From Flavobacterium pectinovorum (GTDB taxonomy: Bacteria > Bacteroidota > Bacteroidia > Flavobacteriales > Flavobacteriaceae), in the NCBI RefSeq assembly GCF_006438875.1, contig NZ_RCZH01000019.1:62001-126000 (forward strand): a stretch of DNA of 64,000 nt, read 5' to 3'. Under the pieces are notes generated by a model, which did not search any database, was not told the origin of the DNA, and saw nothing but the letters and a program-made list of their open reading frames with translations. How positions within the stretch are numbered: the stretch's first letter is position 1; each line of letters begins with the position of its first letter. Positions 1 to 64,000 of the stretch are shown one piece after another. The translations under genes and the position numbers were made by a program.

Positions 1-169
1 CCATGATTTAATGGTTTAAAGGTTATTTTTTGTTTATGATGTTAATAGGTTTCGAATTGCATAGACCTATTTTATGCTATAAGTAAATTTATGTTAAAAA
101 TTAAAGCTTCTTAAAATAAAGGATGTTTTATTTAGGTTTAAAAAACTCTTATGTTGTTGAATTTCAGAA
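1..169. other. Window edge, no gene seen
   Basis: AT-rich sequence downstream of the cysK stop codon. I see no convincing coding region, repeat or terminator. Confidence 0.5.
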
Positions 170-1090
170 TTAAGAAAAGAATCCAAATAATTCTTCAACC
201 GAAAGATATCGTTCTCCCGTATCATAATTAAAAGTCAGAATTACGGCATCTTTTGGAATATCTTTTAGCTTTTTAGAAACTCCCGCAAGAGCTGCTCCAG
301 TTGAAACTCCGCCAAATATTCCTTCTTCTTGGGTTAGTTTTTTGGCGAAATTAAAAGCATCATTTTTTTCAACCGTAATTATTTCGTCAACATATTGTCT
401 ATTAAAAACTTCTGGAATAAATCCTGCACCAATTCCCTGTAAAGGATGCGGCGCCGGAATTCCTCCGCTTAAAACCGGCGATAAAGCAGGTTCTACAGCA
501 ATAGTTTTTAAATTTGGGAAATGTTGTTTTAAAATTTTAGAAACTCCCGTGATATGTCCGCCAGTTCCAACACCTGTAATCAGATAATCAATTCCATCAG
601 GAAAATCGGCTAGAATTTCCTGCGCTGTTGTTCTTTCGTGAACTTCGACATTGGCAGGATTTGTAAATTGAGATGGCAAAAACGAGTTTTTAATCGTTGC
701 CGCCAATTCTTTTGCTTTTTCAACCGCGCCCGAAGTTCCTTTTTCTCTTGGAGTCAAAACATATTCAGCGCCATAAGCTTCGATTATTTTTCGGCGTTCC
801 ACACTCATCGATTCCGGCATTACGATAATCACTTTGTATCCTTTTACGGCAGCGACCAACGAAAGTCCGATTCCTGTATTTCCCGAAGTTGGTTCTATAA
901 TAATCGAATCAGCATTTAAAAGACCTTTTTTCTCCGCATCTTCAATCATTGCCAGCGCAATTCTGTCTTTGATACTTGAGCCTGGATTTGATTTTTCAAG
1001 TTTAATCCAAACTTCGTGTTCTTTAAAAATTTTGTTCAGTTTAATGTGAGGAGTATTTCCTATTGTTTCTAAAATGTTTTGGTATTTCAT
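170..1090 (-). CDS. cysK: Cysteine synthase (O-acetylserine sulfhydrylase)
   Basis: Makes cysteine from O-acetylserine and sulfide in the cytosol. The 306 residues match the usual length of the PLP fold-type II family. The PLP lysine is K41 in SIKDR, the substrate loop PTSGNTG is at residues 67-73, and the glycine-rich phosphate-binding motif GTGGHITG lies near residue 175. It is the last gene of a three-gene unit with cysE (35 bp upstream) and a sulfatase, so sulfate release, serine activation and cysteine formation are encoded together. A CysM-type specificity cannot be excluded from sequence alone. The unit sits behind a leader that encodes a cysteine-ending peptide. Confidence 0.95.
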
Positions 1091-1125
1091 GTTTGATATT
1101 TTTGATATTTTGGTTTTGGTATTCT

Positions 1126-1950
1126 TTATATCGAATAAAAAATAGGTTCCGGAAAAGGATTATTATCCTTGATCTTCATTTCATTTTTATGATAAACAAC
1201 CGAGTTTGAAGGAATGGTATACGTGAGCCAGACATTCCCGCCAATAATCGAATCGTGCCCAACAGTTGTTTGCCCTCCCAGAATAGTGCTATTGGCATAA
1301 ATAATAACATTATCCTCAATTGTTGGATGTCTTTTTATAAAAGCTTCTTCCTTTTTTACACTCAAAGCGCCAAGCGTAACGCCTTGGTATATTTGAACAT
1401 TATTTCCGATAATAGCTGTTTCACCAATTACGATTCCTGTTCCGTGATCGATGGCAAAATCGTTTCCTATTTGTGCTCCCGGATGAATTTCTATACTCGT
1501 TTTGATGTGCGCATATTCTGAAATGGTTCTGGCAAGAAGTTTCAAATCCTGCTCCCATAACTGATGCGAAAAACGATAAACCGAAATGGCAAAAAACCCG
1601 GGATAGGAATACAAAACTTCTTCTAAAGTCTTTGCGGCAGGATCTTTGGCAAAAATGGTATGAGCGTCGTTTAGTGCTTTTTTATGTAAATATGGAATAG
1701 CTTCAAAAAACGTTTTGGTTTGTTGTTTGCTGTTTTCGTTTTTTGGAGCAAAATCTAAAACCAGTTCATCGAATTGCTTTTCTAATTCATCAATCTTGTT
1801 TTCGATAGTAGTCAGACAGCCAAAAGATTTTGAAGTGTTTGAAAATAATATGGCGAATAATTCATCAATAAATTTATGAATTAATTTCTTCTCCGGAAGA
1901 ATTAATAATTGTTGATGCTGTCTTGCTATTTCCTGATAAAATGAATTCAT
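1126..1950 (-). CDS. cysE: Serine O-acetyltransferase
   Basis: Transfers acetyl from acetyl-CoA to serine, giving the substrate of the CysK encoded just downstream. The 274 residues have a helical N-terminal half (about 1-140) followed by left-handed beta-helix hexapeptide repeats (about 150-260). The expected catalytic Asp-His pair is D168-H169 in IDHGTG, with H156 in the IHPG turn of the helix start. The family is the EpsC/plant-like SAT type. The gap to the upstream sulfatase is only 29 bp, which supports co-transcription. The C-terminus is short, and I did not identify the usual cysteine-feedback tail with certainty. Confidence 0.93.
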
Positions 1951-1979
1951 AGTCGATTATTTTAGGATTAGAAATTTGC

Positions 1980-3626
1980 TTATTGTCTTTTTAAAAGTGC
2001 CCCGCCAGGCATTACTTCCGGTTTTAGTTTGAATTTACTGTATTCTACAACTCCGGTTTTATCTGCCCAGTCAAAATAAGAAGCCGAAAGTTTGTTTACA
2101 ATTCCGGGATTTTGTTGTGCTACATTTGTGGTTTCACCTCTGTCAGTTTCGATGTTATAAAGTTCCCATTCATACGAAGGATAAGTCGAAACTAATTTCC
2201 ATTTTCCATCTCTCACGGCTCTGTTTCCGGCTCTTTCCCAGAATAATGGTGTGCCTCGATCGACCTGCGAAACATTATTAAATAAAACAGGCAACAAACT
2301 GCTTCCAACCAAAGGGTTTGTCGTCACACCATTATATTCCTTGGGATATTCAATTCCTGCCAATTCGTAGAAAGTAGGAGCGAGGTCAATAATATGTCCG
2401 GTTCCCTTATCGATTCGGCCTGCTTTTATTTTTGATGGAAACCACGCAATAAATGGAGAACTGAATCCGCCTTCATGCATATTATTTTTATATTGCTGCA
2501 ATGGTGTATTCGATAAATATGCCCAGTTTTGTTCTTGATAATCAAACGATCCCGAGGTTCCAACTGGTCCGTCATTTCGAACCAAACCACGTCCTAACGG
2601 ATTATAAGTATTAAAACCACCTTGAGCGCCATTATCTGAAATGAAAATAATCAGTGTGTTTTTATCCTTTTTCAACGCTTTTAGTTTATCCAAAACTTTC
2701 CCCACATTCTGGTCCATATTATCGACCATTGCGGCATAAACTTCCATTTTGGCTTTCCAGAATTGTTTCTCATCATAGGTTAATTTATTCCATTCCGGGA
2801 CTTCGGGATCTCTTGGCGCAACGGTTTGATCAGCAGGTAAAATGCCGTTTGCTCTAAGTTTTTCAATTCTTTTTTCTCTTAGAATATCCCAGCCTTCATC
2901 AAATTTCCCTCTATATTTTGCAATGTCAACAGGTTTTGCCTGCAAAGGCCAATGTGGCGCTGTAAAAGCCAAATACAAAAAGAAAGGTTTGTTTTCCTTG
3001 TTTTGTTCGTCTAAGAAAGTGACAGCATTATTCCCAATTTCATCTGTAAAATAATAAGAATCATCTTTTGGATGTAATTCTTCATTATTCCGAATCAATT
3101 TTACCGGATAAGGTGTTTTTCCGAAAGGCAGAGATTTCGTATCAAAGTAATTGGATGCGCCTTTCAAAATTCCGTAAAATTTATCAAAACCTCTTTGATT
3201 TGGCCATTGCGATTGATCTTCAGAACCTACGTGCCATTTTCCTGAAAGTAAAGTGCTGTAACCCCCAGAACGGAAAACTTCGCCTAAAGTTAAAGACTCT
3301 TTGTTTAAATATCCTTGGTAAGCTGGTAATCCCAAATTGACATCAAAAAATCCCATTCCCGCTTTGTGTTGATATTGTCCCGTTAACAACGATCCTCTTG
3401 TTGGGGCACAAATCGAGTTATTGTAAAATTCGCGCAATCGTAAACCTTCATTGGCGAGTTTATCCAAATTAGGCGTTTTAATTTCAGAACCATAATTTCC
3501 TAAATCAGAATAGCCCATATCATCAACCAGAATTAAAATAATATTGGGTTTTGATGTGTTGGTTTGGGCTTGACTAAAAAAGCCAAATGCGATTAAGAAA
3601 TTAAGGGTGATAAATGCTTTTTTCAT
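1980..3626 (-). CDS. Type I sulfatase (formylglycine-dependent), exported
   Basis: Hydrolyses a sulfate ester; the natural substrate is not known. Residues 1-21 are a signal peptide ending SQAQ. Metal ligands D35-D36 lie in LVDDMG, and the cysteine to be converted to formylglycine is C73 in CAPTR followed by GSLLTG. The 548 residues are normal for an arylsulfatase-like member. It is the first gene of the operon with cysE and cysK, which ties the released sulfate to cysteine synthesis. The promoter and a leader with a Cys-Cys mini-ORF lie upstream. No sulfatase-maturing enzyme is encoded in this window. Confidence 0.93.
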   Translation of the reverse strand: MKKAFITLNFLIAFGFFSQAQTNTSKPNIILILVDDMGYSDLGNYGSEIKTPNLDKLANEGLRLREFYNNSICAPTRGSLLTGQYQHKAGMGFFDVNLGLPAYQGYLNKESLTLGEVFRSGGYSTLLSGKWHVGSEDQSQWPNQRGFDKFYGILKGASNYFDTKSLPFGKTPYPVKLIRNNEELHPKDDSYYFTDEIGNNAVTFLDEQNKENKPFFLYLAFTAPHWPLQAKPVDIAKYRGKFDEGWDILREKRIEKLRANGILPADQTVAPRDPEVPEWNKLTYDEKQFWKAKMEVYAAMVDNMDQNVGKVLDKLKALKKDKNTLIIFISDNGAQGGFNTYNPLGRGLVRNDGPVGTSGSFDYQEQNWAYLSNTPLQQYKNNMHEGGFSSPFIAWFPSKIKAGRIDKGTGHIIDLAPTFYELAGIEYPKEYNGVTTNPLVGSSLLPVLFNNVSQVDRGTPLFWERAGNRAVRDGKWKLVSTYPSYEWELYNIETDRGETTNVAQQNPGIVNKLSASYFDWADKTGVVEYSKFKLKPEVMPGGALLKRQ

Positions 3627-3787
3627 TTTGTTTTTAGATATAGTTCAGCAACTCTTTTGATACAAGTTTGTAACAAACAGCGTTTTATAATAGGTAATAA
3701 GAAACTTGAGGAATTTTAAGAAAGATTCGTTTTTTGGTTCTATTTTCAAATAAAAAAAAGATTGAAACGAAATTGTAAGAGACAGAA

Positions 3788-3805
3788 TTAGCAACAGATA
3801 GACAT
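3788..3805 (-). CDS. Cysteine leader peptide MSICC
   Basis: An 18-nt ORF reads ATG TCT ATC TGT TGC TAA, giving Met-Ser-Ile-Cys-Cys and stop. It lies about 118 nt after the predicted transcription start and about 160 nt before the sulfatase start. Its start codon touches the 3' side of a 7-bp hairpin (3805-3823). A sister ORF in the SusC leader keeps the frame and both Cys codons although neighbouring codons differ. Inference: ribosome stalling on the Cys codons when charged tRNA-Cys is low controls the operon. Such uORFs are known for sulfur genes in other phyla. No ribosome-profiling evidence is available here. Confidence 0.7.
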   Translation of the reverse strand: MSICC

Positions 3806-3881
3806 ATAACAAAAGGTGTTATAAGTGTACTTTTTAGGAAGAATGTAATACGATATGCTTTCTGTTGTTTTCAAAATTTAG
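3788..3881 (-). promoter_or_regulatory. Duplicated cysteine leader block, copy 1
   Basis: This 94-bp stretch aligns without gaps to 24171-24264 with about ten mismatches by eye. It contains the mini-ORF, a hairpin with stem TATAACA/TGTTATA and a 5-nt loop (3805-3823), and a near-invariant block around GCATATCGTAT. The loop sequence differs between copies while the stem is kept, which suggests conserved RNA structure. Confidence 0.75.
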
Positions 3882-3907
3882 TCTATTTGATTTAAATATA
3901 ATATTAA

Positions 3908-3926
3908 ACTCTACTAATTCTATAGA
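3908..3926 (-). promoter_or_regulatory. 19-bp sulfur-locus motif, copy 1
   Basis: On the minus strand it reads TCTATAGAATTAGTAGAGT. It lies immediately downstream of the -7 element, around the predicted transcription start. The outer TCTA and TAGA form an inverted repeat. Three more copies lie at 11782-11800, 15414-15432 and 24292-24310, two of them in the opposite orientation, as expected for a DNA-binding site. The regulator is unknown. Confidence 0.6.
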
Positions 3927-3957
3927 CAAAGTTAAATTTAAATTAAAGATATCCAAA
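3927..3957 (-). promoter_or_regulatory. Promoter of sulfatase-cysE-cysK operon
   Basis: On the minus strand a TTTG (3957-3954), a 19-bp spacer and TAACTTTG (3934-3927) fit the Bacteroidota sigma-ABfr consensus TTTG / TAnnTTTG. The SusC operon promoter has the same -7 sequence and the same 19-bp spacing. Confidence 0.75.
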
Positions 3958-4158
3958 TAAATATGTAATTATTTTTTTGAAGAGTAGGAGAGGATTGTGT
4001 TTGTGTTGGTATAATGTTCTGATTGTTAGTGTTTTGTTGTGGGTTTTTGAAAATTAAAAAAAGCAAATAAAGAATGCAATATTAAATACATTTCTTACTT
4101 GCTTTTGAATGTTTATTGTGGTTAAAAGGATTAATAAAGTGTGTTTAAAAAACAATCT

Positions 4159-4353
4159 CGCAAAGACGCAGAGGCGCAAAGTTTTATTTTTTTTACGGCT
4201 TTGCGACAAAGTTGTGTCATTTCGACAGAGGAGAAATCACACTAGAAGTTCCACATGCAGAATCGTCAATCTTTGTCGATTTACGAATGTGATTTCTCCT
4301 CCGTCGAAATGACAATATTGCGTCTAAACTTTGCGCCTCTGCGCCTTTGCGCG
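4159..4353. repeat. Nested palindrome, family A copy 1 inside a second repeat
   Basis: The inner palindrome (4215-4314) has arms of the type TGTCATTTCGAC ... GAGAAATCACA and the reverse. Outer arms rich in GCAAAGACGC / GCGCCTCTGC words (4159-4186 and 4326-4353) form a second inverted repeat around it. Confidence 0.85.
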
Positions 4354-4426
4354 ATTAATTAAAATCATCTGAATCTTTTTAATCTATGGCCATAATGAAT
4401 TTATATCACTTACATGGTGAAAAAAC

Positions 4427-5689
4427 TTATTTTCCAAATAACAAAAAGGCAATAATCAAAGTAATAATAACATTGAAAAATTGTGCCAATAAAAAAGCAT
4501 ACAACGGCTTTTTGCTATTATTACTCAATAAATCCTTAAAGTTAGTTTCCAGACCAATACTCGTAAAAGCCAATGCAAACCAAATTCCCTGAAGATTCTT
4601 CAAACTGTCTTTTACTTCATCCCGAACTTCAGGAGTAATCAGGAAAGAAAACACTAATGAAGCGACGATAAAACCAATAACGAACTTAGGAAAACGTTCC
4701 CAGATTACACCTAAAGTTGGTTTTGATGCTTTGGCTTCCGCCGAATTATTATGCGTGTAAGTCCAATAGACAGAAATCGCAAAAGCAGCGATTCCTAATA
4801 ATACATTTTGAGAGAATTTTACAATGGTACTAATTTTCAAAGCAGTTTCGCCAACCAAAGAACCAGAAGCGACAACGGCACCGGATGTATCAATACTTCC
4901 GCCTAACCATGCTCCGGTAACTTCTTCGGGAAAGTTGAAATATTTGGCAATAATCGGCATGAAAATCATCATTGGAATTGCAGTTACCAAAACCATTGAA
5001 ATTACATAAGATAGTTTTTTAGAATCACCTTTGATCGCGCCAGACGTTGCAATTGCGGCAGAAACGCCACAAATAGAAACCGCACTCGAAATCATCATTG
5101 TTAATTCGTCATCGACTTTTAGTTTTTTACACAACCAAAAAGCAAAATACCATACAGATAATACCACCACCAAAGCCTGAAATAATCCTAAAGCACCTGC
5201 TTTTAGAATATCTGAAAAAATAACACTAGTTCCCAATAAAACCAATCCGATTTTGACAAATACTTCTGTAGAAAGTGCCGTACGAAACCATTCCGGAAGC
5301 TTGAAAAAATTACCGATTGCCAAACCAATTATCAAACTGAAAATAACAGCTTCGAGATTTAGTCCTTTTATCGTTGTATTTCCTGCAATTGTCAATGCAA
5401 GAATGGTCAATATATAAACTATAGGAAACCCTAATAGAAAATTTTTAACCGATTTTCCGATTAAAAAAGCGCCAATTGTCCCAATAGAAATGAGATATAT
5501 AAATTGTAACAAAATGATTTTTAAATTTCCGAAATCAAATACATCTTTTAGTAAATCTGTTCCGTTTGACCATTTGAATATTGGAACTTCAGGAAGAAAA
5601 ATAAAGAGAGAAATCCCGATGATTAAAAATCCAAGAATTACGACTGTCCAATCTTCGTGGATGGTAATTTGTTTTGTTGAGGTTGACAT
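4427..5689 (-). CDS. YeiH-family putative anion (sulfate) transporter
   Basis: A membrane protein of 420 residues, almost entirely hydrophobic, with about ten to eleven predicted helices. It matches the UPF0324/YeiH family (PF03601), often annotated as putative sulfate exporter. Glycine-rich segments such as GLAIGNF, SAVSICGVSAAIATSGAIKG and GGSIDTSGAVVASG are typical. Being surrounded by sulfatase genes, it may handle sulfate or sulfite, but transport by this family is poorly tested. A composite repeat region separates it from the next sulfatase. Confidence 0.85.
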   Translation of the reverse strand: MSTSTKQITIHEDWTVVILGFLIIGISLFIFLPEVPIFKWSNGTDLLKDVFDFGNLKIILLQFIYLISIGTIGAFLIGKSVKNFLLGFPIVYILTILALTIAGNTTIKGLNLEAVIFSLIIGLAIGNFFKLPEWFRTALSTEVFVKIGLVLLGTSVIFSDILKAGALGLFQALVVVLSVWYFAFWLCKKLKVDDELTMMISSAVSICGVSAAIATSGAIKGDSKKLSYVISMVLVTAIPMMIFMPIIAKYFNFPEEVTGAWLGGSIDTSGAVVASGSLVGETALKISTIVKFSQNVLLGIAAFAISVYWTYTHNNSAEAKASKPTLGVIWERFPKFVIGFIVASLVFSFLITPEVRDEVKDSLKNLQGIWFALAFTSIGLETNFKDLLSNNSKKPLYAFLLAQFFNVIITLIIAFLLFGK

Positions 5690-5699
5690 TTTTATTATT

Positions 5700-5885
5700 T
5701 TGTTATCCTAACAGGTTTCTAAAACCTGTTAGGTATTGATTTGTTGGTTTTTTAATTTTTTTTGAATAGCCTCCAGTTTTAACTGGAGTAATTATTATGA
5801 TTGACATTGGCTTTAGCCGAATAGTGTATAGCTGACCTTAAAACTAAATACCTAACAGGTTTTAAAAATCTGTTAGGATATCTAA
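5700..5885. repeat. Composite repeat with two ACAGGTTT hairpins
   Basis: Two hairpins of the form CCTAACAGGTTT ... AACCTGTTAGG lie at about 5706-5737 and 5852-5879. Between them are a second hairpin word (CTCCAGTTTTAACTGGAG) and GGCTTTAGCC. A related CTGCAAGGTTT hairpin lies at about 13399-13427. Confidence 0.75.
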
Positions 5886-5895
5886 ATGTTTATTA

Positions 5896-7512
5896 TTACA
5901 AATCGACAAAATATTTTTGTTTGCCAAAATCAAATTCGTAATGCGTTAGATTTGGCCATAAAGGTTTTACTAAACCTTTTTCCCAGTTTTGTAAAGCAAC
6001 GTGTAATTCCTTTACTTTTCCCGGATTTTTTTGAGCAAGATCAGTTGTTTCCGATTTGTCATTTGCTAAGTTATAAAGCCATTCTTCGTGCGTTTTTCCG
6101 CTGATGATTAATTTCCAATCACCACTTCGAATGGCTTTTGCATCACCGGAACGCCAGTACAAAGTTTTGTGCGCTTCTTTATTTTCATTAACGGTGCTTA
6201 CAAGATCTACACCATCATAAACCCTGTCTTTTGGCAAATCTGAATGTATCACAGCGGCAACGGTGCTAAAAATATCCAAAGTACTTACCGGAGTTTTATA
6301 AATAGTATGTGGTTTGATTTTTCCTTTCCATGACAATGCAAACGGGACATTGATTCCGCCTTCAAAATGTGAAAATTTCCCGCCTTTTAAAGGTGCATTT
6401 GTTGTAGCAAAAGTATAATCGGCGCCACCATTATCACTGGCGAAAAAGATAAGTGTATTATCTTCCAGACCTTCTTTTTTTACTTTAGCCCTGATTCTTC
6501 CAATCGCATCGTCCAAAGCGCTGATCATCGCAAAATACACTCGTTTGTTTTCGTCTTTCACATTCGGGAAACGATCGTAATATTTCCTACGAACCTGAAA
6601 TGGCGTATGTGGTGCATTAAACGGAACGTAAAGCAAAAATGGTTTCGTTTTATTTTTATCAATAAAAGCTTCTGCTTCATCAGCAAATGTTTCCGTTAGA
6701 TAAGCTTTGTTATGAATGATGGTGGTATCGCGACGAATTTGTCCAATTCCGACACGGCCATTTCCCCAAATCGTTTTATCTGTAAAATCTTTGTGATGAT
6801 GGTTGATAATATCCGGATTGTCATCTTCGGGTGTGTAAAGAGAAAATGCCTGATAAAATCCGTAATGATAATCGAAACCGCGGTCTAAAGGAAAAAAACC
6901 TTTGTTGTGACCCAGATGCCATTTCCCGATAATTGCTGTTGCATAGCCTTCTCTTTTGGCAAGATCTGCAAACGTAATTTCAGATTGTGGCAAACCTTGT
7001 GTGGCTATAGACGCTTCATTTGGGTAATTTATTTTTGGATTTAATCTCCAATTATTGGTATTAATTAAATACTTGAAACCATAATATTCCAGGTTATTTT
7101 TTGGATATCGATCTCCGGGTTGAAATTCATGTCCAAAACGTTCCTGATAACGACCTGTAATCAAACCGGCTCTTGAAGGCGAACAAATGGAAGCAGAAAC
7201 ATAAGCGTCAGCAAAAGTTACGCCTGAAGCCGCGAGAGAATCTATTTGCGGTGTTGGTGTCGATTTTCCTCCATAAAGCGAAATATCATATTTTCCTAAA
7301 TCATCAGCAAGAAGAATAATGATATTTGGTTTTTTGAATGAAGAATCTGTTGGGACTTTTTCGGATAAGAATTCTTTTTTTCCTTCGAGTAGTTTTGCGT
7401 TTGGTTTTATTAATGTTCCATCTGTATTGATGGGAAAGAATAGAAATACAGCCAATAGAAAAACAATAGCAACTATTGGAAGAATAATCTTTTTTGCTTT
7501 GGATAATGCCAT
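5896..7512 (-). CDS. Type I sulfatase, membrane-anchored or exported
   Basis: Formylglycine sulfatase of 538 residues. An N-terminal hydrophobic stretch (about 10-27) without a clear cleavage site may act as a membrane anchor. Metal ligands D70-D71 lie in LADDLG. The modifiable cysteine is C110 in CSPSR, followed by AGLITGRYQ. A C-terminal subdomain with WRSGDAKAIRSGDWKL is typical for the family. The substrate is not known. The gene stands between repeat regions and is probably its own transcription unit. Confidence 0.92.
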   Translation of the reverse strand: MALSKAKKIILPIVAIVFLLAVFLFFPINTDGTLIKPNAKLLEGKKEFLSEKVPTDSSFKKPNIIILLADDLGKYDISLYGGKSTPTPQIDSLAASGVTFADAYVSASICSPSRAGLITGRYQERFGHEFQPGDRYPKNNLEYYGFKYLINTNNWRLNPKINYPNEASIATQGLPQSEITFADLAKREGYATAIIGKWHLGHNKGFFPLDRGFDYHYGFYQAFSLYTPEDDNPDIINHHHKDFTDKTIWGNGRVGIGQIRRDTTIIHNKAYLTETFADEAEAFIDKNKTKPFLLYVPFNAPHTPFQVRRKYYDRFPNVKDENKRVYFAMISALDDAIGRIRAKVKKEGLEDNTLIFFASDNGGADYTFATTNAPLKGGKFSHFEGGINVPFALSWKGKIKPHTIYKTPVSTLDIFSTVAAVIHSDLPKDRVYDGVDLVSTVNENKEAHKTLYWRSGDAKAIRSGDWKLIISGKTHEEWLYNLANDKSETTDLAQKNPGKVKELHVALQNWEKGLVKPLWPNLTHYEFDFGKQKYFVDL

Positions 7513-7614
7513 GGTTTGGTTTTTGGTTTTTTGGAAATGATGTGTTTAACGACAATCTTTGTCAAAGTTAAAAACTTTTATAAAGATTTGCATAATAGGT
7601 TGTTATGATAATTT

Positions 7615-7724
7615 TGTCATTTCGACGAAGGAGAAATCACACTATCCCGAAGCTTCGGGACGCAAAGAATTTCGACAATCTTTGTCGAGCTAGATGTGTG
7701 ATTTCTCCTTCGTCAGAAATGACA
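7615..7724. repeat. Family A palindrome, copy 2
   Basis: Arms TGTCATTTCGACGAAGGAG and its near-complement, with an inner insert containing CCCGAAGCTTCGGG. It lies between the sulfatase start and the rhodanese-thioredoxin gene. Confidence 0.85.
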
Positions 7725-7799
7725 ATGATTGTGATTGCAAAGCACAGATTAAAATAAAAATCTGCAAAATCTGCGTGAAAAAAAATCTAACAATGAATT

Positions 7800-8516
7800 T
7801 TATTTCGAAGCCAACGCCACATCAACATCATTTTTCAAATCGCCTAAACCGTCTTTTTTGAAAACAATTTTTCCGTCTTTGTATAAAATTAAAGTTGGGA
7901 AAACTTTTACTGTTTTTAGGTCAGCGATTACTTGCGGGCTGTCTTCCAAATCAATTTCTACAATTTTCAGATTGCTTCCGTATTGCGCTTTGATGGTTTC
8001 TAAAACTGGTTTTACTTTTTTGCAGGCACCACAATAGATTGAACCAATATCTACTAAAACATCATTATTTTCGGCAATTATTTTTTTGTACTCGGCTAAT
8101 GTTAGTTTGCTTTTTGAATTGGCATAAAAAGGTTTTCCGTTTCCAATCCAGTTGGCGATTCCGCCTTCTAAACTATACGCTTCTTTAAAGCCTTTTTTTA
8201 ATAAATCATCTGCCAGCCAAACACTTCTTCCTGCGCCAATAGAATAGGTAAATACGGGTTTTGACTTATCTAAAGCGGCAATGCGTTTGTCATAATCTTT
8301 TGATTCTAAATTAAAGTTTTGAGCACCATTTATATGATTCAAAGCAAATTCTTCAGGACCTCTGGCATCAATTATCTGCGGATTTTTTTCGCTTTGAATT
8401 TTTGTATAAAACACCTCTAAAGATACTGTATTTGAACTTTTTTCTTGTGAAAAACTTACAATTGTAAAAAGTAAAAAGACAATTGCGAAACGGTTATTTA
8501 ATATTTTATTTTTCAT
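7800..8516 (-). CDS. Exported rhodanese-like / thioredoxin-like fusion
   Basis: Signal peptide (1-23), a rhodanese-like domain (about 30-130) and a thioredoxin-like domain (about 138-235). The thioredoxin site is C162-G-A-C165. The rhodanese loop reads YSIGAGRS, with S92 where the catalytic cysteine should be, so sulfur transfer by this domain is unlikely; it may bind a partner or ligand. It follows the alkylsulfatase gene by 11 bp, so they are probably co-transcribed. A periplasmic redox role linked to sulfur compounds is an inference from this context. Confidence 0.85.
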   Translation of the reverse strand: MKNKILNNRFAIVFLLFTIVSFSQEKSSNTVSLEVFYTKIQSEKNPQIIDARGPEEFALNHINGAQNFNLESKDYDKRIAALDKSKPVFTYSIGAGRSVWLADDLLKKGFKEAYSLEGGIANWIGNGKPFYANSKSKLTLAEYKKIIAENNDVLVDIGSIYCGACKKVKPVLETIKAQYGSNLKIVEIDLEDSPQVIADLKTVKVFPTLILYKDGKIVFKKDGLGDLKNDVDVALASK

Positions 8517-8527
8517 GATTTTTTAAT

Positions 8528-10480
8528 TTATGGGGTTACAATATTCCAATATGGATTTGCAGGCTCAAAAACGCTTGCCAATTCTTTGAATCTAAACGGA
8601 TCTCCGACAAAACTAACACCTTCAGAAGTCAAAATATCTCTTGCCGTTTCTGGTTTGGTCAATAGTTCTACAAACTTGGCTTTTGGAATTGTCAGGGTAA
8701 ATTCGGCTTTATCATTTGGATGGGTTTGACTTTGGTGTAAAACTCCGTTTTTAAGATAAACCAGAATATTTTTGTTCAATTCAGGGAAAATGAAACGTAA
8801 TTTAACCTCTTTTCCGGCAGCTTTATTTCCGTCAACGGTAACAGACAAATAATCGAAAATAGCTTCAGGAGTTAAAGTAGATAAGAATCCCGCTGCGCGA
8901 TTTACAGGATTTTTAGGAACAATTGTACCTTCGCGAAGTTCTTTTGCACCGGATAAATATAAATCTCTCCAGATTCCGGATTCGCTTTGATAGGCAATTT
9001 GTTCAAAAGCATCGGCTTGTAAATTTTTAGCGGCGGTATTATCAGGATTTGCAAAAATTACGTGTTTCAAAACTTCGGCAACCCAACGATATTCTCCTTT
9101 TTGATAGCTTTCATTTGCTTTTTTTAAGGCAGTTTCTTCACCACCAAACCATTCTACATATTTTTTAGCGGCTTCAACTTGTGGAAGTTTGTCGTATTCA
9201 GCGGGATTTCCGTCCCACCAGCCCAAATAGAATTGATAGGTTGCCTTGGCATTGTGTTTTACAGTTCCGTAAAAATCACGATTGTACCATTCTTTGCCTA
9301 ATTCGGCTGGAAGTTTTATTTCTTCGGCAATCTCCTCTTTATTTAAACCTTTATTGGCTAAATGAACGGTTTGATCGTGCACGTATTTGTATAAATCTCT
9401 TTGTTTTTCTAAGAAAGTAATTCCTTTATCATGACCATAAACCGGCCAAGTGTGTGACGGAACAACAAACTCGGTTTTATCGCCAAACAAATCAATTGCT
9501 TCGTCCAGATATCCTGCCCAGGCTTTTGCATCTCTTGTTTTTGCACCGCGAGGCGTTAGAACATTATGATAGGTATGACTGGCAATTTCAGCAGAAAAGA
9601 AAACTTTTTGAGCAGGAGCAAAGACCGTTAATTCAGCTGGAGCTTCAGAATTCGGCGTAAGCTGAAAAACTAAATCCAATCCGTCAATATTAATCGTTTG
9701 CCCTGTTTTTTCGATTTCAAAATTAGGCTGTAAAAGCGAAGAACTTCCTCCGCCTAAAAACGGTTTTCCTAATCCAACATCAACTTGCCCAGTTGCGCTT
9801 CTTTCTAAACTTAAACCAAATTGATAACCGGCTCTTCGTCGCATTACGTTTCCTAAAAGCACGTTTTCGCTTACAGCTTCTTCATAAAAACCTTTTGGCG
9901 TAATGAATTTTACTTTACCTGATTTAATGTCTTCGGCAGAAACTAAACCTTGCAATCCACCATAATGATCGCCATGACTGTGGGTTACAATTACGGCAAG
10001 AATTGGTTTATCGGCAACGTATTTTTTTACAAATTCATAGGCTTTCGCCGAGGCTTCTTCAATGGTTAAAGCATCAATGACAACGTAGCCATTTTTGGTT
10101 TCGATAAACGAAATATTAGCCGCATCAAAAGAGCGAACCTGATAAACGCCATTGGTGATTTTAAACAATCCGTTGATGTTATTTAATTGCGCCTGACGCC
10201 ATAAAGCTGGATTTACCGTTGCTGGAGCTTTTCCTTTAATGAAATCGAAATCAGTAAGATTTACGGCAACATTTCCGGCTTTAGAAAGAATTTTTCCGTC
10301 TGGCAAAGTGGCGATAAAACCACGTTTTGCATCAGTAAAATCGGCAGTATCATCAAAGTTTAACTTTGAATATACTGCCTCATTTGACTTTTGGGTAAAA
10401 GTTGATGCTTGTTTAGGCGCCTGTGCATTTGCTGCAATGGTGAAACCTATTAGTAAAGCACTTATTTTGTTATTTTTCAT
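8528..10480 (-). CDS. SdsA1-like alkylsulfatase (metallo-beta-lactamase fold)
   Basis: Cleaves linear alkyl sulfates to alcohol and sulfate with a zinc-type centre; it needs no formylglycine. I place the start at 10480, giving MKNNKISALL and a signal peptide ending ANAQA. A longer ORF reaching 10528 would overlap the upstream gene. From this start the protein is 650 residues, close to the P. aeruginosa enzyme. The metal motif is THSHGDH (H167, H169, D171, H172). A middle dimerisation domain and a C-terminal SCP2-like domain (about 520-650) follow. The gap to the upstream sterol-desaturase gene is 7 bp. Confidence 0.92.
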   Translation of the reverse strand: MKNNKISALLIGFTIAANAQAPKQASTFTQKSNEAVYSKLNFDDTADFTDAKRGFIATLPDGKILSKAGNVAVNLTDFDFIKGKAPATVNPALWRQAQLNNINGLFKITNGVYQVRSFDAANISFIETKNGYVVIDALTIEEASAKAYEFVKKYVADKPILAVIVTHSHGDHYGGLQGLVSAEDIKSGKVKFITPKGFYEEAVSENVLLGNVMRRRAGYQFGLSLERSATGQVDVGLGKPFLGGGSSSLLQPNFEIEKTGQTINIDGLDLVFQLTPNSEAPAELTVFAPAQKVFFSAEIASHTYHNVLTPRGAKTRDAKAWAGYLDEAIDLFGDKTEFVVPSHTWPVYGHDKGITFLEKQRDLYKYVHDQTVHLANKGLNKEEIAEEIKLPAELGKEWYNRDFYGTVKHNAKATYQFYLGWWDGNPAEYDKLPQVEAAKKYVEWFGGEETALKKANESYQKGEYRWVAEVLKHVIFANPDNTAAKNLQADAFEQIAYQSESGIWRDLYLSGAKELREGTIVPKNPVNRAAGFLSTLTPEAIFDYLSVTVDGNKAAGKEVKLRFIFPELNKNILVYLKNGVLHQSQTHPNDKAEFTLTIPKAKFVELLTKPETARDILTSEGVSFVGDPFRFKELASVFEPANPYWNIVTP

Positions 10481-10487
10481 CGTATTT

Positions 10488-11549
10488 TTAAGATTGAGCC
10501 TGTTCGTAATAAACTGGACTCGGAGCAATATTTTCTGATTTGGCTTTTATTGGTAATGATAATACACCTTCGGCAAGAGGACTTCCTTCTTTTTTAGATT
10601 TGAATATTGGCCATAAAAATTGTGCGTACCATTCTTCTTGTTTGTATGATTTTGTGCCGTATGATTCCGGGAATTTACGTGTGATTAAACCTGTTCCGAA
10701 GATAACATCCCAAAGAAAAAACATGTTTCCGAAGTTGCCTTTGAAATGTCCAACACCATCACCGCTTGTATCTGCATGATGTGCATGATGCGTTGCCGGA
10801 GTAGAAATTAAACGTTCTAAAACCCATGCAACAGGATGTAAAACTTTGTATTTATAAAATGGTTTATCCCATGCAAGACTTGAATGTGCTCCTAATGTGA
10901 TAATGCTTTTGATTACTAAAACAAATAAAGCCGGTAATCCTAAACCTAAATACGTTAATGTTGCTGTTAAGTAAATTTGAGAAAAGAAAACCGTATAAAT
11001 AAAGTTTTGTCTCGAAGCCATCGCCATTCCCATATATGGAGCGGAGTGGTGTGTTCTGTGAAATCTCCATAAAAACGGAACCTGATGGTGCAAACGGTGG
11101 TACCAGTATTGCGTTAAATCATCGGCAATTGCGATCAGGAAAAATCCTCCCCAAAACGGAACCCATGAAAGTGTATTAGCCAAATTCGGGATCAAATAAG
11201 GCAAAGCTGTTAAGCTGAAAAAAGCAATCACGGGCGGTAAAAGCAATTTTGGCGCAAGGAAACAAATGATGTCTACTTTGCGTTCCTGACCCGTCCATTG
11301 ATCGTCGTATAATCCTGCTCCAAATTCTATTATTCCTAAGACTAACATGAAAACGGTTAATCCCCAGGTACGGATATGTTCGAATGCGGGTTTGGAAAAT
11401 TCTAAAAATGATGGTAATGAGATGTGCGATTCTGCTACAACACCATTTGTTAGTTTAAAATAAAGGAAAATTGCCAATACAGGCAAGCTGTATATTAATA
11501 AGCTGATGCTTAAATCTCTTGTTAGTTTTTCTTTTTGAACTATTGCCAT
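10488..11549 (-). CDS. Sterol desaturase / fatty acid hydroxylase family protein
   Basis: A membrane di-iron oxygenase family member (PF04116) of 353 residues. Four or more membrane helices surround the histidine clusters HRLHH, HRTHH and HHAHH, the expected iron ligands. It lies directly upstream of the alkylsulfatase and directly downstream of a 39-residue membrane protein (6-bp gap). Inference: it may oxidise the alkyl part of an alkyl sulfate or a related lipid. The true substrate cannot be read from the sequence. Confidence 0.88.
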   Translation of the reverse strand: MAIVQKEKLTRDLSISLLIYSLPVLAIFLYFKLTNGVVAESHISLPSFLEFSKPAFEHIRTWGLTVFMLVLGIIEFGAGLYDDQWTGQERKVDIICFLAPKLLLPPVIAFFSLTALPYLIPNLANTLSWVPFWGGFFLIAIADDLTQYWYHRLHHQVPFLWRFHRTHHSAPYMGMAMASRQNFIYTVFFSQIYLTATLTYLGLGLPALFVLVIKSIITLGAHSSLAWDKPFYKYKVLHPVAWVLERLISTPATHHAHHADTSGDGVGHFKGNFGNMFFLWDVIFGTGLITRKFPESYGTKSYKQEEWYAQFLWPIFKSKKEGSPLAEGVLSLPIKAKSENIAPSPVYYEQAQS

Positions 11550-11555
11550 GATTTC

Positions 11556-11675
11556 TTATTTTAAAAATTTACTAATTAATGCTAAACCTCCCGCCAATAT
11601 GACTAGCGGAACTAAAAAAACGATCGTTCCCACGATGATTTTTTTTCCTATAATTTCATAGTCTACTCGTTTCAT
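11556..11675 (-). CDS. Small single-pass membrane protein, 39 residues
   Basis: Starts MKRVDYEIIGKK and ends LALISKFLK. A charged N-terminus is followed by one strongly hydrophobic helix (about residues 14-34). It begins at an ATG and ends 6 bp before the sterol-desaturase gene, so it is probably translated in the same operon. I do not recognise a family. It could be a small accessory subunit of the membrane oxygenase. Coding is supported by operon position and by the clean helix; homologues in related genomes would settle it. Confidence 0.65.
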   Translation of the reverse strand: MKRVDYEIIGKKIIVGTIVFLVPLVILAGGLALISKFLK

Positions 11676-11781
11676 AATTTCTATTTTATGTGTGTTGTTG
11701 TGTTTTTTAATTTCTTTTAACTTGTTCGGATAGTTATATTTAAGCTAATAAAATGTAAAAATAAAAAATAAAACTTCTAAT

Positions 11782-11800
11782 TCTATGGATATAGTAGAGT
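11782..11800 (+). promoter_or_regulatory. 19-bp sulfur-locus motif, copy 2
   Basis: TCTATGGATATAGTAGAGT on the plus strand, upstream of the small membrane protein / oxygenase / alkylsulfatase operon, about 110 bp before the first ATG. The orientation is opposite to the copies at 3908 and 24292. Confidence 0.55.
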
Positions 11801-11836
11801 TTTATTTAATCTTTTTCAACAAAATTTGTTATAATC

Positions 11837-12430
11837 TTATTTTACCTTCTGAATTGTTGGAAGTGTTTCAACTGTCAAATTGTTTCTAAGCTCATCAGAC
11901 GGTAAATACAAACGAATAATTAAGGTCGCTTTTTTAATATCGTTGATTGGCAGCCAATTTTCTTTTTTATCCGTTCCCGAAAGGTTGATTTTATAAGATG
12001 TACTATCAGCTTCATACTTTACATTTTCCAGATTATAGCTGTATTTGTTGATTGGATTTTTAATTAAAAAACCATTTTCATCATAAGCTGTAATGCTCCA
12101 ATATTTAGCATCCAGTTTTTTTCCGCTAATAATATAATCAGCTTTAGGATCTAATGCATTTCCTTCGCTATCCGTACTTGTGCTTACGTAGATCACTTCT
12201 TTTTTTGTTAAAGCATAAGGTCCATAAACGGCAACTTGTGCGATTGTCAACAAATCTGCGGTACTAAGATCTTTATCTTTGTCAATCGTTTGCCAATTGC
12301 CAATAGCGCGCTGCGAATTGCTTTTGCCGGATTTAATATTGTAAACCCCAACGGCACTTCCTAATACGATAGCCAGAATGATCAACGCCACTCCAAGACC
12401 TATCTTCTTGATTTTTTGATTTAAAGCCAT
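11837..12430 (-). CDS. DUF1214 protein, membrane-anchored
   Basis: 197 residues: one N-terminal membrane helix (about 9-30) and an outer domain resembling DUF1214 (PF06742), with YWSITAYDENGFLIKNP and a C-terminal IIRLYLP strand. In many bacteria DUF1254 and DUF1214 occur in one longer protein. Here they are two adjacent genes, this one and the one at 12774, separated by a 343-bp gap filled with repeats. The function is unknown. Confidence 0.75.
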   Translation of the reverse strand: MALNQKIKKIGLGVALIILAIVLGSAVGVYNIKSGKSNSQRAIGNWQTIDKDKDLSTADLLTIAQVAVYGPYALTKKEVIYVSTSTDSEGNALDPKADYIISGKKLDAKYWSITAYDENGFLIKNPINKYSYNLENVKYEADSTSYKINLSGTDKKENWLPINDIKKATLIIRLYLPSDELRNNLTVETLPTIQKVK

Positions 12431-12467
12431 TTTTATTTTTATTTAAATTGAATGTTGTGTTTTTTTA

Positions 12468-12576
12468 GGAGCTAATCCCGCACCCGAGCCTGAAAGTGCG
12501 AACTGGCGAAGCAATCCATTCCAATCTTTTGTGGCGAACCCCGCCACAAAAGGATTTCCACTTCTATCGGGGCTAG
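12468..12576. repeat. Family B repeat, copy 1
   Basis: An element of the type AGGAGCTAATCCCGC ... CAATCTTTTGTGGCG ... CGCCACAAAAGGATTTCC ... ATCGGGGCTA. The internal hairpin is TTTTGTGGCG / CGCCACAAAA. Other copies lie at 43369 and 61991. This copy has an extra insert after CCCGC. Open frames running through it are chance. Confidence 0.85.
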
Positions 12577-12632
12577 GACAATCTTTGTCGAGTTACTTGT
12601 GTGCTCTTTGACAAAGCTGGTATGCGTATTTT

Positions 12633-12763
12633 TGTCATTTCGACCGGAGGGAGAAATCACATTAGAAGCTCGTCAAAGATTGTCGACATTGCTTGCGGAG
12701 TTACGAGTGTGATTTACTTCGTCTGTTCGCTTTCGCTCGGGTCTCCCTCTGGTCGAAATGACA
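12633..12763. repeat. Family A palindrome, copy 3
   Basis: Arms TGTCATTTCGACCGGAGGGAG and the near-complement ending GGTCGAAATGACA. It follows the family B element directly, and together they fill the gap between the DUF1254 and DUF1214 genes. Confidence 0.85.
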
Positions 12764-12773
12764 AAGATTATGC

Positions 12774-13325
12774 TTACTTCGCCAATTTCTCTACCGTAAC
12801 ACCATGCTGCAATTCAGCCAATTTTGCTACCGGATATGCTTTTGAAACTAAATAACGAAACAGAATCAATCCTTTTGTAGTTGGACTATAAATGATTTTC
12901 TCTTTCGGAATATTTTTCAATACTTCTGCAGTGCTTCCTTCTGGTGCCAAATAATATTCGAATTTTGTTTTTACCTGTTCTTCATTCTGAACAAAATAAT
13001 TGGTGGTGTTTTCCTGATATGCTGAAATTGACCAATAAGTCGAATCCGGAACAATTCCTGAAATTTTCAATACCTGATCTTTCAAATCATAATTGATTGT
13101 AGAATACAAAAAGTCAGGATTTGGTAACGGAATTACACGGCTGTTTTCAGCATTGGGCTGATCTCCAAATCGGGGAGTGTTGACGTAACCCAGACTTTTT
13201 TCGGCAAATTTATTTTGCACATAATAAGGAGTTACCCAAATGGTTAAGTAATAAAAGCTTACTGCAATTACTACAAGAACCAAGGCAAAAATGCCTTTTT
13301 TGATAAGTGGTTTTACTGCTGCCAT
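12774..13325 (-). CDS. DUF1254 protein, membrane-anchored
   Basis: 183 residues with one N-terminal membrane helix (about 9-31). The outer domain resembles DUF1254 (PF06863): RFGDQPNAENSRVIPLPNPDFLYSTINYDL-like start (positions about 53-80) and a YWSISAYQENT strand. It is the natural partner of the DUF1214 gene downstream. A hairpin lies about 20 bp before its start codon. The role is unknown; the context suggests the organosulfate cell-envelope functions of this region. Confidence 0.75.
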   Translation of the reverse strand: MAAVKPLIKKGIFALVLVVIAVSFYYLTIWVTPYYVQNKFAEKSLGYVNTPRFGDQPNAENSRVIPLPNPDFLYSTINYDLKDQVLKISGIVPDSTYWSISAYQENTTNYFVQNEEQVKTKFEYYLAPEGSTAEVLKNIPKEKIIYSPTTKGLILFRYLVSKAYPVAKLAELQHGVTVEKLAK

Positions 13326-13344
13326 AATTTACTTGATTTAATAT

Positions 13345-13377
13345 CAGAGCCGTTATATCGAATGTTTAACAGCTCTG
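13345..13377 (-). promoter_or_regulatory. Hairpin ahead of the DUF1254 gene
   Basis: An 11-bp stem CAGAGCTGTTA / TAACGGCTCTG with an 11-nt loop, about 20 nt upstream of the ATG on the transcript. No T-tract follows it on the minus strand, so it is not a clear terminator; it may be a processing or translation-control structure. Confidence 0.45.
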
Positions 13378-13443
13378 AATAGTTTTATTTTGAAGGTTAT
13401 CCTGCAAGGTTTCCAAAACCTTGTAGGTATGTTGAAATCTATA

Positions 13444-15387
13444 TTAGTTAGAACTTCCGGTTTTTCCCGTGGTTTCTGTATTGCCGCCTTTAGTTACTTG
13501 TTTTACTAAATCCTGAAGCGTTTTTCCTTTGTCTGCACCAGAATTATGAATTCTTCTGTTGTACACATCTTGCCAGTCAATTAGTGGATAAAGGTTATTT
13601 TCTTTGGCTTGTTCATCAAACAGTTTTTGAAGTTCGGCTAATTTTTCAGGGTATTTTTTAGCCAGATTGTTACGCTCGTTGAAATCTTCGTTTAGGTTAT
13701 ATAATTCCCAAACATCGGCATCAAAATTACTTACGGTAGGTTTTTCGTTTTTACCCAAAGTATTTTTTAAGGCAAAGGAATCCGGTAAATGTGCTGCTCC
13801 GGCTTTCCAGCCATCTTTGTAGATTGCTCTGTTTCCAAAAATATAGAAGTATTGTACTTTGTGTAAAGATTCCGCTTTAGCGTCATTTAGCGAAGCATAT
13901 AAAGACGAACCCTGAATAATATCCTGTTTAATATTTTTGATATATTCCGGCGCTTTAATTCCTGCAATATCCAAAGTTGTAGGCAGTAAATCGGTTACAT
14001 GACTGTATTGGTTTCTGATTCCGCCTTTTTCTTTGATACCTTTTGGATAAAAAACAATCAACGGATTGTGTGTTCCTCCTTCAGATTGTGCATCTTGTTT
14101 CCAGTTTTTGAAAGGTACATTTGTAGCTTGTGCCCATCCTAACGGATAATTGGTATTCAAACCTTTTGCCGTACCAATTTCGTCAATATTCGCTAAGTTT
14201 TTCTTTAGGTTTTCATCGTCAGAAGTTCCTTGAGAAAATAAACTTTGGTTGATTGTTCCTTCGGTAGTTCCTTCTTTACTGGCTCCATTGTCTCCAATTG
14301 CAACAAAAATTACGGTGTTCTCAAGTTGGTTTGTTTCTTTTAGATAATTTACCACTCTTCCAATTTCATGATCTGTATAACTAAGATATCCTGCGTAAAC
14401 TTCCATGAATCTTGCATATACTTTCTTTTGATCCGAAGTTAATTTTTTCCAGTCTGCAATTAACGGATTACGTTCCGGTAAAACAGCATTTGCAGGAATT
14501 ACACCTAATTTCTTTTGGTTTGCAATAACTTCTTCGCGATAAGCATCCCAGCCTTTGTCAAATTTCCCTCTATACGGATCGCTCCATTTTGTAGCTACCT
14601 GATGCGGTGCGTGAGCAGCTCCTGGCGCATAGTATAAAAAGAATGGTTTTCCAGGTGCGGCTTTTTGTTGTTTTTGAATGTAACTAATTGCTTTATCTGT
14701 AATTAGCTCGTTCAAATGACGTCCGTCTGGCGTAACATGAACCTGATCTTCTACTAAGTCAGGATTGTACTGATCCGTTTGAGATCCTAAGAAACCATAG
14801 AAATGATCGAAACCTTTTCCGGTTGGCCATCTGTCAAACGGTCCTGCATCTGTAGCATCTTCGTCTGGCGTAACGCCATATTTACCAACTGCAAAAGTGT
14901 TGTAACCGTTATCACGTAAAATCTCTGCGATTGTTCCTTTGTCAGATGGGATTTTTCCATCCCAACCCGGGAAACCTGCTGATAAAATAGTGTGTGAAAA
15001 TCCGCTTACGTGAACTCTTCCTGAATTTCTTCCGGTTAAAAGTGCAGCACGTGTTGGCGCACAAATAGCGGTTGTATGAAAGTTGGTATAACGCAAACCA
15101 TTATTAGCTAATTCGTCAAATGTTGGTGTTTGAATTAAACCTCCAAAAGCGCTTGAGGCTCCAAATCCTACATCATCCAAAAGAATCCAAACAACGTTTG
15201 GTGCGCCAGCGGGAGCTTTTACAGGTTCTGGCCAATATTCTTTAGAATCGGCTAAAGTTTTACCAATTACACCTTTAAATTCTTCTTGCTTTTCTTGTGC
15301 AAAACCAAGTTGTGCCACTAGCAATGCAGTAATCAAAAGCCCTTTATTAGGGCTTTTGATTTTTGAGTTAATTGTAATTTTTTTCAT
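13444..15387 (-). CDS. Type I arylsulfatase, exported (tandem copy 1)
   Basis: Formylglycine sulfatase of 647 residues with an unusually long signal region ending GFAQ (about residue 31). The mature start (FKGVIGKTLADSKEYWPEP) resembles large PAS-type arylsulfatases. Metal ligands are D71-D72, and the modifiable cysteine is C109 in CAPTR within FHTTAICAPTR. It is very similar along its whole length to the next gene upstream (15449-17344), so the pair arose by tandem duplication. The tail after residue 610 differs and is rich in Gly and Thr. Substrates are probably small aryl or alkyl sulfates, an inference from the subfamily. Confidence 0.92.
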   Translation of the reverse strand: MKKITINSKIKSPNKGLLITALLVAQLGFAQEKQEEFKGVIGKTLADSKEYWPEPVKAPAGAPNVVWILLDDVGFGASSAFGGLIQTPTFDELANNGLRYTNFHTTAICAPTRAALLTGRNSGRVHVSGFSHTILSAGFPGWDGKIPSDKGTIAEILRDNGYNTFAVGKYGVTPDEDATDAGPFDRWPTGKGFDHFYGFLGSQTDQYNPDLVEDQVHVTPDGRHLNELITDKAISYIQKQQKAAPGKPFFLYYAPGAAHAPHQVATKWSDPYRGKFDKGWDAYREEVIANQKKLGVIPANAVLPERNPLIADWKKLTSDQKKVYARFMEVYAGYLSYTDHEIGRVVNYLKETNQLENTVIFVAIGDNGASKEGTTEGTINQSLFSQGTSDDENLKKNLANIDEIGTAKGLNTNYPLGWAQATNVPFKNWKQDAQSEGGTHNPLIVFYPKGIKEKGGIRNQYSHVTDLLPTTLDIAGIKAPEYIKNIKQDIIQGSSLYASLNDAKAESLHKVQYFYIFGNRAIYKDGWKAGAAHLPDSFALKNTLGKNEKPTVSNFDADVWELYNLNEDFNERNNLAKKYPEKLAELQKLFDEQAKENNLYPLIDWQDVYNRRIHNSGADKGKTLQDLVKQVTKGGNTETTGKTGSSN

Positions 15388-15413
15388 TATTTCTTTTTTT
15401 TAATAGTTGTTTG

Positions 15414-15432
15414 TCTATGGATTTAATAGAGT
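15414..15432 (+). promoter_or_regulatory. 19-bp sulfur-locus motif, copy 3
   Basis: TCTATGGATTTAATAGAGT on the plus strand in the 61-bp gap between the two tandem sulfatases. It may give the downstream sulfatase its own control. Confidence 0.55.
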
Positions 15433-15448
15433 TTTAAGGTAAATTTTT

Positions 15449-17344
15449 TTACTTGTTTGCTTTGGTTAATAATTCCTGAGCAGATTTTCCTTCGGTAGAT
15501 GGTGTTTTGTGTATTTTTCTTAAGTAAACATCTTGCCAGTCTATTAAAGGATATAGGTTGTTTTTCTTGGCTTGCTGATCAAAGAGTTTTTTTAGTTCGG
15601 CTACTTTTTCAGGATATTTTTTGGCCAGATCTTTTCTTTCGTTGAAGTCTTCATTGATGTTGTACAATTCCCAAACATCTTTGTCAAAATCACTTGGCGG
15701 AAGATTTGTTTTGGCATTCAAAGCTTCTTTTACTTCAATTGAATTTGGATGATGCGCTGCTGCTGCTTTCCAACCATCATTGTAAATAGCCCTTGATCCA
15801 AAAATGTAATAGTGCTGAATTTTATGCGCTGATATTGCTTTTGCATCATTCAAAGAATTGTAAAACGAATATCCCTGAATCGTATCTTGTTTAACTTCTC
15901 TGATAGATTCAGGCGCTTTTACTCCTAAAATATCAAGTGTTGTTGGCAAAATATCAATTACGTGACTGTATTGTGTTCTGATTCCGGGAGTTTTGATTCC
16001 TTTTGGATAATAAACAATTAACGGATTATGTGTTCCTCCTTCTGAATTGGCATCTTGTTTCCAATATTTAAATGGTGTGTTTGTTGCCTGCGCCCAACCT
16101 AACGGATAATTGCCATAGGTTTGAGGAGTTCCAATTTCACCAATTCGGTTTAAGTTATTTTGGAAAACTTTTTCTTCTGAATCACCATTTACATAAGTTA
16201 GTCTGTCAACGGTACCTTGAAGTGTACCTTCTTTACTTGCTCCGTTATCACCAATTAAGACAAAAACAACTGTATTTTCTAATTGATTACTTTCTTTTAA
16301 ATAATTAACCAATCTTCCAATTTCATAATCAGTATAGGTTAGATATCCGGCATATACTTCCATGAATTTTGAATATACTTTCTTTTGATCCGGCGTTAGT
16401 TTTTTCCAATCTGCGATAAGTGAATTACGTTCGGGTAAAACAGCATTATCGGGAACAACTCCTAACTTCTTTTGATTTGCCAATGTTTTTTCGCGATAAG
16501 CATCCCAGCCATCATCAAATTTGCCTTTGTATGGATCGCTCCATTTTTGAGCAACTTGATGAGGTGCGTGAACGGCTGCCGGAGAATAGTATAAAAAGAA
16601 CGGTTTTCCCGGAGCTGCTTTTTGCTGTTTCTGAATATAGCTGATTGCTTTATCTGTAATTTGTTCGCTAAGATGTCTTCCGTCAGGCGTAATATGCGCT
16701 TGATCTTCGATTAAATCAGGTTTGTACTGATCTGTTGCAGAACCTAAGAATCCATAGAAATGTTCAAATCCTTTTCCGGTTGGCCAATGGTCAAAAGGTC
16801 CGGCATCTGTAGCTTCTTCATCAGGCGTTACACCATATTTACCTACGCCAAAAGTATTGTATCCTTTGTCGCGTAAAATCTCTGCAACAGTTCCGTTTTT
16901 GGATGGTAATCTTCCATCCCAACCCGGAAATCCTGCCGACATTATCGTGTGAGAAAATCCGCCAACATGCACTTTATGCGAATTACTTCCGGTCAATAAT
17001 GCCGAACGGGTAGGGGCGCAAATTGCTGTCGTGTGAAAATTGGTATAACGTAAACCGTTATTAGCCAAACTTTCTAATACAGGAGTTTCAATTAAACCTC
17101 CAAAAGCACTTGAAGCTCCATATCCTACATCGTCAAGAATAATCCAAACCACGTTTGGAGCACCTTTAGGAGGTGTAACAGGTTCCGGCCAATATTCTTT
17201 AGAATCGGCTAAGGTTTTGCCAATTACTCCTTTGAATTCTTCTGGTTTTGTTTGTGCAAAACCTAACTGTGAAAGAAGCAATGCGGTAATCAAAAGCCCT
17301 TTTTGCGGACTTTTGATTGCAATGTTATTTTTAAACTTTTCCAT
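15449..17344 (-). CDS. Type I arylsulfatase, exported (tandem copy 2)
   Basis: 631 residues and a paralogue of the adjacent downstream gene. The signal region ends GFAQ, the metal ligands are D71-D72, and the formylglycine precursor is C109 in CAPTR followed by SALLTG. Most of the core is shared with the sister protein; differences cluster around residues 355-395 and near the C-terminus, which may tune substrate choice. A 249-bp gap containing an inverted repeat separates it from the next upstream sulfatase. Confidence 0.92.
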   Translation of the reverse strand: MEKFKNNIAIKSPQKGLLITALLLSQLGFAQTKPEEFKGVIGKTLADSKEYWPEPVTPPKGAPNVVWIILDDVGYGASSAFGGLIETPVLESLANNGLRYTNFHTTAICAPTRSALLTGSNSHKVHVGGFSHTIMSAGFPGWDGRLPSKNGTVAEILRDKGYNTFGVGKYGVTPDEEATDAGPFDHWPTGKGFEHFYGFLGSATDQYKPDLIEDQAHITPDGRHLSEQITDKAISYIQKQQKAAPGKPFFLYYSPAAVHAPHQVAQKWSDPYKGKFDDGWDAYREKTLANQKKLGVVPDNAVLPERNSLIADWKKLTPDQKKVYSKFMEVYAGYLTYTDYEIGRLVNYLKESNQLENTVVFVLIGDNGASKEGTLQGTVDRLTYVNGDSEEKVFQNNLNRIGEIGTPQTYGNYPLGWAQATNTPFKYWKQDANSEGGTHNPLIVYYPKGIKTPGIRTQYSHVIDILPTTLDILGVKAPESIREVKQDTIQGYSFYNSLNDAKAISAHKIQHYYIFGSRAIYNDGWKAAAAHHPNSIEVKEALNAKTNLPPSDFDKDVWELYNINEDFNERKDLAKKYPEKVAELKKLFDQQAKKNNLYPLIDWQDVYLRKIHKTPSTEGKSAQELLTKANK

Positions 17345-17410
17345 TTGTATTATTGTTACGTTATTACCTTTAATAATAGAATTATGTAATCATGTAATGC
17401 ATAAAAAAAA

Positions 17411-17550
17411 TTAAACACATAGAAACATAGAATTATTGAACTTAAAAAGGCGTTTCACTTGCATTAACACACATAGCTATGTGTGAGAAACAAGTTTCTT
17501 TTTGATTTACTTTTTTCAAAAACATAAAAATCTATGTTTCTATGTGTTAA
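17411..17550. repeat. Inverted repeat with ACACATAGAAACATAG arms (family E, copy 1)
   Basis: The outer arms are at 17411-17430 and 17532-17550. Inside lie GGCGTTTCACTT and ACACACATAGCTATGTGTG. A second copy in the opposite orientation is at 57670-57740. Confidence 0.75.
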
Positions 17551-17593
17551 AAATAATTATACCCAACGGGTTGTAATCACTGTTTTAACTATG

Positions 17594-19162
17594 CTATTTT
17601 ATTTTATTCCAATCTTCGACACCTACTTTTACGGACCATTGCTGATGTAATTCAATCAGGGCTTGGAGCAGTTTTGGTTCTGATTTTGCCAGATTTTTTG
17701 TTTCTGTCCGGTCTGTAGCGAGATTGTACAATTCCCAAGGCTGATTGTTTTCGGCTACTGCTTTCCAATCGCCTTTTCGTATTGCTTTGCTGCCTTCATG
17801 TTCCCAAAACAAAGCTTCGTGTGCATCAGATTGTTGTCCTTCAAATTCCTTTTTTAAACTAATACCTTCTAAAGGAGTTAGCTTTTTTCCCTGAAAAGAA
17901 TCCGGATAGTGAAAACCGGCATACTCCAAAAGAGTTGGTAAAACATCAATTACATGACTTACTCTGTTGCTTTGTGTACCTGCTTTAATATGCTTTGGAT
18001 AATAAGCAATAAATGGAGAAGCAATTCCGCCTTCGTGAGTGTTCTTTTTGAATAATTGAAAAGGCGTGTTGCTCACATTTCCCCACGGACTTTCGTAACT
18101 GTCAATCGACGCAACGGAACCTGGAGTCCCATTTTTTTGTGTAACATAATTCCAGTTTTTCACATCATCGGCACTTCCTCCATTATCCGAAAGAAAAAGA
18201 ACGATCGTATTATCTTTTTCTCCCAAAGCCTTTACTTTCTGCAGGATTTCTCCAATTCCGGCATCCATTCGGTCAATCATGGCAGCATAAATTGCCATTC
18301 GGGTATCCCATTTGTCTTTTTCTTCGGCACTTAGTTTTTCCCAATCCGGTACTTTTTCAAAACGATTTGATAAGTCCCAGTTTTTATCAATGATGCCTAG
18401 TTCTTTTAATTTCTTAAAACGGCTTGCTCTCAATTTATCCCAGCCATCCAAATATTTGCCTTTGTATTTTACAATATCTTCGGGCAACGCCTGAATGGGC
18501 CAATGTGGAGCATTATAAGCAACATATAGAAAAAAGGGCTTTTGCTGATTTCGCTGTTTTTCTAAAGAACTAATGGCGAAATTGGTAATTTCCTGAGTCA
18601 GATAAGTCGAAGTATCCGTGCGAATAATTTCTTTATCTCCTTTCAAAAAAGTGATTTTTCTACCATCATTATACAAAGGATCTGAGTTGAAATAACTGCT
18701 TCCATTGTTTTGTAAAGTAAAAGAATCATCAAACCCTCGATTAACTGCCCAAGCTGAAGGTACTAAACCAACGTGCCATTTTCCCGAAACTATGGTATTG
18801 TATCCTGCCAGTTTGAGTGCTTGCCCAATAGTGATACAATGTTCGTTTAAATATCCCTGATACGCAGGAAATCCCTTGTCCTGAACCATATCACCAACAC
18901 CTGCCTGATGCGGATATAAACCCGTTAGCAAGGAAGCGCGTGAAGGACAGCAACGTCCGGCATTGTAAAACTGCTTGATAATAAGCCCGTTTTTAGCGAG
19001 CTTATTTAAGTTTGGGGTTTTAATTTCTGAGCCAAAAGCACCAATATCTGAGAAACCTAGATCATCCGCCAAAATGACGATGATGTTAGGTTGTCTTTTC
19101 TGTGCAGATAGCTGAAATTGTGCAACAACCAATAGGGCAATTATGAGCAGTTTTTTAATCAT
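17594..19162 (-). CDS. Type I sulfatase, exported
   Basis: 522 residues with signal peptide 1-20 (ending LSA). Metal ligands are D33-D34, and the modifiable cysteine is C71 in CCPSR, the first of two adjacent cysteines. The closest relative in the window is the cysE-linked sulfatase, judging from shared GSEIKTPNL and PAYQGYLN segments. It is 27 bp downstream of the SusD gene, so it belongs to the SusC-SusD operon. The product is probably the enzyme that desulfates what the SusCD pair binds or imports. Confidence 0.93.
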   Translation of the reverse strand: MIKKLLIIALLVVAQFQLSAQKRQPNIIVILADDLGFSDIGAFGSEIKTPNLNKLAKNGLIIKQFYNAGRCCPSRASLLTGLYPHQAGVGDMVQDKGFPAYQGYLNEHCITIGQALKLAGYNTIVSGKWHVGLVPSAWAVNRGFDDSFTLQNNGSSYFNSDPLYNDGRKITFLKGDKEIIRTDTSTYLTQEITNFAISSLEKQRNQQKPFFLYVAYNAPHWPIQALPEDIVKYKGKYLDGWDKLRASRFKKLKELGIIDKNWDLSNRFEKVPDWEKLSAEEKDKWDTRMAIYAAMIDRMDAGIGEILQKVKALGEKDNTIVLFLSDNGGSADDVKNWNYVTQKNGTPGSVASIDSYESPWGNVSNTPFQLFKKNTHEGGIASPFIAYYPKHIKAGTQSNRVSHVIDVLPTLLEYAGFHYPDSFQGKKLTPLEGISLKKEFEGQQSDAHEALFWEHEGSKAIRKGDWKAVAENNQPWELYNLATDRTETKNLAKSEPKLLQALIELHQQWSVKVGVEDWNKIK

Positions 19163-19189
19163 TTTATTTAGTCGTATGAAAGCTATTTA

Positions 19190-20662
19190 TTAATAGCCCG
19201 GGTTTTGTGGCAAACCTACAGGATCGATATTTCTTTCGCTTTGCGGAATTGGATATAGATTATTACGTGCTGAAACCGAGTTTTTAGCAGTTACTTTTTT
19301 TACTTCGGTAACCAGAGTTCCCCAGCGTACTAAGTCAAACCAGCGTTGTCCTTCCTGAACAAATTCTTTTTTGCGTTCTTCCTGAATTGCAGCTCTAAAT
19401 GTTACCTGATTTAATCCCGCTAAATCTATTGTTGGATCTGGCGTATTAATTGGTTTTGCAAAAGCTCTTCTTCTTATCTGATTAATCAATTCGTAAGCTT
19501 CCGGAGTTGGTGCGCCTTGTTCGTTAATCGCTTCCGCTAAAGACAATAAAATGTCGGCATAGCGAATAAGCGGGAAATTAATCGCTACGTTTCCTGGTGT
19601 TGCTAAATTGGTTAAATCCAAGTATTTTTTGAAAATCGGTTTTGGAAAAGTATAAATGTTTGCAGTTCCCGGAATTGGCAATGTCTTTGCATAGCTTACA
19701 TCTCTACGAACATCTCCTGCCGCATAAATATCATAAAACTGTGCTACATCAGATATAATATCTGCTGGTTCTGTTGCTGTAAATCCTGTGAATGATGTTG
19801 CTTGAAAATTATTTCCGCTTGATCCGTTTCCTGCCTGATTTTGTTCAAATTGAACAGAGAAAATATGTTCTTTTCCATTCTTTTTGGATTTAGTGAAGAT
19901 ATCCTGAAAATTTTCAAAAAGGGCATATCCATAACCTCCATTAATAACTTCTCTGGCTTTTAAGATCGCATTTGGATAATCTTTTCTTGTCAAATATACT
20001 TTTGTCAAAATCGCTTTTGCAGCTCCTGATGTTGCACGCCCCGCATCACTTGCAGGATAAGTTGCAGGTAAGTTTTCGGCAGCATTTAAGTCTGAAATGA
20101 TTTGTGTATAAACAGCATCAACAGTTTCTCTTCTCGATTTCAGGCTTTCTAATTGAATAGAAGTTGGCTCGTGTAAAACGATTGGAACTCCTCCCCAAAT
20201 ACGAACTGCCTGAAAGTATAATAAACCTCTAAGGAATTTGGCTTCATTGATTAATCTGGTTTTAATAACTTCGTTTCCAACTACTTTTGGAATATTGTCT
20301 ATAGAAACATTTGCTCTGTTAATTCCAGCGTAAATTTGGCGCCAAGCTACCTGAACACGATCGTTTGTTGCATCGTGGGTCAAACTGCTCATTGCTCGTA
20401 CCTGAGGATTTGTTGCAGAAACTCCTGCTGCAGCATAATCGGATCCCATATCTGTAAGGAAATATAAATTTCTTCCAAATAAACTTTGTTCTCCCGGATC
20501 TAAACTCAAAGAGGCATATGCAGCATTTATACTCGCAATAGCGTCATCTTGTGTGTTGAAGAATTTGTCTTCGGTTACAAAAGAGGTAGGCGTTACCTCT
20601 AAATCTGCGCACGACGAAAATAAACCGGCGCTTAGTAGTATTGTTATGATAATCTTTTTCAT
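19190..20662 (-). CDS. SusD/RagB-family outer-membrane lipoprotein
   Basis: The surface binding partner of the SusC-type transporter. 490 residues; the lipobox LFSSC puts the lipid on C18. Helical TPR-like segments and the C-terminal SusD motif with QRWFDLVRWG and LYPIPQSERN are typical. It lies 17 bp downstream of the SusC gene. No glycan-degrading enzymes are nearby, only sulfatases, so the ligand is more likely a sulfated compound taken for its sulfur; this is an inference. Confidence 0.93.
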   Translation of the reverse strand: MKKIIITILLSAGLFSSCADLEVTPTSFVTEDKFFNTQDDAIASINAAYASLSLDPGEQSLFGRNLYFLTDMGSDYAAAGVSATNPQVRAMSSLTHDATNDRVQVAWRQIYAGINRANVSIDNIPKVVGNEVIKTRLINEAKFLRGLLYFQAVRIWGGVPIVLHEPTSIQLESLKSRRETVDAVYTQIISDLNAAENLPATYPASDAGRATSGAAKAILTKVYLTRKDYPNAILKAREVINGGYGYALFENFQDIFTKSKKNGKEHIFSVQFEQNQAGNGSSGNNFQATSFTGFTATEPADIISDVAQFYDIYAAGDVRRDVSYAKTLPIPGTANIYTFPKPIFKKYLDLTNLATPGNVAINFPLIRYADILLSLAEAINEQGAPTPEAYELINQIRRRAFAKPINTPDPTIDLAGLNQVTFRAAIQEERKKEFVQEGQRWFDLVRWGTLVTEVKKVTAKNSVSARNNLYPIPQSERNIDPVGLPQNPGY

Positions 20663-20679
20663 CTGTGTATATTTTTTAC

Positions 20680-23600
20680 TTAGAAAGTTACGTTGACTCC
20701 TGAAATGAATGTTTTGGAGTTTGGATAAGAACCAAAATCAATTCCGGGATATAAATTATTTTGTTCATAAGAACTTACCTCCGGATCATAACCGGTGTAT
20801 TTTGTCCATGTAATTAAGTTTTCGGCAGATACATAAAACTTGATGCTTTTTGTCCCCAGTCTTTGAGAAAGGCTTTTAGGTAATGTATATCCTAAAGTGA
20901 TCAATTTTAATCTTAAAAAAGAAGCATCTTCTACGTAACGCTCTGAAACAATTCCAAGAGGAGAACTTGTTGCTCGCGGAACATCTGTATTTGTATTTGT
21001 TGGTTTCCAACGGTCGTCAAGCGTAACATTAGCATTGGTTCCAAGGGTAGAAATTTCTAATTGTTGATTTAATGCATTAAACACTTTTCCGCCATAAGAT
21101 CCTTGGAAAGAGAAATTAAGATCAAAATCATGATAAGAAATCGTGTTGCTGAAACTTCCCACGAATTTTGGCTGGGAGGTTCCAAGATTTCCTTTGTCGA
21201 GAGCTGTAATTACGCCATCTCCGTTAGTATCAACATATTTTCTGTCACCAACTTTAGTATTGGCAAGGCTGTTTATTTTTGGCTGAGTATTAACTTCTTC
21301 CTGAGTTTGGAAAATTCCGTTGGTTCTGTATCCCCAGAAAGTACCTAATGGCAGTCCTACTTTTACAATTACAGGTTGTTGTTGTAATAATGAACCGTTT
21401 GGAACTACGGGAAAAAATTGATTAACACCATTTCCTATAGAAACCACTTTGTTTTTGTTGGCAGAGAAAACAAAGTTCGAATTCCAGGAGAAATTCTCTG
21501 TTTTTATGTTTTCAGTAATCAAACCAATCTCGATACCTTTATTCTCAACACCTCCAATATTTTGAAGTACTGTCGCATATCCTGAAGTCAACGGAATAGG
21601 TACATTTATCAATAAATCGTTTGTTTTTTTGTAATAAACATCAAATACAAAATTGATTTTTCGATCTAATAATGATAAATCCAGACCTATATTGTATTGA
21701 TTTGTCTTTTCCCATTTCAAATCCGGATTTGCTAATCGGGTAGGAGCCAGACCTGTTTGCAAAGTACCGCCAAAAGCGTAGTTAACAGAACCCATTTGAG
21801 CCAGAGAAAGATAATTTCCAATTTCCTGATTTCCTGTCGTTCCCGCTGTAATTCTAAGTTTTGCTTCTGTAACACCTTTAATATGGTTTGCAAACTCTTC
21901 ATCGGTAATATTCCAGGAGAAACCTGCAGAAGGGAAATAACCCCAAAGTGATTCTGATCCAAATCTGGAAGAACCATCGGCACGTGCTGATACAGTAAAG
22001 TTGTATTTTCCTTTATAAGAATAATTGACTCTGGTTAGCCATGATTTTAAGACACTTTCGAATGCGTCACTATAAGGTTTTACAGGAACTCCATCTTGTA
22101 AGGCGTTGTAGGTATTTGTGTCATTTACAAAAGATTGTGCGCCTGCATTAACAACTTCACCTTGAGTGTATTGAAGTGTATAACCTCCTAATGCTGAGAA
22201 TTTATGATTTTCGCCAAAAGTAGTATTGTAATTCAACGTGTTTTCATTCAATACAGAACTTACTAATCGATCACCAACAGATCCTAAACCTTTAGTTCCG
22301 GCTCCTGTAGTAGTAGTTGATGGCGCATAATAATTTTGTTTGGTATTGATTACGTCGCCACTAACAGCAACTTTTGCAGTAAGTTTTTTAGTGATTTTGT
22401 ATTCGCCAAATAAACTGGTCAAAATTCTGTTGATTTTGGTTTCATTTGTTGTACTAACCAAATCATTAATTGGGTTAGGTATAATACCATTAGTCGCCGT
22501 AGCGTAAGGGTTATTGGTTAGATTATAACTTCCGTCAGGATTTTTAATAGGAACTACTGGTGGTTGATACAAAGCTACAACCAATGGATTTGGCTGTCTT
22601 CCTGCAGCTGCACCGCCATTTGTACCAATACCATTTGCAACTGAATTGCTGTAGTTTGCATTTACGCCAAATTTAAAATTCTGAGAATAGTTTCTTTCAT
22701 AATTAGCGCGAAGCGAAATTCTTTTGAAATCAGATGCAATTACAATTCCGTCTTGTTGAAAATAACCTGCCGAGATTGCGTAACGGGAGCGCTCGTCTCC
22801 ACCTGAAAATGATAACTGATGATTTTGAATTGGAGCTGCACTTCTAAAAACGGCATCTTGCCAGTCATAACTTCCTGAAGTTTTAAAAGCTTCTATTTGA
22901 GCAGGGGTAAAAGAGGGTGCCTGACCAATACTTGCCTGAACATCATTGCGCAAACTTGCCCATTGACTGGCATTCATTAAATGTAGTTTTTTTGAAACAT
23001 TCTGGAATCCAATATATCCTTGGTACGAAATGTTATCTTGTCCTTTTATTCCTTTTTTGGTAGTAATAATCACAACTCCATTGGCACCACGAGATCCGTA
23101 AATTGCTGTTGCCGATGCATCTTTCAAAACTTCGATAGATTCTATATCTCCGGGATTAATGGTAGACAAGACATTTACAGTTGCTCCGGCATTGGTAACA
23201 CCTGCAGTACTATTATTATTGTCATTATAAATCAGGATTCCATCTACTACATAAAGAGGTTCATTTCCTGCTGTGATTGAGTTTCCTCCTCTAATACGAA
23301 CACTTGAAGAAGCTCCGGGACGTCCAGAACTTTGTGTGACTACCACTCCTGGAATCGCACCGCGTAATAGATTATCTGCAGATGAGGTTACTTGAGATAA
23401 ATTAGCCTTTGGAACTGATGCAACAGAACCGGTAATGTCTTTTCTCTTTTGAGAACCATAACCTACAACTACTAATTCATCCAGTTCCTGACGTTCTTCT
23501 TTTAAATTTATAGTAACAGGATTTTTGTCTACAACTATTTCTGCTTTTTTGTATCCTATATAAGATACAATTAAAGTATAAGGTAATTTTTGACCTGTTT

Positions 23601-23811
23601 GAAAATAAAATTTTCCTTCAGCATCAGTTTGTACTCCATGAGTTGTACCCTTAATAACAACAGATGCTCCAATAATTGGTTGATTTGTAACATCATCAAC
23701 AACAGTTCCGTCAAGTTTAGATTGAATAAGCGGTGTGGTATTTTGGGCATTAATTCCTGCCGAAAATAACAGGACAAAAAGCAATGAGTATATGTTTAAT
23801 ATTTTTTTCAT
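20680..23811 (-). CDS. SusC/RagA-family TonB-dependent outer-membrane transporter
   Basis: 1043 residues: signal peptide (1-22), a carboxypeptidase-regulatory-like N-terminal domain (about 34-105), a plug domain starting near ELDELVVVGYG with LRGAIPGVVV and VRIRGGNS, and a beta-barrel to the C-terminal FISGVNVTF, ending in an aromatic residue as expected. With SusD it imports a ligand by TonB energy. It is the first gene of an operon with SusD and a sulfatase. Its leader, about 500 nt long, contains two cysteine-rich mini-ORFs and hairpins. Confidence 0.94.
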   Translation of the reverse strand: MKKILNIYSLLFVLLFSAGINAQNTTPLIQSKLDGTVVDDVTNQPIIGASVVIKGTTHGVQTDAEGKFYFQTGQKLPYTLIVSYIGYKKAEIVVDKNPVTINLKEERQELDELVVVGYGSQKRKDITGSVASVPKANLSQVTSSADNLLRGAIPGVVVTQSSGRPGASSSVRIRGGNSITAGNEPLYVVDGILIYNDNNNSTAGVTNAGATVNVLSTINPGDIESIEVLKDASATAIYGSRGANGVVIITTKKGIKGQDNISYQGYIGFQNVSKKLHLMNASQWASLRNDVQASIGQAPSFTPAQIEAFKTSGSYDWQDAVFRSAAPIQNHQLSFSGGDERSRYAISAGYFQQDGIVIASDFKRISLRANYERNYSQNFKFGVNANYSNSVANGIGTNGGAAAGRQPNPLVVALYQPPVVPIKNPDGSYNLTNNPYATATNGIIPNPINDLVSTTNETKINRILTSLFGEYKITKKLTAKVAVSGDVINTKQNYYAPSTTTTGAGTKGLGSVGDRLVSSVLNENTLNYNTTFGENHKFSALGGYTLQYTQGEVVNAGAQSFVNDTNTYNALQDGVPVKPYSDAFESVLKSWLTRVNYSYKGKYNFTVSARADGSSRFGSESLWGYFPSAGFSWNITDEEFANHIKGVTEAKLRITAGTTGNQEIGNYLSLAQMGSVNYAFGGTLQTGLAPTRLANPDLKWEKTNQYNIGLDLSLLDRKINFVFDVYYKKTNDLLINVPIPLTSGYATVLQNIGGVENKGIEIGLITENIKTENFSWNSNFVFSANKNKVVSIGNGVNQFFPVVPNGSLLQQQPVIVKVGLPLGTFWGYRTNGIFQTQEEVNTQPKINSLANTKVGDRKYVDTNGDGVITALDKGNLGTSQPKFVGSFSNTISYHDFDLNFSFQGSYGGKVFNALNQQLEISTLGTNANVTLDDRWKPTNTNTDVPRATSSPLGIVSERYVEDASFLRLKLITLGYTLPKSLSQRLGTKSIKFYVSAENLITWTKYTGYDPEVSSYEQNNLYPGIDFGSYPNSKTFISGVNVTF

Positions 23812-23913
23812 TTCTTTGTATTGGTTTTAAGTAATTAACAAGGCGCCCTGAAAGTTGAATTTTCAACTCTCTAATGGTGTTCTTGGTTTAGTGATAAATA
23901 TTCTTTAGGCCTC

Positions 23914-23946
23914 GCCATTTCTGTTGCCGCAGAAATGGCTTTTTTT
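23914..23946. promoter_or_regulatory. Perfect 10-bp hairpin beside the MKKMQSCCCK ORF
   Basis: The stem GCCATTTCTG / CAGAAATGGC has a 6-nt loop. On the SusC transcript it starts 5 nt after the leader ORF stop and is not followed by a U-tract. On the plus strand seven T follow it (23940-23946), so it could end an antisense RNA. The loop and 3' arm can instead pair with the Cys codons of the leader ORF over 9 bp (one G-U). Confidence 0.7.
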
Positions 23947-23977
23947 ATTTACAGCAACAGCTTTGCATCTTTTTCAT
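23945..23977 (-). CDS. Cysteine leader peptide MKKMQSCCCK
   Basis: A 33-nt ORF, ATG AAA AAG ATG CAA AGC TGT TGC TGT AAA TAA, with three Cys codons in a row. It lies 133 nt before the SusC start and just before a perfect hairpin. The codons CUGUUGCUG are complementary to CGGCAACAG in that hairpin, so a ribosome paused here would choose between two RNA folds. Three consecutive Cys codons in a ten-residue peptide are very unlikely by chance. Regulation by cysteine supply is inference. Confidence 0.75.
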   Translation of the reverse strand: MKKMQSCCCK

Positions 23978-24170
23978 TTTAGTTTAGTTTTAGTTATTAG
24001 TCTTTTTTTAATTTATAGGTATAGTTTCAAGTATCTTTTTAATACAGATGATTGCATTAAACAGACTTTTGTTATTTTCAGTAATAGGGTATTTTGATCT
24101 ATAAGAGATTCGATTTTTAAATCTGATTTGTAAAAAAGGAAATCAGATGACGAATAAATTGTGGTGGGAA

Positions 24171-24188
24171 TTAGCAACAGAAACACAT
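24171..24188 (-). CDS. Cysteine leader peptide MCFCC
   Basis: An 18-nt ORF, ATG TGT TTC TGT TGC TAA, with three cysteines out of five residues. It is the counterpart of MSICC at 3788 in the same position of the duplicated leader. Codons 2 and 3 changed between copies, one to another Cys codon, while the final Cys-Cys-stop is unchanged. A longer overlapping frame at 24013-24195 (60 residues) also exists, but I consider it chance because the copy near 3800 lacks its start codon and sequence. Confidence 0.72.
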   Translation of the reverse strand: MCFCC

Positions 24189-24264
24189 ATAACATAAAGT
24201 GTTATAAGTATAGTTTTCAGGAAGAATGTTATACGATATGCTTGCGGTTGTTTTCAAAATTTAG
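24171..24264 (-). promoter_or_regulatory. Duplicated cysteine leader block, copy 2
   Basis: Ungapped homologue of 3788-3881. The hairpin at 24188-24206 keeps the stem TATAACA/TGTTATA but has loop CTTTA instead of CCTTT. Looser similarity continues downstream toward the two genes. Confidence 0.75.
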
Positions 24265-24291
24265 TTTTTTTGGTTTCAAATATTATTTTAA

Positions 24292-24310
24292 ACTCTACTA
24301 ATCCTATAGA
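24292..24310 (-). promoter_or_regulatory. 19-bp sulfur-locus motif, copy 4
   Basis: TCTATAGGATTAGTAGAGT on the minus strand, directly after the SusC promoter, in the same place as copy 1. Confidence 0.6.
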
Positions 24311-24341
24311 CAAAGTTAATTTTAATATAATAAAATCCAAA
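24311..24341 (-). promoter_or_regulatory. Promoter of SusC-SusD-sulfatase operon
   Basis: TTTG (24341-24338), 19-bp spacer and TAACTTTG (24318-24311) on the minus strand. Predicted transcription start near 24307. Confidence 0.72.
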
Positions 24342-24789
24342 AATTTCAGAAGTTTTTTTTAATAATGATGAATTCTATCTTCAAAATATGTGATTTTTTA
24401 GTATTTAAATAATTGATTTTCAGTTATTTGTGTTGGTTTTAAAAAACAATAAATATGTTAAAATAAAATAATCCAGAAGGCTTAAAATGTAGTATTTTAT
24501 ACTTAATTTTTCTCAATTTAATCCGCTACAGGCTTTTCACAAACAACCAAAAACGTCTAGTAAACACCATTTTGGAATTTAATCGAAGATTTTCGAACCT
24601 GAAAAAGATAATTTGAAAATTTATTGAATGTCATTAAGTTAAGCTTTTAAAAAATAAAATTATGGCAGATCAAATCCGTTTTTATCCGCGTTTTTACGAA
24701 GTAAATCTGTTTTATCCGCGTCAAAATTAGACGCTGAAATAGCAACAATGACCATTTTGCACAATTAAAGATAGATATGTCTTTTCGAC
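24342..24789. other. Intergenic gap between divergent SusC and narK1 operons
   Basis: No gene seen. It contains two copies of a TTTTATCCGCG word (about 24686 and 24711) of the type found in flavobacterial intergenic repeats. Confidence 0.5.
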
Positions 24790-24803
24790 ATGATATATAT
24801 CAT
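24790..24803 (+). promoter_or_regulatory. FNR/CRP-like box upstream of narK1
   Basis: ATGATATATATCAT, a palindrome of the TGAT-N4-ATCA type. Its centre lies 33 bp before the centre of the -7 element TATTTTTG (24826-24833), that is near -41, the class II activator position. The porin gene at 51745 has the same box at the same spacing. Confidence 0.7.
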
Positions 24804-24825
24804 TTTTTGTAAGAATTATAGACTT

Positions 24826-24833
24826 TATTTTTG
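24826..24833 (+). promoter_or_regulatory. -7 element of narK1 operon
   Basis: TATTTTTG fits TAnnTTTG. A TTTG at 24806-24809 lies 16 bp upstream, a short spacer consistent with an activator-dependent promoter. Confidence 0.55.
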
Positions 24834-24892
24834 CTTGTATAGTAATGAGAAAAGAATAACTCATTTTCAATTAAAGTAAACATTAGAGTTTT

Positions 24893-26368
24893 ATGAGTAG
24901 CTTATCTCAATCCCACCGAATTTTATTTTTAAATACGTTAGCATTTACAATTTGTTTTGCCTGTTGGACATTAAATGGTGTTTTGGTAACGTATTTGGTT
25001 GATAAAGGAATATTCAACTGGACAATTGTTGAAACAGGCTGGTTACTTGGAATTCCTATTCTATCCGGATCAATTTTCAGACTTCCGATAGGTATATTAA
25101 CTGATAAGTACGGAGGCAAAATTGTTTTTTCTATTTTATTGATGTTGTGTTCAATTCCGCTTTTTCTTCTTCCTTTTGCAGATTCCTTCTGGAGTTTTGC
25201 TGTATTAAGTTTTCTATTTGGTTTAGTAGGGACAAGTTTTGCAGTAGGAATCGGTTATACTTCGGCTTGGTATCCTCAAAACTGGCAGGGAAGGGCTTTA
25301 GGAATTTTCGGAATGGGAAATGCCGGAGCTGCAATTACCACTTTTATAGCACCTACATTATTAAATAACTTTTCAGAAACTGATCCTCAAAACGGATGGA
25401 AAATTCTGCCTGTTATTTATGGGACAGTATTGGTACTTATAGGAATACTGTTTATTGTTTTTGCTAAAAATAAAATCAATTCGGGAGTTTCAAAATCAAT
25501 GAAAGAGTTAATGTCTCCACTTAAAAATATCAGAGTTTGGAGATTTGGAACTTACTACTTTTTAGTTTTTGGCTTTTTTGTAGCCTATTCACAATGGTTA
25601 TTGCCCAATTTTATGAACGTTTATCATACTTCGTTAGTAATGGGCGGAATGTTTGCTACAATGTTCAGTTTGCCTTCTGGAATTATCAGAGCATTTGGAG
25701 GTTATCTATCGGATAAGTTTGGAGCCAGAAAAGTAATGTATTGGGTTTTAGGTTCATCAATTGTGATAAGCTTTTTATTGATGTTCCCGAAAATGGAAAT
25801 TTTTACTGTCGGTCCCGGCGTTCTTTCCGCTACAAATGGTATTGTTACCGAAGTTTCTGCAGAAGCGATTACCGTAAATGGTAAAGAACATAAAATCCAT
25901 AAAAAAGAAATTTCCAACAACGACGATAAAGCAATTTTTCCTGTAAAAAACTCCTGGCAGGAAATCGTCGTAAAACAAAATCAAGAAGTAAAAAAGAAAG
26001 AATTATTAGCTCAGGGCGTCACTCAAATTAAGTTTAGTGCCAATCTCTGGGTGTATGTAATTCTGGTAATCCTTATCGGCATTTCGTGGGGAATTGGTAA
26101 AGCGGCTGTTTATAAACATATTCCGGAATATTTTCCCAATGAAGTTGGTGTTGTAGGAGGAATGGTTGGTTTAATAGGCGGATTAGGAGGGTTTATAGGT
26201 CCCATAATCTTCGGTTACCTTCTTAATTATACCGGACTATGGACCAGTTCATGGATCTTTATTTTCATAGTATCAATTCTCTGTTTGCTTTGGATGCATC
26301 GAACAATTATAAACGGAATGAGAAAAAAATCACCGGATTTCACCAGAGATATAGAACACAATCATTAA
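24893..26368 (+). CDS. narK: NarK-type nitrate/nitrite transporter with periplasmic insert
   Basis: Major facilitator protein of 491 residues with 12 predicted helices and the NarK signature FGMGNAGAAITTF (about 139-151). Between TM9 and TM10, a loop predicted to be periplasmic, there is an insert at about 301-384 rich in beta-strand pattern; part of it (VVKQNQEVKKKELLAQG) looks like a lipoyl or hammerhead motif. A close paralogue is encoded at 51843-53321. First gene of the nitrate-reductase operon, with an FNR-like box in front. Confidence 0.92.
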   Translation: MSSLSQSHRILFLNTLAFTICFACWTLNGVLVTYLVDKGIFNWTIVETGWLLGIPILSGSIFRLPIGILTDKYGGKIVFSILLMLCSIPLFLLPFADSFWSFAVLSFLFGLVGTSFAVGIGYTSAWYPQNWQGRALGIFGMGNAGAAITTFIAPTLLNNFSETDPQNGWKILPVIYGTVLVLIGILFIVFAKNKINSGVSKSMKELMSPLKNIRVWRFGTYYFLVFGFFVAYSQWLLPNFMNVYHTSLVMGGMFATMFSLPSGIIRAFGGYLSDKFGARKVMYWVLGSSIVISFLLMFPKMEIFTVGPGVLSATNGIVTEVSAEAITVNGKEHKIHKKEISNNDDKAIFPVKNSWQEIVVKQNQEVKKKELLAQGVTQIKFSANLWVYVILVILIGISWGIGKAAVYKHIPEYFPNEVGVVGGMVGLIGGLGGFIGPIIFGYLLNYTGLWTSSWIFIFIVSILCLLWMHRTIINGMRKKSPDFTRDIEHNH

Positions 26369-26388
26369 AAATTAAACAAATACAATAT

Positions 26389-27981
26389 ATGAAAACTTGG
26401 TTAGACAAATGGGAACCCGAAGATGAAGCATTTTGGAATTCTACCGGAAGTAAGATTGCCTGGAGAACTTTAATAATAACAACATTAACATTAATATTAT
26501 CTTTTGCCTCCTGGTTTATGATGAGTGTTATTGCCGTAAAATTACCGGGATTAGGTTTTAGTTTTACTAAAGATCAACTTTTTTGGTTAACAGCAATTCC
26601 CGGATTAGCTGCCGGATTCTTAAGAATCATACATACTTTTATTCTGCCAATATTTGGAACACGACATATTGTATCTTTTGCGACAGCAATTAAATTGATT
26701 CCCGTAATTGGGATTGGTTTTGCTGTGATGGATATAAATACTCCGTTTTGGATATTTGCACTTTTAGCTTTTACGACAGGTTTTGGAGGAGGAGATTTCT
26801 CCTCGTATATGCCAAGTACAAGTTTGTTTTTTCCTAAAAGACTTAAAGGTACAGCACTTGGAATTCAGGCAGGAATTGGAAATTTTGGTGTTTCGGTAGC
26901 ACAATTTGTGACACCGCTTATTATCAGCGTTAGCATTTTTGGCGCAGCATCAGTATTTACAAGTATCGATCCTAAAGAAACACTAATGGTTTTTCAGAAT
27001 TCGAGTATAGAAAAGCAAAAAGAAGTTTTTGCAGCACTTGATACAGAAGTGCAAACTAAGATATTATCTAATGTAAAGAAACCAATAATAGATTCCGTAA
27101 GTGCAGCCGTTCGTTCTTTGGATAATACGATCATTTTTACATCATTGCCCATAAAAGTAAAGGCAAAAGCCATCGCTAATGCAAATCCGAAATTGGCAGA
27201 AAAAATATTAAATGATATCAGTCCGAAAAATACAGCAGTTAAAAACACAGAAATATACCTGCAATCGGCAGCATTCTGGTATGTTCCTTTCTTAATCATA
27301 TTATCAATTATAAGCTGGTTCTATTTAAGAAGTATTCCTATGAAAGCGTCTGTTAGAGAACAAATGGACATCTTCTCTAATAAACATACCTGGTATTGTA
27401 CGATTACTTACGTTATGACTTTTGGAACATTTGCAGGTTTATCTGCGGCGTTTCCATTAATGATTAAATTTTTATACGGAGATTTTCCTAACGCACCGGA
27501 TCCTTTAGTATACGCTTTTTATGGTCCACTTATAGGATCAGCGAGCAGGATTGCTTTTGGTTTTGTCGCCGATAGAGTTGGTGGCGCAATACTGACTACA
27601 ATTACAGGATTAGGAATTTTGGCAGGATCGATTCTTTTAGTTACCGAAGGATTGGTAGCACCAACAAGTATGGATCAATTTCCGCTATTTGTAACCGTGA
27701 TTTTAGGAATGTTCTTTTTTACAGGAATCGGAAACGCTGGAACGTTCAGACAATACCCAATTATTTTTGCCGAAAATCAACGTCAGGCAGCAGGAGTTAT
27801 TGGTTGGACGGCGGCAATTGCAGCTTTTGGACCCTTTATATTTTCAAAATTAATTGGAAATAACCTTTCTGCAAATGGTACAGTAAATCAGTTTTTTATA
27901 GGAGTTTCTGTTTTTACTCTTTTGGCGACAGCAATAAATTGGTGGTTCTATAATCGCAAAGGTTGTGAAAAACCAAGTTAA
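26389..27981 (+). CDS. narK: Second NarK-type transporter with helical periplasmic insert
   Basis: I choose the ATG at 26389 (MKTWLDKWEPEDEAFW); a longer frame from 26239 would overlap narK1 by 130 bp. This gives 530 residues. NarK signatures include GGGDFSSYMPSTSLFFPKR and GIGNFGVSVAQF. A charged helical segment at about 193-290 sits between TM5 and TM6, on the predicted periplasmic side. Tandem narK genes of different types occur in several nitrate reducers, one often acting as nitrate/proton symporter and the other as nitrate/nitrite exchanger. Which is which cannot be decided here. Confidence 0.9.
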   Translation: MKTWLDKWEPEDEAFWNSTGSKIAWRTLIITTLTLILSFASWFMMSVIAVKLPGLGFSFTKDQLFWLTAIPGLAAGFLRIIHTFILPIFGTRHIVSFATAIKLIPVIGIGFAVMDINTPFWIFALLAFTTGFGGGDFSSYMPSTSLFFPKRLKGTALGIQAGIGNFGVSVAQFVTPLIISVSIFGAASVFTSIDPKETLMVFQNSSIEKQKEVFAALDTEVQTKILSNVKKPIIDSVSAAVRSLDNTIIFTSLPIKVKAKAIANANPKLAEKILNDISPKNTAVKNTEIYLQSAAFWYVPFLIILSIISWFYLRSIPMKASVREQMDIFSNKHTWYCTITYVMTFGTFAGLSAAFPLMIKFLYGDFPNAPDPLVYAFYGPLIGSASRIAFGFVADRVGGAILTTITGLGILAGSILLVTEGLVAPTSMDQFPLFVTVILGMFFFTGIGNAGTFRQYPIIFAENQRQAAGVIGWTAAIAAFGPFIFSKLIGNNLSANGTVNQFFIGVSVFTLLATAINWWFYNRKGCEKPS

Positions 27982-28008
27982 GAAGTAATCATTAAATTAA
28001 AATTAAGG

Positions 28009-29061
28009 ATGAAAAATAAAACGTTTAATACCAAAGCTTTACTTGTTGCAACTCTGGTTTCGGCATTAACTATAGTATTAGTTTTTTACGGATCCAGACA
28101 ACTGCAAAATTTTGATGCAGCATTAGTTACCTACTTGTTTGGAACAATATTCGCTTTCTTCGGAATTGTATATCGTTATACAGTTTGGTTGCAGCGTCCG
28201 CCAACATGGATGTATTTTAAACGCAGTCTTAAATTTCTTTTTACGGGAAAAATAATCCAACATTTGTGGTTTTTAGGCAAGGAATCTGTTGAAAATATAG
28301 TCGTTCAAAAATTCATTTATCCACGAAGTAAATACCGTTGGGCAGCCCATTTTTGTATTGCATTAGGATGTATGTCAGCATTTGCAATTACAATTCCGTT
28401 AACCTTCGGGTGGATTCATTTTACATTGGCACAAGATTCCATTTCAATTTACGAAGCACATTTCTTTGGTTTCAAAATGATGGATTTTAAGATTGGGTCA
28501 TTCTTGGCATTTTTAATCTTTCATGCCCTAAACTGGTCTTCGTGGTTAGTAATATTTGGATCTGTTTATTATTTAAGAAGACGATTAACAAACCCTGGTT
28601 TAATTGCAACTCAATCTTTTGAAGGTGATTTATTGCCACTTATTCTGTTGATAGCAATATCAGTTACAGGTTTGTGTCTTACCTATTCTTACCAGTTCAT
28701 GAAAGGATTTGCATATGATTTCTTAGCAGTAATTCATGCCGTAACCGTAATCATGTTTTTGATATGGATTCCTTTTGGGAAATTCTTCCATATTATTCAG
28801 CGTCCGGCGCAGATTGGAGCGCATATTTATAAAAAAGAAGGAATAAAACAAGGAATGGCAGTTTGTCCCCATACAGGCGAAGAATTTGCGACTAAACTTC
28901 ATATAAACGATTTGAAAATTGTCACCAAACAATTAGGATTTGACTTTACTCATGAAGATGGAACGTCACATTTAGATTTAAGCCCTGAAGGAAAAAGATC
29001 ACGCTTGGCGCAGGCGCATCTAAAAGCAAGATTAGAGAATGGTGGGAAGTTATTTGGATAA
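28009..29061 (+). CDS. Membrane cytochrome-like subunit of the nitrate reductase
   Basis: 350 residues with about five membrane helices (first near 9-31) and several helix histidines (for example in HFCIALG, FHALNWSSW and VIHAVTV), which could ligate haem b as in NarI-like subunits. The C-terminal 90 residues are soluble and contain CPHTGEEF. Its place between narK and the molybdopterin subunit suggests it passes electrons from quinol to the reductase. I do not recognise an exact named family. Confidence 0.75.
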   Translation: MKNKTFNTKALLVATLVSALTIVLVFYGSRQLQNFDAALVTYLFGTIFAFFGIVYRYTVWLQRPPTWMYFKRSLKFLFTGKIIQHLWFLGKESVENIVVQKFIYPRSKYRWAAHFCIALGCMSAFAITIPLTFGWIHFTLAQDSISIYEAHFFGFKMMDFKIGSFLAFLIFHALNWSSWLVIFGSVYYLRRRLTNPGLIATQSFEGDLLPLILLIAISVTGLCLTYSYQFMKGFAYDFLAVIHAVTVIMFLIWIPFGKFFHIIQRPAQIGAHIYKKEGIKQGMAVCPHTGEEFATKLHINDLKIVTKQLGFDFTHEDGTSHLDLSPEGKRSRLAQAHLKARLENGGKLFG

Positions 29062-29062
29062 A

Positions 29063-29200
29063 AAAACACAGTTTTCAGTCACAGTTTACAGTGACAGTTT
29101 GTACATGGCGACAATAGTTTACAGATCTATTTTGTAAATAACGATGATAGTTTACACGCTGAGACTGAAAACTGAGACTGAAAACTAAGAACTAAAAATA
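29063..29200. repeat. Short-word repeat (CAGTTTTCAGTC / GACTGAAAACTG)
   Basis: Inverted and direct copies of ACAGTTT and GACTGAAAACT words fill the 144-bp gap inside the operon. Confidence 0.65.
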
Positions 29201-29205
29201 AAAAT

Positions 29206-31422
29206 ATGGCAAAATTACCCGTATCAACTGAAAAAATTATTGAAGATTTTGGTCCTCATTTAAATTATGCACCCAAAGATGGTTATGTAGGTAGAGATGA
29301 GCCGGATAGTTTAGTAAAAACGCATTGTTGCTTTTGCGGAATGCAATGTGGAATTCAATTATCAGTAAAAGATAATAAAGTAGTTGGTTTTGAACCTTGG
29401 ATGGAATTTCCTTTCAATGAAGGACGTTTATGTCCAAAAGGAGTTCAGCGCTATTTGCAAAATAATCATCCCGATCGTCTTTTGCATCCCATAAAAAGAG
29501 TAGAAGGAAAAGGATTTGAAAAAACTTCCTGGGATGAAGCAATGGATAAAACAGTATCTGAAATAAAAAGGATTCAGGAAAAATACGGTAAACATGCTTT
29601 CTCAATGTTATCCGGAGTATCATTAACCAATGAAAAAAGTTATCTCGTTGGAAAGTTTGCCCGAGTAGCCTTAAAAACCAGAAATCTGGATTATAATGGT
29701 AGACTCTGCATGGTAAGTGCGGGAGCAGGAAATAAAAAAGCCTTTGGTTTAGATCGAGCTTCAAACAATTATTCTGATTTAGAATATGCCGAAGTAATCA
29801 TTGTAGCCGGAGCAAATATCAGTGAAACTTTTCCAACATTAACCCATTGGATTTGGAAAGCCAGAGATCGTGGTGCCAAATTAATTGTCATCGATCCAAG
29901 AATGATTCCGTTAGCCAGAACCGCCGATGTGCATCTTGATGTAAAACCCGGAACAGACTCGGCATTATATGGAGCAATGCTTAAGTATCTTGTAGATCAC
30001 GATATGCTCGACCATGATTTTATAGACAATTATACCTCAGGATTTCAGGAAACAATAGATGCCGTAAAAGAGTATACGCTGGAATGGGCAGAAGAAGTTA
30101 CAGGAATTGACAAAAATAAAATAAAAGAAGCTGCCGAATTATGGGGAAAAGCTAAAACTAGTTTTCTACTTCATGCACGTGGAATCGAACACCATTCAAA
30201 AGGAGTTGATAATGTTTTAGGTTGTATAAATCTAGTGCTCGCAACCGGAAGAATTGGCAGACCATATTGCGGATACGGAACAATAACAGGACAAGGAAAC
30301 GGACAAGGCGGAAGAGAACATGGACATAAATGTGATCAATTACCCGGAAATCGTGATATTGAGAATCCGGAACATAGAAAATATATTTCGGAGGTTTGGG
30401 GAATCGATGAAAAAGATATGCCCGGAAAAGGATTAACGGCTTATGAAATTATAGAAGCGATTCATAGAGACGAAATCAAAGGATTAATTTCTATTTGTTT
30501 CAATCCATTAGTTTCATTGCCCAACAATAATTATGTACGATCGGCCCTTGAAAAATTAGAATTTTACGTTTGTATTGATTTCTTTTTGAATGAAACGGCC
30601 CGTCATGCTGATATTGTTTTAGCCGGTTCTTTACAGGAAGAAGAAGAAGGAACAACGACATCTGCAGAAGGTCGTGTAATACGTATTCGTCAGGCTGTAA
30701 CACCTCCGGGAGAAGCAAGAACTGATACTTCTATTTTGTTGGAAATTGCCAAGAGATTGGGCGAAGAAGATAAGTTTACATATGATAATAGTGAAGCTAT
30801 TTTTAATGAATTGCGTGTTGCTTCAAAAGGTGGAACAGCAGATTATTTTGGAATATCTTATAAAAAAATAGAAGATAATATGGGCGTTTTTTGGCCTTGT
30901 CCAACAGACGATCATCCCGGAACACCAAGATTATGGGAAGATAAAAAATTTGCGACACCGGACAAAAAAGCACACTTTAATCCGGCACCTTATAAATTAC
31001 CGGGCGAAGTTACAGATGATGAATATCCTGTTATTTTAACCACAGGTCGTGTGGTTTCTCAATATTTAAGCGGAACCCAGACACGGAGAATTGGTAAATT
31101 GGTAGACCAATTTCCTGAACCACTTTTAGAGATTCATCCGGAACTGGCTTTGAAATATGGAATCAAACAACACGAATTAGTAAGGGTTGCAACGCGACGT
31201 GGAGAAGGGATTTTCCCTGCAAATATCGTAGAAACCATTAGAAAAGATACCATTTTTATTCCCTACCATTGGCCTGGAGCCAAATCTGCAAATCAATTAA
31301 CAACAGGAACTTTAGATCCAATTTCAAAAATTCCGGAATTTAAAGTTTGTGCCTGCTTATTAGATCCGTTAGGAGAAATAGCACCATCATCAAAAGAATC
31401 AGAAGCATATGCAAGTGTTTAA
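29206..31422 (+). CDS. Molybdopterin nitrate reductase catalytic subunit
   Basis: 738 residues, with no Tat signal, so probably cytoplasmic. An N-terminal [4Fe-4S] site is formed by C41, C44, C48 and C76; C168 in [10 protein letters not shown] is the expected Mo ligand, as in NapA/NasA-type enzymes. The molybdopterin oxidoreductase domain (about 95-550) and the C-terminal dinucleotide-binding domain (about 610-730, [16 protein letters not shown]) are complete. The operon also encodes NarK proteins, a four-cluster Fe-S protein, a Rieske protein and a cytochrome-like subunit. Nitrate as substrate is inferred from this context. Confidence 0.88.
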
Positions 31423-31439
31423 GCTATAAAAACGAAATT

Positions 31440-32009
31440 ATGAATTGGACTAATTTTAATAGAAATGAAGAGTTTTTTGTAGATCTGCAACGCTGTATTG
31501 GTTGTAAGGCCTGCGAAATGGCTTGTGCTGAATGTGAAACTAACGGACAAGAATCATTGATTAGTGTGAATTATGTCGAGCGTTCTTCAACAATTCAAAC
31601 CACTGTACAAGTTTGTATGCATTGCGAAGATCCGGTCTGTGCAAACGTATGTCCTGCCGATGCCATTTCGCAAGACGAATTTGGAATTGTTCATACCGCA
31701 AATACAGAAAGATGTATTGGCTGCTCGAACTGTGTTATAGCATGTCCGTTTGGAGTTCCTAAAAAAATGGAAGAATATGATTTGATGATGAAATGTACCA
31801 TGTGTTATGACAGAACAAGCGTTGGTAAAAAACCAATGTGTGCCACTGTTTGTCCAAGTGGAGCTTTGTTTTATGGAACAAGAGCAGAAATGGAAGAAAT
31901 GAGACCTAATAGTTCCCCAATCAATACCTTCATATTCGGACAAGAAACAGTAAATACCAAAGTAAACATTATGATGCCAAAAGGCAGTAATGAATTAAGA
32001 ATTTATTAA
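31440..32009 (+). CDS. Four [4Fe-4S] ferredoxin-like electron-transfer subunit
   Basis: I choose the ATG at 31440 (MNWTNFNRNEE), 17 bp after the catalytic subunit stop; an upstream frame from 31347 overlaps that gene. The 189 residues carry four cysteine motifs typical of the DmsB/NrfC group: CIGCKACEMAC, CMHCEDPVCANVC, CIGCSNCVIAC and CTMC with a distant CATVCP. It should wire the molybdopterin subunit to the membrane or Rieske partner. The protein has no export signal. Confidence 0.9.
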   Translation: MNWTNFNRNEEFFVDLQRCIGCKACEMACAECETNGQESLISVNYVERSSTIQTTVQVCMHCEDPVCANVCPADAISQDEFGIVHTANTERCIGCSNCVIACPFGVPKKMEEYDLMMKCTMCYDRTSVGKKPMCATVCPSGALFYGTRAEMEEMRPNSSPINTFIFGQETVNTKVNIMMPKGSNELRIY

Positions 32010-32019
32010 ATCTAAATCC

Positions 32020-32532
32020 ATGTCAAAAGAAGATAACCTAAATGAAAACTGGAAAAAAGATTTCCCAATAAAAAAACAAGAATCTACCCAAGTAAGCCGA
32101 CGTGACTTTGCTAAATTTCTAACTTTTGTTTCCGGAGGATTAATGGCAGGAAGCGGATTTGTTGCGGTAAAAGCTTTTTTGATACCAAAAGAAGGTGTAC
32201 AAGGAGAACATTTTATATGCAATATCGAAGATGTGCCAGTAGGAGGAACTCGTGGATTTGTAATTGAAGGTAGTACAATACCTTATATTTTAATACATCT
32301 CGAAAGCGGAGATTTTAGAGCTTATGAGCAAAAATGCACCCATTTATCTTGTTCTGTTTTCTATAAACCCGGAACCGGAATCATACATTGTCCTTGTCAT
32401 GAAGGCTCATTTGATGCCATGACCGGCGATGTAATTGCGGGACCGCCGCCAAGAGCTTTACCGCAATTAGAAGTGTTTTTTAAAGACAATCAAGTCTTTG
32501 TAAAAGCATATGCAGAAAATAAAAATAGTTAG
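32020..32532 (+). CDS. Tat-targeted Rieske [2Fe-2S] protein
   Basis: 170 residues. The N-terminus has a twin-arginine motif SRRDFAKF followed by a hydrophobic stretch (about 33-55), so it is probably membrane-anchored with its cluster outside. Rieske ligands are in KCTHLSC and HCPCHEG (C-T-H and C-P-C-H). It lies 10 bp after the ferredoxin gene. A Rieske protein on the outer face together with a cytochrome-like subunit resembles a cytochrome bc-type quinol-oxidising module, unusual for a nitrate reductase operon. Confidence 0.9.
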   Translation: MSKEDNLNENWKKDFPIKKQESTQVSRRDFAKFLTFVSGGLMAGSGFVAVKAFLIPKEGVQGEHFICNIEDVPVGGTRGFVIEGSTIPYILIHLESGDFRAYEQKCTHLSCSVFYKPGTGIIHCPCHEGSFDAMTGDVIAGPPPRALPQLEVFFKDNQVFVKAYAENKNS

Positions 32533-32555
32533 ATAAATCCTAAAAATGAATCGAC

Positions 32556-32804
32556 ATGAGCACTTTTAGAAAAAGTCAAAATCGCGCAAATCCAAATAAG
32601 TTAAACAATATACTTTCGACACTTATTTTTATTTTGATATTAAACGTAAGTATTCAAATTTGGCTGTTATATGCTTCCCTGAATAATGCACTTGACCATA
32701 ACAATGAAATCTTGTTACCGGCATTTATAGCTTCGGCAATTCTGTTTTTTATAGGTTTTTCATGGTTATATTACTTGCCAACCGGAAATTTTCGAAACAA
32801 ATAA
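32556..32804 (+). CDS. Small two-helix membrane protein of the nitrate reductase operon
   Basis: 82 residues with two predicted membrane helices (about 19-42 and 54-73) and a short charged N-terminus. It follows the Rieske gene by 23 bp and is the last gene of the operon. It may be a small structural subunit. It may belong to the DUF6755 type, but I cannot confirm that from memory. Confidence 0.75.
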   Translation: MSTFRKSQNRANPNKLNNILSTLIFILILNVSIQIWLLYASLNNALDHNNEILLPAFIASAILFFIGFSWLYYLPTGNFRNK

Positions 32805-32926
32805 TTTGAAGCTTCCATAATTTTAATGACTTGTAAAAGCTATTTGATTGGTTTTTCTGAATTAATTCAAAGAATTAAGCTTAAATTTATAATCTTTTAA
32901 AAATTTAGACTACCAATGATTTTAAC

Positions 32927-32942
32927 TAAGTATAAATACTTA
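32927..32942 (+). promoter_or_regulatory. Nitrate-regulon inverted repeat at moeA
   Basis: TAAGTA-TAAA-TACTTA, overlapping by 2 bp the -7 element TATATTTG (32941-32948). The same arrangement occurs at nirB and at the assimilatory nitrate reductase. TACTTAT also fits the E. coli NarL heptamer TACYYMT. Confidence 0.65.
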
Positions 32943-32955
32943 TATTTGTAATAAG

Positions 32956-32973
32956 TATTTATCGCGATAAATA
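32956..32973 (+). promoter_or_regulatory. 18-bp perfect palindrome before moeA
   Basis: TATTTATCGCGATAAATA ends 11 bp before the moeA ATG and follows the predicted promoter. It could be an operator or an RNA hairpin masking the start. Confidence 0.5.
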
Positions 32974-32984
32974 AAATAGCAACC

Positions 32985-34157
32985 ATGATTCAAGTTGAAG
33001 AAGCATTATCAATTATAGCAGAGAATAGCACCAACATGCCAATTCAGAAAATAGCAGTCAGTAAAGCACTTGGCTACGTTTTGGCAGAAACAGTTTATTC
33101 TCCTATCAACATGCCGCCTTTTCGTCAGTCGGCGATGGATGGATATGCTTTTATTCACAGCGAAAGACATCAGTACGATATTGTTGGTATTTCGCAAGCC
33201 GGAGATCATTCCAATTTAAAACTGAACCCGAACGAAACAGTCCGCATTTTTACAGGTGCTTTTGTGCCTGATAATGCAGATACAGTAATAATGCAGGAAC
33301 ATGTAATGGCTAATGATAAATCAATTTTGATTACTATTATGCCGGAGCAGTTTGCAAATGTTCGAAGTAAAGGAGAACAAATTCAAAAAGAAGAGGTTGT
33401 CTTTGAAGCTAATACTTTAATTACACCGGCAGCAATTGGATTTTTGGCTTGTTTGGGAATTACAGAAATTGAGGTTTATAAAAAGCCAAAAGTTACCATT
33501 TTAGTAACGGGAAACGAATTAGTAGAACCCGGAAAAAAATTATCTAAAGGAAAAATTTACGAAAGCAACTCCGTTATGCTGGAAGCAGCGCTCCAAACAA
33601 TTGGAATAAAGAAGACAAAAGTTTACAAAGTAAAAGATAGCCTGAAAGCGACTAAAAAAGCACTAAAAAGCATTTTAAAAAAAAGCGATATAATATTAGT
33701 TTCCGGAGGGATTTCTGTTGGGGATTATGATTTTGTAAAAGAAGCTTTATTAGAAAATGGAGTAGAAGAACTTTTTTATAAAATCAATCAAAAACCCGGA
33801 AAACCAATGTTTTTTGGATCTAAAAATGAAACTTTGGTATTTGCGTTACCAGGAAATCCGGCTTCGTCACTTACTAATTTTTACATTTACGTTTATCCTG
33901 CAATCAAAAACAGAATGGGTTTCTCAGATACTCATCTTCCAAAATTAGTTCGAAAATTAAACACTTCATTTACCAATACAACCGGAAAAACATTGTTTTT
34001 AAAAGCATTGTATGATGAAACAAATGTGACAATTTTAGAAAGCCAGAGTTCAGCAATGCTCAACACATTTGCAATTGCAAACAGTTTGTTAATTGTTCCA
34101 TATGATACAGAAAACCTTAAAAAAGGTGAGCTTGTAACTTTATTACCAATTGATTAG
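32985..34157 (+). CDS. moeA: Molybdopterin molybdenumtransferase
   Basis: Inserts molybdate into adenylated molybdopterin. 390 residues with N-terminal MoeA domains (PPFRQSAMDGYAF at about 44-56), a MoCF/MogA-like fold in the middle (ILVTGNELV ... GKIYESNS ... VSGGISVGDYDFV) and a C-terminal beta domain from about 320. It is the first gene of the cofactor cluster and supplies Mo cofactor to both nitrate reductases in the window. The promoter carries the nitrate-regulon inverted repeat. Confidence 0.95.
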   Translation: MIQVEEALSIIAENSTNMPIQKIAVSKALGYVLAETVYSPINMPPFRQSAMDGYAFIHSERHQYDIVGISQAGDHSNLKLNPNETVRIFTGAFVPDNADTVIMQEHVMANDKSILITIMPEQFANVRSKGEQIQKEEVVFEANTLITPAAIGFLACLGITEIEVYKKPKVTILVTGNELVEPGKKLSKGKIYESNSVMLEAALQTIGIKKTKVYKVKDSLKATKKALKSILKKSDIILVSGGISVGDYDFVKEALLENGVEELFYKINQKPGKPMFFGSKNETLVFALPGNPASSLTNFYIYVYPAIKNRMGFSDTHLPKLVRKLNTSFTNTTGKTLFLKALYDETNVTILESQSSAMLNTFAIANSLLIVPYDTENLKKGELVTLLPID

Positions 34158-34159
34158 AG

Positions 34160-34318
34160 CGAATTTTTATAATTAGAGAATTAGGCAATTAGAAAATTAG
34201 ATAATTAATTTGAAATACGAAATGCAGTATGTAAAATTAAACATACAGCATAAACTTGAAACCTGAAACAAGATTCTTTGAAACTTGACACAAAAATAAA
34301 CCTGAAACAAAAGAATAA
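34160..34318. repeat. Short-word repeats (AATTAGA; TTGAAACCTGAAAC)
   Basis: Iterated AATTAG words at about 34172-34208 and CCTGAAAC / CTTGAAAC words at 34255-34313. The same words recur at about 35195, 43330-43370, 43775-43812, 54236-54280 and 54495-54540. Confidence 0.6.
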
Positions 34319-35065
34319 ATGCAGTTACTGAGTTCTGAAAACATCTTATTATTTAGCTTTGCCTTAATCGTTATTGCTTTTTTGTATTCTAGTGTTGGAC
34401 ATGGCGGAGCATCGGGATATTTAGCTTTGATGACCATTTTTGCTTTTCCGATTTCAATAATGAAACCATCGGCTTTGTTGCTTAATTTGTTTGTTTCGAG
34501 TATTTCGTTTCTGTTTTATTACAGACAGAATTATTTCAAGCCAAAGCTCTTTTACCCGTTTGCAATTGCATCGGTTCCAGCGGCATTTATTGGTGGATTT
34601 GTAACGTTAGATAATGCTATTTATAAAATTATTTTAGGAGCTGTATTAGTTTTTGCAGCATTAAGATTGTTCGGAATATTTAATTTTAAAGAAAAAGAAG
34701 CAGTTCAGATAAATTTACCTTCTGCATTAGCGATAGGTTTTATAATTGGATTATTATCCGGAATGCTGGGTATTGGCGGAGGAATTATTCTGAGTCCTAT
34801 TTTATTATTTTTAGGTTGGGCTACGATAAAAGAATCGGCTGCAATATCAAGTTTGTTCATATTTGTGAATTCATTTGCTGGAATGTTGGGTTTCTTTTTA
34901 GGAGGAAAAACAATTCCCACAGAGAGTTTTTATTTGGTTCCGATTGCCGTTATTGGAGGAGTTTTAGGCGGATTTTACGGAAGTGGATATTTCTCTAACA
35001 GAACTTTAAAAATGGTTTTAGGCGTAGTGATTTTAATGGCAAGTATAAAATTGATTTTTCCATAG
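34319..35065 (+). CDS. TauE/SafE-family anion transporter
   Basis: 248 residues with about eight membrane helices and the family glycine-rich motifs SVGHGGASGYLAL and GMLGIGGGIILSP. The family (PF01925) exports sulfite or sulfonate-derived anions in several bacteria. It sits inside a molybdenum-cofactor cluster, so another anion is possible. It is 161 bp after moeA. Confidence 0.88.
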   Translation: MQLLSSENILLFSFALIVIAFLYSSVGHGGASGYLALMTIFAFPISIMKPSALLLNLFVSSISFLFYYRQNYFKPKLFYPFAIASVPAAFIGGFVTLDNAIYKIILGAVLVFAALRLFGIFNFKEKEAVQINLPSALAIGFIIGLLSGMLGIGGGIILSPILLFLGWATIKESAAISSLFIFVNSFAGMLGFFLGGKTIPTESFYLVPIAVIGGVLGGFYGSGYFSNRTLKMVLGVVILMASIKLIFP

Positions 35066-35113
35066 ATTAATAATTTAATCTACGATAGATATTTATTGAC
35101 ACGAATTTTTTTA

Positions 35114-35167
35114 CCACAGATTTCACAGATTACAATGATTAATTTTTTTTAATCCTTTAATCTGTGG
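35114..35167. repeat. Inverted repeat CCACAGATT ... AATCTGTGG
   Basis: The arms enclose TCACAGATT and a T-rich centre. Related arms occur at 37916-38191. Confidence 0.65.
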
Positions 35168-35229
35168 CAAAAAAACAAGATTAACAAAAACCTGAAACCT
35201 GAAACAAAAAACTAATAAAACAGTTTGAT

Positions 35230-35802
35230 ATGGAAACACTAACCGTATTTATCCTTTGTGGAGGAAAAAGTTCTCGAATGCAATCAGAGAAAGGATTAGT
35301 ATTGTTTCAGAAGAAGCCATTTATTGAACATATTATAAAGGCTATTTTGCCTATAACAGATAAAATAAAATTAGTAACCGCAAATAAAGAATACGACTAT
35401 TTGCCGTATGATAAAATTCCGGATAGAATTACTGACAAAGGTCCTTTGGGGGGAATTTATACCGCATTGACACATTCTGAAACCGAATTTAATTTGATTT
35501 TAAGCTGCGATATTCCGTTAATTTCAACCGAATTATTATCAGAATTAATTTCAAAACATAATGAGGAAGCCGAAATTACAGTTTTTGCTTCTGAAAGCAG
35601 AATGCATCCTTTGATAGGGATTTATTCGAAGAAATTATTATCCGTTATCAAAAGCGCAATTGATAATGATGATTTAAAAATGATGAATTTAATTGAGAAC
35701 ATTCCGCATCAAATCATCACAATTGAAGAAAGTGAAAACTTTCATCTCACAAACATTAATTCGGTTGACGAATTAAATGACCTGAATATCAATTTAAGTT
35801 AA
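35230..35802 (+). CDS. mobA: Molybdenum cofactor guanylyltransferase
   Basis: Adds GMP to Mo-molybdopterin to make the bis-MGD form that NasA- and NapA-like enzymes need. 190 residues with a nucleotidyltransferase fold; the GTP motif is LCGGKSSRMQSEKGL (about 9-23) and a second motif is LSCDIPL. It stands between tauE and cobA. Confidence 0.9.
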   Translation: METLTVFILCGGKSSRMQSEKGLVLFQKKPFIEHIIKAILPITDKIKLVTANKEYDYLPYDKIPDRITDKGPLGGIYTALTHSETEFNLILSCDIPLISTELLSELISKHNEEAEITVFASESRMHPLIGIYSKKLLSVIKSAIDNDDLKMMNLIENIPHQIITIEESENFHLTNINSVDELNDLNINLS

Positions 35803-35807
35803 AAGCT

Positions 35808-36599
35808 ATGCGAAATTTAAAAACACCAAAATTAACGATTGTAGGCGCAGGTCCGGGTGATGTTGAATTGATTACCTTAAAAGCAATAAAAGCATTAGAA
35901 AATGCCGATGTAGTTTTGTATGATGCCTTAGTCAACGAAGAATTATTGCAATACGCAACAAACGCAGAAATCGTTTTTGTAGGCAAACGTTTGGGTTGCC
36001 ACGCTTATACGCAGGACCAAATCAATGAATTGATTGTTTCGATGGCAAATCGTTATGGTCATGTAGTACGACTAAAAGGCGGTGATCCTTTTATTTTTGG
36101 AAGAGGAAGCGAAGAAATAGAATATGTAGAAAAATATGGTGTAGAAACGGCTATCGTTCCTGGGATTTCTTCGGCTTTAGGAGTTCCTGCTTCGGTTGGG
36201 ATTAGCTTGACACAACGCCAGATTGCCGAAAGTTTTTGGGTAATTACCGGAACAACTTCTAATCACAAATTGTCGAAAGATATTCACCTAGCATCAAAAT
36301 CTGCTGCAACAGTTGTCATTTTGATGGGAATGCATAAATTGGATGAAATTATTGCAATATATCAAGAGAACCGAACCGATGATTTGCCTATCGCGATTAT
36401 TCAAAACGGTACAAAAAATACAGAGCAAAAAGTGGTTGGAACTATAAGTTCAATTGCTAAATTAGTGTCTGAAAATAAAATATCATCTCCGGCAATTATT
36501 GTAATTGGAGAAGTGGTGAAAAACACTTCAAGATTGACGTCTTATTTTCAGGAACATTTTGATGACGAATTTATTTTTCAGAATTTAAATTTAAAATAA
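35808..36599 (+). CDS. cobA: Uroporphyrinogen-III C-methyltransferase
   Basis: Methylates uroporphyrinogen III at C2 and C7, the first step to sirohaem, which the NirB at 57759 needs. 263 residues; SUMT motifs are GAGPGDVELITLKA (about 13-26), LKGGDPFIFGRGSEE and the VPGISSALGVPA region. It lies 5 bp after mobA, and its stop overlaps the moaD start as TAATG, so translation is probably coupled. Confidence 0.95.
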   Translation: MRNLKTPKLTIVGAGPGDVELITLKAIKALENADVVLYDALVNEELLQYATNAEIVFVGKRLGCHAYTQDQINELIVSMANRYGHVVRLKGGDPFIFGRGSEEIEYVEKYGVETAIVPGISSALGVPASVGISLTQRQIAESFWVITGTTSNHKLSKDIHLASKSAATVVILMGMHKLDEIIAIYQENRTDDLPIAIIQNGTKNTEQKVVGTISSIAKLVSENKISSPAIIVIGEVVKNTSRLTSYFQEHFDDEFIFQNLNLK

Positions 36600-36835
36600 T
36601 GATTGAGATTAAATATTTTGGAGCTGTCGCTGAAAAAACGAAATGTGAGTTTGAGAAAGTTTCTTTTTCGGATAAATCATTGCAGGAATTAATGCAGGAT
36701 CTGGAGATTAAATACCAATTTGAAACCCTTTCTTTTAGTGTTGCGGTCAATCAAAAAATAGTACCCAAAACAATTGATTATAAATTGCAAACAAGTGATG
36801 TTGTCGCTTTATTACCTCCTTTTGCGGGAGGATAA
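36599..36835 (+). CDS. moaD: Molybdopterin synthase sulfur carrier subunit
   Basis: 78 residues with a ubiquitin-like fold and the C-terminal PPFAGG, whose final Gly-Gly becomes the thiocarboxylate. It lies next to moeB, which adenylates that tail, and works with MoaE. Confidence 0.93.
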   Translation: MIEIKYFGAVAEKTKCEFEKVSFSDKSLQELMQDLEIKYQFETLSFSVAVNQKIVPKTIDYKLQTSDVVALLPPFAGG

Positions 36836-36845
36836 ATGACTTTTT

Positions 36846-37916
36846 ATGAATGATTCAATACGTTATAACCGACAAATAATACTTCCTGAAATAGGAGAAA
36901 CGGGTCAGCAAAAATTATCAAAAGCAAAAGTTTTAGTAATTGGCGCAGGCGGTCTTGGTGCTGCCATATTGCCTTATTTAGCTGCCGCGGGAGTTGGAGA
37001 AATAGGAATTGTTGACGATGATGTTATTGAACTTTCGAATTTGCATCGTCAGGTAATTTATAAAAGTTCGGCAGTTGGAAAATATAAAGTCGAAGAAGCT
37101 AAATTGATGATTTCTGATTTGAATCCGTTAGTGAAAGTCGATGCGATTACAGAGAAATTATCAGGGAAGAATGCCATTTCGTTATTCAAAAAATATGATA
37201 TTATTGTAGACGCAACAGATAATATCGCCATAAAATATTTGATTAATGATGCTTGTATAATTACAAACAAACCAATGGTTTACGGATCTATTTTTAGATT
37301 TCAGGGACAGGTTTCGGTTTTTAATTATCAAAACGGACCTACATACAGATGTTTGTATCCTGATGAAAACACGCAATCTGCCAATTGTGAAGATGCAGGA
37401 GTAATTGGAATTTCAGTTGGAATTATAGGAATGCTTCAAGCCAATGAAGTCATCAAAATGATTCTACAAATAGGAGAGGTGTTGAGTGGTAAAATACTGG
37501 TGTATAATATTTTGAATAATGAACAACAAAAGTATGACTTTGAAAAGAATACTGATGTTATCATGAATATAGAAGCTTTTCAGAAAAAATATAATAATAC
37601 TGAAAATCAGATTGAAGAGATTTTAGTAGAAGAAATTTTAAATGAAATTGATAATGATGAGGTCTTGTTTTTAGATGTTAGAAATAAAGAAGAACTCCCA
37701 AAAATTAATTTCAAAAATGGAATTCAGATTCCATTGATTAATTTAGAAAATGAAATCAAAAAACTGAACCCAAATCAAACTATTTACGTTTATTGCCAAT
37801 CCGGAATCAGAAGCAAAATAGCTGTTAAAATGTTAAAAAAGCATCAGTTTAAAAATATAAAAAGTATTGCCGGCGGTGCTTTAGCATTAAAACAATTATT
37901 AAAAGAAAAAGTATAG
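36846..37916 (+). CDS. moeB: MoaD-activating enzyme MoeB fused to rhodanese
   Basis: Adenylates the MoaD C-terminus. 356 residues: an E1-like domain (1-240) with nucleotide motif GAGGLGAAILPYLAAAGVG (about 33-51), then a rhodanese domain (about 265-352) with catalytic cysteine in YCQSGIRS. The fusion matches the eukaryotic MOCS3/Uba4 design, in which the rhodanese part supplies the sulfur. Classical zinc CxxC pairs were not clear. It lies 10 bp after moaD. Confidence 0.92.
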   Translation: MNDSIRYNRQIILPEIGETGQQKLSKAKVLVIGAGGLGAAILPYLAAAGVGEIGIVDDDVIELSNLHRQVIYKSSAVGKYKVEEAKLMISDLNPLVKVDAITEKLSGKNAISLFKKYDIIVDATDNIAIKYLINDACIITNKPMVYGSIFRFQGQVSVFNYQNGPTYRCLYPDENTQSANCEDAGVIGISVGIIGMLQANEVIKMILQIGEVLSGKILVYNILNNEQQKYDFEKNTDVIMNIEAFQKKYNNTENQIEEILVEEILNEIDNDEVLFLDVRNKEELPKINFKNGIQIPLINLENEIKKLNPNQTIYVYCQSGIRSKIAVKMLKKHQFKNIKSIAGGALALKQLLKEKV

Positions 37917-38191
37917 CCACAGATTTCACAGATTAAAATGATTTAAAAAGAAAGTTATACCAAGATTTGTTCGCCACGAATTTTCACAAATTAAAATGTG
38001 TTATTAATGAATTATTGTAGTTTTATCTTGTCATTTCGACGAAGGAGAAATCACATAAAGTGGCTCGACAACAGTGCGTTCATCCCGCGTGTGATTTCTC
38101 CTTCGTCGAAATGACAAAGCTGGATAAATTAGTGAAAATTCGTGTAATTCGCGGCAAAAGAAAAATCCTTTTAATCTGTGTAATCTGTGGC
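37916..38191. repeat. Three-layer nested inverted repeat with family A copy 4
   Basis: The outermost arms are GCCACAGATTTCACAGATT and the complement ending ATCTGTGGC (37916 and 38172-38191). The middle arms are of the CACGAATTTTCAC / GTGAAAATTCGTG type. The core is the family A palindrome 38029-38116. Confidence 0.8.
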
Positions 38192-38207
38192 AAAAAAAAC
38201 AATAACA

Positions 38208-38645
38208 ATGAGTAAAAATGTATTTGTAGAAGGACCAATTTCTCCTGAATTTATAGCAGAATCTATTGCCAAACACCAATCTAAACATACGATTGGAGCG
38301 CATAATATTTTTCTGGGTCAGGTTCGTGCCGATGTAATTCACGACAATACAGTTGTAGCAATTGATTATTCGGCATATACGGATATGGCGAACGAAGCTT
38401 TATATGCAATTCGTGAAAAAGCTTTCGCTAAATTCGACTTAATCTGCATGCACATTTATCACAGTTTGGGCGTGGTAAAAGCGGGCGAAATATGTTTGTT
38501 CGTATTTGTTTCGGCAACACGACGTAAACAGGTTTATGAAGCTACAGAAGCCATCGTAAACTGGATAAAAACCGATGTGCCAATTTTTGGTAAAGAAATG
38601 TTTGAAAACGATACATTCACTTGGAAACAAAACAATAATGGTTGA
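38208..38645 (+). CDS. moaE: Molybdopterin synthase catalytic subunit
   Basis: I choose the ATG at 38208 (MSKNVFVEGPI) because the in-frame ATG at 38187 lies in the flanking repeat. This gives 145 residues. MoaE features are the HNIFLGQVRAD segment, VVAIDYSAYTDMA and IYHSLGVVKAGE, and the lysine-containing C-terminal KTDVPIFGKEMF. Its last 8 bases overlap the moaCB start. Confidence 0.93.
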   Translation: MSKNVFVEGPISPEFIAESIAKHQSKHTIGAHNIFLGQVRADVIHDNTVVAIDYSAYTDMANEALYAIREKAFAKFDLICMHIYHSLGVVKAGEICLFVFVSATRRKQVYEATEAIVNWIKTDVPIFGKEMFENDTFTWKQNNNG

Positions 38646-39552
38646 TATTACGCATAAAATAAGCACTTTAAGAGCCGCAACGGCAACAGCAATTGTCAAA
38701 GTTAGCAAACAAGAAACAATTGATGCTGTGGTGAATAATTTGGTTCCGAAAGGGAATGTGCTTGAAATGGCAAAAACAGCAGGATTATTTGCGGTGAAAA
38801 ACACGCATTTATCGATTCCGGATTGTCATCCGATTCCAATTGAATTTACTTCAGTTGAATATAAAATTGAAGGCTTAACAATTCACATTATTTTCAATGT
38901 AAAAACCGTTTACAAAACCGGAGTTGAGGTTGAGGCGATGCATGGCGCATCAATTGTAGCTTTGACAATGTACGATATGCTGAAACCAATTGATAAAGAA
39001 ATTGAGATTTCGACAATAAAATTAGTTAATAAAGAAGGTGGAAAATCGTCTTTCAAAAATAAATTTCCAAACGTTATAAAAGCTGCAGTTTTTGTTTGTT
39101 CTGATTCTATTTTTGCGGGTGACAAAGAAGATCGCTCCGGAAAAGTAATCGTTGAAAAACTAGATTCTTATGGCGTTGAAACAACGCATTATGAAATTAT
39201 TCCGGATGAAATTGATATTATTCAGGAAAAAACGAAGGCTTTCGCCAAAGATAATCAGTTGGTTATTTTTACAGGCGGAACAGGATTATCGCCAAGAGAT
39301 GTAACACCCGAAGCTTTGTCGCCATTGTTAGAAAGCAGAATTCCGGGAATTGAAGAAGCGATTCGTAATTACGGACAAGAACGCATGCCATACGCCATGT
39401 TATCAAGAACAGTTGCAGGAACATTAGGAAAAAGTCTGGTTTTGGCTTTGCCGGGATCAACCAATGGAGCCAGAGAATCCATGGATGCTGTTTTTCCGCA
39501 TTTACTGCACGTCTTTCATATTTTAAAAGGAAAAAATCATGATACCCTCTAA
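38638..39552 (+). CDS. moaCB: MoaC-MoaB fusion (bifunctional cofactor enzyme)
   Basis: I choose the ATG at 38638 (MVDITHKISTLRAA), which overlaps the moaE stop by 8 nt. 304 residues: a MoaC domain (1-150; DCHPIP and KTGVEVEAMHGAS motifs) that forms cyclic pyranopterin phosphate, and a MoaB/MogA domain (about 155-300; FTGGTGLSPRDVTPEA, LPGSTNGARES) that adenylates molybdopterin. Fused MoaCB proteins are known. Its end overlaps moaA by 14 bp. Confidence 0.92.
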   Translation: MVDITHKISTLRAATATAIVKVSKQETIDAVVNNLVPKGNVLEMAKTAGLFAVKNTHLSIPDCHPIPIEFTSVEYKIEGLTIHIIFNVKTVYKTGVEVEAMHGASIVALTMYDMLKPIDKEIEISTIKLVNKEGGKSSFKNKFPNVIKAAVFVCSDSIFAGDKEDRSGKVIVEKLDSYGVETTHYEIIPDEIDIIQEKTKAFAKDNQLVIFTGGTGLSPRDVTPEALSPLLESRIPGIEEAIRNYGQERMPYAMLSRTVAGTLGKSLVLALPGSTNGARESMDAVFPHLLHVFHILKGKNHDTL

Positions 39553-40546
39553 AACCATTTTAACGGATGATTTTGGACGAAAACACAATTATTTGCGGAT
39601 TTCGTTGTTGGAGAAATGCAATTTGCGTTGTACGTATTGCATGCCTGCTGACGGAATTACGTTATCTCCAAAAGCCAGTTTAATGACGGCTGATGAGATT
39701 TTTGCTTTAGCTCAGACTTTCGTAGAAAATGGAGTTGATAAAATAAGATTAACAGGCGGAGAACCTTTATTGAGAAAAGATTTTCCGGAGATTGTTTCTA
39801 AATTATCAACTTTAAAAACATCACTTTCAATTACAACAAACGGTATTTTAATTGACCGTCATATTGATGTTTTAAAACAATCTAATATCAAAAAAATCAA
39901 TTTGAGTTTAGACACTTTAATTGCTCCTAAATTTCATTCGGTAACACTTAGAAATCAGTTTGAAAAAGTAGTTGACAATCTGCATTTACTTCTTAATAAT
40001 GATTTTCAGATAAAAGTAAATGTGGTTTTGATGAAAGGTTTTAATGATAATGAAATAATCGATTTTATTAAATTAACGCAGTTTTTGCCCATTTCAGTTC
40101 GGTTTATTGAGTTTATGCCTTTTGCGGGAAATGAGTGGGACAGAAGCAAAATGGTGTCGCAAAATGAGATTTTATCACAATTAGAAACTTCGTTTTCATC
40201 CGAAGAAATTCAGAAACTGGAAGACGAAAAAAACTTCACAGCCAGAACCTATAAAATAAAAGGTTTTCAGGGCGATTTCGGAATCATAAGTTCAATTACA
40301 AATCCATTTTGTGATGGTTGCAACCGAATCCGCCTAACAGCAAACGGAAAAATTAAAAACTGCCTTTTCTCTAATTCCGAAACGGATTTGCTAACACCTT
40401 TTAGAAACGGAGAATCAATTACAAATTTGATTTCAGAATCAATCAAAAATAAAAAGAAAGTAAGAGCCGGAATGGTTACAGTTTCTGAAATCGACAATCC
40501 GGAACTTCACTTTGGTAATCGCAGTATGATTGCGATTGGAGGATAG
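39539..40546 (+). CDS. moaA: GTP 3',8-cyclase (radical SAM)
   Basis: The first step of molybdenum cofactor synthesis. 335 residues; the radical-SAM cluster motif is CNLRCTYC (about 27-34), the second cluster is in NPFCDGCNR with the later NCLF, and the chain ends in the GG required for catalysis. It is the last gene of the cofactor cluster. Confidence 0.95.
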   Translation: MIPSKTILTDDFGRKHNYLRISLLEKCNLRCTYCMPADGITLSPKASLMTADEIFALAQTFVENGVDKIRLTGGEPLLRKDFPEIVSKLSTLKTSLSITTNGILIDRHIDVLKQSNIKKINLSLDTLIAPKFHSVTLRNQFEKVVDNLHLLLNNDFQIKVNVVLMKGFNDNEIIDFIKLTQFLPISVRFIEFMPFAGNEWDRSKMVSQNEILSQLETSFSSEEIQKLEDEKNFTARTYKIKGFQGDFGIISSITNPFCDGCNRIRLTANGKIKNCLFSNSETDLLTPFRNGESITNLISESIKNKKKVRAGMVTVSEIDNPELHFGNRSMIAIGG

Positions 40547-40707
40547 TCCTTCGACTTCGCTAATAATGATATTTTTATTTAATGTGTTTAAAATAAAGCT
40601 TTTATAAAAATATTGATATCAGAGTAATACGTTATTTATATTGCTTTTTTTGAAAAAAATTAAACTTCGAAAACGGCAATTTTGTGGTTAATTTCTCTAT
40701 AATTTCT

Positions 40708-40866
40708 ATAGCTCCGACGGAGCGTAATATTTATAGCAATTATATTTTTTTTGGCATTAAAGCTCCAGAGGAGCGATATCTATGCCACCCCGCTGGGGTT
40801 CTTTTTCTCTTTATCAAAAATTAAATTTCTATAAATATAACGTCCCTCTGGGACTTACGATATTAA
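40708..40866. repeat. Short palindrome cluster (GCTCC-GACG-GGAGC type)
   Basis: Four small palindromes in a row: AGCTCCGACGGAGC, AGCTCCAGAGGAGC, CCCCGCTGGGG and GTCCCTCTGGGAC. They are joined by TAATATTTATAG-like words, some repeated in inverted order. Confidence 0.75.
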
Positions 40867-40980
40867 CTCAAAATTAAAATTAATTTTAATCTTTTATTTC
40901 TTTAATCTGTGACTAAAAAACATTAAAAACACAAATAAACACAATAAACTACAAACTACACGAATAGAAAGTCTTTAAAC

Positions 40981-41014
40981 AAAAAAAAGGTTCAACTCCT
41001 TCAAGTCAAACCTT
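40981..41014 (-). terminator. Terminator of the lysine-rich protein gene
   Basis: On the minus strand the stem AGGTTTGACT / AGTTGAACCT (two G-U pairs) with a 6-nt loop is followed by a run of T. Confidence 0.75.
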
Positions 41015-41037
41015 TCTTTCTAAACTATTTTTTCTTT

Positions 41038-41640
41038 TTAGCTTTTGATTTTTTTTTGCGCTTTAGCTTTCTTTTTAGCTATTTTTTTTGCTTTAGCTTT
41101 ATCCTTCGCTTTTTTGGCTTTTTCTTTTTTCTTAGCAGCAGCTTTTTGCTTTGCTTTTTTAGCTTTCTCTTTCTTTTTGTCTTTTTTAGCTTTTTCTTTT
41201 TTCTTAGCTAATTTCTTTTTCTCTTTGTCCTTGTCTTTGTCTTTCACTTTTTTCTTCTTTTTATCTTTTGATTTATCTTTCGTATTTGCTTCTATTGTTT
41301 CCGTTGTACCGTAAGTTTTATTTTCTGAAACGCTTTTCTTTTTTGGCTCTTCGATAATTACTTTTGGAGTTGTTAGCTCTTCCGTTTTCTCAATAACAAC
41401 TGGAGTAACTTTTCTTGCCGGAGCAGTTCTGGTCGTTCTTTTAACTGGAGTAGTTGTAGCACTTTTTACGGTAGCGGTCGGAGTCTTTTTTACTGCAGCC
41501 GTAGGAGCTTTTTTTACAGTGGCAGCAGGAGTTTTTACTGGTGCAGGTTTTTTTACAGTCTGTGCTGCGGGAGTAATGGGTTCTACAGGCGTAGTTACAG
41601 GAGTTTGTTCAGGACTGTTTTCTGATGTTGGTTGTGTCAT
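41038..41640 (-). CDS. Lysine/alanine-rich low-complexity basic protein
   Basis: 200 residues: residues 1-75 are rich in Pro, Thr, Ala and Lys, and about 118-200 are almost only K, A, D and E, with KKKEKAKK-like repeats. The tail resembles the basic tails of histone H1-like bacterial proteins, so binding to nucleic acid or another polyanion is possible. Its reading frame is preserved through long A-rich stretches and it has its own terminator, which supports a real gene. No domain is recognised and no link to nitrate genes is evident. Confidence 0.7.
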   Translation of the reverse strand: MTQPTSENSPEQTPVTTPVEPITPAAQTVKKPAPVKTPAATVKKAPTAAVKKTPTATVKSATTTPVKRTTRTAPARKVTPVVIEKTEELTTPKVIIEEPKKKSVSENKTYGTTETIEANTKDKSKDKKKKKVKDKDKDKEKKKLAKKKEKAKKDKKKEKAKKAKQKAAAKKKEKAKKAKDKAKAKKIAKKKAKAQKKIKS

Positions 41641-41894
41641 ATCTTACAATTTTTTATTAATAAAACATTCGGCAGTTAGTTAATCTCCATGAAGTTAGAT
41701 TTGGAGGTTAAGAAATTGTTAACTGTCGGTTACGTAAATGTAAGTAATAAAAAACTATTCCAATGTTAAGTTTTTCTTTAAATTAAATGTTTAAAATGCT
41801 GATTGTTAGTTTTTTAATTTTTAAACAAAATTCAAAAACGAAAATCTCTTAACAATTATATTTTGAAATGCCTCAAGAATAAAATGCAATTGTT

Positions 41895-43325
41895 TTAGTT
41901 AGGTACAATTTCCAAAATTTTAAAATTACTCTTTGGAGATTCGCACAAAGAACAGCAATAGGTTTCAGGTAAATCAGTAAATAAAACACCTTTAGAAATT
42001 CCCTGGCTTTGATCTCCATATTCAGAATTGTAAAGTGTTAAACATTCCTGACATTGGTAAATATCCAATTGAGGTTTTTCTTTTTTCTGAGGATTTTCGG
42101 CTGCTTCGGGAATAGAATTTCCGAGTTCATCGAAATATTTCCGACTCAGTTCGATTAAAATAGTAGGTAATTCCAGTTTATCAATGTCTTGCGAATGAAC
42201 AATATATTCTCTTGTATTTGGGTCGAAATTCTTCGCAAATAAAACATTATAAGTATCTCTGATTTTGATCGATTCAAGATCTTTGGGTAATTCATTTTTT
42301 TCAACAACAACTGATGTAAAATAATGTCCATCACGATTGTATTCAGATATTCCGAAGGTTAATCCATAAGTACTAATATCAAACTGATCGAGCGTTCGAA
42401 CCAGAAAAGTTTTAAGATTCAAAGCCCATTCCATTGCAACCGGCAAATGCCAATTCAGTTCTAATAAAGAATGACGGACATTGATTCCTTTCTTGCCCAG
42501 GAATTTCTCCCATTCGAGTTTTCGGTCTTTTGGAATTCCTTTTATAATAAACGATTTCCAGGGCGTAATACATATTTTTCCAATTTTACAATCAAAGCAT
42601 AAATCGCACATTTGCTTTAGGAAATCCAGATCATACAAATTATTTCTCCAGTACAATCCCAGCCAGTATTGATCAATTCCCATTCTATTCATACCCTCGT
42701 AATACGGAAACGGGTAAAACGGAATGTTTAACGGTTTGTCAATCGTTCTGTTATTAGTGTCTAATGCTTCGCTGACTAAACTAAAAAGCACATCGATATC
42801 ATAAGATTCCTCGTTTGTGATTTCTTCGATTTTATAATAGAATTTTGCAATATCCCAGCTGTAGATCAAAACGGGATAAAGTTCCATGCGCTCCCATTTT
42901 GGCAAACGAATGTATAAATACCAATAATCTTCGTGTTCTGAAGCAATAAAATTAAGATGACCTGTAAACAACGGCACAAGTTGCTGCTTTGGATCGTTTA
43001 TGTTAACTTTTAGTTTTGGCTGTTCTTTAAATTGCTCTAAAACGTATAAAAACTTGTTTCCGGTTAACCAGTTTGTGTTTCTGAAAATATCTGTAGAAAC
43101 ATAAGAAGAAACGATATTATTGCCGCTTTTTTCATTTGGAAGAACAAAATGATGCTTGCCTATTTTTTCTTTGTCTAAAGATTTTAAACCTTTCGGGAAA
43201 ATAATATCCTGTCTTGAACCAAAGGAAATCGAATCTAAACCTTGGTCCATAGCTATATTAACTACTTCTCGTAATTCCCCAGGCGAAATCACGCCTCCTT
43301 TTACTATTAATCTCGTTAACTCCAT
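41895..43325 (-). CDS. Rubredoxin fused to a nitrite/sulfite-reductase-like protein
   Basis: 476 residues. The N-terminal part (GVISPGELREVVNIAMDQG at about 11-29 and SFGSRQDIIFP) resembles the ferredoxin-like half-domain of nitrite and sulfite reductases. The middle has a cysteine cluster CDLCFDCKIGKIC, but I do not see the C-x5-C / C-x3-C sirohaem motif. The C-terminal 55 residues are a rubredoxin-like domain with CQEC and CSLC. It precedes the assimilatory nitrate reductase in the cluster and may donate electrons to it or to NirB. The role is inferred. Confidence 0.8.
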   Translation of the reverse strand: MELTRLIVKGGVISPGELREVVNIAMDQGLDSISFGSRQDIIFPKGLKSLDKEKIGKHHFVLPNEKSGNNIVSSYVSTDIFRNTNWLTGNKFLYVLEQFKEQPKLKVNINDPKQQLVPLFTGHLNFIASEHEDYWYLYIRLPKWERMELYPVLIYSWDIAKFYYKIEEITNEESYDIDVLFSLVSEALDTNNRTIDKPLNIPFYPFPYYEGMNRMGIDQYWLGLYWRNNLYDLDFLKQMCDLCFDCKIGKICITPWKSFIIKGIPKDRKLEWEKFLGKKGINVRHSLLELNWHLPVAMEWALNLKTFLVRTLDQFDISTYGLTFGISEYNRDGHYFTSVVVEKNELPKDLESIKIRDTYNVLFAKNFDPNTREYIVHSQDIDKLELPTILIELSRKYFDELGNSIPEAAENPQKKEKPQLDIYQCQECLTLYNSEYGDQSQGISKGVLFTDLPETYCCSLCESPKSNFKILEIVPN

Positions 43326-43368
43326 TTTTTCTATTTTTAGTCTCAGGTTTTTTTTGTTTTAGGTTTCA

Positions 43369-43475
43369 GGAGCTAATCCCGCTATCCGTTTCAATCTTTT
43401 GTGTCCGCCGCTGCGGACACAAAAGGATTTCTCCCGAAGCTTCGGGACTATCGGGGCTATGGCACTCATTTTCAT
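43369..43475. repeat. Family B repeat, copy 2
   Basis: AGGAGCTAATCCCGC through ATCGGGGCTATGG with the internal hairpin TTTTGTGTCCGC / GCGGACACAAAA. Compared with copies 1 and 3 (TTTTGTGGCG / CGCCACAAAA), both arms changed together. Confidence 0.85.
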
Positions 43476-43608
43476 AAGAATATTTTCGTTTAGTTTGTCA
43501 TTTCGATTTCTATGATGAAAATCAAATATTTTTCGTTTCAACGGGTTAATCCCAAAGCTTCGGGACGTTGATACAATATAAAGCATTCCTCCGAAATTTT
43601 TTTGAGCA

Positions 43609-43667
43609 GTTCCGTAGGAACAAAATATATTGTAGGGATGGATTTTAATCCATCATTCGCAATCGGA
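43609..43667. repeat. Family C repeat, copy 1
   Basis: GGAACAAAATATATTGTAGG followed by TTAATCCATCATTCGCAAT. The second copy lies at 63788-63850. Both stand directly in front of a family A palindrome. Confidence 0.7.
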
Positions 43668-43676
43668 ACCCAATCT

Positions 43677-43766
43677 TGTCATTTCGACGGAGGAGAAATC
43701 ACATAAAGTGGCTCGCCAACAGTCCGTTGCTCTCTGGATGTGATTTCTCCTTACGTCGAAATGACA
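43677..43766. repeat. Family A palindrome, copy 5
   Basis: Arms TGTCATTTCGACGGAGGAG and the complement ending CGTCGAAATGACA. A degenerate left arm is also present near 43496. Confidence 0.85.
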
Positions 43767-43814
43767 CAAAGGAGAGAACCTGAAACTTGAAACAAAGAAA
43801 ACTTGAAACAATTT

Positions 43815-46800
43815 TTAAACCTTACACTTCGCTAAAATCTCTTTAACTTCTGTTTTACAGCTTCCGCAGCCTAATCCTGCGCCCGTTTTTTTGCATAAAT
43901 CCGTGAAATCATTTACACCACTTTTTATAGTTTCTTCAATGTTTCCGACTCCAACCTGACTGCAGGAACAGACTAACTTTCCGAGAACAGGTTTTGCGTT
44001 CGAACTTCCTCTTAATAATGAATTTCGCTTGTCAGATAATTCGATTTTGCTTTCGATCATCGTTTTAAATTCGGCAAACTCATTTTTATCCCCCATTAAA
44101 ATCGCTCCAACAAGCAAATCGTCTTTTACAATACATTTTTTGTAATACCGTTTTTTCAAATCGGCAAAGACAATTTCTTCATATGAATCATCGTTTTCAG
44201 GAATTGTAAGATCTCCAATACTGCATAAATTTATATCTTCTAATTTTAGGATATTCATTAAAATCGAGCCTTTATAAAAACTACTGATATCGCCCGCCAT
44301 AAAATTGGCCAGAATATCAGCCTGTTCTTCCGCGGCAGAAGTGATTCCGAATAATTTATTGTTGAATTCTGCTATTTCTCCAATAGCATAAATGTCAGGA
44401 TTTGAAGATTGTAAATACTGGTTTACTTTTACGCCACGACCACAGGCAAGTCCCGTTTCGCGGGCAATTTCAATATTCGGAATTGTTCCGATAGTATATA
44501 CAATCGCATTTGCTGTAATTATTCTACCGCTTTTCAGTGCGATTTCTATCTCATTTGGATTTTCGGTTTCAAAAACGGTACTAACTTCATTATCAAAATA
44601 AATCTGAATATCACGAAGCTGAACTTCTTCGGCTAATAATTTGCTCGAAATTAAATCTAACTGACGTTCCATTAATCGGGAAGCGCGCTGAATTATAGTA
44701 GTTTTTACTTTTTTATGTTTTAATGCCGCAGCCAATTCCAAACCTAATAATCCACCGCCAATAATGACAACATGTTGCTCTTCCGGAGGTAAATTAGTGC
44801 TGTCAAGATGTTTTTTTAAACGATCGGCATCTTCTTTTCGTCTCACAGTAAATCGTCCGGGCAAATGAAGCTGAGCATTTTCAGGAACAAAAGGACGGCT
44901 TCCGGTTGCCAAAATTAGCGAATCGTAAGTATGTATTTCGCCGAGACTATCTGTTATTGTTTTTTCATTCGCATTTATTTTGTCAATCGCTACGCCGGCT
45001 TTCATAGTAATTTTAAGCTTACTTAATGCTTCACCATCTTTAACTTTCAAAAGCTGTTCCCAGGTAAATTCGCCTGTCATGTATTCCGGAAGCAAAACAC
45101 GATTGTAAAACGGATTCATTTCATTAGAAAAAACAATAATTTCATCGGTCGAATTAAATTCACGATAATTCTGAATAAACCTGAAAGAAGCGGCTCCGGC
45201 ACCAACAATCGCGATTTTCTGAAAAGGTTTTATATATTTAGAAATCGCAACCGTCGTATATTTAAAATCGGGTTCTTTTGAAACTGGATCGACAACTGTA
45301 TTGGTTAAATTATTGGTTCGGTTCAAGTCATTTTCGAGTTGTTTTCCCCAATGCATTGGCAGAAAAACGACTTTTTCTTTTATAGAATCTGTGACTTTTG
45401 CTTTTACGCGAACTTCCCCATTTTTACTGGAAACAATGACAATATCTCCATTTTTAATATCATTTTTATAAGCATCAATTGGATTAATTTCTAAAACCGG
45501 ACTTGGTGTATGCGTCATTAATCGCGACACTTTTCCGGTTTTGGTCATCGTATGCCATTGATCGCGAACTCGTCCTGTTGTTAATATAAACGGAAATTGC
45601 GGACTTGGCTGTTCCGAAGTATTTTCAATAGCTGTTGGCAAGTTGAAAATTGCTTTTTGCGAAGGCGTATAGAATTTTTTATCGGTAAAAAGGCGAGGAG
45701 TTCCCGGATGTCCGTAATCAGGAACTGGCCATTGAAAAGTACCTTCGTTTTTTAGCCGATTATAATTTAAGAATGAAATGTCGATGTTGGTATTTTTGGT
45801 CAACGCACAATGCTCTTTGTAAATTTCTTCAGCGCTATTAAAATTAAAACCGTTGAAATTCATTTTTTTAGCAAACCGAATTAAAATCTCAATGTCCGGA
45901 AGTGCTTCTCCGGGCGCATTAATTCCTTTAGGTAAATAAGAAATTCGACGCTCAGAATTGGTCATTGTCCCTTCTTTTTCTAACCAACCTGCGGCGGGTA
46001 ATAGTAAATCGGCATATTTTGAAGTATCCGCATTATGCGAAATATCCTGAACAACTACAAATTTGGCATTTTGCAGTGCTTTTTCAATCCGACGTGAGTC
46101 AGGTAAACTTACCATAGGATTGGTGCAGATAATCCAGATAGCTTTCATTTTTCCGGATTCTAAAGCTTCAAACATTTCGGTTGCCGTTAAACCCGGTTTG
46201 TCCGAAATAGAATCTACACCCCAAAAATCAGCAACTTCTTTTCGATGTTCCGGATTTGCAATGTCTTTGTGTGCCGCGAGTAAAGTTGCCATTCCGCCCA
46301 CTTCACGTCCGCCCATTGCGTTGGGTTGTCCGGTTAATGAAAAAGGTCCCGAACCCGGTTTACCAATTTGTCCCGTTACTAAAGATAAATTTAGCAAAGC
46401 CGTATTTTTATCAACGCCCACAGCGCTTTGATTTAATCCCATTGCCCACAGCGAAATAAATCCTTTTGCTTTGCCAATAATATCTGCTGCAAGTTTAATA
46501 TCGTTTACCGGAATTCCGCATAGTTTAGAAGCTTTTTCAAACGAAGTACTTAAAACAAGGTCTTTATATTGTTTGAAATTCTCCGCATTATTTTTTACAA
46601 AATCGTGATCTACATTACCTTTTTCAATGATGCGTTTGGCGATTGCATGATATAAAATAATATCTGATCCCGGAATAATCTGCAAATGCAAATCGGCGAA
46701 AGCTGCCGTATCTGTTCGTCTGGGATCTACGACAATGATTTTTATTTTCGGATTTTTCTCTTTGTGTTTTTCAATTCTTCTGAATAAAATAGGATGACAC

Positions 46801-47333
46801 CACGCCGGATTTGCTCCGGTAATCAGGAAAGTATCAGCAAGTTCGATATCATCATAAGCAATTGGAACAGAATCTTCACCAAAAGTCTTTTTATAACCCA
46901 CAACTGCCGAACTCATGCAAAGTCTCGAATTGGTATCGATATTATTGGTTTTCAAAAAACCTTTTACCAATTTGTTGACCAAATAATATTCCTCGGTCAA
47001 ACACTGACCAGAAATATAAAAACCAACACTATCAGGACCATGTTTTTTTATGATGGAAGTAAAAACAGCTGCAGCACGATCAAGTGCAGTATCCCAACTC
47101 ACACGTTCCAGCGGATAAGATTTGCTGCCTCGCATTTCAGGATATAAAATTCGGTCTGAAGTATCATTAACAACATAATGCAAATTCATTCCCTTAGAAC
47201 ATAACATTCCTTTATTGACAGGATGATCTTTGTCGCCCGTAACCATCACGCCATTTTTGGCATCATTGGTCACAATAATTCCGCAGCCAACGCCACAGTA
47301 GGAACAAGTAGTTTTGATTTTGGTATTTTGCAT
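43815..47333 (-). CDS. nasA: Assimilatory nitrate reductase fused to FAD and BFD domains
   Basis: 1172 residues. The N-terminal molybdopterin reductase (1-690) has [4Fe-4S] ligands C10, C13, C17 and C45, and Mo ligand C139 in RLCMSSAVVG. A pyridine-nucleotide/FAD oxidoreductase follows (about 700-1040; AIVGAGAASFRF and VVIIGGGLLGLELAAAL). The C-terminus is a BFD-like [2Fe-2S] domain with CSCS and CGSC. The enzyme would take electrons directly from NAD(P)H to nitrate in the cytosol. Separate NasA and NasB/NasC-type proteins are more usual; this is an all-in-one form. The promoter carries the nitrate-regulon repeat. Confidence 0.92.
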   Translation of the reverse strand: MQNTKIKTTCSYCGVGCGIIVTNDAKNGVMVTGDKDHPVNKGMLCSKGMNLHYVVNDTSDRILYPEMRGSKSYPLERVSWDTALDRAAAVFTSIIKKHGPDSVGFYISGQCLTEEYYLVNKLVKGFLKTNNIDTNSRLCMSSAVVGYKKTFGEDSVPIAYDDIELADTFLITGANPAWCHPILFRRIEKHKEKNPKIKIIVVDPRRTDTAAFADLHLQIIPGSDIILYHAIAKRIIEKGNVDHDFVKNNAENFKQYKDLVLSTSFEKASKLCGIPVNDIKLAADIIGKAKGFISLWAMGLNQSAVGVDKNTALLNLSLVTGQIGKPGSGPFSLTGQPNAMGGREVGGMATLLAAHKDIANPEHRKEVADFWGVDSISDKPGLTATEMFEALESGKMKAIWIICTNPMVSLPDSRRIEKALQNAKFVVVQDISHNADTSKYADLLLPAAGWLEKEGTMTNSERRISYLPKGINAPGEALPDIEILIRFAKKMNFNGFNFNSAEEIYKEHCALTKNTNIDISFLNYNRLKNEGTFQWPVPDYGHPGTPRLFTDKKFYTPSQKAIFNLPTAIENTSEQPSPQFPFILTTGRVRDQWHTMTKTGKVSRLMTHTPSPVLEINPIDAYKNDIKNGDIVIVSSKNGEVRVKAKVTDSIKEKVVFLPMHWGKQLENDLNRTNNLTNTVVDPVSKEPDFKYTTVAISKYIKPFQKIAIVGAGAASFRFIQNYREFNSTDEIIVFSNEMNPFYNRVLLPEYMTGEFTWEQLLKVKDGEALSKLKITMKAGVAIDKINANEKTITDSLGEIHTYDSLILATGSRPFVPENAQLHLPGRFTVRRKEDADRLKKHLDSTNLPPEEQHVVIIGGGLLGLELAAALKHKKVKTTIIQRASRLMERQLDLISSKLLAEEVQLRDIQIYFDNEVSTVFETENPNEIEIALKSGRIITANAIVYTIGTIPNIEIARETGLACGRGVKVNQYLQSSNPDIYAIGEIAEFNNKLFGITSAAEEQADILANFMAGDISSFYKGSILMNILKLEDINLCSIGDLTIPENDDSYEEIVFADLKKRYYKKCIVKDDLLVGAILMGDKNEFAEFKTMIESKIELSDKRNSLLRGSSNAKPVLGKLVCSCSQVGVGNIEETIKSGVNDFTDLCKKTGAGLGCGSCKTEVKEILAKCKV

Positions 47334-47400
47334 TACAACTTTTTTTGAATACGAAATATGAATTTACTTGTCTAAGCTAATTCACGTATATTGATGTAAA

Positions 47401-47432
47401 CAAAAATACGTATTTTTACGTATAAATACGTA
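47401..47432 (-). promoter_or_regulatory. Nitrate-regulon operator and -7 element of nasA
   Basis: The -7 element TATTTTTG (47408-47401) overlaps TACGTA-AAAA-TACGTA (47422-47407 on the minus strand). A third TACGTA lies at 47427-47432. Geometry is identical to moeA and nirB. Confidence 0.65.
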
Positions 47433-47494
47433 ATTTTTGAATTTATTTTTAGATAAAATAAAAGAAGAAAAGTTGGATAGGGGAGTTTTTTGTA

Positions 47495-47516
47495 GAGACG
47501 CACAGCAGTGCGTCTC
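47495..47516. repeat. Hairpin GAGACGCAC-AGCA-GTGCGTCTC
   Basis: A perfect 9-bp stem just before the nasA promoter region and just after the methyltransferase stop. It is a common dispersed hairpin type in Bacteroidota. No T-tract follows. Confidence 0.6.
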
Positions 47517-47537
47517 CACGTAACGTTTATGCGTAAT

Positions 47538-48161
47538 TTATTTTTTTCGTCCAATAAATCGAATCACAGAACCTTTTGCGTTATGGAATACACCTTCGTT
47601 CAATTCGATTTCTTTTTCTTGTAATTCAATGATTTCATAATTTGGAAAATCAGCCTGAATTTCTTCAATAGAAAATAACGATTCAATATCTTTTGGTCCG
47701 CCAACTTTGTCGTTTATGGCAAGATATTCTAAATGTTTTTTGCTAAAAGCTTCAAAAATGATGATTCCATCTTTGCGTAAATAAGTTTCAAGGGTTTTAT
47801 GAATTGCTGATTTTATTTCTGCCGGAAAATGAGCATAAATCAGGGCAATTGCATCAAACTGTTCCGTATGATAATTTAAGGTTTCTAATTCGCCAACCTG
47901 ATAATCAATAGCTACATTGCTGGCTTCGGCAAGTTTTAAGGCTTTATTTTTTCCTTCTTCACTAATGTCAAAAGCGGAAACTGTCCAACCTAATTTTGCG
48001 GCATAAACAGCATTTCGACCTTCGCCTTCGGCAGGGAAAAGGATAGTTCCGGTGTTTAGTTTCTCGATTTGTTCTTTAAAATAATTGTTGGGTTCTTCGC
48101 CGTAGGCAAATTCTTCATTGCTGTAGCGGTCGTTCCATCTTTCGGTCCACGAATTGTTCAT
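47538..48161 (-). CDS. SAM-dependent methyltransferase (TehB-like)
   Basis: 207 residues of the class I methyltransferase fold. The SAM motif is [18 protein letters not shown] (about 42-59), followed by FDISEEG. The family includes tellurite/thiol methyltransferase-like proteins. The substrate is not known. It starts 3 bp after the stop of the next upstream gene, so the two are co-transcribed. Confidence 0.85.
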
Positions 48162-48164
48162 TGT

Positions 48165-48878
48165 TTATATATTAAAATCAATTATTAAAGGTGTGTGATC
48201 GCTGTGTAAAGTCCAGTCTTGATAATTTCCAATTTCGACGCTTTCCATAATTTCAATGAAATCGCTCGAAGCAAAACAATAATCAAGATGATAAGGTTTG
48301 TTTTCGTGGCGATACAAATGCAACGTCGGATGTTCTTCTTTGCCCTGTACTTGGTTGTAATATTTGTGATAGGTACTATAAATTTTTTTGGCTTCGAGTT
48401 TATTTACAACAGTCGAGTGATTTCCTTCTCGTCGTGGTTTGTCCCAGATTGTATTACTGTTGAAATCTCCAATTAAAACGGTTTTATTTTCCTTGATGAG
48501 ATCTTCATAATAATTAATCGCTTTCCAAACCTGCGTAACATATTGTCCGTCTTTGTCTTCGGGATTATTAGCCCAAATAGCAAACATGGTAAAATCAACT
48601 TTTCCGCCAGTTACGGCTATTGGCAAAATGTTTTTGAAACTTGGATTATGACAATCCAGCAATTGAAATCTATAATCACTATAAGAGAAAACGCCAACTC
48701 CTTTGTGCGGATTTGTACCGTACCAAAGTATATCTGTTGGAAGTTTTGTATCAATACCAAATTTCAATTTTTCCGGATTTTCACACTCAGAAATTACAGC
48801 AATATCAGGATTAAAAGCTAGAATAAATGGAGCTTTTTTTCTGAATGCCATATTACAATTCCAAGCTATGATTTTCAT
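48165..48878 (-). CDS. Endonuclease/exonuclease/phosphatase family protein
   Basis: I choose the ATG at 48878 (MKIIAWNCNMAFRKK), because the fold begins with the WNCN strand; a frame from 48899 adds seven residues. 237 residues with the family motifs WNCN, SECE, GDFNSN and SDHTPL, the metal and catalytic residues. It may cut DNA or hydrolyse a phosphodiester; the substrate is unknown. No signal peptide is present. Confidence 0.85.
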   Translation of the reverse strand: MKIIAWNCNMAFRKKAPFILAFNPDIAVISECENPEKLKFGIDTKLPTDILWYGTNPHKGVGVFSYSDYRFQLLDCHNPSFKNILPIAVTGGKVDFTMFAIWANNPEDKDGQYVTQVWKAINYYEDLIKENKTVLIGDFNSNTIWDKPRREGNHSTVVNKLEAKKIYSTYHKYYNQVQGKEEHPTLHLYRHENKPYHLDYCFASSDFIEIMESVEIGNYQDWTLHSDHTPLIIDFNI

Positions 48879-48927
48879 TAGACGAGGTTTTATATACAAT
48901 TTTGATTAAATATTTCGTTATGTTCTT

Positions 48928-49299
48928 TTAATCTGAACCCACAAGTTTTGTTTTACCATTAGTGATGTCAACTTCTACAAAATCATGTTTTCCAATAATA
49001 ACCAATAGTTTATTTGTACTAAATCCTACATATCTAATTTCAGGCACGCCAACACTTGGTTTTCCACAAACAGAGATTACATTAGTTTGCCATTTTAACT
49101 TGTTTTTCTTGTAAGCAGATATTGTCTGTAAATCTTTTTCAACATAGTAAATGACATTATTGCTTTTAATTCCTCTCTTTTGTGTTTTTGCAAAATTTAT
49201 CTTTGAATCTTTTGAAATTAAATTCACATCATATTTTTGTGCAAAACTTGATTGTGCTATAATGAAAGTGAATATAGATAATTTAAAAAAGTGCTTCAT
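48928..49299 (-). CDS. Small exported protein of unknown function, paralogue 1
   Basis: 123 residues with signal peptide 1-20 (ending SFA). The mature part is mixed strand and charged, with CGKP in the middle and NKLLVIIGKHDFVEVDI near the end. A close paralogue lies 0.7 kb upstream (49978-50343); most of the central 80 residues match. I do not recognise a family. Confidence 0.75.
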   Translation of the reverse strand: MKHFFKLSIFTFIIAQSSFAQKYDVNLISKDSKINFAKTQKRGIKSNNVIYYVEKDLQTISAYKKNKLKWQTNVISVCGKPSVGVPEIRYVGFSTNKLLVIIGKHDFVEVDITNGKTKLVGSD

Positions 49300-49312
49300 C
49301 GATAATTTTTTG

Positions 49313-49780
49313 TTATGTTGGATTTGCTTTAGATAGTTTCTTTAGAATAAAGTAATTTAAAATTTGAGATGAAATTATACTAAATAAAGCAATAAGACGA
49401 TAGTTTACATTTTGATGATGATAATATATGTCTTTATCAACAGTTGTGGTATATTTTATAATTTGAGATTCGGAAAAGCAGTAAAAGAGATAAAATAACA
49501 CTACAAGACCTGGAAAAATTAGAATGGAAAGGAGGTCATTTCTTTTTTGTTTTTGGGATTTTGAAATAATGAATAATCCAATCGGAATTAGTGTTAATAT
49601 GAATCCTAAATCAGGAATAAATAATCTAATTTGTTTTGCTCCGTAATAACTCAAATCGTAATTGGCAATTTTTAAAATAAGTGTTCGGGTTAAAGTTCTG
49701 TATGGCATATCATAAAGTAATCCAATCAGGAAGAATAGAATTATTGAAACGAATAAAATTATTATGCTTTTAAATTTCAT
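49313..49780 (-). CDS. Membrane protein of unknown function
   Basis: I choose the ATG at 49780 (MKFKSIIILF), giving 155 residues; a frame from 49876 adds 32 residues that lack the look of a start. Four hydrophobic helices are predicted (about 5-23, 54-73, 81-102 and 130-148). It lies between the two small paralogous genes and 13 bp before the first. The family is not recognised. Confidence 0.65.
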   Translation of the reverse strand: MKFKSIIILFVSIILFFLIGLLYDMPYRTLTRTLILKIANYDLSYYGAKQIRLFIPDLGFILTLIPIGLFIISKSQKQKRNDLLSILIFPGLVVLFYLFYCFSESQIIKYTTTVDKDIYYHHQNVNYRLIALFSIISSQILNYFILKKLSKANPT

Positions 49781-49885
49781 TAGTTTTTTATGGTATTTGA
49801 AAGTAATAATGTTGAGATGATATTGTTTGATAATTAAGTCAAATATACCTATTTTAAAGGATAAAATGTATTTCAATTACGTTCT

Positions 49886-49919
49886 AAAAAAATACCCTTT
49901 TCCAAAAATGAAAAAGGGT
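49886..49919 (-). terminator. Terminator after small exported paralogue 2
   Basis: On the minus strand the stem ACCCTTTTTC / GGAAAAGGGT is followed by ATTTTTTT. Nearly the same sequence ends the porin gene. Confidence 0.8.
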
Positions 49920-49977
49920 AAAATATATAAGAAAGTTTAAAATTTATTTCTTAAAACTAAAAATTCGGCTTTTAATC

Positions 49978-50343
49978 TTAACCAACAAGTCTTGTTAGAC
50001 CACTATTTATGTCAACTTCTGCAAAATTATGCTTTCCCATAACAACAAGTAGTTTGTTTGTATTAAATCCGACATATCTTATTTCAGGTTCACCGTTTTT
50101 TGGTTTTCCACAAATAGAAACTACATTTGTCTGCCATTTTAGTCTGTTTTTCTTGTAAGCAGATATTGTTTGTAAATCGTTTTCAACAAAGTAGATAATG
50201 TTGTTTTTTTTAATTCCTCTTTTTTGTGTTTTTGCAAAATTTATTTCTGAACCTTTCGAAATTAAGGTATCATTATATTTTTGCGAAAAACCAGTTTGAG
50301 TAACAATAAAAGTTAGCATCGATAATTTTAAAAGTTGTTTCAT
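49978..50343 (-). CDS. Small exported protein of unknown function, paralogue 2
   Basis: 121 residues with signal peptide 1-20 (ending GFS). It shares INFAKTQKRGIK, NDLQTISAYKKN, LKWQTN and PEIRYVGF-type segments with the protein at 48928, so the pair is a recent duplication with a membrane gene between. It has its own terminator downstream. Confidence 0.75.
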   Translation of the reverse strand: MKQLLKLSMLTFIVTQTGFSQKYNDTLISKGSEINFAKTQKRGIKKNNIIYFVENDLQTISAYKKNRLKWQTNVVSICGKPKNGEPEIRYVGFNTNKLLVVMGKHNFAEVDINSGLTRLVG

Positions 50344-50415
50344 GGGATAGAATTTGGGGTTCGTATTCGATTCAAATATAGTTAATTAAAGCATTAAACA
50401 AGTTTTCTGGAAGAT

Positions 50416-50450
50416 AAAAAAAATACCCTTTTCCGAAATAGGAAAAGGGT
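50416..50450 (-). terminator. Terminator of the porin gene
   Basis: On the minus strand the perfect stem ACCCTTTTCC / GGAAAAGGGT with a 6-nt loop is followed by ATTTTTTTT. Confidence 0.85.
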
Positions 50451-50479
50451 AAAATTTAAAGGTTAAATTTGAAGGAAAA

Positions 50480-51745
50480 CTATTTTTTCCAGCTAAAAAT
50501 TCTAGGATTCACAGAAATCATTAGCCAAGCCCAATTGTTCGTATGTCCGGCATCTCCCGGAGCTTTAATAAACTCCATAGTTTTAGAACCAAACATTTGA
50601 GAATAACCACCACTTACCACGATATCTTTTTTAAAGTTATAGCCAAAAGTAGCATCAATCTCAGTTCCTAAATAAGAATCCAGTTTTTCGTTTAGTGGCG
50701 TAACTACATCAGCAGCAGCTAAAAATACATGCGGAATCAAAGCAAATTGCCATTTATTAGCATTGTAGTTTAGTTTTAAGAAAGCATCTTGTAAACCAAC
50801 GCTGTTTAAGTGATTTCCAACATAAAAATAATCCATATAACCGTTAAAACCATGATTGGTTCCAAAGATTGGGTTGAATGATTTGATTACTTTGCTTCCG
50901 TCATTTGTAGCTTTTCCGGATAGAAATTCATAACCTAAACCGGCCTTAAAAGAATCGGTAATATTATATCCAAAGTTTACTGCTGCATCCCAGGCACTAA
51001 CTTGCAGGTCAATACTTTTTCCGGTTTGACCGTAGAAACTTAAGTTTGTATCTATTTTGCCTGCTTTGTAGGTTAAATAAGTTCCGAAAGTTTGTTTGTA
51101 ATCTATTATTAATTCAGGATTGTTTATTCTTGAAAATTCATAACCTGTATTTAATAATAATAAACTTGCTCCAATCTTATCAAAAGTAGTGTGATACCAA
51201 GCATATTGCATCGCTTTGTAATTGGCTACTGTATAAGGTGTTTGAAAAGTGTTTTCGGCATTTGAGTTGTACGCTAATCCCATATCAAGCTGATGGTTTT
51301 CCGGATGAAAAGAAACCATTAATGCATCGTGACTTTGCCCTTGTTGTGCCCAGTCCATTTCGCCCATAATACGTTGATTATCGTATGAAAGTACCTGACG
51401 TCCCATTCTGGCGCTCCATTTTTTGGTTAAATCGTATTGTGCCCAAGCTTCAAAAACTGCTACTCCATTTTTGTCTGCAGTTGCTGTAGGAGTAACATCG
51501 CCCCAGGTTCTGGTATTTTGAAAAGTTAATTTTACGGTTAACTCATCTTGTTTATAGTTAAAATTCAATCGTGAACGTTGTGAGATTTGGGAAGTTCCTT
51601 TCTGACCTTCCGGTAAAAGCGTTTTGTATCCGTTTCTGTATTCGAAACGGGGTCTGATTTGTAAATTTACATCTAATTCCTGTGCCTGAATATCAAAGCT
51701 TATTCCTGCTAATAATAAGAATAGAATTATTTTTAATTTTTTCAT
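50480..51745 (-). CDS. Outer-membrane porin of the alginate-export type
   Basis: 421 residues: signal peptide 1-21 (ending IQA) and alternating beta strands typical of a barrel, with QISQRSRLNFNYKQDEL and RMGRQVLSYDNQRIMG near the start, as in alginate-export-family (PF13372) porins. Standing between the nitrate genes and sharing the FNR-like box with narK1, it may be a nitrate/nitrite porin. This role is inferred. Confidence 0.82.
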   Translation of the reverse strand: MKKLKIILFLLLAGISFDIQAQELDVNLQIRPRFEYRNGYKTLLPEGQKGTSQISQRSRLNFNYKQDELTVKLTFQNTRTWGDVTPTATADKNGVAVFEAWAQYDLTKKWSARMGRQVLSYDNQRIMGEMDWAQQGQSHDALMVSFHPENHQLDMGLAYNSNAENTFQTPYTVANYKAMQYAWYHTTFDKIGASLLLLNTGYEFSRINNPELIIDYKQTFGTYLTYKAGKIDTNLSFYGQTGKSIDLQVSAWDAAVNFGYNITDSFKAGLGYEFLSGKATNDGSKVIKSFNPIFGTNHGFNGYMDYFYVGNHLNSVGLQDAFLKLNYNANKWQFALIPHVFLAAADVVTPLNEKLDSYLGTEIDATFGYNFKKDIVVSGGYSQMFGSKTMEFIKAPGDAGHTNNWAWLMISVNPRIFSWKK

Positions 51746-51764
51746 AATTGGTTTTTTAATAGGA

Positions 51765-51808
51765 CAAATTTATAGGAAAAACACCTCATTAAGAATGATA
51801 AAAATCAT
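51765..51808 (-). promoter_or_regulatory. Porin promoter with FNR/CRP-like box
   Basis: The box ATGATAAAAATCAT (51795-51808) lies 33 bp, centre to centre, upstream of the -7 element TAAATTTG (51772-51765). Box type and spacing equal those of narK1. Confidence 0.7.
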
Positions 51809-51842
51809 TAATTGTTTTTTTATCAAAAAAAATAATTTTAAG

Positions 51843-53321
51843 TTATTGTGTGTCAATTAATCGGGACAATTTAGGCTGTTTTTCGTTCATGATTTTAGTA
51901 ATAGTATAATGCATCCAAATTAAACAAATGGAAGAAAATACTAAAATAAAAATCCATGAGCTTGACCAAATTCCGGTTGCTGTAAGCAAATAACTAAAGA
52001 TAATTGGACCAAAAAAACCGCCTAAACCGCCAATCATCCCTACCATTCCGCCAACTACGCCAACTTCTGTTGGGAAATATTCCGGAATATGTTTGTAGAC
52101 AGCCGCTTTTCCAATTCCCCATGAAATCCCAATAAGAATGACCAGAATCAGAAATACCCACATATTGGCGTCGAACTTAATGACAGTAATTCCTTTTGCA
52201 AGTAATTCTTTCTTTTTTACGGTTTGGTTTTCTTCAACTACAACTTGCTGCCATGAAGATTTGGTTGGGAAAATGGCGTTTTCATTTTCATTCGTTTTTC
52301 TTTGAGCCACTGCGAAATCAGTATCTCCAATTTTAATTTTTTCGTTTGAAACTGCCGTTATTATTCCTTTTTTAGTAGCTAAAACTCCAGGTCCGGTTGT
52401 TGTAATTTCCATTTTTGGAATCATCAGTAAAGCACTTAATATAACGGATGAACTTAAAACACAATACATGACTTTTCTTGCTCCGAATTTATCTGATAAA
52501 TAACCGCCAAACGCTCTGATTACACCCGATGGCAAACTAAAAAGCGTAGCAAACAATCCGCCCATAACCAGACTGGTTTGATAAACGTTCATGAAATTGG
52601 GCAAAAGCCATTGAGAATAAGCGACAAAACATCCGAAAACTAAAAAATAATAAGCTCCAAAACGCCATACTCTGGCTGATTTTAAGGATTGCAACATTTG
52701 AGAAACAGTTTTGGTATTGTTTTCTATTTTTTTGTTTGTGGCAAAAATTAAAAAGGCAATTCCAATAATAACTAAGGCAATTGCATAGATAACCGGAAGT
52801 GTTTTCCAGCCATTTTGAGGATCATTTATGGAGAAATGATTTAATAATGATGGTGCCAAAAAGGTTGTAATTGCAGCTCCGGCATTTCCCATACCGAAAA
52901 TTCCGAGCGCGCGCCCCTGCCATTCTTTTGGATACCAAATTGATGTGTAACCTATTCCAACAGCAAAACTAGTTCCAACCATTCCGAATAAAAAACTTAA
53001 TACGGCAAACGTAAAGAAGCTATCAGCATAAGGCAATAAAAATAGAGGAATCGAGCAGAGCAGGAGTAAAAGCGAAAAGACATATTTTCCGCCAAATTTG
53101 TCTGTAAGTATTCCAATTGGCAAACGCATGATGGAGCCGGTTAAAATTGGAATTCCAAGCAGCCAGCCAACTTGTACAACACTCCAATGAAAAATGCCAT
53201 TGTCTACTAAAAAAGTTACCAATACACCGTTTAATGTCCAACAAGCAAAACATATGGTGAAGGCTAAAGTATTCAAAAATAAAATCTTGTGTGATTGTGA
53301 TAAAGAGTTTGTATTTTTCAT
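51843..53321 (-). CDS. narK: NarK-type nitrate/nitrite transporter, third copy
   Basis: 492 residues, a close paralogue of the protein at 24893 along its whole length, including SLSQSHKILFLNTLAFTICF at the start and the FGMGNAGAAITTF signature. It has the same periplasmic insert between TM9 and TM10 (about 303-387), less conserved there than in the helices. The promoter has the nitrate-regulon repeat rather than the FNR-like box, which suggests use in assimilation while the 24893 copy serves the other reductase. Confidence 0.92.
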   Translation of the reverse strand: MKNTNSLSQSHKILFLNTLAFTICFACWTLNGVLVTFLVDNGIFHWSVVQVGWLLGIPILTGSIMRLPIGILTDKFGGKYVFSLLLLLCSIPLFLLPYADSFFTFAVLSFLFGMVGTSFAVGIGYTSIWYPKEWQGRALGIFGMGNAGAAITTFLAPSLLNHFSINDPQNGWKTLPVIYAIALVIIGIAFLIFATNKKIENNTKTVSQMLQSLKSARVWRFGAYYFLVFGCFVAYSQWLLPNFMNVYQTSLVMGGLFATLFSLPSGVIRAFGGYLSDKFGARKVMYCVLSSSVILSALLMIPKMEITTTGPGVLATKKGIITAVSNEKIKIGDTDFAVAQRKTNENENAIFPTKSSWQQVVVEENQTVKKKELLAKGITVIKFDANMWVFLILVILIGISWGIGKAAVYKHIPEYFPTEVGVVGGMVGMIGGLGGFFGPIIFSYLLTATGIWSSSWIFILVFSSICLIWMHYTITKIMNEKQPKLSRLIDTQ

Positions 53322-53341
53322 AGTACTTAGATTTGTTTTAC

Positions 53342-53373
53342 CAAATGTAAATACTTATAAGTATTAATACTTA
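53342..53373 (-). promoter_or_regulatory. narK3 promoter with shifted nitrate-regulon repeat
   Basis: The -7 element TACATTTG is at 53349-53342. The repeat TAAGTA-TTAA-TACTTA (53358-53373) is 10 bp further upstream than at moeA, nirB and nasA. A perfect 12-bp palindrome TACTTATAAGTA (53352-53363) lies between. Confidence 0.6.
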
Positions 53374-53485
53374 ATTTTATCTAAGTATTTTACTTTTAAG
53401 AAGTCGATTTACCAACATCACAAAATTGATTCTCTATTTTATTAAAATACTATTTTTAAAGGCGATTTTTATCGTTTAGTCACAA

Positions 53486-54145
53486 TTATAAAAGGGAATA
53501 TTCTGTTGCTTTGTTCGAAAGTTCCATTAAGTTCTTTACTTTTAGTTTTTTCATCAGGTTAAAACGATGAACTTCGGCAGTTCGTTTGCTAATTTCCAGT
53601 GCTTCAGCGATTTCCTTGTTGCCTTTTCCGGATAATAAAAGGGTCAGGATTTCTTTTTCTCTTTTAGTAATCATCATTTCCTCGCCTAAATTTTGTTTAG
53701 GTTCAAGCGAATTTGAAGTATTAGTAAGTTGACTGATTAATATTGAGGAAATATCTCCGCTAAAATACTTACCGCCTGCGGCAACAGTATGTAATGCCTT
53801 CAGGAACTCTTCTTTACTTGAACCTTTCAGTAAATAACCATCGGCTCCGGCCTTAATAGATTTCAATACGTATTCTTCAGATTCATGCATCGAAAGCATA
53901 ATAATTTTTACAGCATTACTTTCGCTTCTAAGTTTTTCTACCACTTCGATACCTGTTAAGTTTGGCATACGAATATCTACTATAAGTAAATCTGGTTTAC
54001 TGGCCGCAACTACTTCAAGTGCATCGCTGCCATCAATAGCTTCGCCTACAACCTCAATGTTTGCTTCGTTTTCCAGTAAAGATTTTATGCCATCTCGTAC
54101 AAATACGTGATCATCTGCCAGAACTACTCGAATAGTATTACTCAT
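53486..54145 (-). CDS. narL: NarL/LuxR-family response regulator
   Basis: 219 residues: a receiver domain with the acidic pair D11-D12 and phospho-acceptor D57 in VDIRMP, then a LuxR-type helix-turn-helix (about 150-215; LTLLLSGKGNKEIAEALEIS). The cognate kinase is encoded 396 bp upstream across a repeat. It is the best candidate for binding the TACGTA / TACTTA sites in this window; its own upstream region has TACGTA at 54174-54179 and 54207-54212, which hints at self-regulation. Confidence 0.9.
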   Translation of the reverse strand: MSNTIRVVLADDHVFVRDGIKSLLENEANIEVVGEAIDGSDALEVVAASKPDLLIVDIRMPNLTGIEVVEKLRSESNAVKIIMLSMHESEEYVLKSIKAGADGYLLKGSSKEEFLKALHTVAAGGKYFSGDISSILISQLTNTSNSLEPKQNLGEEMMITKREKEILTLLLSGKGNKEIAEALEISKRTAEVHRFNLMKKLKVKNLMELSNKATEYSLL

Positions 54146-54540
54146 GATTTACTTAATTTTAATTTTGAATATTTACGTATATTCATCTATAAAGATTAGG
54201 CTAAGATACGTAATTTTTTAAATTAGAAAATGGGGTAATTAGAGAATTAGATAATTTGTCAATTAGAAAATTATATAATTGGGAATTGGATGTAGACTTT
54301 TGTCTATGTTCCTTTTGAAAGACAATTGTTGTGATGTTTTGTCATTTCGATCCCGAGGCTTCGGGAGAGAAATCACACTAGTATGTCGACAAAGATTGGC
54401 GATTTTGATTGTAGAGTTTCTTGTGTGATCTCTCCTGCGTCGAGATGACAAGATTGCGGTAACCTTTGTCAAAGTTTTAAACTTTGACAAAGGTCGCTGA
54501 GTAAATTATCTAATTATCTAATTGACAAATTATCTAATTA
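54146..54540. other. 395-bp gap between kinase and regulator genes
   Basis: No gene seen. It holds the narL upstream region (to about 54215) and then a nested repeat. Confidence 0.7.
54237..54540. repeat. Nested repeat: AATTAGA arms around family A copy 6
   Basis: Iterated AATTAGATAATT words on the left (54237-54280) are matched by complementary AATTATCTAATT words on the right (54497-54540). The core palindrome is 54340-54450, with an extra CCCGAGGCTTCGGG in its left arm. Confidence 0.78.
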
Positions 54541-56346
54541 CTAAATCGGTACATTAAAAGTAATCCTCGTTCCTTCGCCTGGAATTGATTTGATGAAAAC
54601 GCGCCCGTTGATGTATTGTATTCTTTCTTTCATGAACAACAATCCCATTCCGGATTCGCTGTTACGTTTTTTGTCGACGGACTGTATGTCAAAACCTTTG
54701 CCGTTGTCGTCTACGATAATGCTGAGCAAAGTATTACTATGCGAAAGTTGTACAATAATATGCGATGATTCGGCGTATTTTATCGCATTGTTGATCGCTT
54801 CTTGTGTGAGACGATAAATATTAATTTCGATTAATGAATCTAAACGTTGGTTGAAATCAGTTTTGTTGTAAAACAGAATTTCTTTTCCGGTTAGTTTAGA
54901 AAGTTCCTGTGTAAGTTTTGCAAGAGAAGAAACAATTCCGTGATCGCTCAATTCCGGAGGCATTAGATTGAAAGTTGCGGTACGAACACCTTTGATAATA
55001 TCAAGCGATAACTTTTTAAGGTATTCGATTTTTTGTGCTGATTTTTCTTTGTCATCAAGATTAATGCTTTCCAGACTAAACTTCAAACCCGTAAGCATTT
55101 GACCAATTCCGTCATGGATTTCTTTGGCAATTCGGTTTTGTTCGTTTTCCTGATTTTCGACAATTCTGCTCGAAATAACCTTTTGCTGATTGATTTTTTC
55201 AGTACTGTTTTCGATGTTCAAGCGTTCAACTTCGCGTTGCGCTTTTTTGCGTTCTGTAATGTCGAAACAAATAATTAAAAGTTCAGATTCCTCTTTTTTA
55301 ATGGTTACCGGAACCATGGATAAATCGAGCCAAAAAGTCTGGCCTTCTTTGTTTATGATTTTAATTTCGCCAGTCCAGCCACTTCTTTGTTTTTCGAAAA
55401 TAATTCGGTCAATATTGAGCTGTTCTTTTTCATCTGTGGTTAAAACTTCGGAGAATTTTTTATTGGATGAAAACTTGGTGTAATTGATAAGTTTGGCAAA
55501 TTTTTCACCAACATGAATAATCGAACCATCGGGAGCAATACGGCAATAAAGCAACGTATTTTCCATGGCATAGTTAAGGGATTTTAATTCTTTAACCGAG
55601 TTTTCCTTTATTTCGCTTATAATTTCAGTATCGTAAGCTAATTTTAAAGCTTTCTTTTGAGAGGATAAAAGCTTAGCGATAAGTTTCTCGATTTTTTTAT
55701 TGGTAGGTTTGAAAATGAAGAAAAACTCCATTAGTAAAACAAATAAAGTAAAGGCAAAAATCCAATATTCTATTTTTCGCTGTTCGGTAACTTTTTCATG
55801 CGCTTCAAGATCGTACTGAGTTACAATCTGATTCATTTTCGAAAGGAAAATACCTTCGTTTTTGAGGATAATCTGTACCAGTTTTTGATTATTGGCTAAG
55901 TTATTTTTCTGTTCCAGATTCAGCAGAAATAAATTAGTTGTTTCTACAATAGTATAGAAATTAGGATTTACTTCCAGATATAATTTCGTGAGTGTTTCGC
56001 TTTTTTCTTTTGGAAAAGCCAAACTATCGTTGCCATTTTCCAGAGCATTTTGATTGATTTTCCAAAGAGATAAAACTTCTTTCAAATGCGAAATTTGTTT
56101 TGCAGAAGCATCAGCAGAAACATAATGCAATATCAAAACTTCCTTGACAATTTTCTGGCTCAGCATTCTTTGCTTTCCCGAAATATTGATGATTTTCGAA
56201 TCGCTTAATTGTTGGTTTAAGTTGTATTGAACTAAAACCTGACTGAGTATAATCGTGATAGCAATAGTCAGGAGTGCAAAAAAATACAGTCGGCGTAAAT
56301 TTTTGAACGTGATTTTATCGGCAGCTTCCTGATTGTTTTTTTTCAT
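54541..56346 (-). CDS. narX: NarX-like nitrate/nitrite sensor histidine kinase
   Basis: 601 residues. TM1 (about 20-40) and TM2 (about 194-213) flank an outer helical domain. Just after TM1 stands INISGKQRMLSQKI (residues 54-67), close to the NarX P-box that binds nitrate, with R60 at the ligand-arginine position. A PAS domain follows (about 265-365), then a HisKA_3 dimerisation domain with phospho-acceptor H411 in EIHDGIGQ and a HATPase domain to the end. The partner regulator is the next gene. Confidence 0.9.
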   Translation of the reverse strand: MKKNNQEAADKITFKNLRRLYFFALLTIAITIILSQVLVQYNLNQQLSDSKIINISGKQRMLSQKIVKEVLILHYVSADASAKQISHLKEVLSLWKINQNALENGNDSLAFPKEKSETLTKLYLEVNPNFYTIVETTNLFLLNLEQKNNLANNQKLVQIILKNEGIFLSKMNQIVTQYDLEAHEKVTEQRKIEYWIFAFTLFVLLMEFFFIFKPTNKKIEKLIAKLLSSQKKALKLAYDTEIISEIKENSVKELKSLNYAMENTLLYCRIAPDGSIIHVGEKFAKLINYTKFSSNKKFSEVLTTDEKEQLNIDRIIFEKQRSGWTGEIKIINKEGQTFWLDLSMVPVTIKKEESELLIICFDITERKKAQREVERLNIENSTEKINQQKVISSRIVENQENEQNRIAKEIHDGIGQMLTGLKFSLESINLDDKEKSAQKIEYLKKLSLDIIKGVRTATFNLMPPELSDHGIVSSLAKLTQELSKLTGKEILFYNKTDFNQRLDSLIEINIYRLTQEAINNAIKYAESSHIIVQLSHSNTLLSIIVDDNGKGFDIQSVDKKRNSESGMGLLFMKERIQYINGRVFIKSIPGEGTRITFNVPI

Positions 56347-56380
56347 TCGAAGATATTTTTCTTATATCGGAAAAATCCAA

Positions 56381-56965
56381 TTACAACCCTAAAGAAGCTT
56401 TTATTAGATTTAAATTTTCTTCAGAATAATTGATTTTTAAGGCTTCCTGATGTCCTTTATCCGACATTTTATCCCAGGTTTTTTTGATGATATTTTTTAG
56501 TTTTTCCTCGTCATGTTTGTGTACGAAAGGATCTAAATAATATTCTAAAAAAACCAAGCAAATAACATCTTCAAGAAGCTGTGTTTCAGCATCTTTTTTA
56601 AGTAATTTCTTTTCGATTAAAAACGAAACACGATCAATAAATTCGGATGTATAACCTGCTTTTTCTAAAATTTCGGCGGTAGTTTTTGCGTGAAATTTTT
56701 TAAGTTCTTCACGCCATTTTAGATAACCAACACGATCCATTGGATAGGATTCTCTTGCGACTTTCCATCGGCAAATGTGCTGTGCTTTTGAAGCAATCTG
56801 AATTTCTTCTGAAGCTTCGGGTTCAAATTGTATAAGCCTTTTGTACATCCTGTTAGAATATAATAATTCCTTTGGATATTCGATATTTTGATCGGTCTCG
56901 ATATTTGGATCCTGAGCATTTTCAGCATCAATCCACTCGCTTGCTTTTTGAAAAGGTGTAGTCAT
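56381..56965 (-). CDS. DUF4202-family protein
   Basis: 194 residues, soluble and mostly helical, with EIQIASKAQHICRWKVARES, YLKWREELKKFH and LLEDVICLVFLEYY segments matching what I know of DUF4202. Its histidine and acidic residues resemble HD-type metal sites but I cannot assign chemistry. It lies 34 bp before narX and downstream of nirB-nirD, so a link to nitrite assimilation or sensing is likely from context. Confidence 0.78.
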   Translation of the reverse strand: MTTPFQKASEWIDAENAQDPNIETDQNIEYPKELLYSNRMYKRLIQFEPEASEEIQIASKAQHICRWKVARESYPMDRVGYLKWREELKKFHAKTTAEILEKAGYTSEFIDRVSFLIEKKLLKKDAETQLLEDVICLVFLEYYLDPFVHKHDEEKLKNIIKKTWDKMSDKGHQEALKINYSEENLNLIKASLGL

Positions 56966-57039
56966 TGTTGGTAAATAATAGATTTCAAAGATACATAAAT
57001 TAGTAGAAAAGTCTAAAGTCTAAAGTTGAAAGCCGAAAA

Positions 57040-57112
57040 GAAGATGAAAGAAGCAAGAAGCAAGATTTGAAAAACTTTATCGTCTTGCTTCTTGCATCTT
57101 GCTTCTTAAAAA
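57040..57112 (-). repeat. GAAGCAAGA / TCTTGCTTC hairpin between nirD and the DUF4202 gene
   Basis: Repeated AAGAAGCAAGAAGCAAGAT words pair with CTTGCTTCTTGCATCTTGC on the other side of a short centre. It may act as a terminator-like structure, though the T-tract is weak. Confidence 0.5.
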
Positions 57113-57113
57113 T

Positions 57114-57500
57114 CTAATCCACAAAACCAACAAATACTTCGTTTTCAATTACTTTAATCGGGTAAGTTGCAATTTTAAGATCGTCACCATTTAGGTTAGA
57201 ACCATCCACTAATGAAAAGGTTTTTTTATGCATTGGGCAGGCTATTTTCGGAATATCATCCGTCGATCCGGTCATTCCTCTTGCGAGCACCATTTCCATT
57301 TTATGCGGACAGGCATTTTGGCAAGCGTACCATTCGTTGCGGCGTGCAAAGTTAAAAATGGCAATTTGTTTGTTTTTGTATTTAATGCACCCGCCACGAT
57401 TTGTTGGGAAATCTTCTACTTTTCCGGCTTTAAACCAAATTGTTGCATCACTTGGGTGAACGGTTTCATATTGATTTAAGATTTCTTCCATTTGATTCAA
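57114..57500 (-). CDS. nirD: Nitrite reductase small subunit
   Basis: 128 residues of the NirD/Rieske-like fold. Unlike E. coli NirD it keeps what look like cluster ligands, C-P-H in ACQNACPHKM and C-P-M-H in IACPMHKK, so it probably binds a [2Fe-2S] centre. Partner of NirB, from which it is separated by a 258-bp gap with repeats. Confidence 0.88.
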   Translation of the reverse strand: MNQMEEILNQYETVHPSDATIWFKAGKVEDFPTNRGGCIKYKNKQIAIFNFARRNEWYACQNACPHKMEMVLARGMTGSTDDIPKIACPMHKKTFSLVDGSNLNGDDLKIATYPIKVIENEVFVGFVD

Positions 57501-57669
57501 ATTTTTGTTTCCTGTTTCTTATCCCTCTTTTTACAATCATGAGAGTTAATTATGATGGCGCAGTAAAAAAGAGGGTAAGAAGGACAGCAAACGTTAGTGA
57601 TATTTTTTTCTTTTTTTGGAGCTTAGTTTTTAATTAAAAATTGAGAATTAAAAATTAAAAATCTTTGAA

Positions 57670-57740
57670 AGCTATGTGTGTTTAAACTAAGTGAAACGCC
57701 TTTATTCACTCCTAATAAACTATGTTTCTATGTGTTTAAA
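57670..57740. repeat. Family E repeat, copy 2
   Basis: CTATGTGTGTTTAAACTAAGTGAAACGCC ... CTATGTTTCTATGTGTTTAAA-type sequence, read here in two parts; the reverse complement aligns with 17411-17478. The AATTAAAAATTGAGAATT words at 57634-57660 are a separate simple repeat. Confidence 0.7.
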
Positions 57741-57758
57741 AAAAATGTATTTATAAAG

Positions 57759-60272
57759 TTACGACCACGCTTTTGGTGCTTTTTGATCTCTTAAGGGTAC
57801 AAAAACTACATTATCATCTTTCTCTTCAGAGTTTACAAAATGATTGAAACGTTTTAGTAATCTTGGTTTTTCCAGAACCTGTTTCCATTCGCATTCAAAA
57901 GTATTGACCAAAGTCTGCATTTCGGCTTCAAGTGTTTCACAGATTCCTAAACTGTCTTCGATAATTACTTCTTTTAGATAATCGAGACCACCATCTAGTT
58001 TTTCTAACCATGTTGCAGTCCTGATTAGTGGACCAGCCGTGCGGATGTAATACATTAAAAAGCGATCCAGGTATTTGATAACCGTCTCTTTGTCTATTTT
58101 TTCAGCTAATAAAACAGCGTGTTTTGGATTGGCTCCACCGTTTCCGGCGATATACAAATTCCATCCGCCTTCAACCGCAATTAGCCCAAAATCTTTTCCA
58201 CGAGCCTCAGCACATTCGCGAATACAAGCCGAAACGCCACCTTTTAGTTTATGCGGAGAACGGATTCCTTTGTATCTGTTTTCTAATTCTATGGCAAATC
58301 CGGCACTATCGTCCATTCCGTAACGACACCAGGCATTTCCCACACAGCTTTTTACGGCACGAAGTGATTTTCCGTAAGCATGACCACTTTCAAAACCATT
58401 ATCGATTAAGATTTTCCATATTTTTGGTAAATCACTCAAATGAGCGCCAAATAAATCAACTCTTTGCGCTCCGGTAATTTTAGTATATAGTTCGAATTGT
58501 TTTGCCACTTCGCCAATTACGATAAGTTTCTCGGCAGTGATTTCTCCTCCGGCAACTCTTGGTACTACAGAATATGTTCCGTTTCGTTGAATATTGGCTA
58601 GAAATCTATCGTTGGTATCTTGCGTTGTAACATGTTTGTTAGCCGTATCATTATAGATACTAGAGAAAATCGAAGCTACGACAGGTTTGCAGACCTCACA
58701 GCCATCACCTTTGCCGTGATGATCTATTACATCGTAAAAATTCTCATATTTATTGATTTTAACCAAGTCGAATAATTCCTGACGGGTATAACTAAAATGC
58801 TCGCAAATAACATCTTTTACTTCTTTTCCAAGTGATTTTTGAGTGGCTTTTACCAAATCAGAAACCATTGGTTTACAGCCTCCACAACCAGAAGTAGCTT
58901 TGGTATGTTTGACAACATCTGAGAAACTGGAACAGGTTTCATCCAGAAGCGAACAGCAAATGGAGCCTTTAGTTACATTTTCGCAAGAACAAATTACAGC
59001 GGTATCCGGCAGATCTAAAACGCTGCCTAAACTTGAGCCTTCTGAGCCATCTCTTGAACCTAAAATCAAATCTTCGGGGTTTTTAGGCAAAGCCATTGCA
59101 TTGCTGAAAATTTGAAAAAGAGAATTATAATCGCTGGAATCTCCCACTAAAATTCCGCCTAATAAAGTTTTAGAATCTTTGGTAACGTTGATTCTTTTGT
59201 AAATACCACTTAGTTTATTTTCATAAATAATAGCGGTTACGTTATCATTTTCGATAAAAGGATCACCAAAACTCGCAACTTCAACACCAATCAATTTCAA
59301 TTGTGTCGACATATCGATGGTTTCTCTCATGGTTTTTGTGCCATTTAAGATTTGCTCAGCGGCTACATCAGCCATTTCGTAACCTGGGGCAACAAGTCCG
59401 TAAATGTTTTGATTGTAAAGTGCCACTTCGCCAATCGCATAAATAGAAGGATCTGATGTTTGCATTTGATTGTTTACCACAACACCGCCTCGTAATCCGA
59501 CCTCCAATCCTGAAACTCGAGCTAATTCGTCGCGAGGTTTAATTCCGGCAGAAATAACCAACATGTCAACTTTTAACAATTCATCCTCGGCAAACATCAT
59601 TCCCGTTATACATGCTGCTCCGTCAATATATTGTGTGGCTTTATTAAGATGAATTCCAATATTTAATTCTTCAATTTTAGATTGAAGCATATCGCTTGCG
59701 CCTTTGTCCAGTTGTCTTGGCATCAAACGTGGTGCAAATTCAACTACATGCGGATTTAATCCCAGATCCCGTACTGCTTTTGCGGCTTCAAGACCTAATA
59801 ATCCTCCGCCTAAAACTGCGGCTTCTGTTGCTCCTTTTTGTTTTATTTTTTTGGCGTAGGCCATAATTGCATTAAGATCTTCGATGGTTCTGTAGACAAA
59901 AACACCTTCTTTTTCGACGCCATCAATTGGTGGCACAAAAGCCGAAGATCCGGTTGCAAGAACTAAGTAATCGTACGTATGTGTTTTTTCCAGATGTGTA
60001 TGTATTGTTTTTTCTTCCCGATTAATATCTGTAATTAATTCAGAAGTATTCAGAGTAATATTGTTTTCTAAGTACCATTCAGTAGTTGACAACGATAAGT
60101 CATCTGCCGTTTTTCCTCCAAAGTATTCGCTTAAATGAACTCTGTCGTAAGCGCGTCTTGGTTCTTCACCAAATACGGTAATCTGATACTTTTCCTGTCC
60201 TGATTTTGCAATGAATTTTTCGCAAAATTTATAACCAACCATGCCGTTTCCAACTACTATTACTCTAATCAT
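57759..60272 (-). CDS. nirB: NAD(P)H-nitrite reductase large subunit
   Basis: Reduces nitrite to ammonium in the cytosol. 837 residues: FAD/NAD(P)H domains (1-400; VVGNGMVG at 6-13 and AAVLGGGLLGLEAAKA), two BFD-like [2Fe-2S] domains (about 425-545; CSCENV with CGGC, and CEVC), then the nitrite/sulfite reductase ferredoxin-like and sirohaem domain with CVGNAWC and CIREC (C-x5-C and C-x3-C). Length and order are standard. Sirohaem comes from cobA in the cofactor cluster. The promoter carries the nitrate-regulon repeat. Confidence 0.95.
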   Translation of the reverse strand: MIRVIVVGNGMVGYKFCEKFIAKSGQEKYQITVFGEEPRRAYDRVHLSEYFGGKTADDLSLSTTEWYLENNITLNTSELITDINREEKTIHTHLEKTHTYDYLVLATGSSAFVPPIDGVEKEGVFVYRTIEDLNAIMAYAKKIKQKGATEAAVLGGGLLGLEAAKAVRDLGLNPHVVEFAPRLMPRQLDKGASDMLQSKIEELNIGIHLNKATQYIDGAACITGMMFAEDELLKVDMLVISAGIKPRDELARVSGLEVGLRGGVVVNNQMQTSDPSIYAIGEVALYNQNIYGLVAPGYEMADVAAEQILNGTKTMRETIDMSTQLKLIGVEVASFGDPFIENDNVTAIIYENKLSGIYKRINVTKDSKTLLGGILVGDSSDYNSLFQIFSNAMALPKNPEDLILGSRDGSEGSSLGSVLDLPDTAVICSCENVTKGSICCSLLDETCSSFSDVVKHTKATSGCGGCKPMVSDLVKATQKSLGKEVKDVICEHFSYTRQELFDLVKINKYENFYDVIDHHGKGDGCEVCKPVVASIFSSIYNDTANKHVTTQDTNDRFLANIQRNGTYSVVPRVAGGEITAEKLIVIGEVAKQFELYTKITGAQRVDLFGAHLSDLPKIWKILIDNGFESGHAYGKSLRAVKSCVGNAWCRYGMDDSAGFAIELENRYKGIRSPHKLKGGVSACIRECAEARGKDFGLIAVEGGWNLYIAGNGGANPKHAVLLAEKIDKETVIKYLDRFLMYYIRTAGPLIRTATWLEKLDGGLDYLKEVIIEDSLGICETLEAEMQTLVNTFECEWKQVLEKPRLLKRFNHFVNSEEKDDNVVFVPLRDQKAPKAWS

Positions 60273-60298
60273 GATTTCTTTAATTAAGTATTACTATG

Positions 60299-60320
60299 CA
60301 AATATAAGTATTTGTACTTA
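60299..60320 (-). promoter_or_regulatory. Nitrate-regulon operator and -7 element of nirB
   Basis: TATATTTG (60306-60299) overlaps TAAGTA-CAAA-TACTTA (60320-60305 on the minus strand). More TACGTA or ACGTATT words follow upstream to about 60382. Confidence 0.68.
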
Positions 60321-60574
60321 TTAAAATACGTAAAAAATATGTTTTTTTGTTATAAATACGTTTTTTGACTACGTATTTTATCTTAATATTAGACTTAGTG
60401 CGGTTTATAAGTCCTTTTATATTTTAGTTTATTTTTATAATTGTGTTATTTTTCTTAAATTTATAAGTGTTTTTACATAATAAATGCATAAAAAATAAGA
60501 GCTAGTGATTTTTGGCTTGATTTTTTAGAGTGTGAAGTCGTATTAAATATTAAATTCATTTTAAAAACAAACTC
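60321..60574. other. Divergent upstream region of nirB and the META-domain gene
   Basis: No gene seen. Very AT-rich; TACGTA-type words near 60327 and 60371 belong to the nirB side. No convincing promoter was picked for the plus-strand gene. Confidence 0.5.
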
Positions 60575-61348
60575 ATGAAAAAAGTACTTTCACTATTGTT
60601 ATTATCCACTTTGATAATTAGCTGTAAAACAGCAGCAACTAAAAATTCCGATACAAAAGAAACAGCCAATTCTAGAGAAGAAGATATGACAGTTTATTTT
60701 AAAGCAACCGGAAATGAGCCTTTTTGGAGTGTGACAATAGGTAAGGAGAAAACAACTTTTACTTCGCTTATTCCAGGTAAAGAAAGTTTGATTTTTGATT
60801 CAGTTGAGCCAATTAAGGCTATGGATGCTAATGTCAAAATGTATAAATTGAGTAATTCGACTGCGACTGCTACAATTACGATTCAGCAATTAGAATGTCA
60901 GGATTCAATGTCTGGCGCGATTTCGCCTTATAAGGCTGTGGTTGAAATTAAGTATAATTCTGAACTTGAACTTAAAAAGTTGGAAGGCTGTGGTAAATAC
61001 ATTACTGATTATCGTCTTCATGATATATGGGTTTTAGAAGAACTAAATGGATTCAAAGTTTTTATTACCGATTTTCAAAAGGAATTGCCGAGAATTGAAA
61101 TTAATTCTTCGGAGAATAGTTTTATGGGATTTGGTGGTTGCAATGCTATAAGTGGTAGTATTTTTTATGAAAAAGACTTGCTGCGATTTTCAAAAGTAAT
61201 TTCAACTTTAATGGCTTGTCCTCCGGGAAATAAAGAAGACCAATTTATTAAGGCACTTCAAAGTACTACGACTTATTCTATTGGAGATAATAGATTGACA
61301 CTTTCTAATCCATCAGGAAAACTTTTGGTTCTAAGAAAAGTAGATTAA
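60575..61348 (+). CDS. META-domain lipoprotein with extra N-terminal domain
   Basis: 257 residues. The lipobox LIISC puts the lipid on C17. Residues about 36-145 form a COG3650-like domain (ATGNEPFW start, CQDSMSG with a later conserved cysteine). Residues about 150-255 form a META/HslJ-like domain (PF03724; WVLEELNGF, GFGGCNAISGS, STLMACP). Probably an envelope stress-type protein. The second META gene follows 113 bp downstream. Confidence 0.85.
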   Translation: MKKVLSLLLLSTLIISCKTAATKNSDTKETANSREEDMTVYFKATGNEPFWSVTIGKEKTTFTSLIPGKESLIFDSVEPIKAMDANVKMYKLSNSTATATITIQQLECQDSMSGAISPYKAVVEIKYNSELELKKLEGCGKYITDYRLHDIWVLEELNGFKVFITDFQKELPRIEINSSENSFMGFGGCNAISGSIFYEKDLLRFSKVISTLMACPPGNKEDQFIKALQSTTTYSIGDNRLTLSNPSGKLLVLRKVD

Positions 61349-61461
61349 CTTACAAAGCCGAAAAATGTCTTATTTTACTGTAAAAAAGACATATAGTATT
61401 CTTATTAGATTTAACGTCTGGATATTTTTGTAAAATAATATTTATAAAATAATTATTTTAC

Positions 61462-61896
61462 ATGAAAAAGATTTTAATGTTATTTATTGCAGTTTCATTA
61501 GTGTACAGCTGCAAATCTACTAAGGATGCAAACGCATCAACGAATACGGCTGAAAAGTCAATTGAAAAGAAAATACAGCAAAGTTGGGTTTTAGAAAATT
61601 TGAACGGGAAACCTGTTACAGAAAAGGATTTTTCAAGCCTTCCAAAGATCGAAATGAAAGCGTCAACTTTTTCTGGCTCTACAGGATGCAATGCTATTAA
61701 AGGGAATTTGTTTTCTAAAGATGCAGGACAAATTCAGTTTTTGAATTTCACTTCGGAAACTAAAAAATGTGAAGCAAAAAAAGAAGGTGAATTTGTGCAG
61801 TTGTTAAAAACTACTAGTGGTTATTCAATAGAAAATAATAAGCTATTGCTTTCCAATCAGTTTGGACCAACAATGCTTTTCAAAAAAGGAAAATAA
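61462..61896 (+). CDS. META-domain lipoprotein
   Basis: 144 residues; the lipobox LVYSC puts the lipid on C17. A single META/HslJ-like domain (about 36-142) with SWVLENLNGKPV, GSTGCNAIKGN and a CEAKKEGEFVQLL helix. It is a short relative of the preceding gene without the extra domain. A terminator follows. Confidence 0.85.
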   Translation: MKKILMLFIAVSLVYSCKSTKDANASTNTAEKSIEKKIQQSWVLENLNGKPVTEKDFSSLPKIEMKASTFSGSTGCNAIKGNLFSKDAGQIQFLNFTSETKKCEAKKEGEFVQLLKTTSGYSIENNKLLLSNQFGPTMLFKKGK

Positions 61897-61915
61897 AAAA
61901 TATCCTAAAAAAACT

Positions 61916-61952
61916 AAAAAGGCTTCTACTATATTTAGTTGAAGCCTTTTTT
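61916..61952 (+). terminator. Terminator after the META-domain gene
   Basis: AAAAAGGCTTC paired with GAAGCCTTTTT around a 15-nt loop, ending in a T-run on the plus strand. Confidence 0.85.
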
Positions 61953-61990
61953 ATGGATTATTGTCATTGTGATTTATAAAATTATTTTTT

Positions 61991-62085
61991 AGGAGCTAAT
62001 CCTGCTATCCGTTTCAATCTTTTGTGGCGAACCTCGCCACAAAAGGATTTCCACTTCTATCAAGGCTATGGCAATCATTTTCATA
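61991..62085. repeat. Family B repeat, copy 3
   Basis: AGGAGCTAATCCTGC through CAAGGCTATGGCAATC with the hairpin TTTTGTGGCG / CGCCACAAAA. Confidence 0.85.
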
Positions 62086-62109
62086 AATAGATTTTTTTTT
62101 GCGCATTCT

Positions 62110-62221
62110 TGTCATCCTGACGAAGGAAGGACCGCACTAGAAACTCCGCAATCAAAATCGCCAATCTTTGTCGAGTTAATTACGGAGATTTCTCTCCCGA
62201 AGCCTCGGGATCGAAATGACA
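62110..62221. repeat. Family A palindrome, copy 7, degenerate
   Basis: The left arm TGTCATCCTGACGAAGGA and the right arm ATCGAAATGACA no longer match; the right arm contains CCCGAAGCCTCGGG. Hybrid of two subtypes. Confidence 0.75.
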
Positions 62222-62276
62222 AAAATGACCAGAAAGTTTGGAATTTGGAGTTTAGAATATTGGAATTTCAAAAAGT

Positions 62277-63557
62277 TTATTCCAATTCCTTAGGATCTTC
62301 TTCTTTATCATCCTCAATAAAATCCAGTTCCAAAGCTCTAACGGTCTGAACGGCATTTCCGGCAATACCACGAATCGAGCCGTACATTCCCAATGTGTTG
62401 TGAACTACTTTTTCAATTTGTTTTTCGCGTTGTTTCCAGATACGTTGCATCGCTCTTTTCTCAGCATCAAGATCGCCTTGCATTTGTGTGAAACCTTCTA
62501 CGATTCCCTCAATTTGTAAACGAAATTCATTGCTCGTTAAAAAATCATACAGCATCGACATTTTATCACCTTTGTTTTCCTGTGCCTGAACAGCCTGACT
62601 TACCTGAATCAAGGACTGACGTAAAACAGCGCTTAAACCTTTAAATTCTTCATACGTACAAATCCAGATTCCGTCACGCATTCCCATACGGTCCATTCCG
62701 GCAGGCATAACTTCGGTTACCAGAACGCCAATATTGGCTCTTTTAGTTCTAATATCATTTTTGAATTTCTCAATCCACGCAGGCTGAAAGGCTTTTGTAC
62801 GCTTGCTTTCATAATAAATAGATCCACAGTTTTGTAGTTCGCGTGTGTTTACAATTTGCAGGCAATCGGCACCATTTGCGCCTTTTTTAATTTCGTCAAT
62901 AGTGTCTAAAGGAAAGTTATTTGCCAGCCATTCTTCAATCGCCAGTTCCATTACTTCGCCCTGTAATTGCATAGAACCTTGTTCCTGCTTGCGTTTCATT
63001 TCTTCGATCAGCTTTTTTTGATCGTCGGATTGTTTTTGGTATTCTTTGATTTTTAGTTCGTTTTTTTCCTCTTCCTGTTTGCGGATTTTATCACGTTCTA
63101 AAACTAAAGTTGCATTAAGTTGTTTTTGGGCTTCGGCTTCGATGGCATCTTTCATTTCCAGTTTTTCACGTTGAAGTTTTGCAATTTCGCCGGTCATTTT
63201 ATTAAGTTCGCGAAGTTTCTCTGATTTCTCTGAAAGTTCTTTTTCCATCGAAAGCATACGATCTTTATTCTCTTCGTCGAGTTTTGTTTTTAATTTTTCG
63301 GTAATTTCTTTTTCGGCTACTTTTTTTTCACGCTCCAAACGTTCTGCAAAGAGTTCGTTTTCCTGTTTCTTTTTGGCTTCAAAATCAGATTTGGCTTTTT
63401 CGAATTGTTCGTTTTTAAGTTCTAATTCTTTAGTTTGAGCATTGGCTTTTTGCTGATATTCTTTACGGATATTATCTTCTAACTGATGTTTCAGTATATC
63501 ATTTACATCGATAGTTGTTCCGCAATTTGGACACTGAATTGATGATTGCTCTGCCAT
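62277..63557 (-). CDS. DUF2130 coiled-coil protein with zinc ribbon
   Basis: 426 residues: an N-terminal CPNCG ribbon half (about 9-13), a long charged coiled coil (about 30-205) and a DUF2130 domain (about 210-400) with VMELAIEEWLANNFPLD and GADCLQIV segments, which resembles a nuclease-like fold by its D, E and K residues (YESKRTKAF). The cellular role is unknown. It is a single gene flanked by repeats. Confidence 0.85.
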   Translation of the reverse strand: MAEQSSIQCPNCGTTIDVNDILKHQLEDNIRKEYQQKANAQTKELELKNEQFEKAKSDFEAKKKQENELFAERLEREKKVAEKEITEKLKTKLDEENKDRMLSMEKELSEKSEKLRELNKMTGEIAKLQREKLEMKDAIEAEAQKQLNATLVLERDKIRKQEEEKNELKIKEYQKQSDDQKKLIEEMKRKQEQGSMQLQGEVMELAIEEWLANNFPLDTIDEIKKGANGADCLQIVNTRELQNCGSIYYESKRTKAFQPAWIEKFKNDIRTKRANIGVLVTEVMPAGMDRMGMRDGIWICTYEEFKGLSAVLRQSLIQVSQAVQAQENKGDKMSMLYDFLTSNEFRLQIEGIVEGFTQMQGDLDAEKRAMQRIWKQREKQIEKVVHNTLGMYGSIRGIAGNAVQTVRALELDFIEDDKEEDPKELE

Positions 63558-64000
63558 TTTTATTGATTTTATTTAGTAGAATTATAATCTGCTAAGATAT
63601 TTAAAATTTTAAGGCCTTTTGCCACGAATTTCACGAATTTTCACTAATTGTTTTGCGCTGAAGCTTAATGCTGGAGCAATTTTCATTAAAGTTTTTAATT
63701 TTAATTAATCGCGAAAAGTCGCAAAGACGCAAAGTTTTTGTTTCATTTCGATTTCTATGATAAAGCCAAATTTTAAAAGAGTCCGGAGGAACAAAATATA
63801 TTATAGGGATGTTTCGAGGCTTCGGGATTAATCCATCTTTCGCAATGTAACCGTAATCTTGTCATTTCGACCGAAGGGAGAAATCACACTAGAAGCTCCG
63901 TACAGATAATTGTCAATCTTTGTCGAGTTACAAGTGTGATTTCTCCCTTCGGTCGAAATGACAAACAGTGCGGATAATCAATAATAATAGTAATCTTTGC
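63558..64000. repeat. Composite repeat region at window end, with family C and A copies
   Basis: No gene seen. In order: GCCACGAATTTCACGAATTTTCAC words (about 63620), GCAAAGACGCAAAG (about 63720), TTTCGATTTCTATGAT (about 63747), family C copy 2 (63788-63850) and family A copy 8 (63860-63963). Confidence 0.75.

Follow-up and report, generated by a model that had tools for sequence, protein, structure and literature searches.

We propose that the two cysteine-rich mini-ORFs preceding the susC operon of the window (the whole stretch of 64,000 nucleotides analysed here) are regulatory leaders of a sulfur-limitation regulon that spans the genus Flavobacterium, in which sensing would rest mainly on the promoter-proximal ORF1, and ORF2 would be an additional sensor found only before the focal type of susC. 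The comparison of leaders across the genus makes this proposal probable, well beyond an even chance. In the best reading, the regulon responds to cysteine limitation sensed by translation, a reading for which we infer expression, direction and the termination step. A tie between organosulfate import and cysteine supply, put forward in an earlier note on this DNA, fits such a regulon.

RESULTS

Operons and gene content of the window

On the minus strand, a leader of about 0.5 kb (499 nt) is followed by susC, a susD-like gene and three sulfatase genes ending at 13444, the SusC-SusD-sulfatase operon named in the earlier note. A second operon on the same strand combines a sulfatase with genes of cysteine synthesis. 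The genes concerned are as follows.

20680..23811, minus strand: susC, SusC/RagA family outer-membrane protein (TIGR04056, 906 bits)
19190..20662, minus strand: susD-like gene (SusD and NanU models, under their cut-offs)
17594..19162, minus strand: sulfatase (arylsulfatase and choline-sulfatase models, under cut-off)
15449..17344, minus strand: sulfatase (model matches, under cut-off)
13444..15387, minus strand: sulfatase (model matches, under cut-off)
1980..3626, minus strand: sulfatase, gene 1 of the second operon (PF00884, 212 bits)
1126..1950, minus strand: serine O-acetyltransferase, cysE-like (NF041874, 152.5 bits, over the cut-off of 150; TIGR01172, 172 bits, under the cut-off of 211)
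170..1090, minus strand: cysteine synthase A, cysK (TIGR01139, 395 bits, over cut-off)

One side of the window is made up of sulfur genes (cysK, the cysE-like gene, sulfatases, a YeiH-type transporter whose match is under its NCBIfam cut-off, a rhodanese-thioredoxin and an alkylsulfatase), and the opposite side holds nitrate and molybdopterin genes. The usual view of SusC/D outer-membrane systems is that they import glycans and are controlled by them, their loci being governed as a rule by ECF sigma/anti-sigma or hybrid two-component systems. Among 38 of the 43 window ORFs of at least 150 aa we found no ECF/FecR or hybrid two-component gene, in line with the earlier note, which had seen neither a sigma/anti-sigma nor a hybrid two-component system encoded here; the sole two-component pair seen in the window lies at 53486-56346, within the nitrate region. 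A search of the whole window with Rfam gave only two matches over the gathering threshold, both to the Flavo-1 RNA (RF01705) on the minus strand (12501-12578 and 61994-62071) and both outside the focal leader, one of them downstream of the sulfatase operon. At a relaxed threshold, 11 matches fell in the leader, all far under gathering and none credible.

Promoter and conserved box

The 5' end of the focal leader carries promoter elements and a conserved box, which has a second copy upstream of the second operon.

24338..24341, minus strand: -33 promoter element TTTG (from the sequence)
24311..24318, minus strand: -7 promoter element TAACTTTG (from the sequence)
24293..24309, minus strand: conserved box CTATAGGATTAGTAGAG, probable DNA operator (pattern search of the window and the genus)
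3909..3925, minus strand: second box copy CTATAGAATTAGTAGAG

The Bacteroidota promoter consensus, TTTG/TANNTTTG, and its spacing are those given in the accessible part of PMC6847099. The TAACTTTG columns are invariant in our 24-row leader alignment, and a transcript start is expected at about 24306, 4-5 nt downstream of the -7 element, next to the position 24307 from which the earlier note had drawn the transcript.

In its 16-mer form, TCTACTAATTCTATAG, the box occurs 40 times in the 150 Flavobacterium genomes searched, spread over 25 of them, against 0 for the reversed-pattern control. Relaxing the search to three mismatches in the own genome gave no enrichment (17 matches versus 16 in the control), and only four own-genome sites were used, each with at most two mismatches. 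The box occurs in either orientation relative to transcription, being inverted in the leaders of PhyH-family and glutamate dehydrogenase genes with respect to ORF1 leaders, which is the behaviour expected of a DNA site; a reading of the 5' box as an RNA hairpin was rejected because the inverted box serves other promoters. The regulon seems also to have a DNA operator: a sulfur regulator probably binds at the box, close to where the transcript starts, and would add a second layer of control. Across 397 genomes of the family, the box was found in 8, of which 5 belong to other genera; when these five sites were read by eye, four lay inside genes and one before a sulfite/nitrite reductase-type gene. 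The latter (L341), in another genus of the Flavobacteriaceae, has the box directly before the ATG and may mark a wider sulfur operator.

ORF1, a promoter-proximal Cys leader shared across the genus

Both cysteine mini-ORFs of the earlier note are present where it had placed them, but the five-codon MCFCC (24188-24171, minus strand) is very probably only the C-terminal tail of a longer frame, ORF1, of which the window holds two copies.

24171..24257, minus strand: ORF1, 28-codon Cys leader MKTTASISYNILPENYTYNTLCYMCFCC, TTG start
3788..3874, minus strand: second ORF1 copy MKTTESISYYILPKKYTYNTFCYMSICC, without ORF2 or hairpin C (profile E 7.5e-17), preceding the sulfatase-cysE-cysK operon

Two ATG mini-ORFs with at least three Cys in five codons occur in the 499-nt leader, whereas of 3000 dinucleotide shuffles of this leader 9 had at least one and 0 had two. 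Since similar Cys motifs recur elsewhere in the window, mostly within genes, the single-sequence observation is suggestive and it is conservation that carries the claim. We compared 49 copies of ORF1: those in the 24 focal leaders, the other copy in the window and 24 more; two weak profile matches without a box (L128 and L131) were dropped from this set, and further weak matches at E 0.005-0.1 were left out. All 49 copies are free of frameshifts, with only 3-nt indels and a length, stop included, of 84, 87 or 90 nt, and 48 of them end in Cys-Cys-stop, the remaining one in Cys-Phe-stop. None of them starts with ATG: 36 have TTG and 13 have GTG as start codon. At position -3 of this NTG start stands A in 49 of 49 copies, whereas the internal ATG has T in 48, C in one and A in none; in F. 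johnsoniae an A at this position favours initiation (PMC6847099). The internal Met is itself invariant (49/49 copies and 78/78 loci of the species scan described below), so an extra internal start may exist there. The start of ORF1 lies 41-55 nt past the -7 element in 16 of 25 copies, and the frame of the remaining nine extends back without a stop as far as a TTG within the promoter element.

For the 43 distinct 87-nt copies, pN/pS over codons 2-28 is 0.45 in frame versus 1.16 and 0.65 in the other two frames; these two are interrupted by stop codons in 10 and 45 of 46 copies. Codons 2-22 alone give 0.60 in frame versus 1.10 and 0.63, so that the upstream part of ORF1 is only modestly coding-like and an RNA constraint would act there too.

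A scan of 84,980 species, each represented by a single genome, with the promoter/5' element yielded 102 stretches; the 80 that were listed are all labelled Flavobacterium or Flavobacteriaceae. ORF1 is present in 78 of these 80 loci, with the Cys-Cys end in 78/78, and the other two end at the locus edge. The next gene, identified by BLAST against 12 window proteins, is SusC in 57 of the 80 listed loci, a sulfatase in 9, CysE in 7 and unreadable in 7; wherever it could be read (73 of 80) it was SusC, a sulfatase or a serine acetyltransferase and nothing else. In F. johnsoniae CI04, too, an ORF1 leader (L257) precedes a sulfatase gene. A separate set of 150 genomes of the genus, which shares species with the scan so that the counts are not additive, has ORF1 at E <1e-6 in 26 genomes (own included). 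Three more divergent copies with a box were recognised by eye (L125, L129 and L312). In 397 genomes of the family, the ORF1 profile was found in 3, all Flavobacterium.

ORF2, a second Cys leader before the focal type of susC

The mini-ORF MKKMQSCCCK was found as the earlier note describes it.

23945..23977, minus strand: ORF2, Cys leader MKKMQSCCCK (codons ATG AAA AAG ATG CAA AGC TGT TGC TGT AAA TAA)

A pattern combining ORF2 and the following hairpin (three Cys codons, AAR, TAA and the A-rich hairpin start, at most one mismatch) matched in 25 of the 150 genus genomes, own included, with 0 control matches, and 24 of the 25 loci precede an orthologous SusC, the exception being L046. The Cys run reads TGT TGC TGT in 18 of the 24 focal leaders; the six variants (TGC TGT TGT in two, TGC TGC TGT in one, TGT TGC TTT in two, AGT TGC TGT in one) weaken the case for a role in exact pairing. 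ATG mini-ORFs at the position of ORF2 have A at -3 in 38 of 38 cases.

The Cys-Cys of ORF2 was found in 43 of 43 leaders of SusC proteins 67-94% identical to that of the window (41 of them >83%) and in 0 of 14 leaders of SusC proteins 34-54% identical, a division into close and distant that was drawn from the data and not preset. A lack of conservation of the Cys codons in close relatives, which the earlier note had named as grounds for giving up its idea, was not what we saw: the Cys of both ORFs are kept, with synonymous changes, before orthologous SusC operons. Its two sensors in series would hold for the focal SusC type, but since a Cys-bearing ORF2 belongs only to this type they would be a special case of a wider one-sensor design.

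Among the 45 SusC genes over cut-off in the own genome (start codons assigned by rule of thumb, 11 SusC-like matches under cut-off left out), the focal one alone combines a Cys-run ORF with a hairpin C behind it. One relative, at C1:311853, has MKKRMHS and a similar hairpin, and the regions upstream of three others (L161, L171 and L185) contain Cys-containing ATG mini-ORFs without hairpin C. A search of the own genome for CCC-x-TAA (39 matches versus 10 for the reversed control) was discarded, the focal site being the sole clear leader among 30 loci read and the rest mostly lacking an in-frame ATG. A scan for four successive TGY codons (97 matches versus 28 in the control; 30 loci and 40 further stretches read) was likewise set aside; among the loci read it gave, besides the PhyH leader, one more short ATG ORF outside a long frame, MSYEFCCCCE (L379, C12:133690), which lies in an intergenic, repeat-like stretch and has no visible gene behind it. 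Between ORF1 and ORF2, inspection of the 24-leader alignment by eye disclosed no conserved frame for a third ORF.

RNA structures of the leader

The focal leader has a better predicted fold than dinucleotide-shuffled versions of it (z -2.63, 0 of 100 as good), and several structures can be placed along it.

24175..24250, minus strand: RNA stem between the ORF1 start (24250-24243) and its Cys codons (24182-24175) (pair count)
24184..24210, minus strand: hairpin H1, enclosed by the ORF1 stem (pair count, 97.0% of cells paired)
24108..24155, minus strand: hairpin A, past the ORF1 stop, with approximate bounds (no U-tract meeting the terminator scan)
24028..24071, minus strand: hairpin B, predicted (fold of the window sequence; weak consensus support)
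23914..23939, minus strand: hairpin C, GCCATTTCTG-cggcaa-CAGAAATGGC, starting 5 nt past the ORF2 stop
23888..23906, minus strand: conserved tail AAAGAATATTTATCACTAA after hairpin C
23850..23871, minus strand: hairpin D, immediately upstream of susC (GAGAGTTG..CAACTTTC / GAGTGCTG..CAGTGCTC, which covary by eye in the 24-leader alignment)

Comparison of the copies shows hairpins H1 and C, as predicted structures, to be conserved in the RNA. Pair counts also support a pairing between the Cys codons of ORF1 and its start, although not every prediction does. In 45 ungapped copies (43 distinct), 92.0% of cells are paired in the ORF1 stem together with H1 and 85.8% in the outer stem alone, whereas slid versions of the structure reach only 24-53%. 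Eight pairs are changed on both sides versus 3.5 in shuffles (0 of 500 as high), a count to be read with the knowledge that the structure was drawn from the same sequences and that related sequences can exceed such shuffles without any structure. Given those 45 rows, RNAalifold predicts H1 and leaves out the outer stem that contains the Cys codons; given a 48-row alignment of the longer leader, it predicts both.

Hairpin C is identical in 24 of 24 focal leaders; over 22 distinct copies it is 94.5% paired, and in four of its pairs both partners vary, a count that 6 of 500 shuffles reach. The tail pattern taken alone is not enriched in the window (5 matches versus 7.4 expected). The loop and 3' arm of hairpin C can instead pair over 11 bp with the ORF2 Cys codons, though not in all copies, and the predicted energies of the two arrangements are -14.5 kcal/mol for the Cys-codon pairing versus -15.4 kcal/mol for the hairpin. 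As hairpin C is kept where ORF2 has no Cys, it would not be solely a partner of the Cys codons; for this reason, and because some Cys codon sets break the pairing, we put forward a switch between ORF2 and hairpin C as a hypothesis.

A coding role for the hairpin C region (ISAATEMARLKEHLSL) was rejected, the frame breaking between copies when read by eye. At up to three mismatches, the hairpin C pattern has 47 matches in the own genome versus 16 in the control, with only the focal site exact and only C1:311641 followed further. A model of hairpin C searched against 299 family genomes retrieved the own genome, one congener and four weak matches in four other genera (L152-L155), which were not taken as the same element; these show an A-tract and a similar hairpin just before SusC, and follow a gene whose end looks FecR-like by eye. 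The terminator scan located no intrinsic terminator on the sense strand in 23700-24450 or in 3600-3960.

Box-linked leaders at other genes

Reading 30 box loci, and using the own-genome copies L058 and L059 together with L335 to assign the families, we found 12 ORF1 leaders, 9 loci of PhyH-family dioxygenases, 8 of glutamate dehydrogenase and one of a TauE permease. A Cys-rich ORF is present at 29 of the 30, nine with 4-9 Cys in a row and eight Cys/Met-rich; the TauE/SafE-type permease (L335) has the box without a clear Cys ORF. In the PhyH leaders (L058/L318, at C1:439728 of the own genome, L309, L310, L313, L314, L315, L330, L332 and L334), an ORF with 4-9 consecutive Cys lies just before the dioxygenase gene or overlaps it, its ATG usually 3 nt past the box and about 25 nt past a -7-like element recognised by eye.

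The glutamate dehydrogenase leaders (L059, at C2:69564 of the own genome, where the box has one mismatch, L308, L317, L319, L325, L326, L327, L336 and L337) are Cys/Met-rich, as in MKNYSQNIRTSFPCCFAMCCMMNHVLKWR. A terminator-like hairpin with a T-run follows the first ORF in L059 and in the leader of a congener (L308), both of which were scanned, and the terminator sequence is also visible in the other seven loci; L059 has a second Cys ORF after the terminator, as do five or more of the other eight. From its sequence this leader looks like a textbook attenuator, and its second Cys ORF means that tandem leader ORFs occur at two kinds of locus in the proposed regulon. Internal Met makes up 14 of 114 residues in five own-genome peptides versus 1.3% in 14 window proteins, a post hoc comparison, as are all Cys/Met probabilities here, of leader peptides found partly through their Cys content. 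Glutamate dehydrogenase and the PhyH dioxygenase are not obvious sulfur genes, which counts against a sulfur regulon.

DISCUSSION

A model for cysteine sensing

Cys-rich short ORFs upstream of the operon, conserved Cys codons and A at -3 of the start are the marks of translated ORFs that can be read from the DNA, and we infer that ORF1 and ORF2 are translated and co-transcribed with the operon. The genes of an attenuator are expected to make or acquire the amino acid sensed, and the second window operon contains a cysE-like gene and cysK. The presence of these two genes under the same leader also suggests the direction of the response, in which a shortage of cysteine would raise expression. 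If charged Cys-tRNA were scarce, a ribosome would stall on the Cys codons and keep the ORF1 stem open, and expression of susC would continue; if cysteine were plentiful, the ribosome would finish, later structures could form and transcription or translation of the operon would be reduced. Our first guess for the off-switch is a Rho-dependent ending. The final Cys codon of ORF2 begins 14 nt before hairpin C, and 5 nt separate the hairpin from the stop codon, a spacing at which a ribosome stalled in ORF2 would allow the hairpin to form and one terminating at the stop would cover its 5' arm.

A broader formulation, which we regard as evenly poised between right and wrong, is that of an undescribed Flavobacterium regulon built from one operator-like box and at least three unrelated Cys/Met-rich leaders, in which the speed of translation through sulfur codons, rather than glycan sensing, would set SusC/D organosulfate import, sulfatases, cysteine synthesis and two further enzymes, with the focal susC stacking two Cys sensors and a hairpin switch.

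Alternative explanations

A DNA-binding sulfur regulator acting at the box could be the only control, the Cys-rich ORFs being decoys or fine tuning. The box is indeed the most specific common element, given its contrast with the control, it occurs in both orientations, and in L341 it stands before a sulfite/nitrite reductase-type gene of another genus; yet a Cys-rich ORF accompanies nearly every box site read, by way of three unrelated leader peptides, and the Cys run is kept in ORF2 although in the window the box stands some 315 nt upstream of that ORF, so we hold control by the box alone to be unlikely. Somewhat less credible still is an action of the short peptides themselves, for example as thiol-rich metal- or redox-binding microproteins whose position in a leader is incidental. 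The non-Cys residues of ORF1 are fairly conserved, with a mean column identity of 87% in 24 rows and 73% in 29 more diverse rows, but part of this conservation may come from ORF1 codons that also serve RNA pairing. Furthermore, the peptides found in this setting (ORF1, ORF2, the Cys4-9 peptides and MKNYSQNI..MCCMMN) are unrelated, with only Cys (and Met) in common, and all of them sit between a promoter and an operon.

We attach very little probability to a third explanation, in which hairpin C would be the end of an antisense small RNA similar to the cis-encoded repressor RNAs of Bacteroides and ORF2 a by-product. On the plus strand, hairpin C followed by T7 is the sole terminator-like site in 23700-24450, hairpins with an A-tract precede SusC in four other genera, and antisense RNAs of Bacteroides polysaccharide loci have been published (PMC4999932, as cited in PMC9723704). 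Against it, the A-tract is absent from some paralogous leaders (L123 and L124), the U-G pairs in the stem of hairpin C favour the sense strand, and the Cys codons would be left unexplained. Regulatory leaders that sense cysteine through translation remain our preferred reading.

Comparison with known systems

Attenuators of the trp and his type place their regulatory codons late in a short ORF, beside alternative RNA pairings. The Flavobacterium leaders are similar in that the Cys codons stand at the ORF end near pairings that may be alternative, and the glutamate dehydrogenase leader has an intrinsic terminator; the focal leader, unlike these attenuators, has no sense-strand terminator U-tract and for want of a terminator would not be a trp-type attenuator.

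Polycysteine short ORFs that are leaderless have reportedly been described in mycobacteria (Canestrari, 2020). The Flavobacterium ORF1 is not leaderless and thus not a member of that class: it begins about 50 nt past the -7 element, with TTG or GTG, whereas the mycobacterial ORFs are leaderless by title. The Flavobacterium leader also has conserved RNA stems and an optional second Cys ORF, it belongs to another phylum and lies upstream of an outer-membrane uptake operon, and the ORF sequences are unrelated. What is shared is the short upstream ORF with a run of Cys codons, which in mycobacteria is described as a cysteine-responsive operon attenuator (PMC9094748, and the reference list of PMC13236596). 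Leaders of cys/cbs operons in Actinobacteria are likewise reported, in the accessible part of PMC1262725, to have Cys-codon runs near the stop and no conserved terminator, with Rho being suggested. The focal leader resembles these in its Cys runs near the stop codon and its lack of a conserved terminator, and differs from the mycobacterial ones, for which that part of PMC1262725 reports no conserved terminator hairpins, in its conserved hairpins, DNA box and tandem ORFs.

Closer in phylogeny, leader peptide attenuation before amino-acid operons of F. psychrophilum has been proposed from transcript maps (PMC9723704, in part). Genus and control by a leader peptide are common to both cases; the F. 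psychrophilum signals concern amino-acid biosynthesis operons, and the portion of PMC9723704 consulted names no Cys leader, SusC or sulfatase. With SusC/D loci under ECF or hybrid control the focal operon shares the grouping of SusC, SusD and sulfatase genes in one unit, but no such regulator is seen adjacent, and its leader points to cysteine and not to a glycan. Among the open-licence literature matches listed, none dealt with Cys leaders in Flavobacterium or with cysteine control of SusC.

If our proposal is right, SusC/D systems can be sulfur-scavenging machines under cysteine control, and SusCD-sulfatase operons in Bacteroidota would have to be reinterpreted. Polycysteine leader control would also extend from actinobacteria to another phylum, with a tandem-ORF design. 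The box together with a Cys leader would then be a sequence signature by which sulfur-limitation genes can be found directly in genomes, and it would nominate the PhyH-family dioxygenase and glutamate dehydrogenase as members of the sulfur response.
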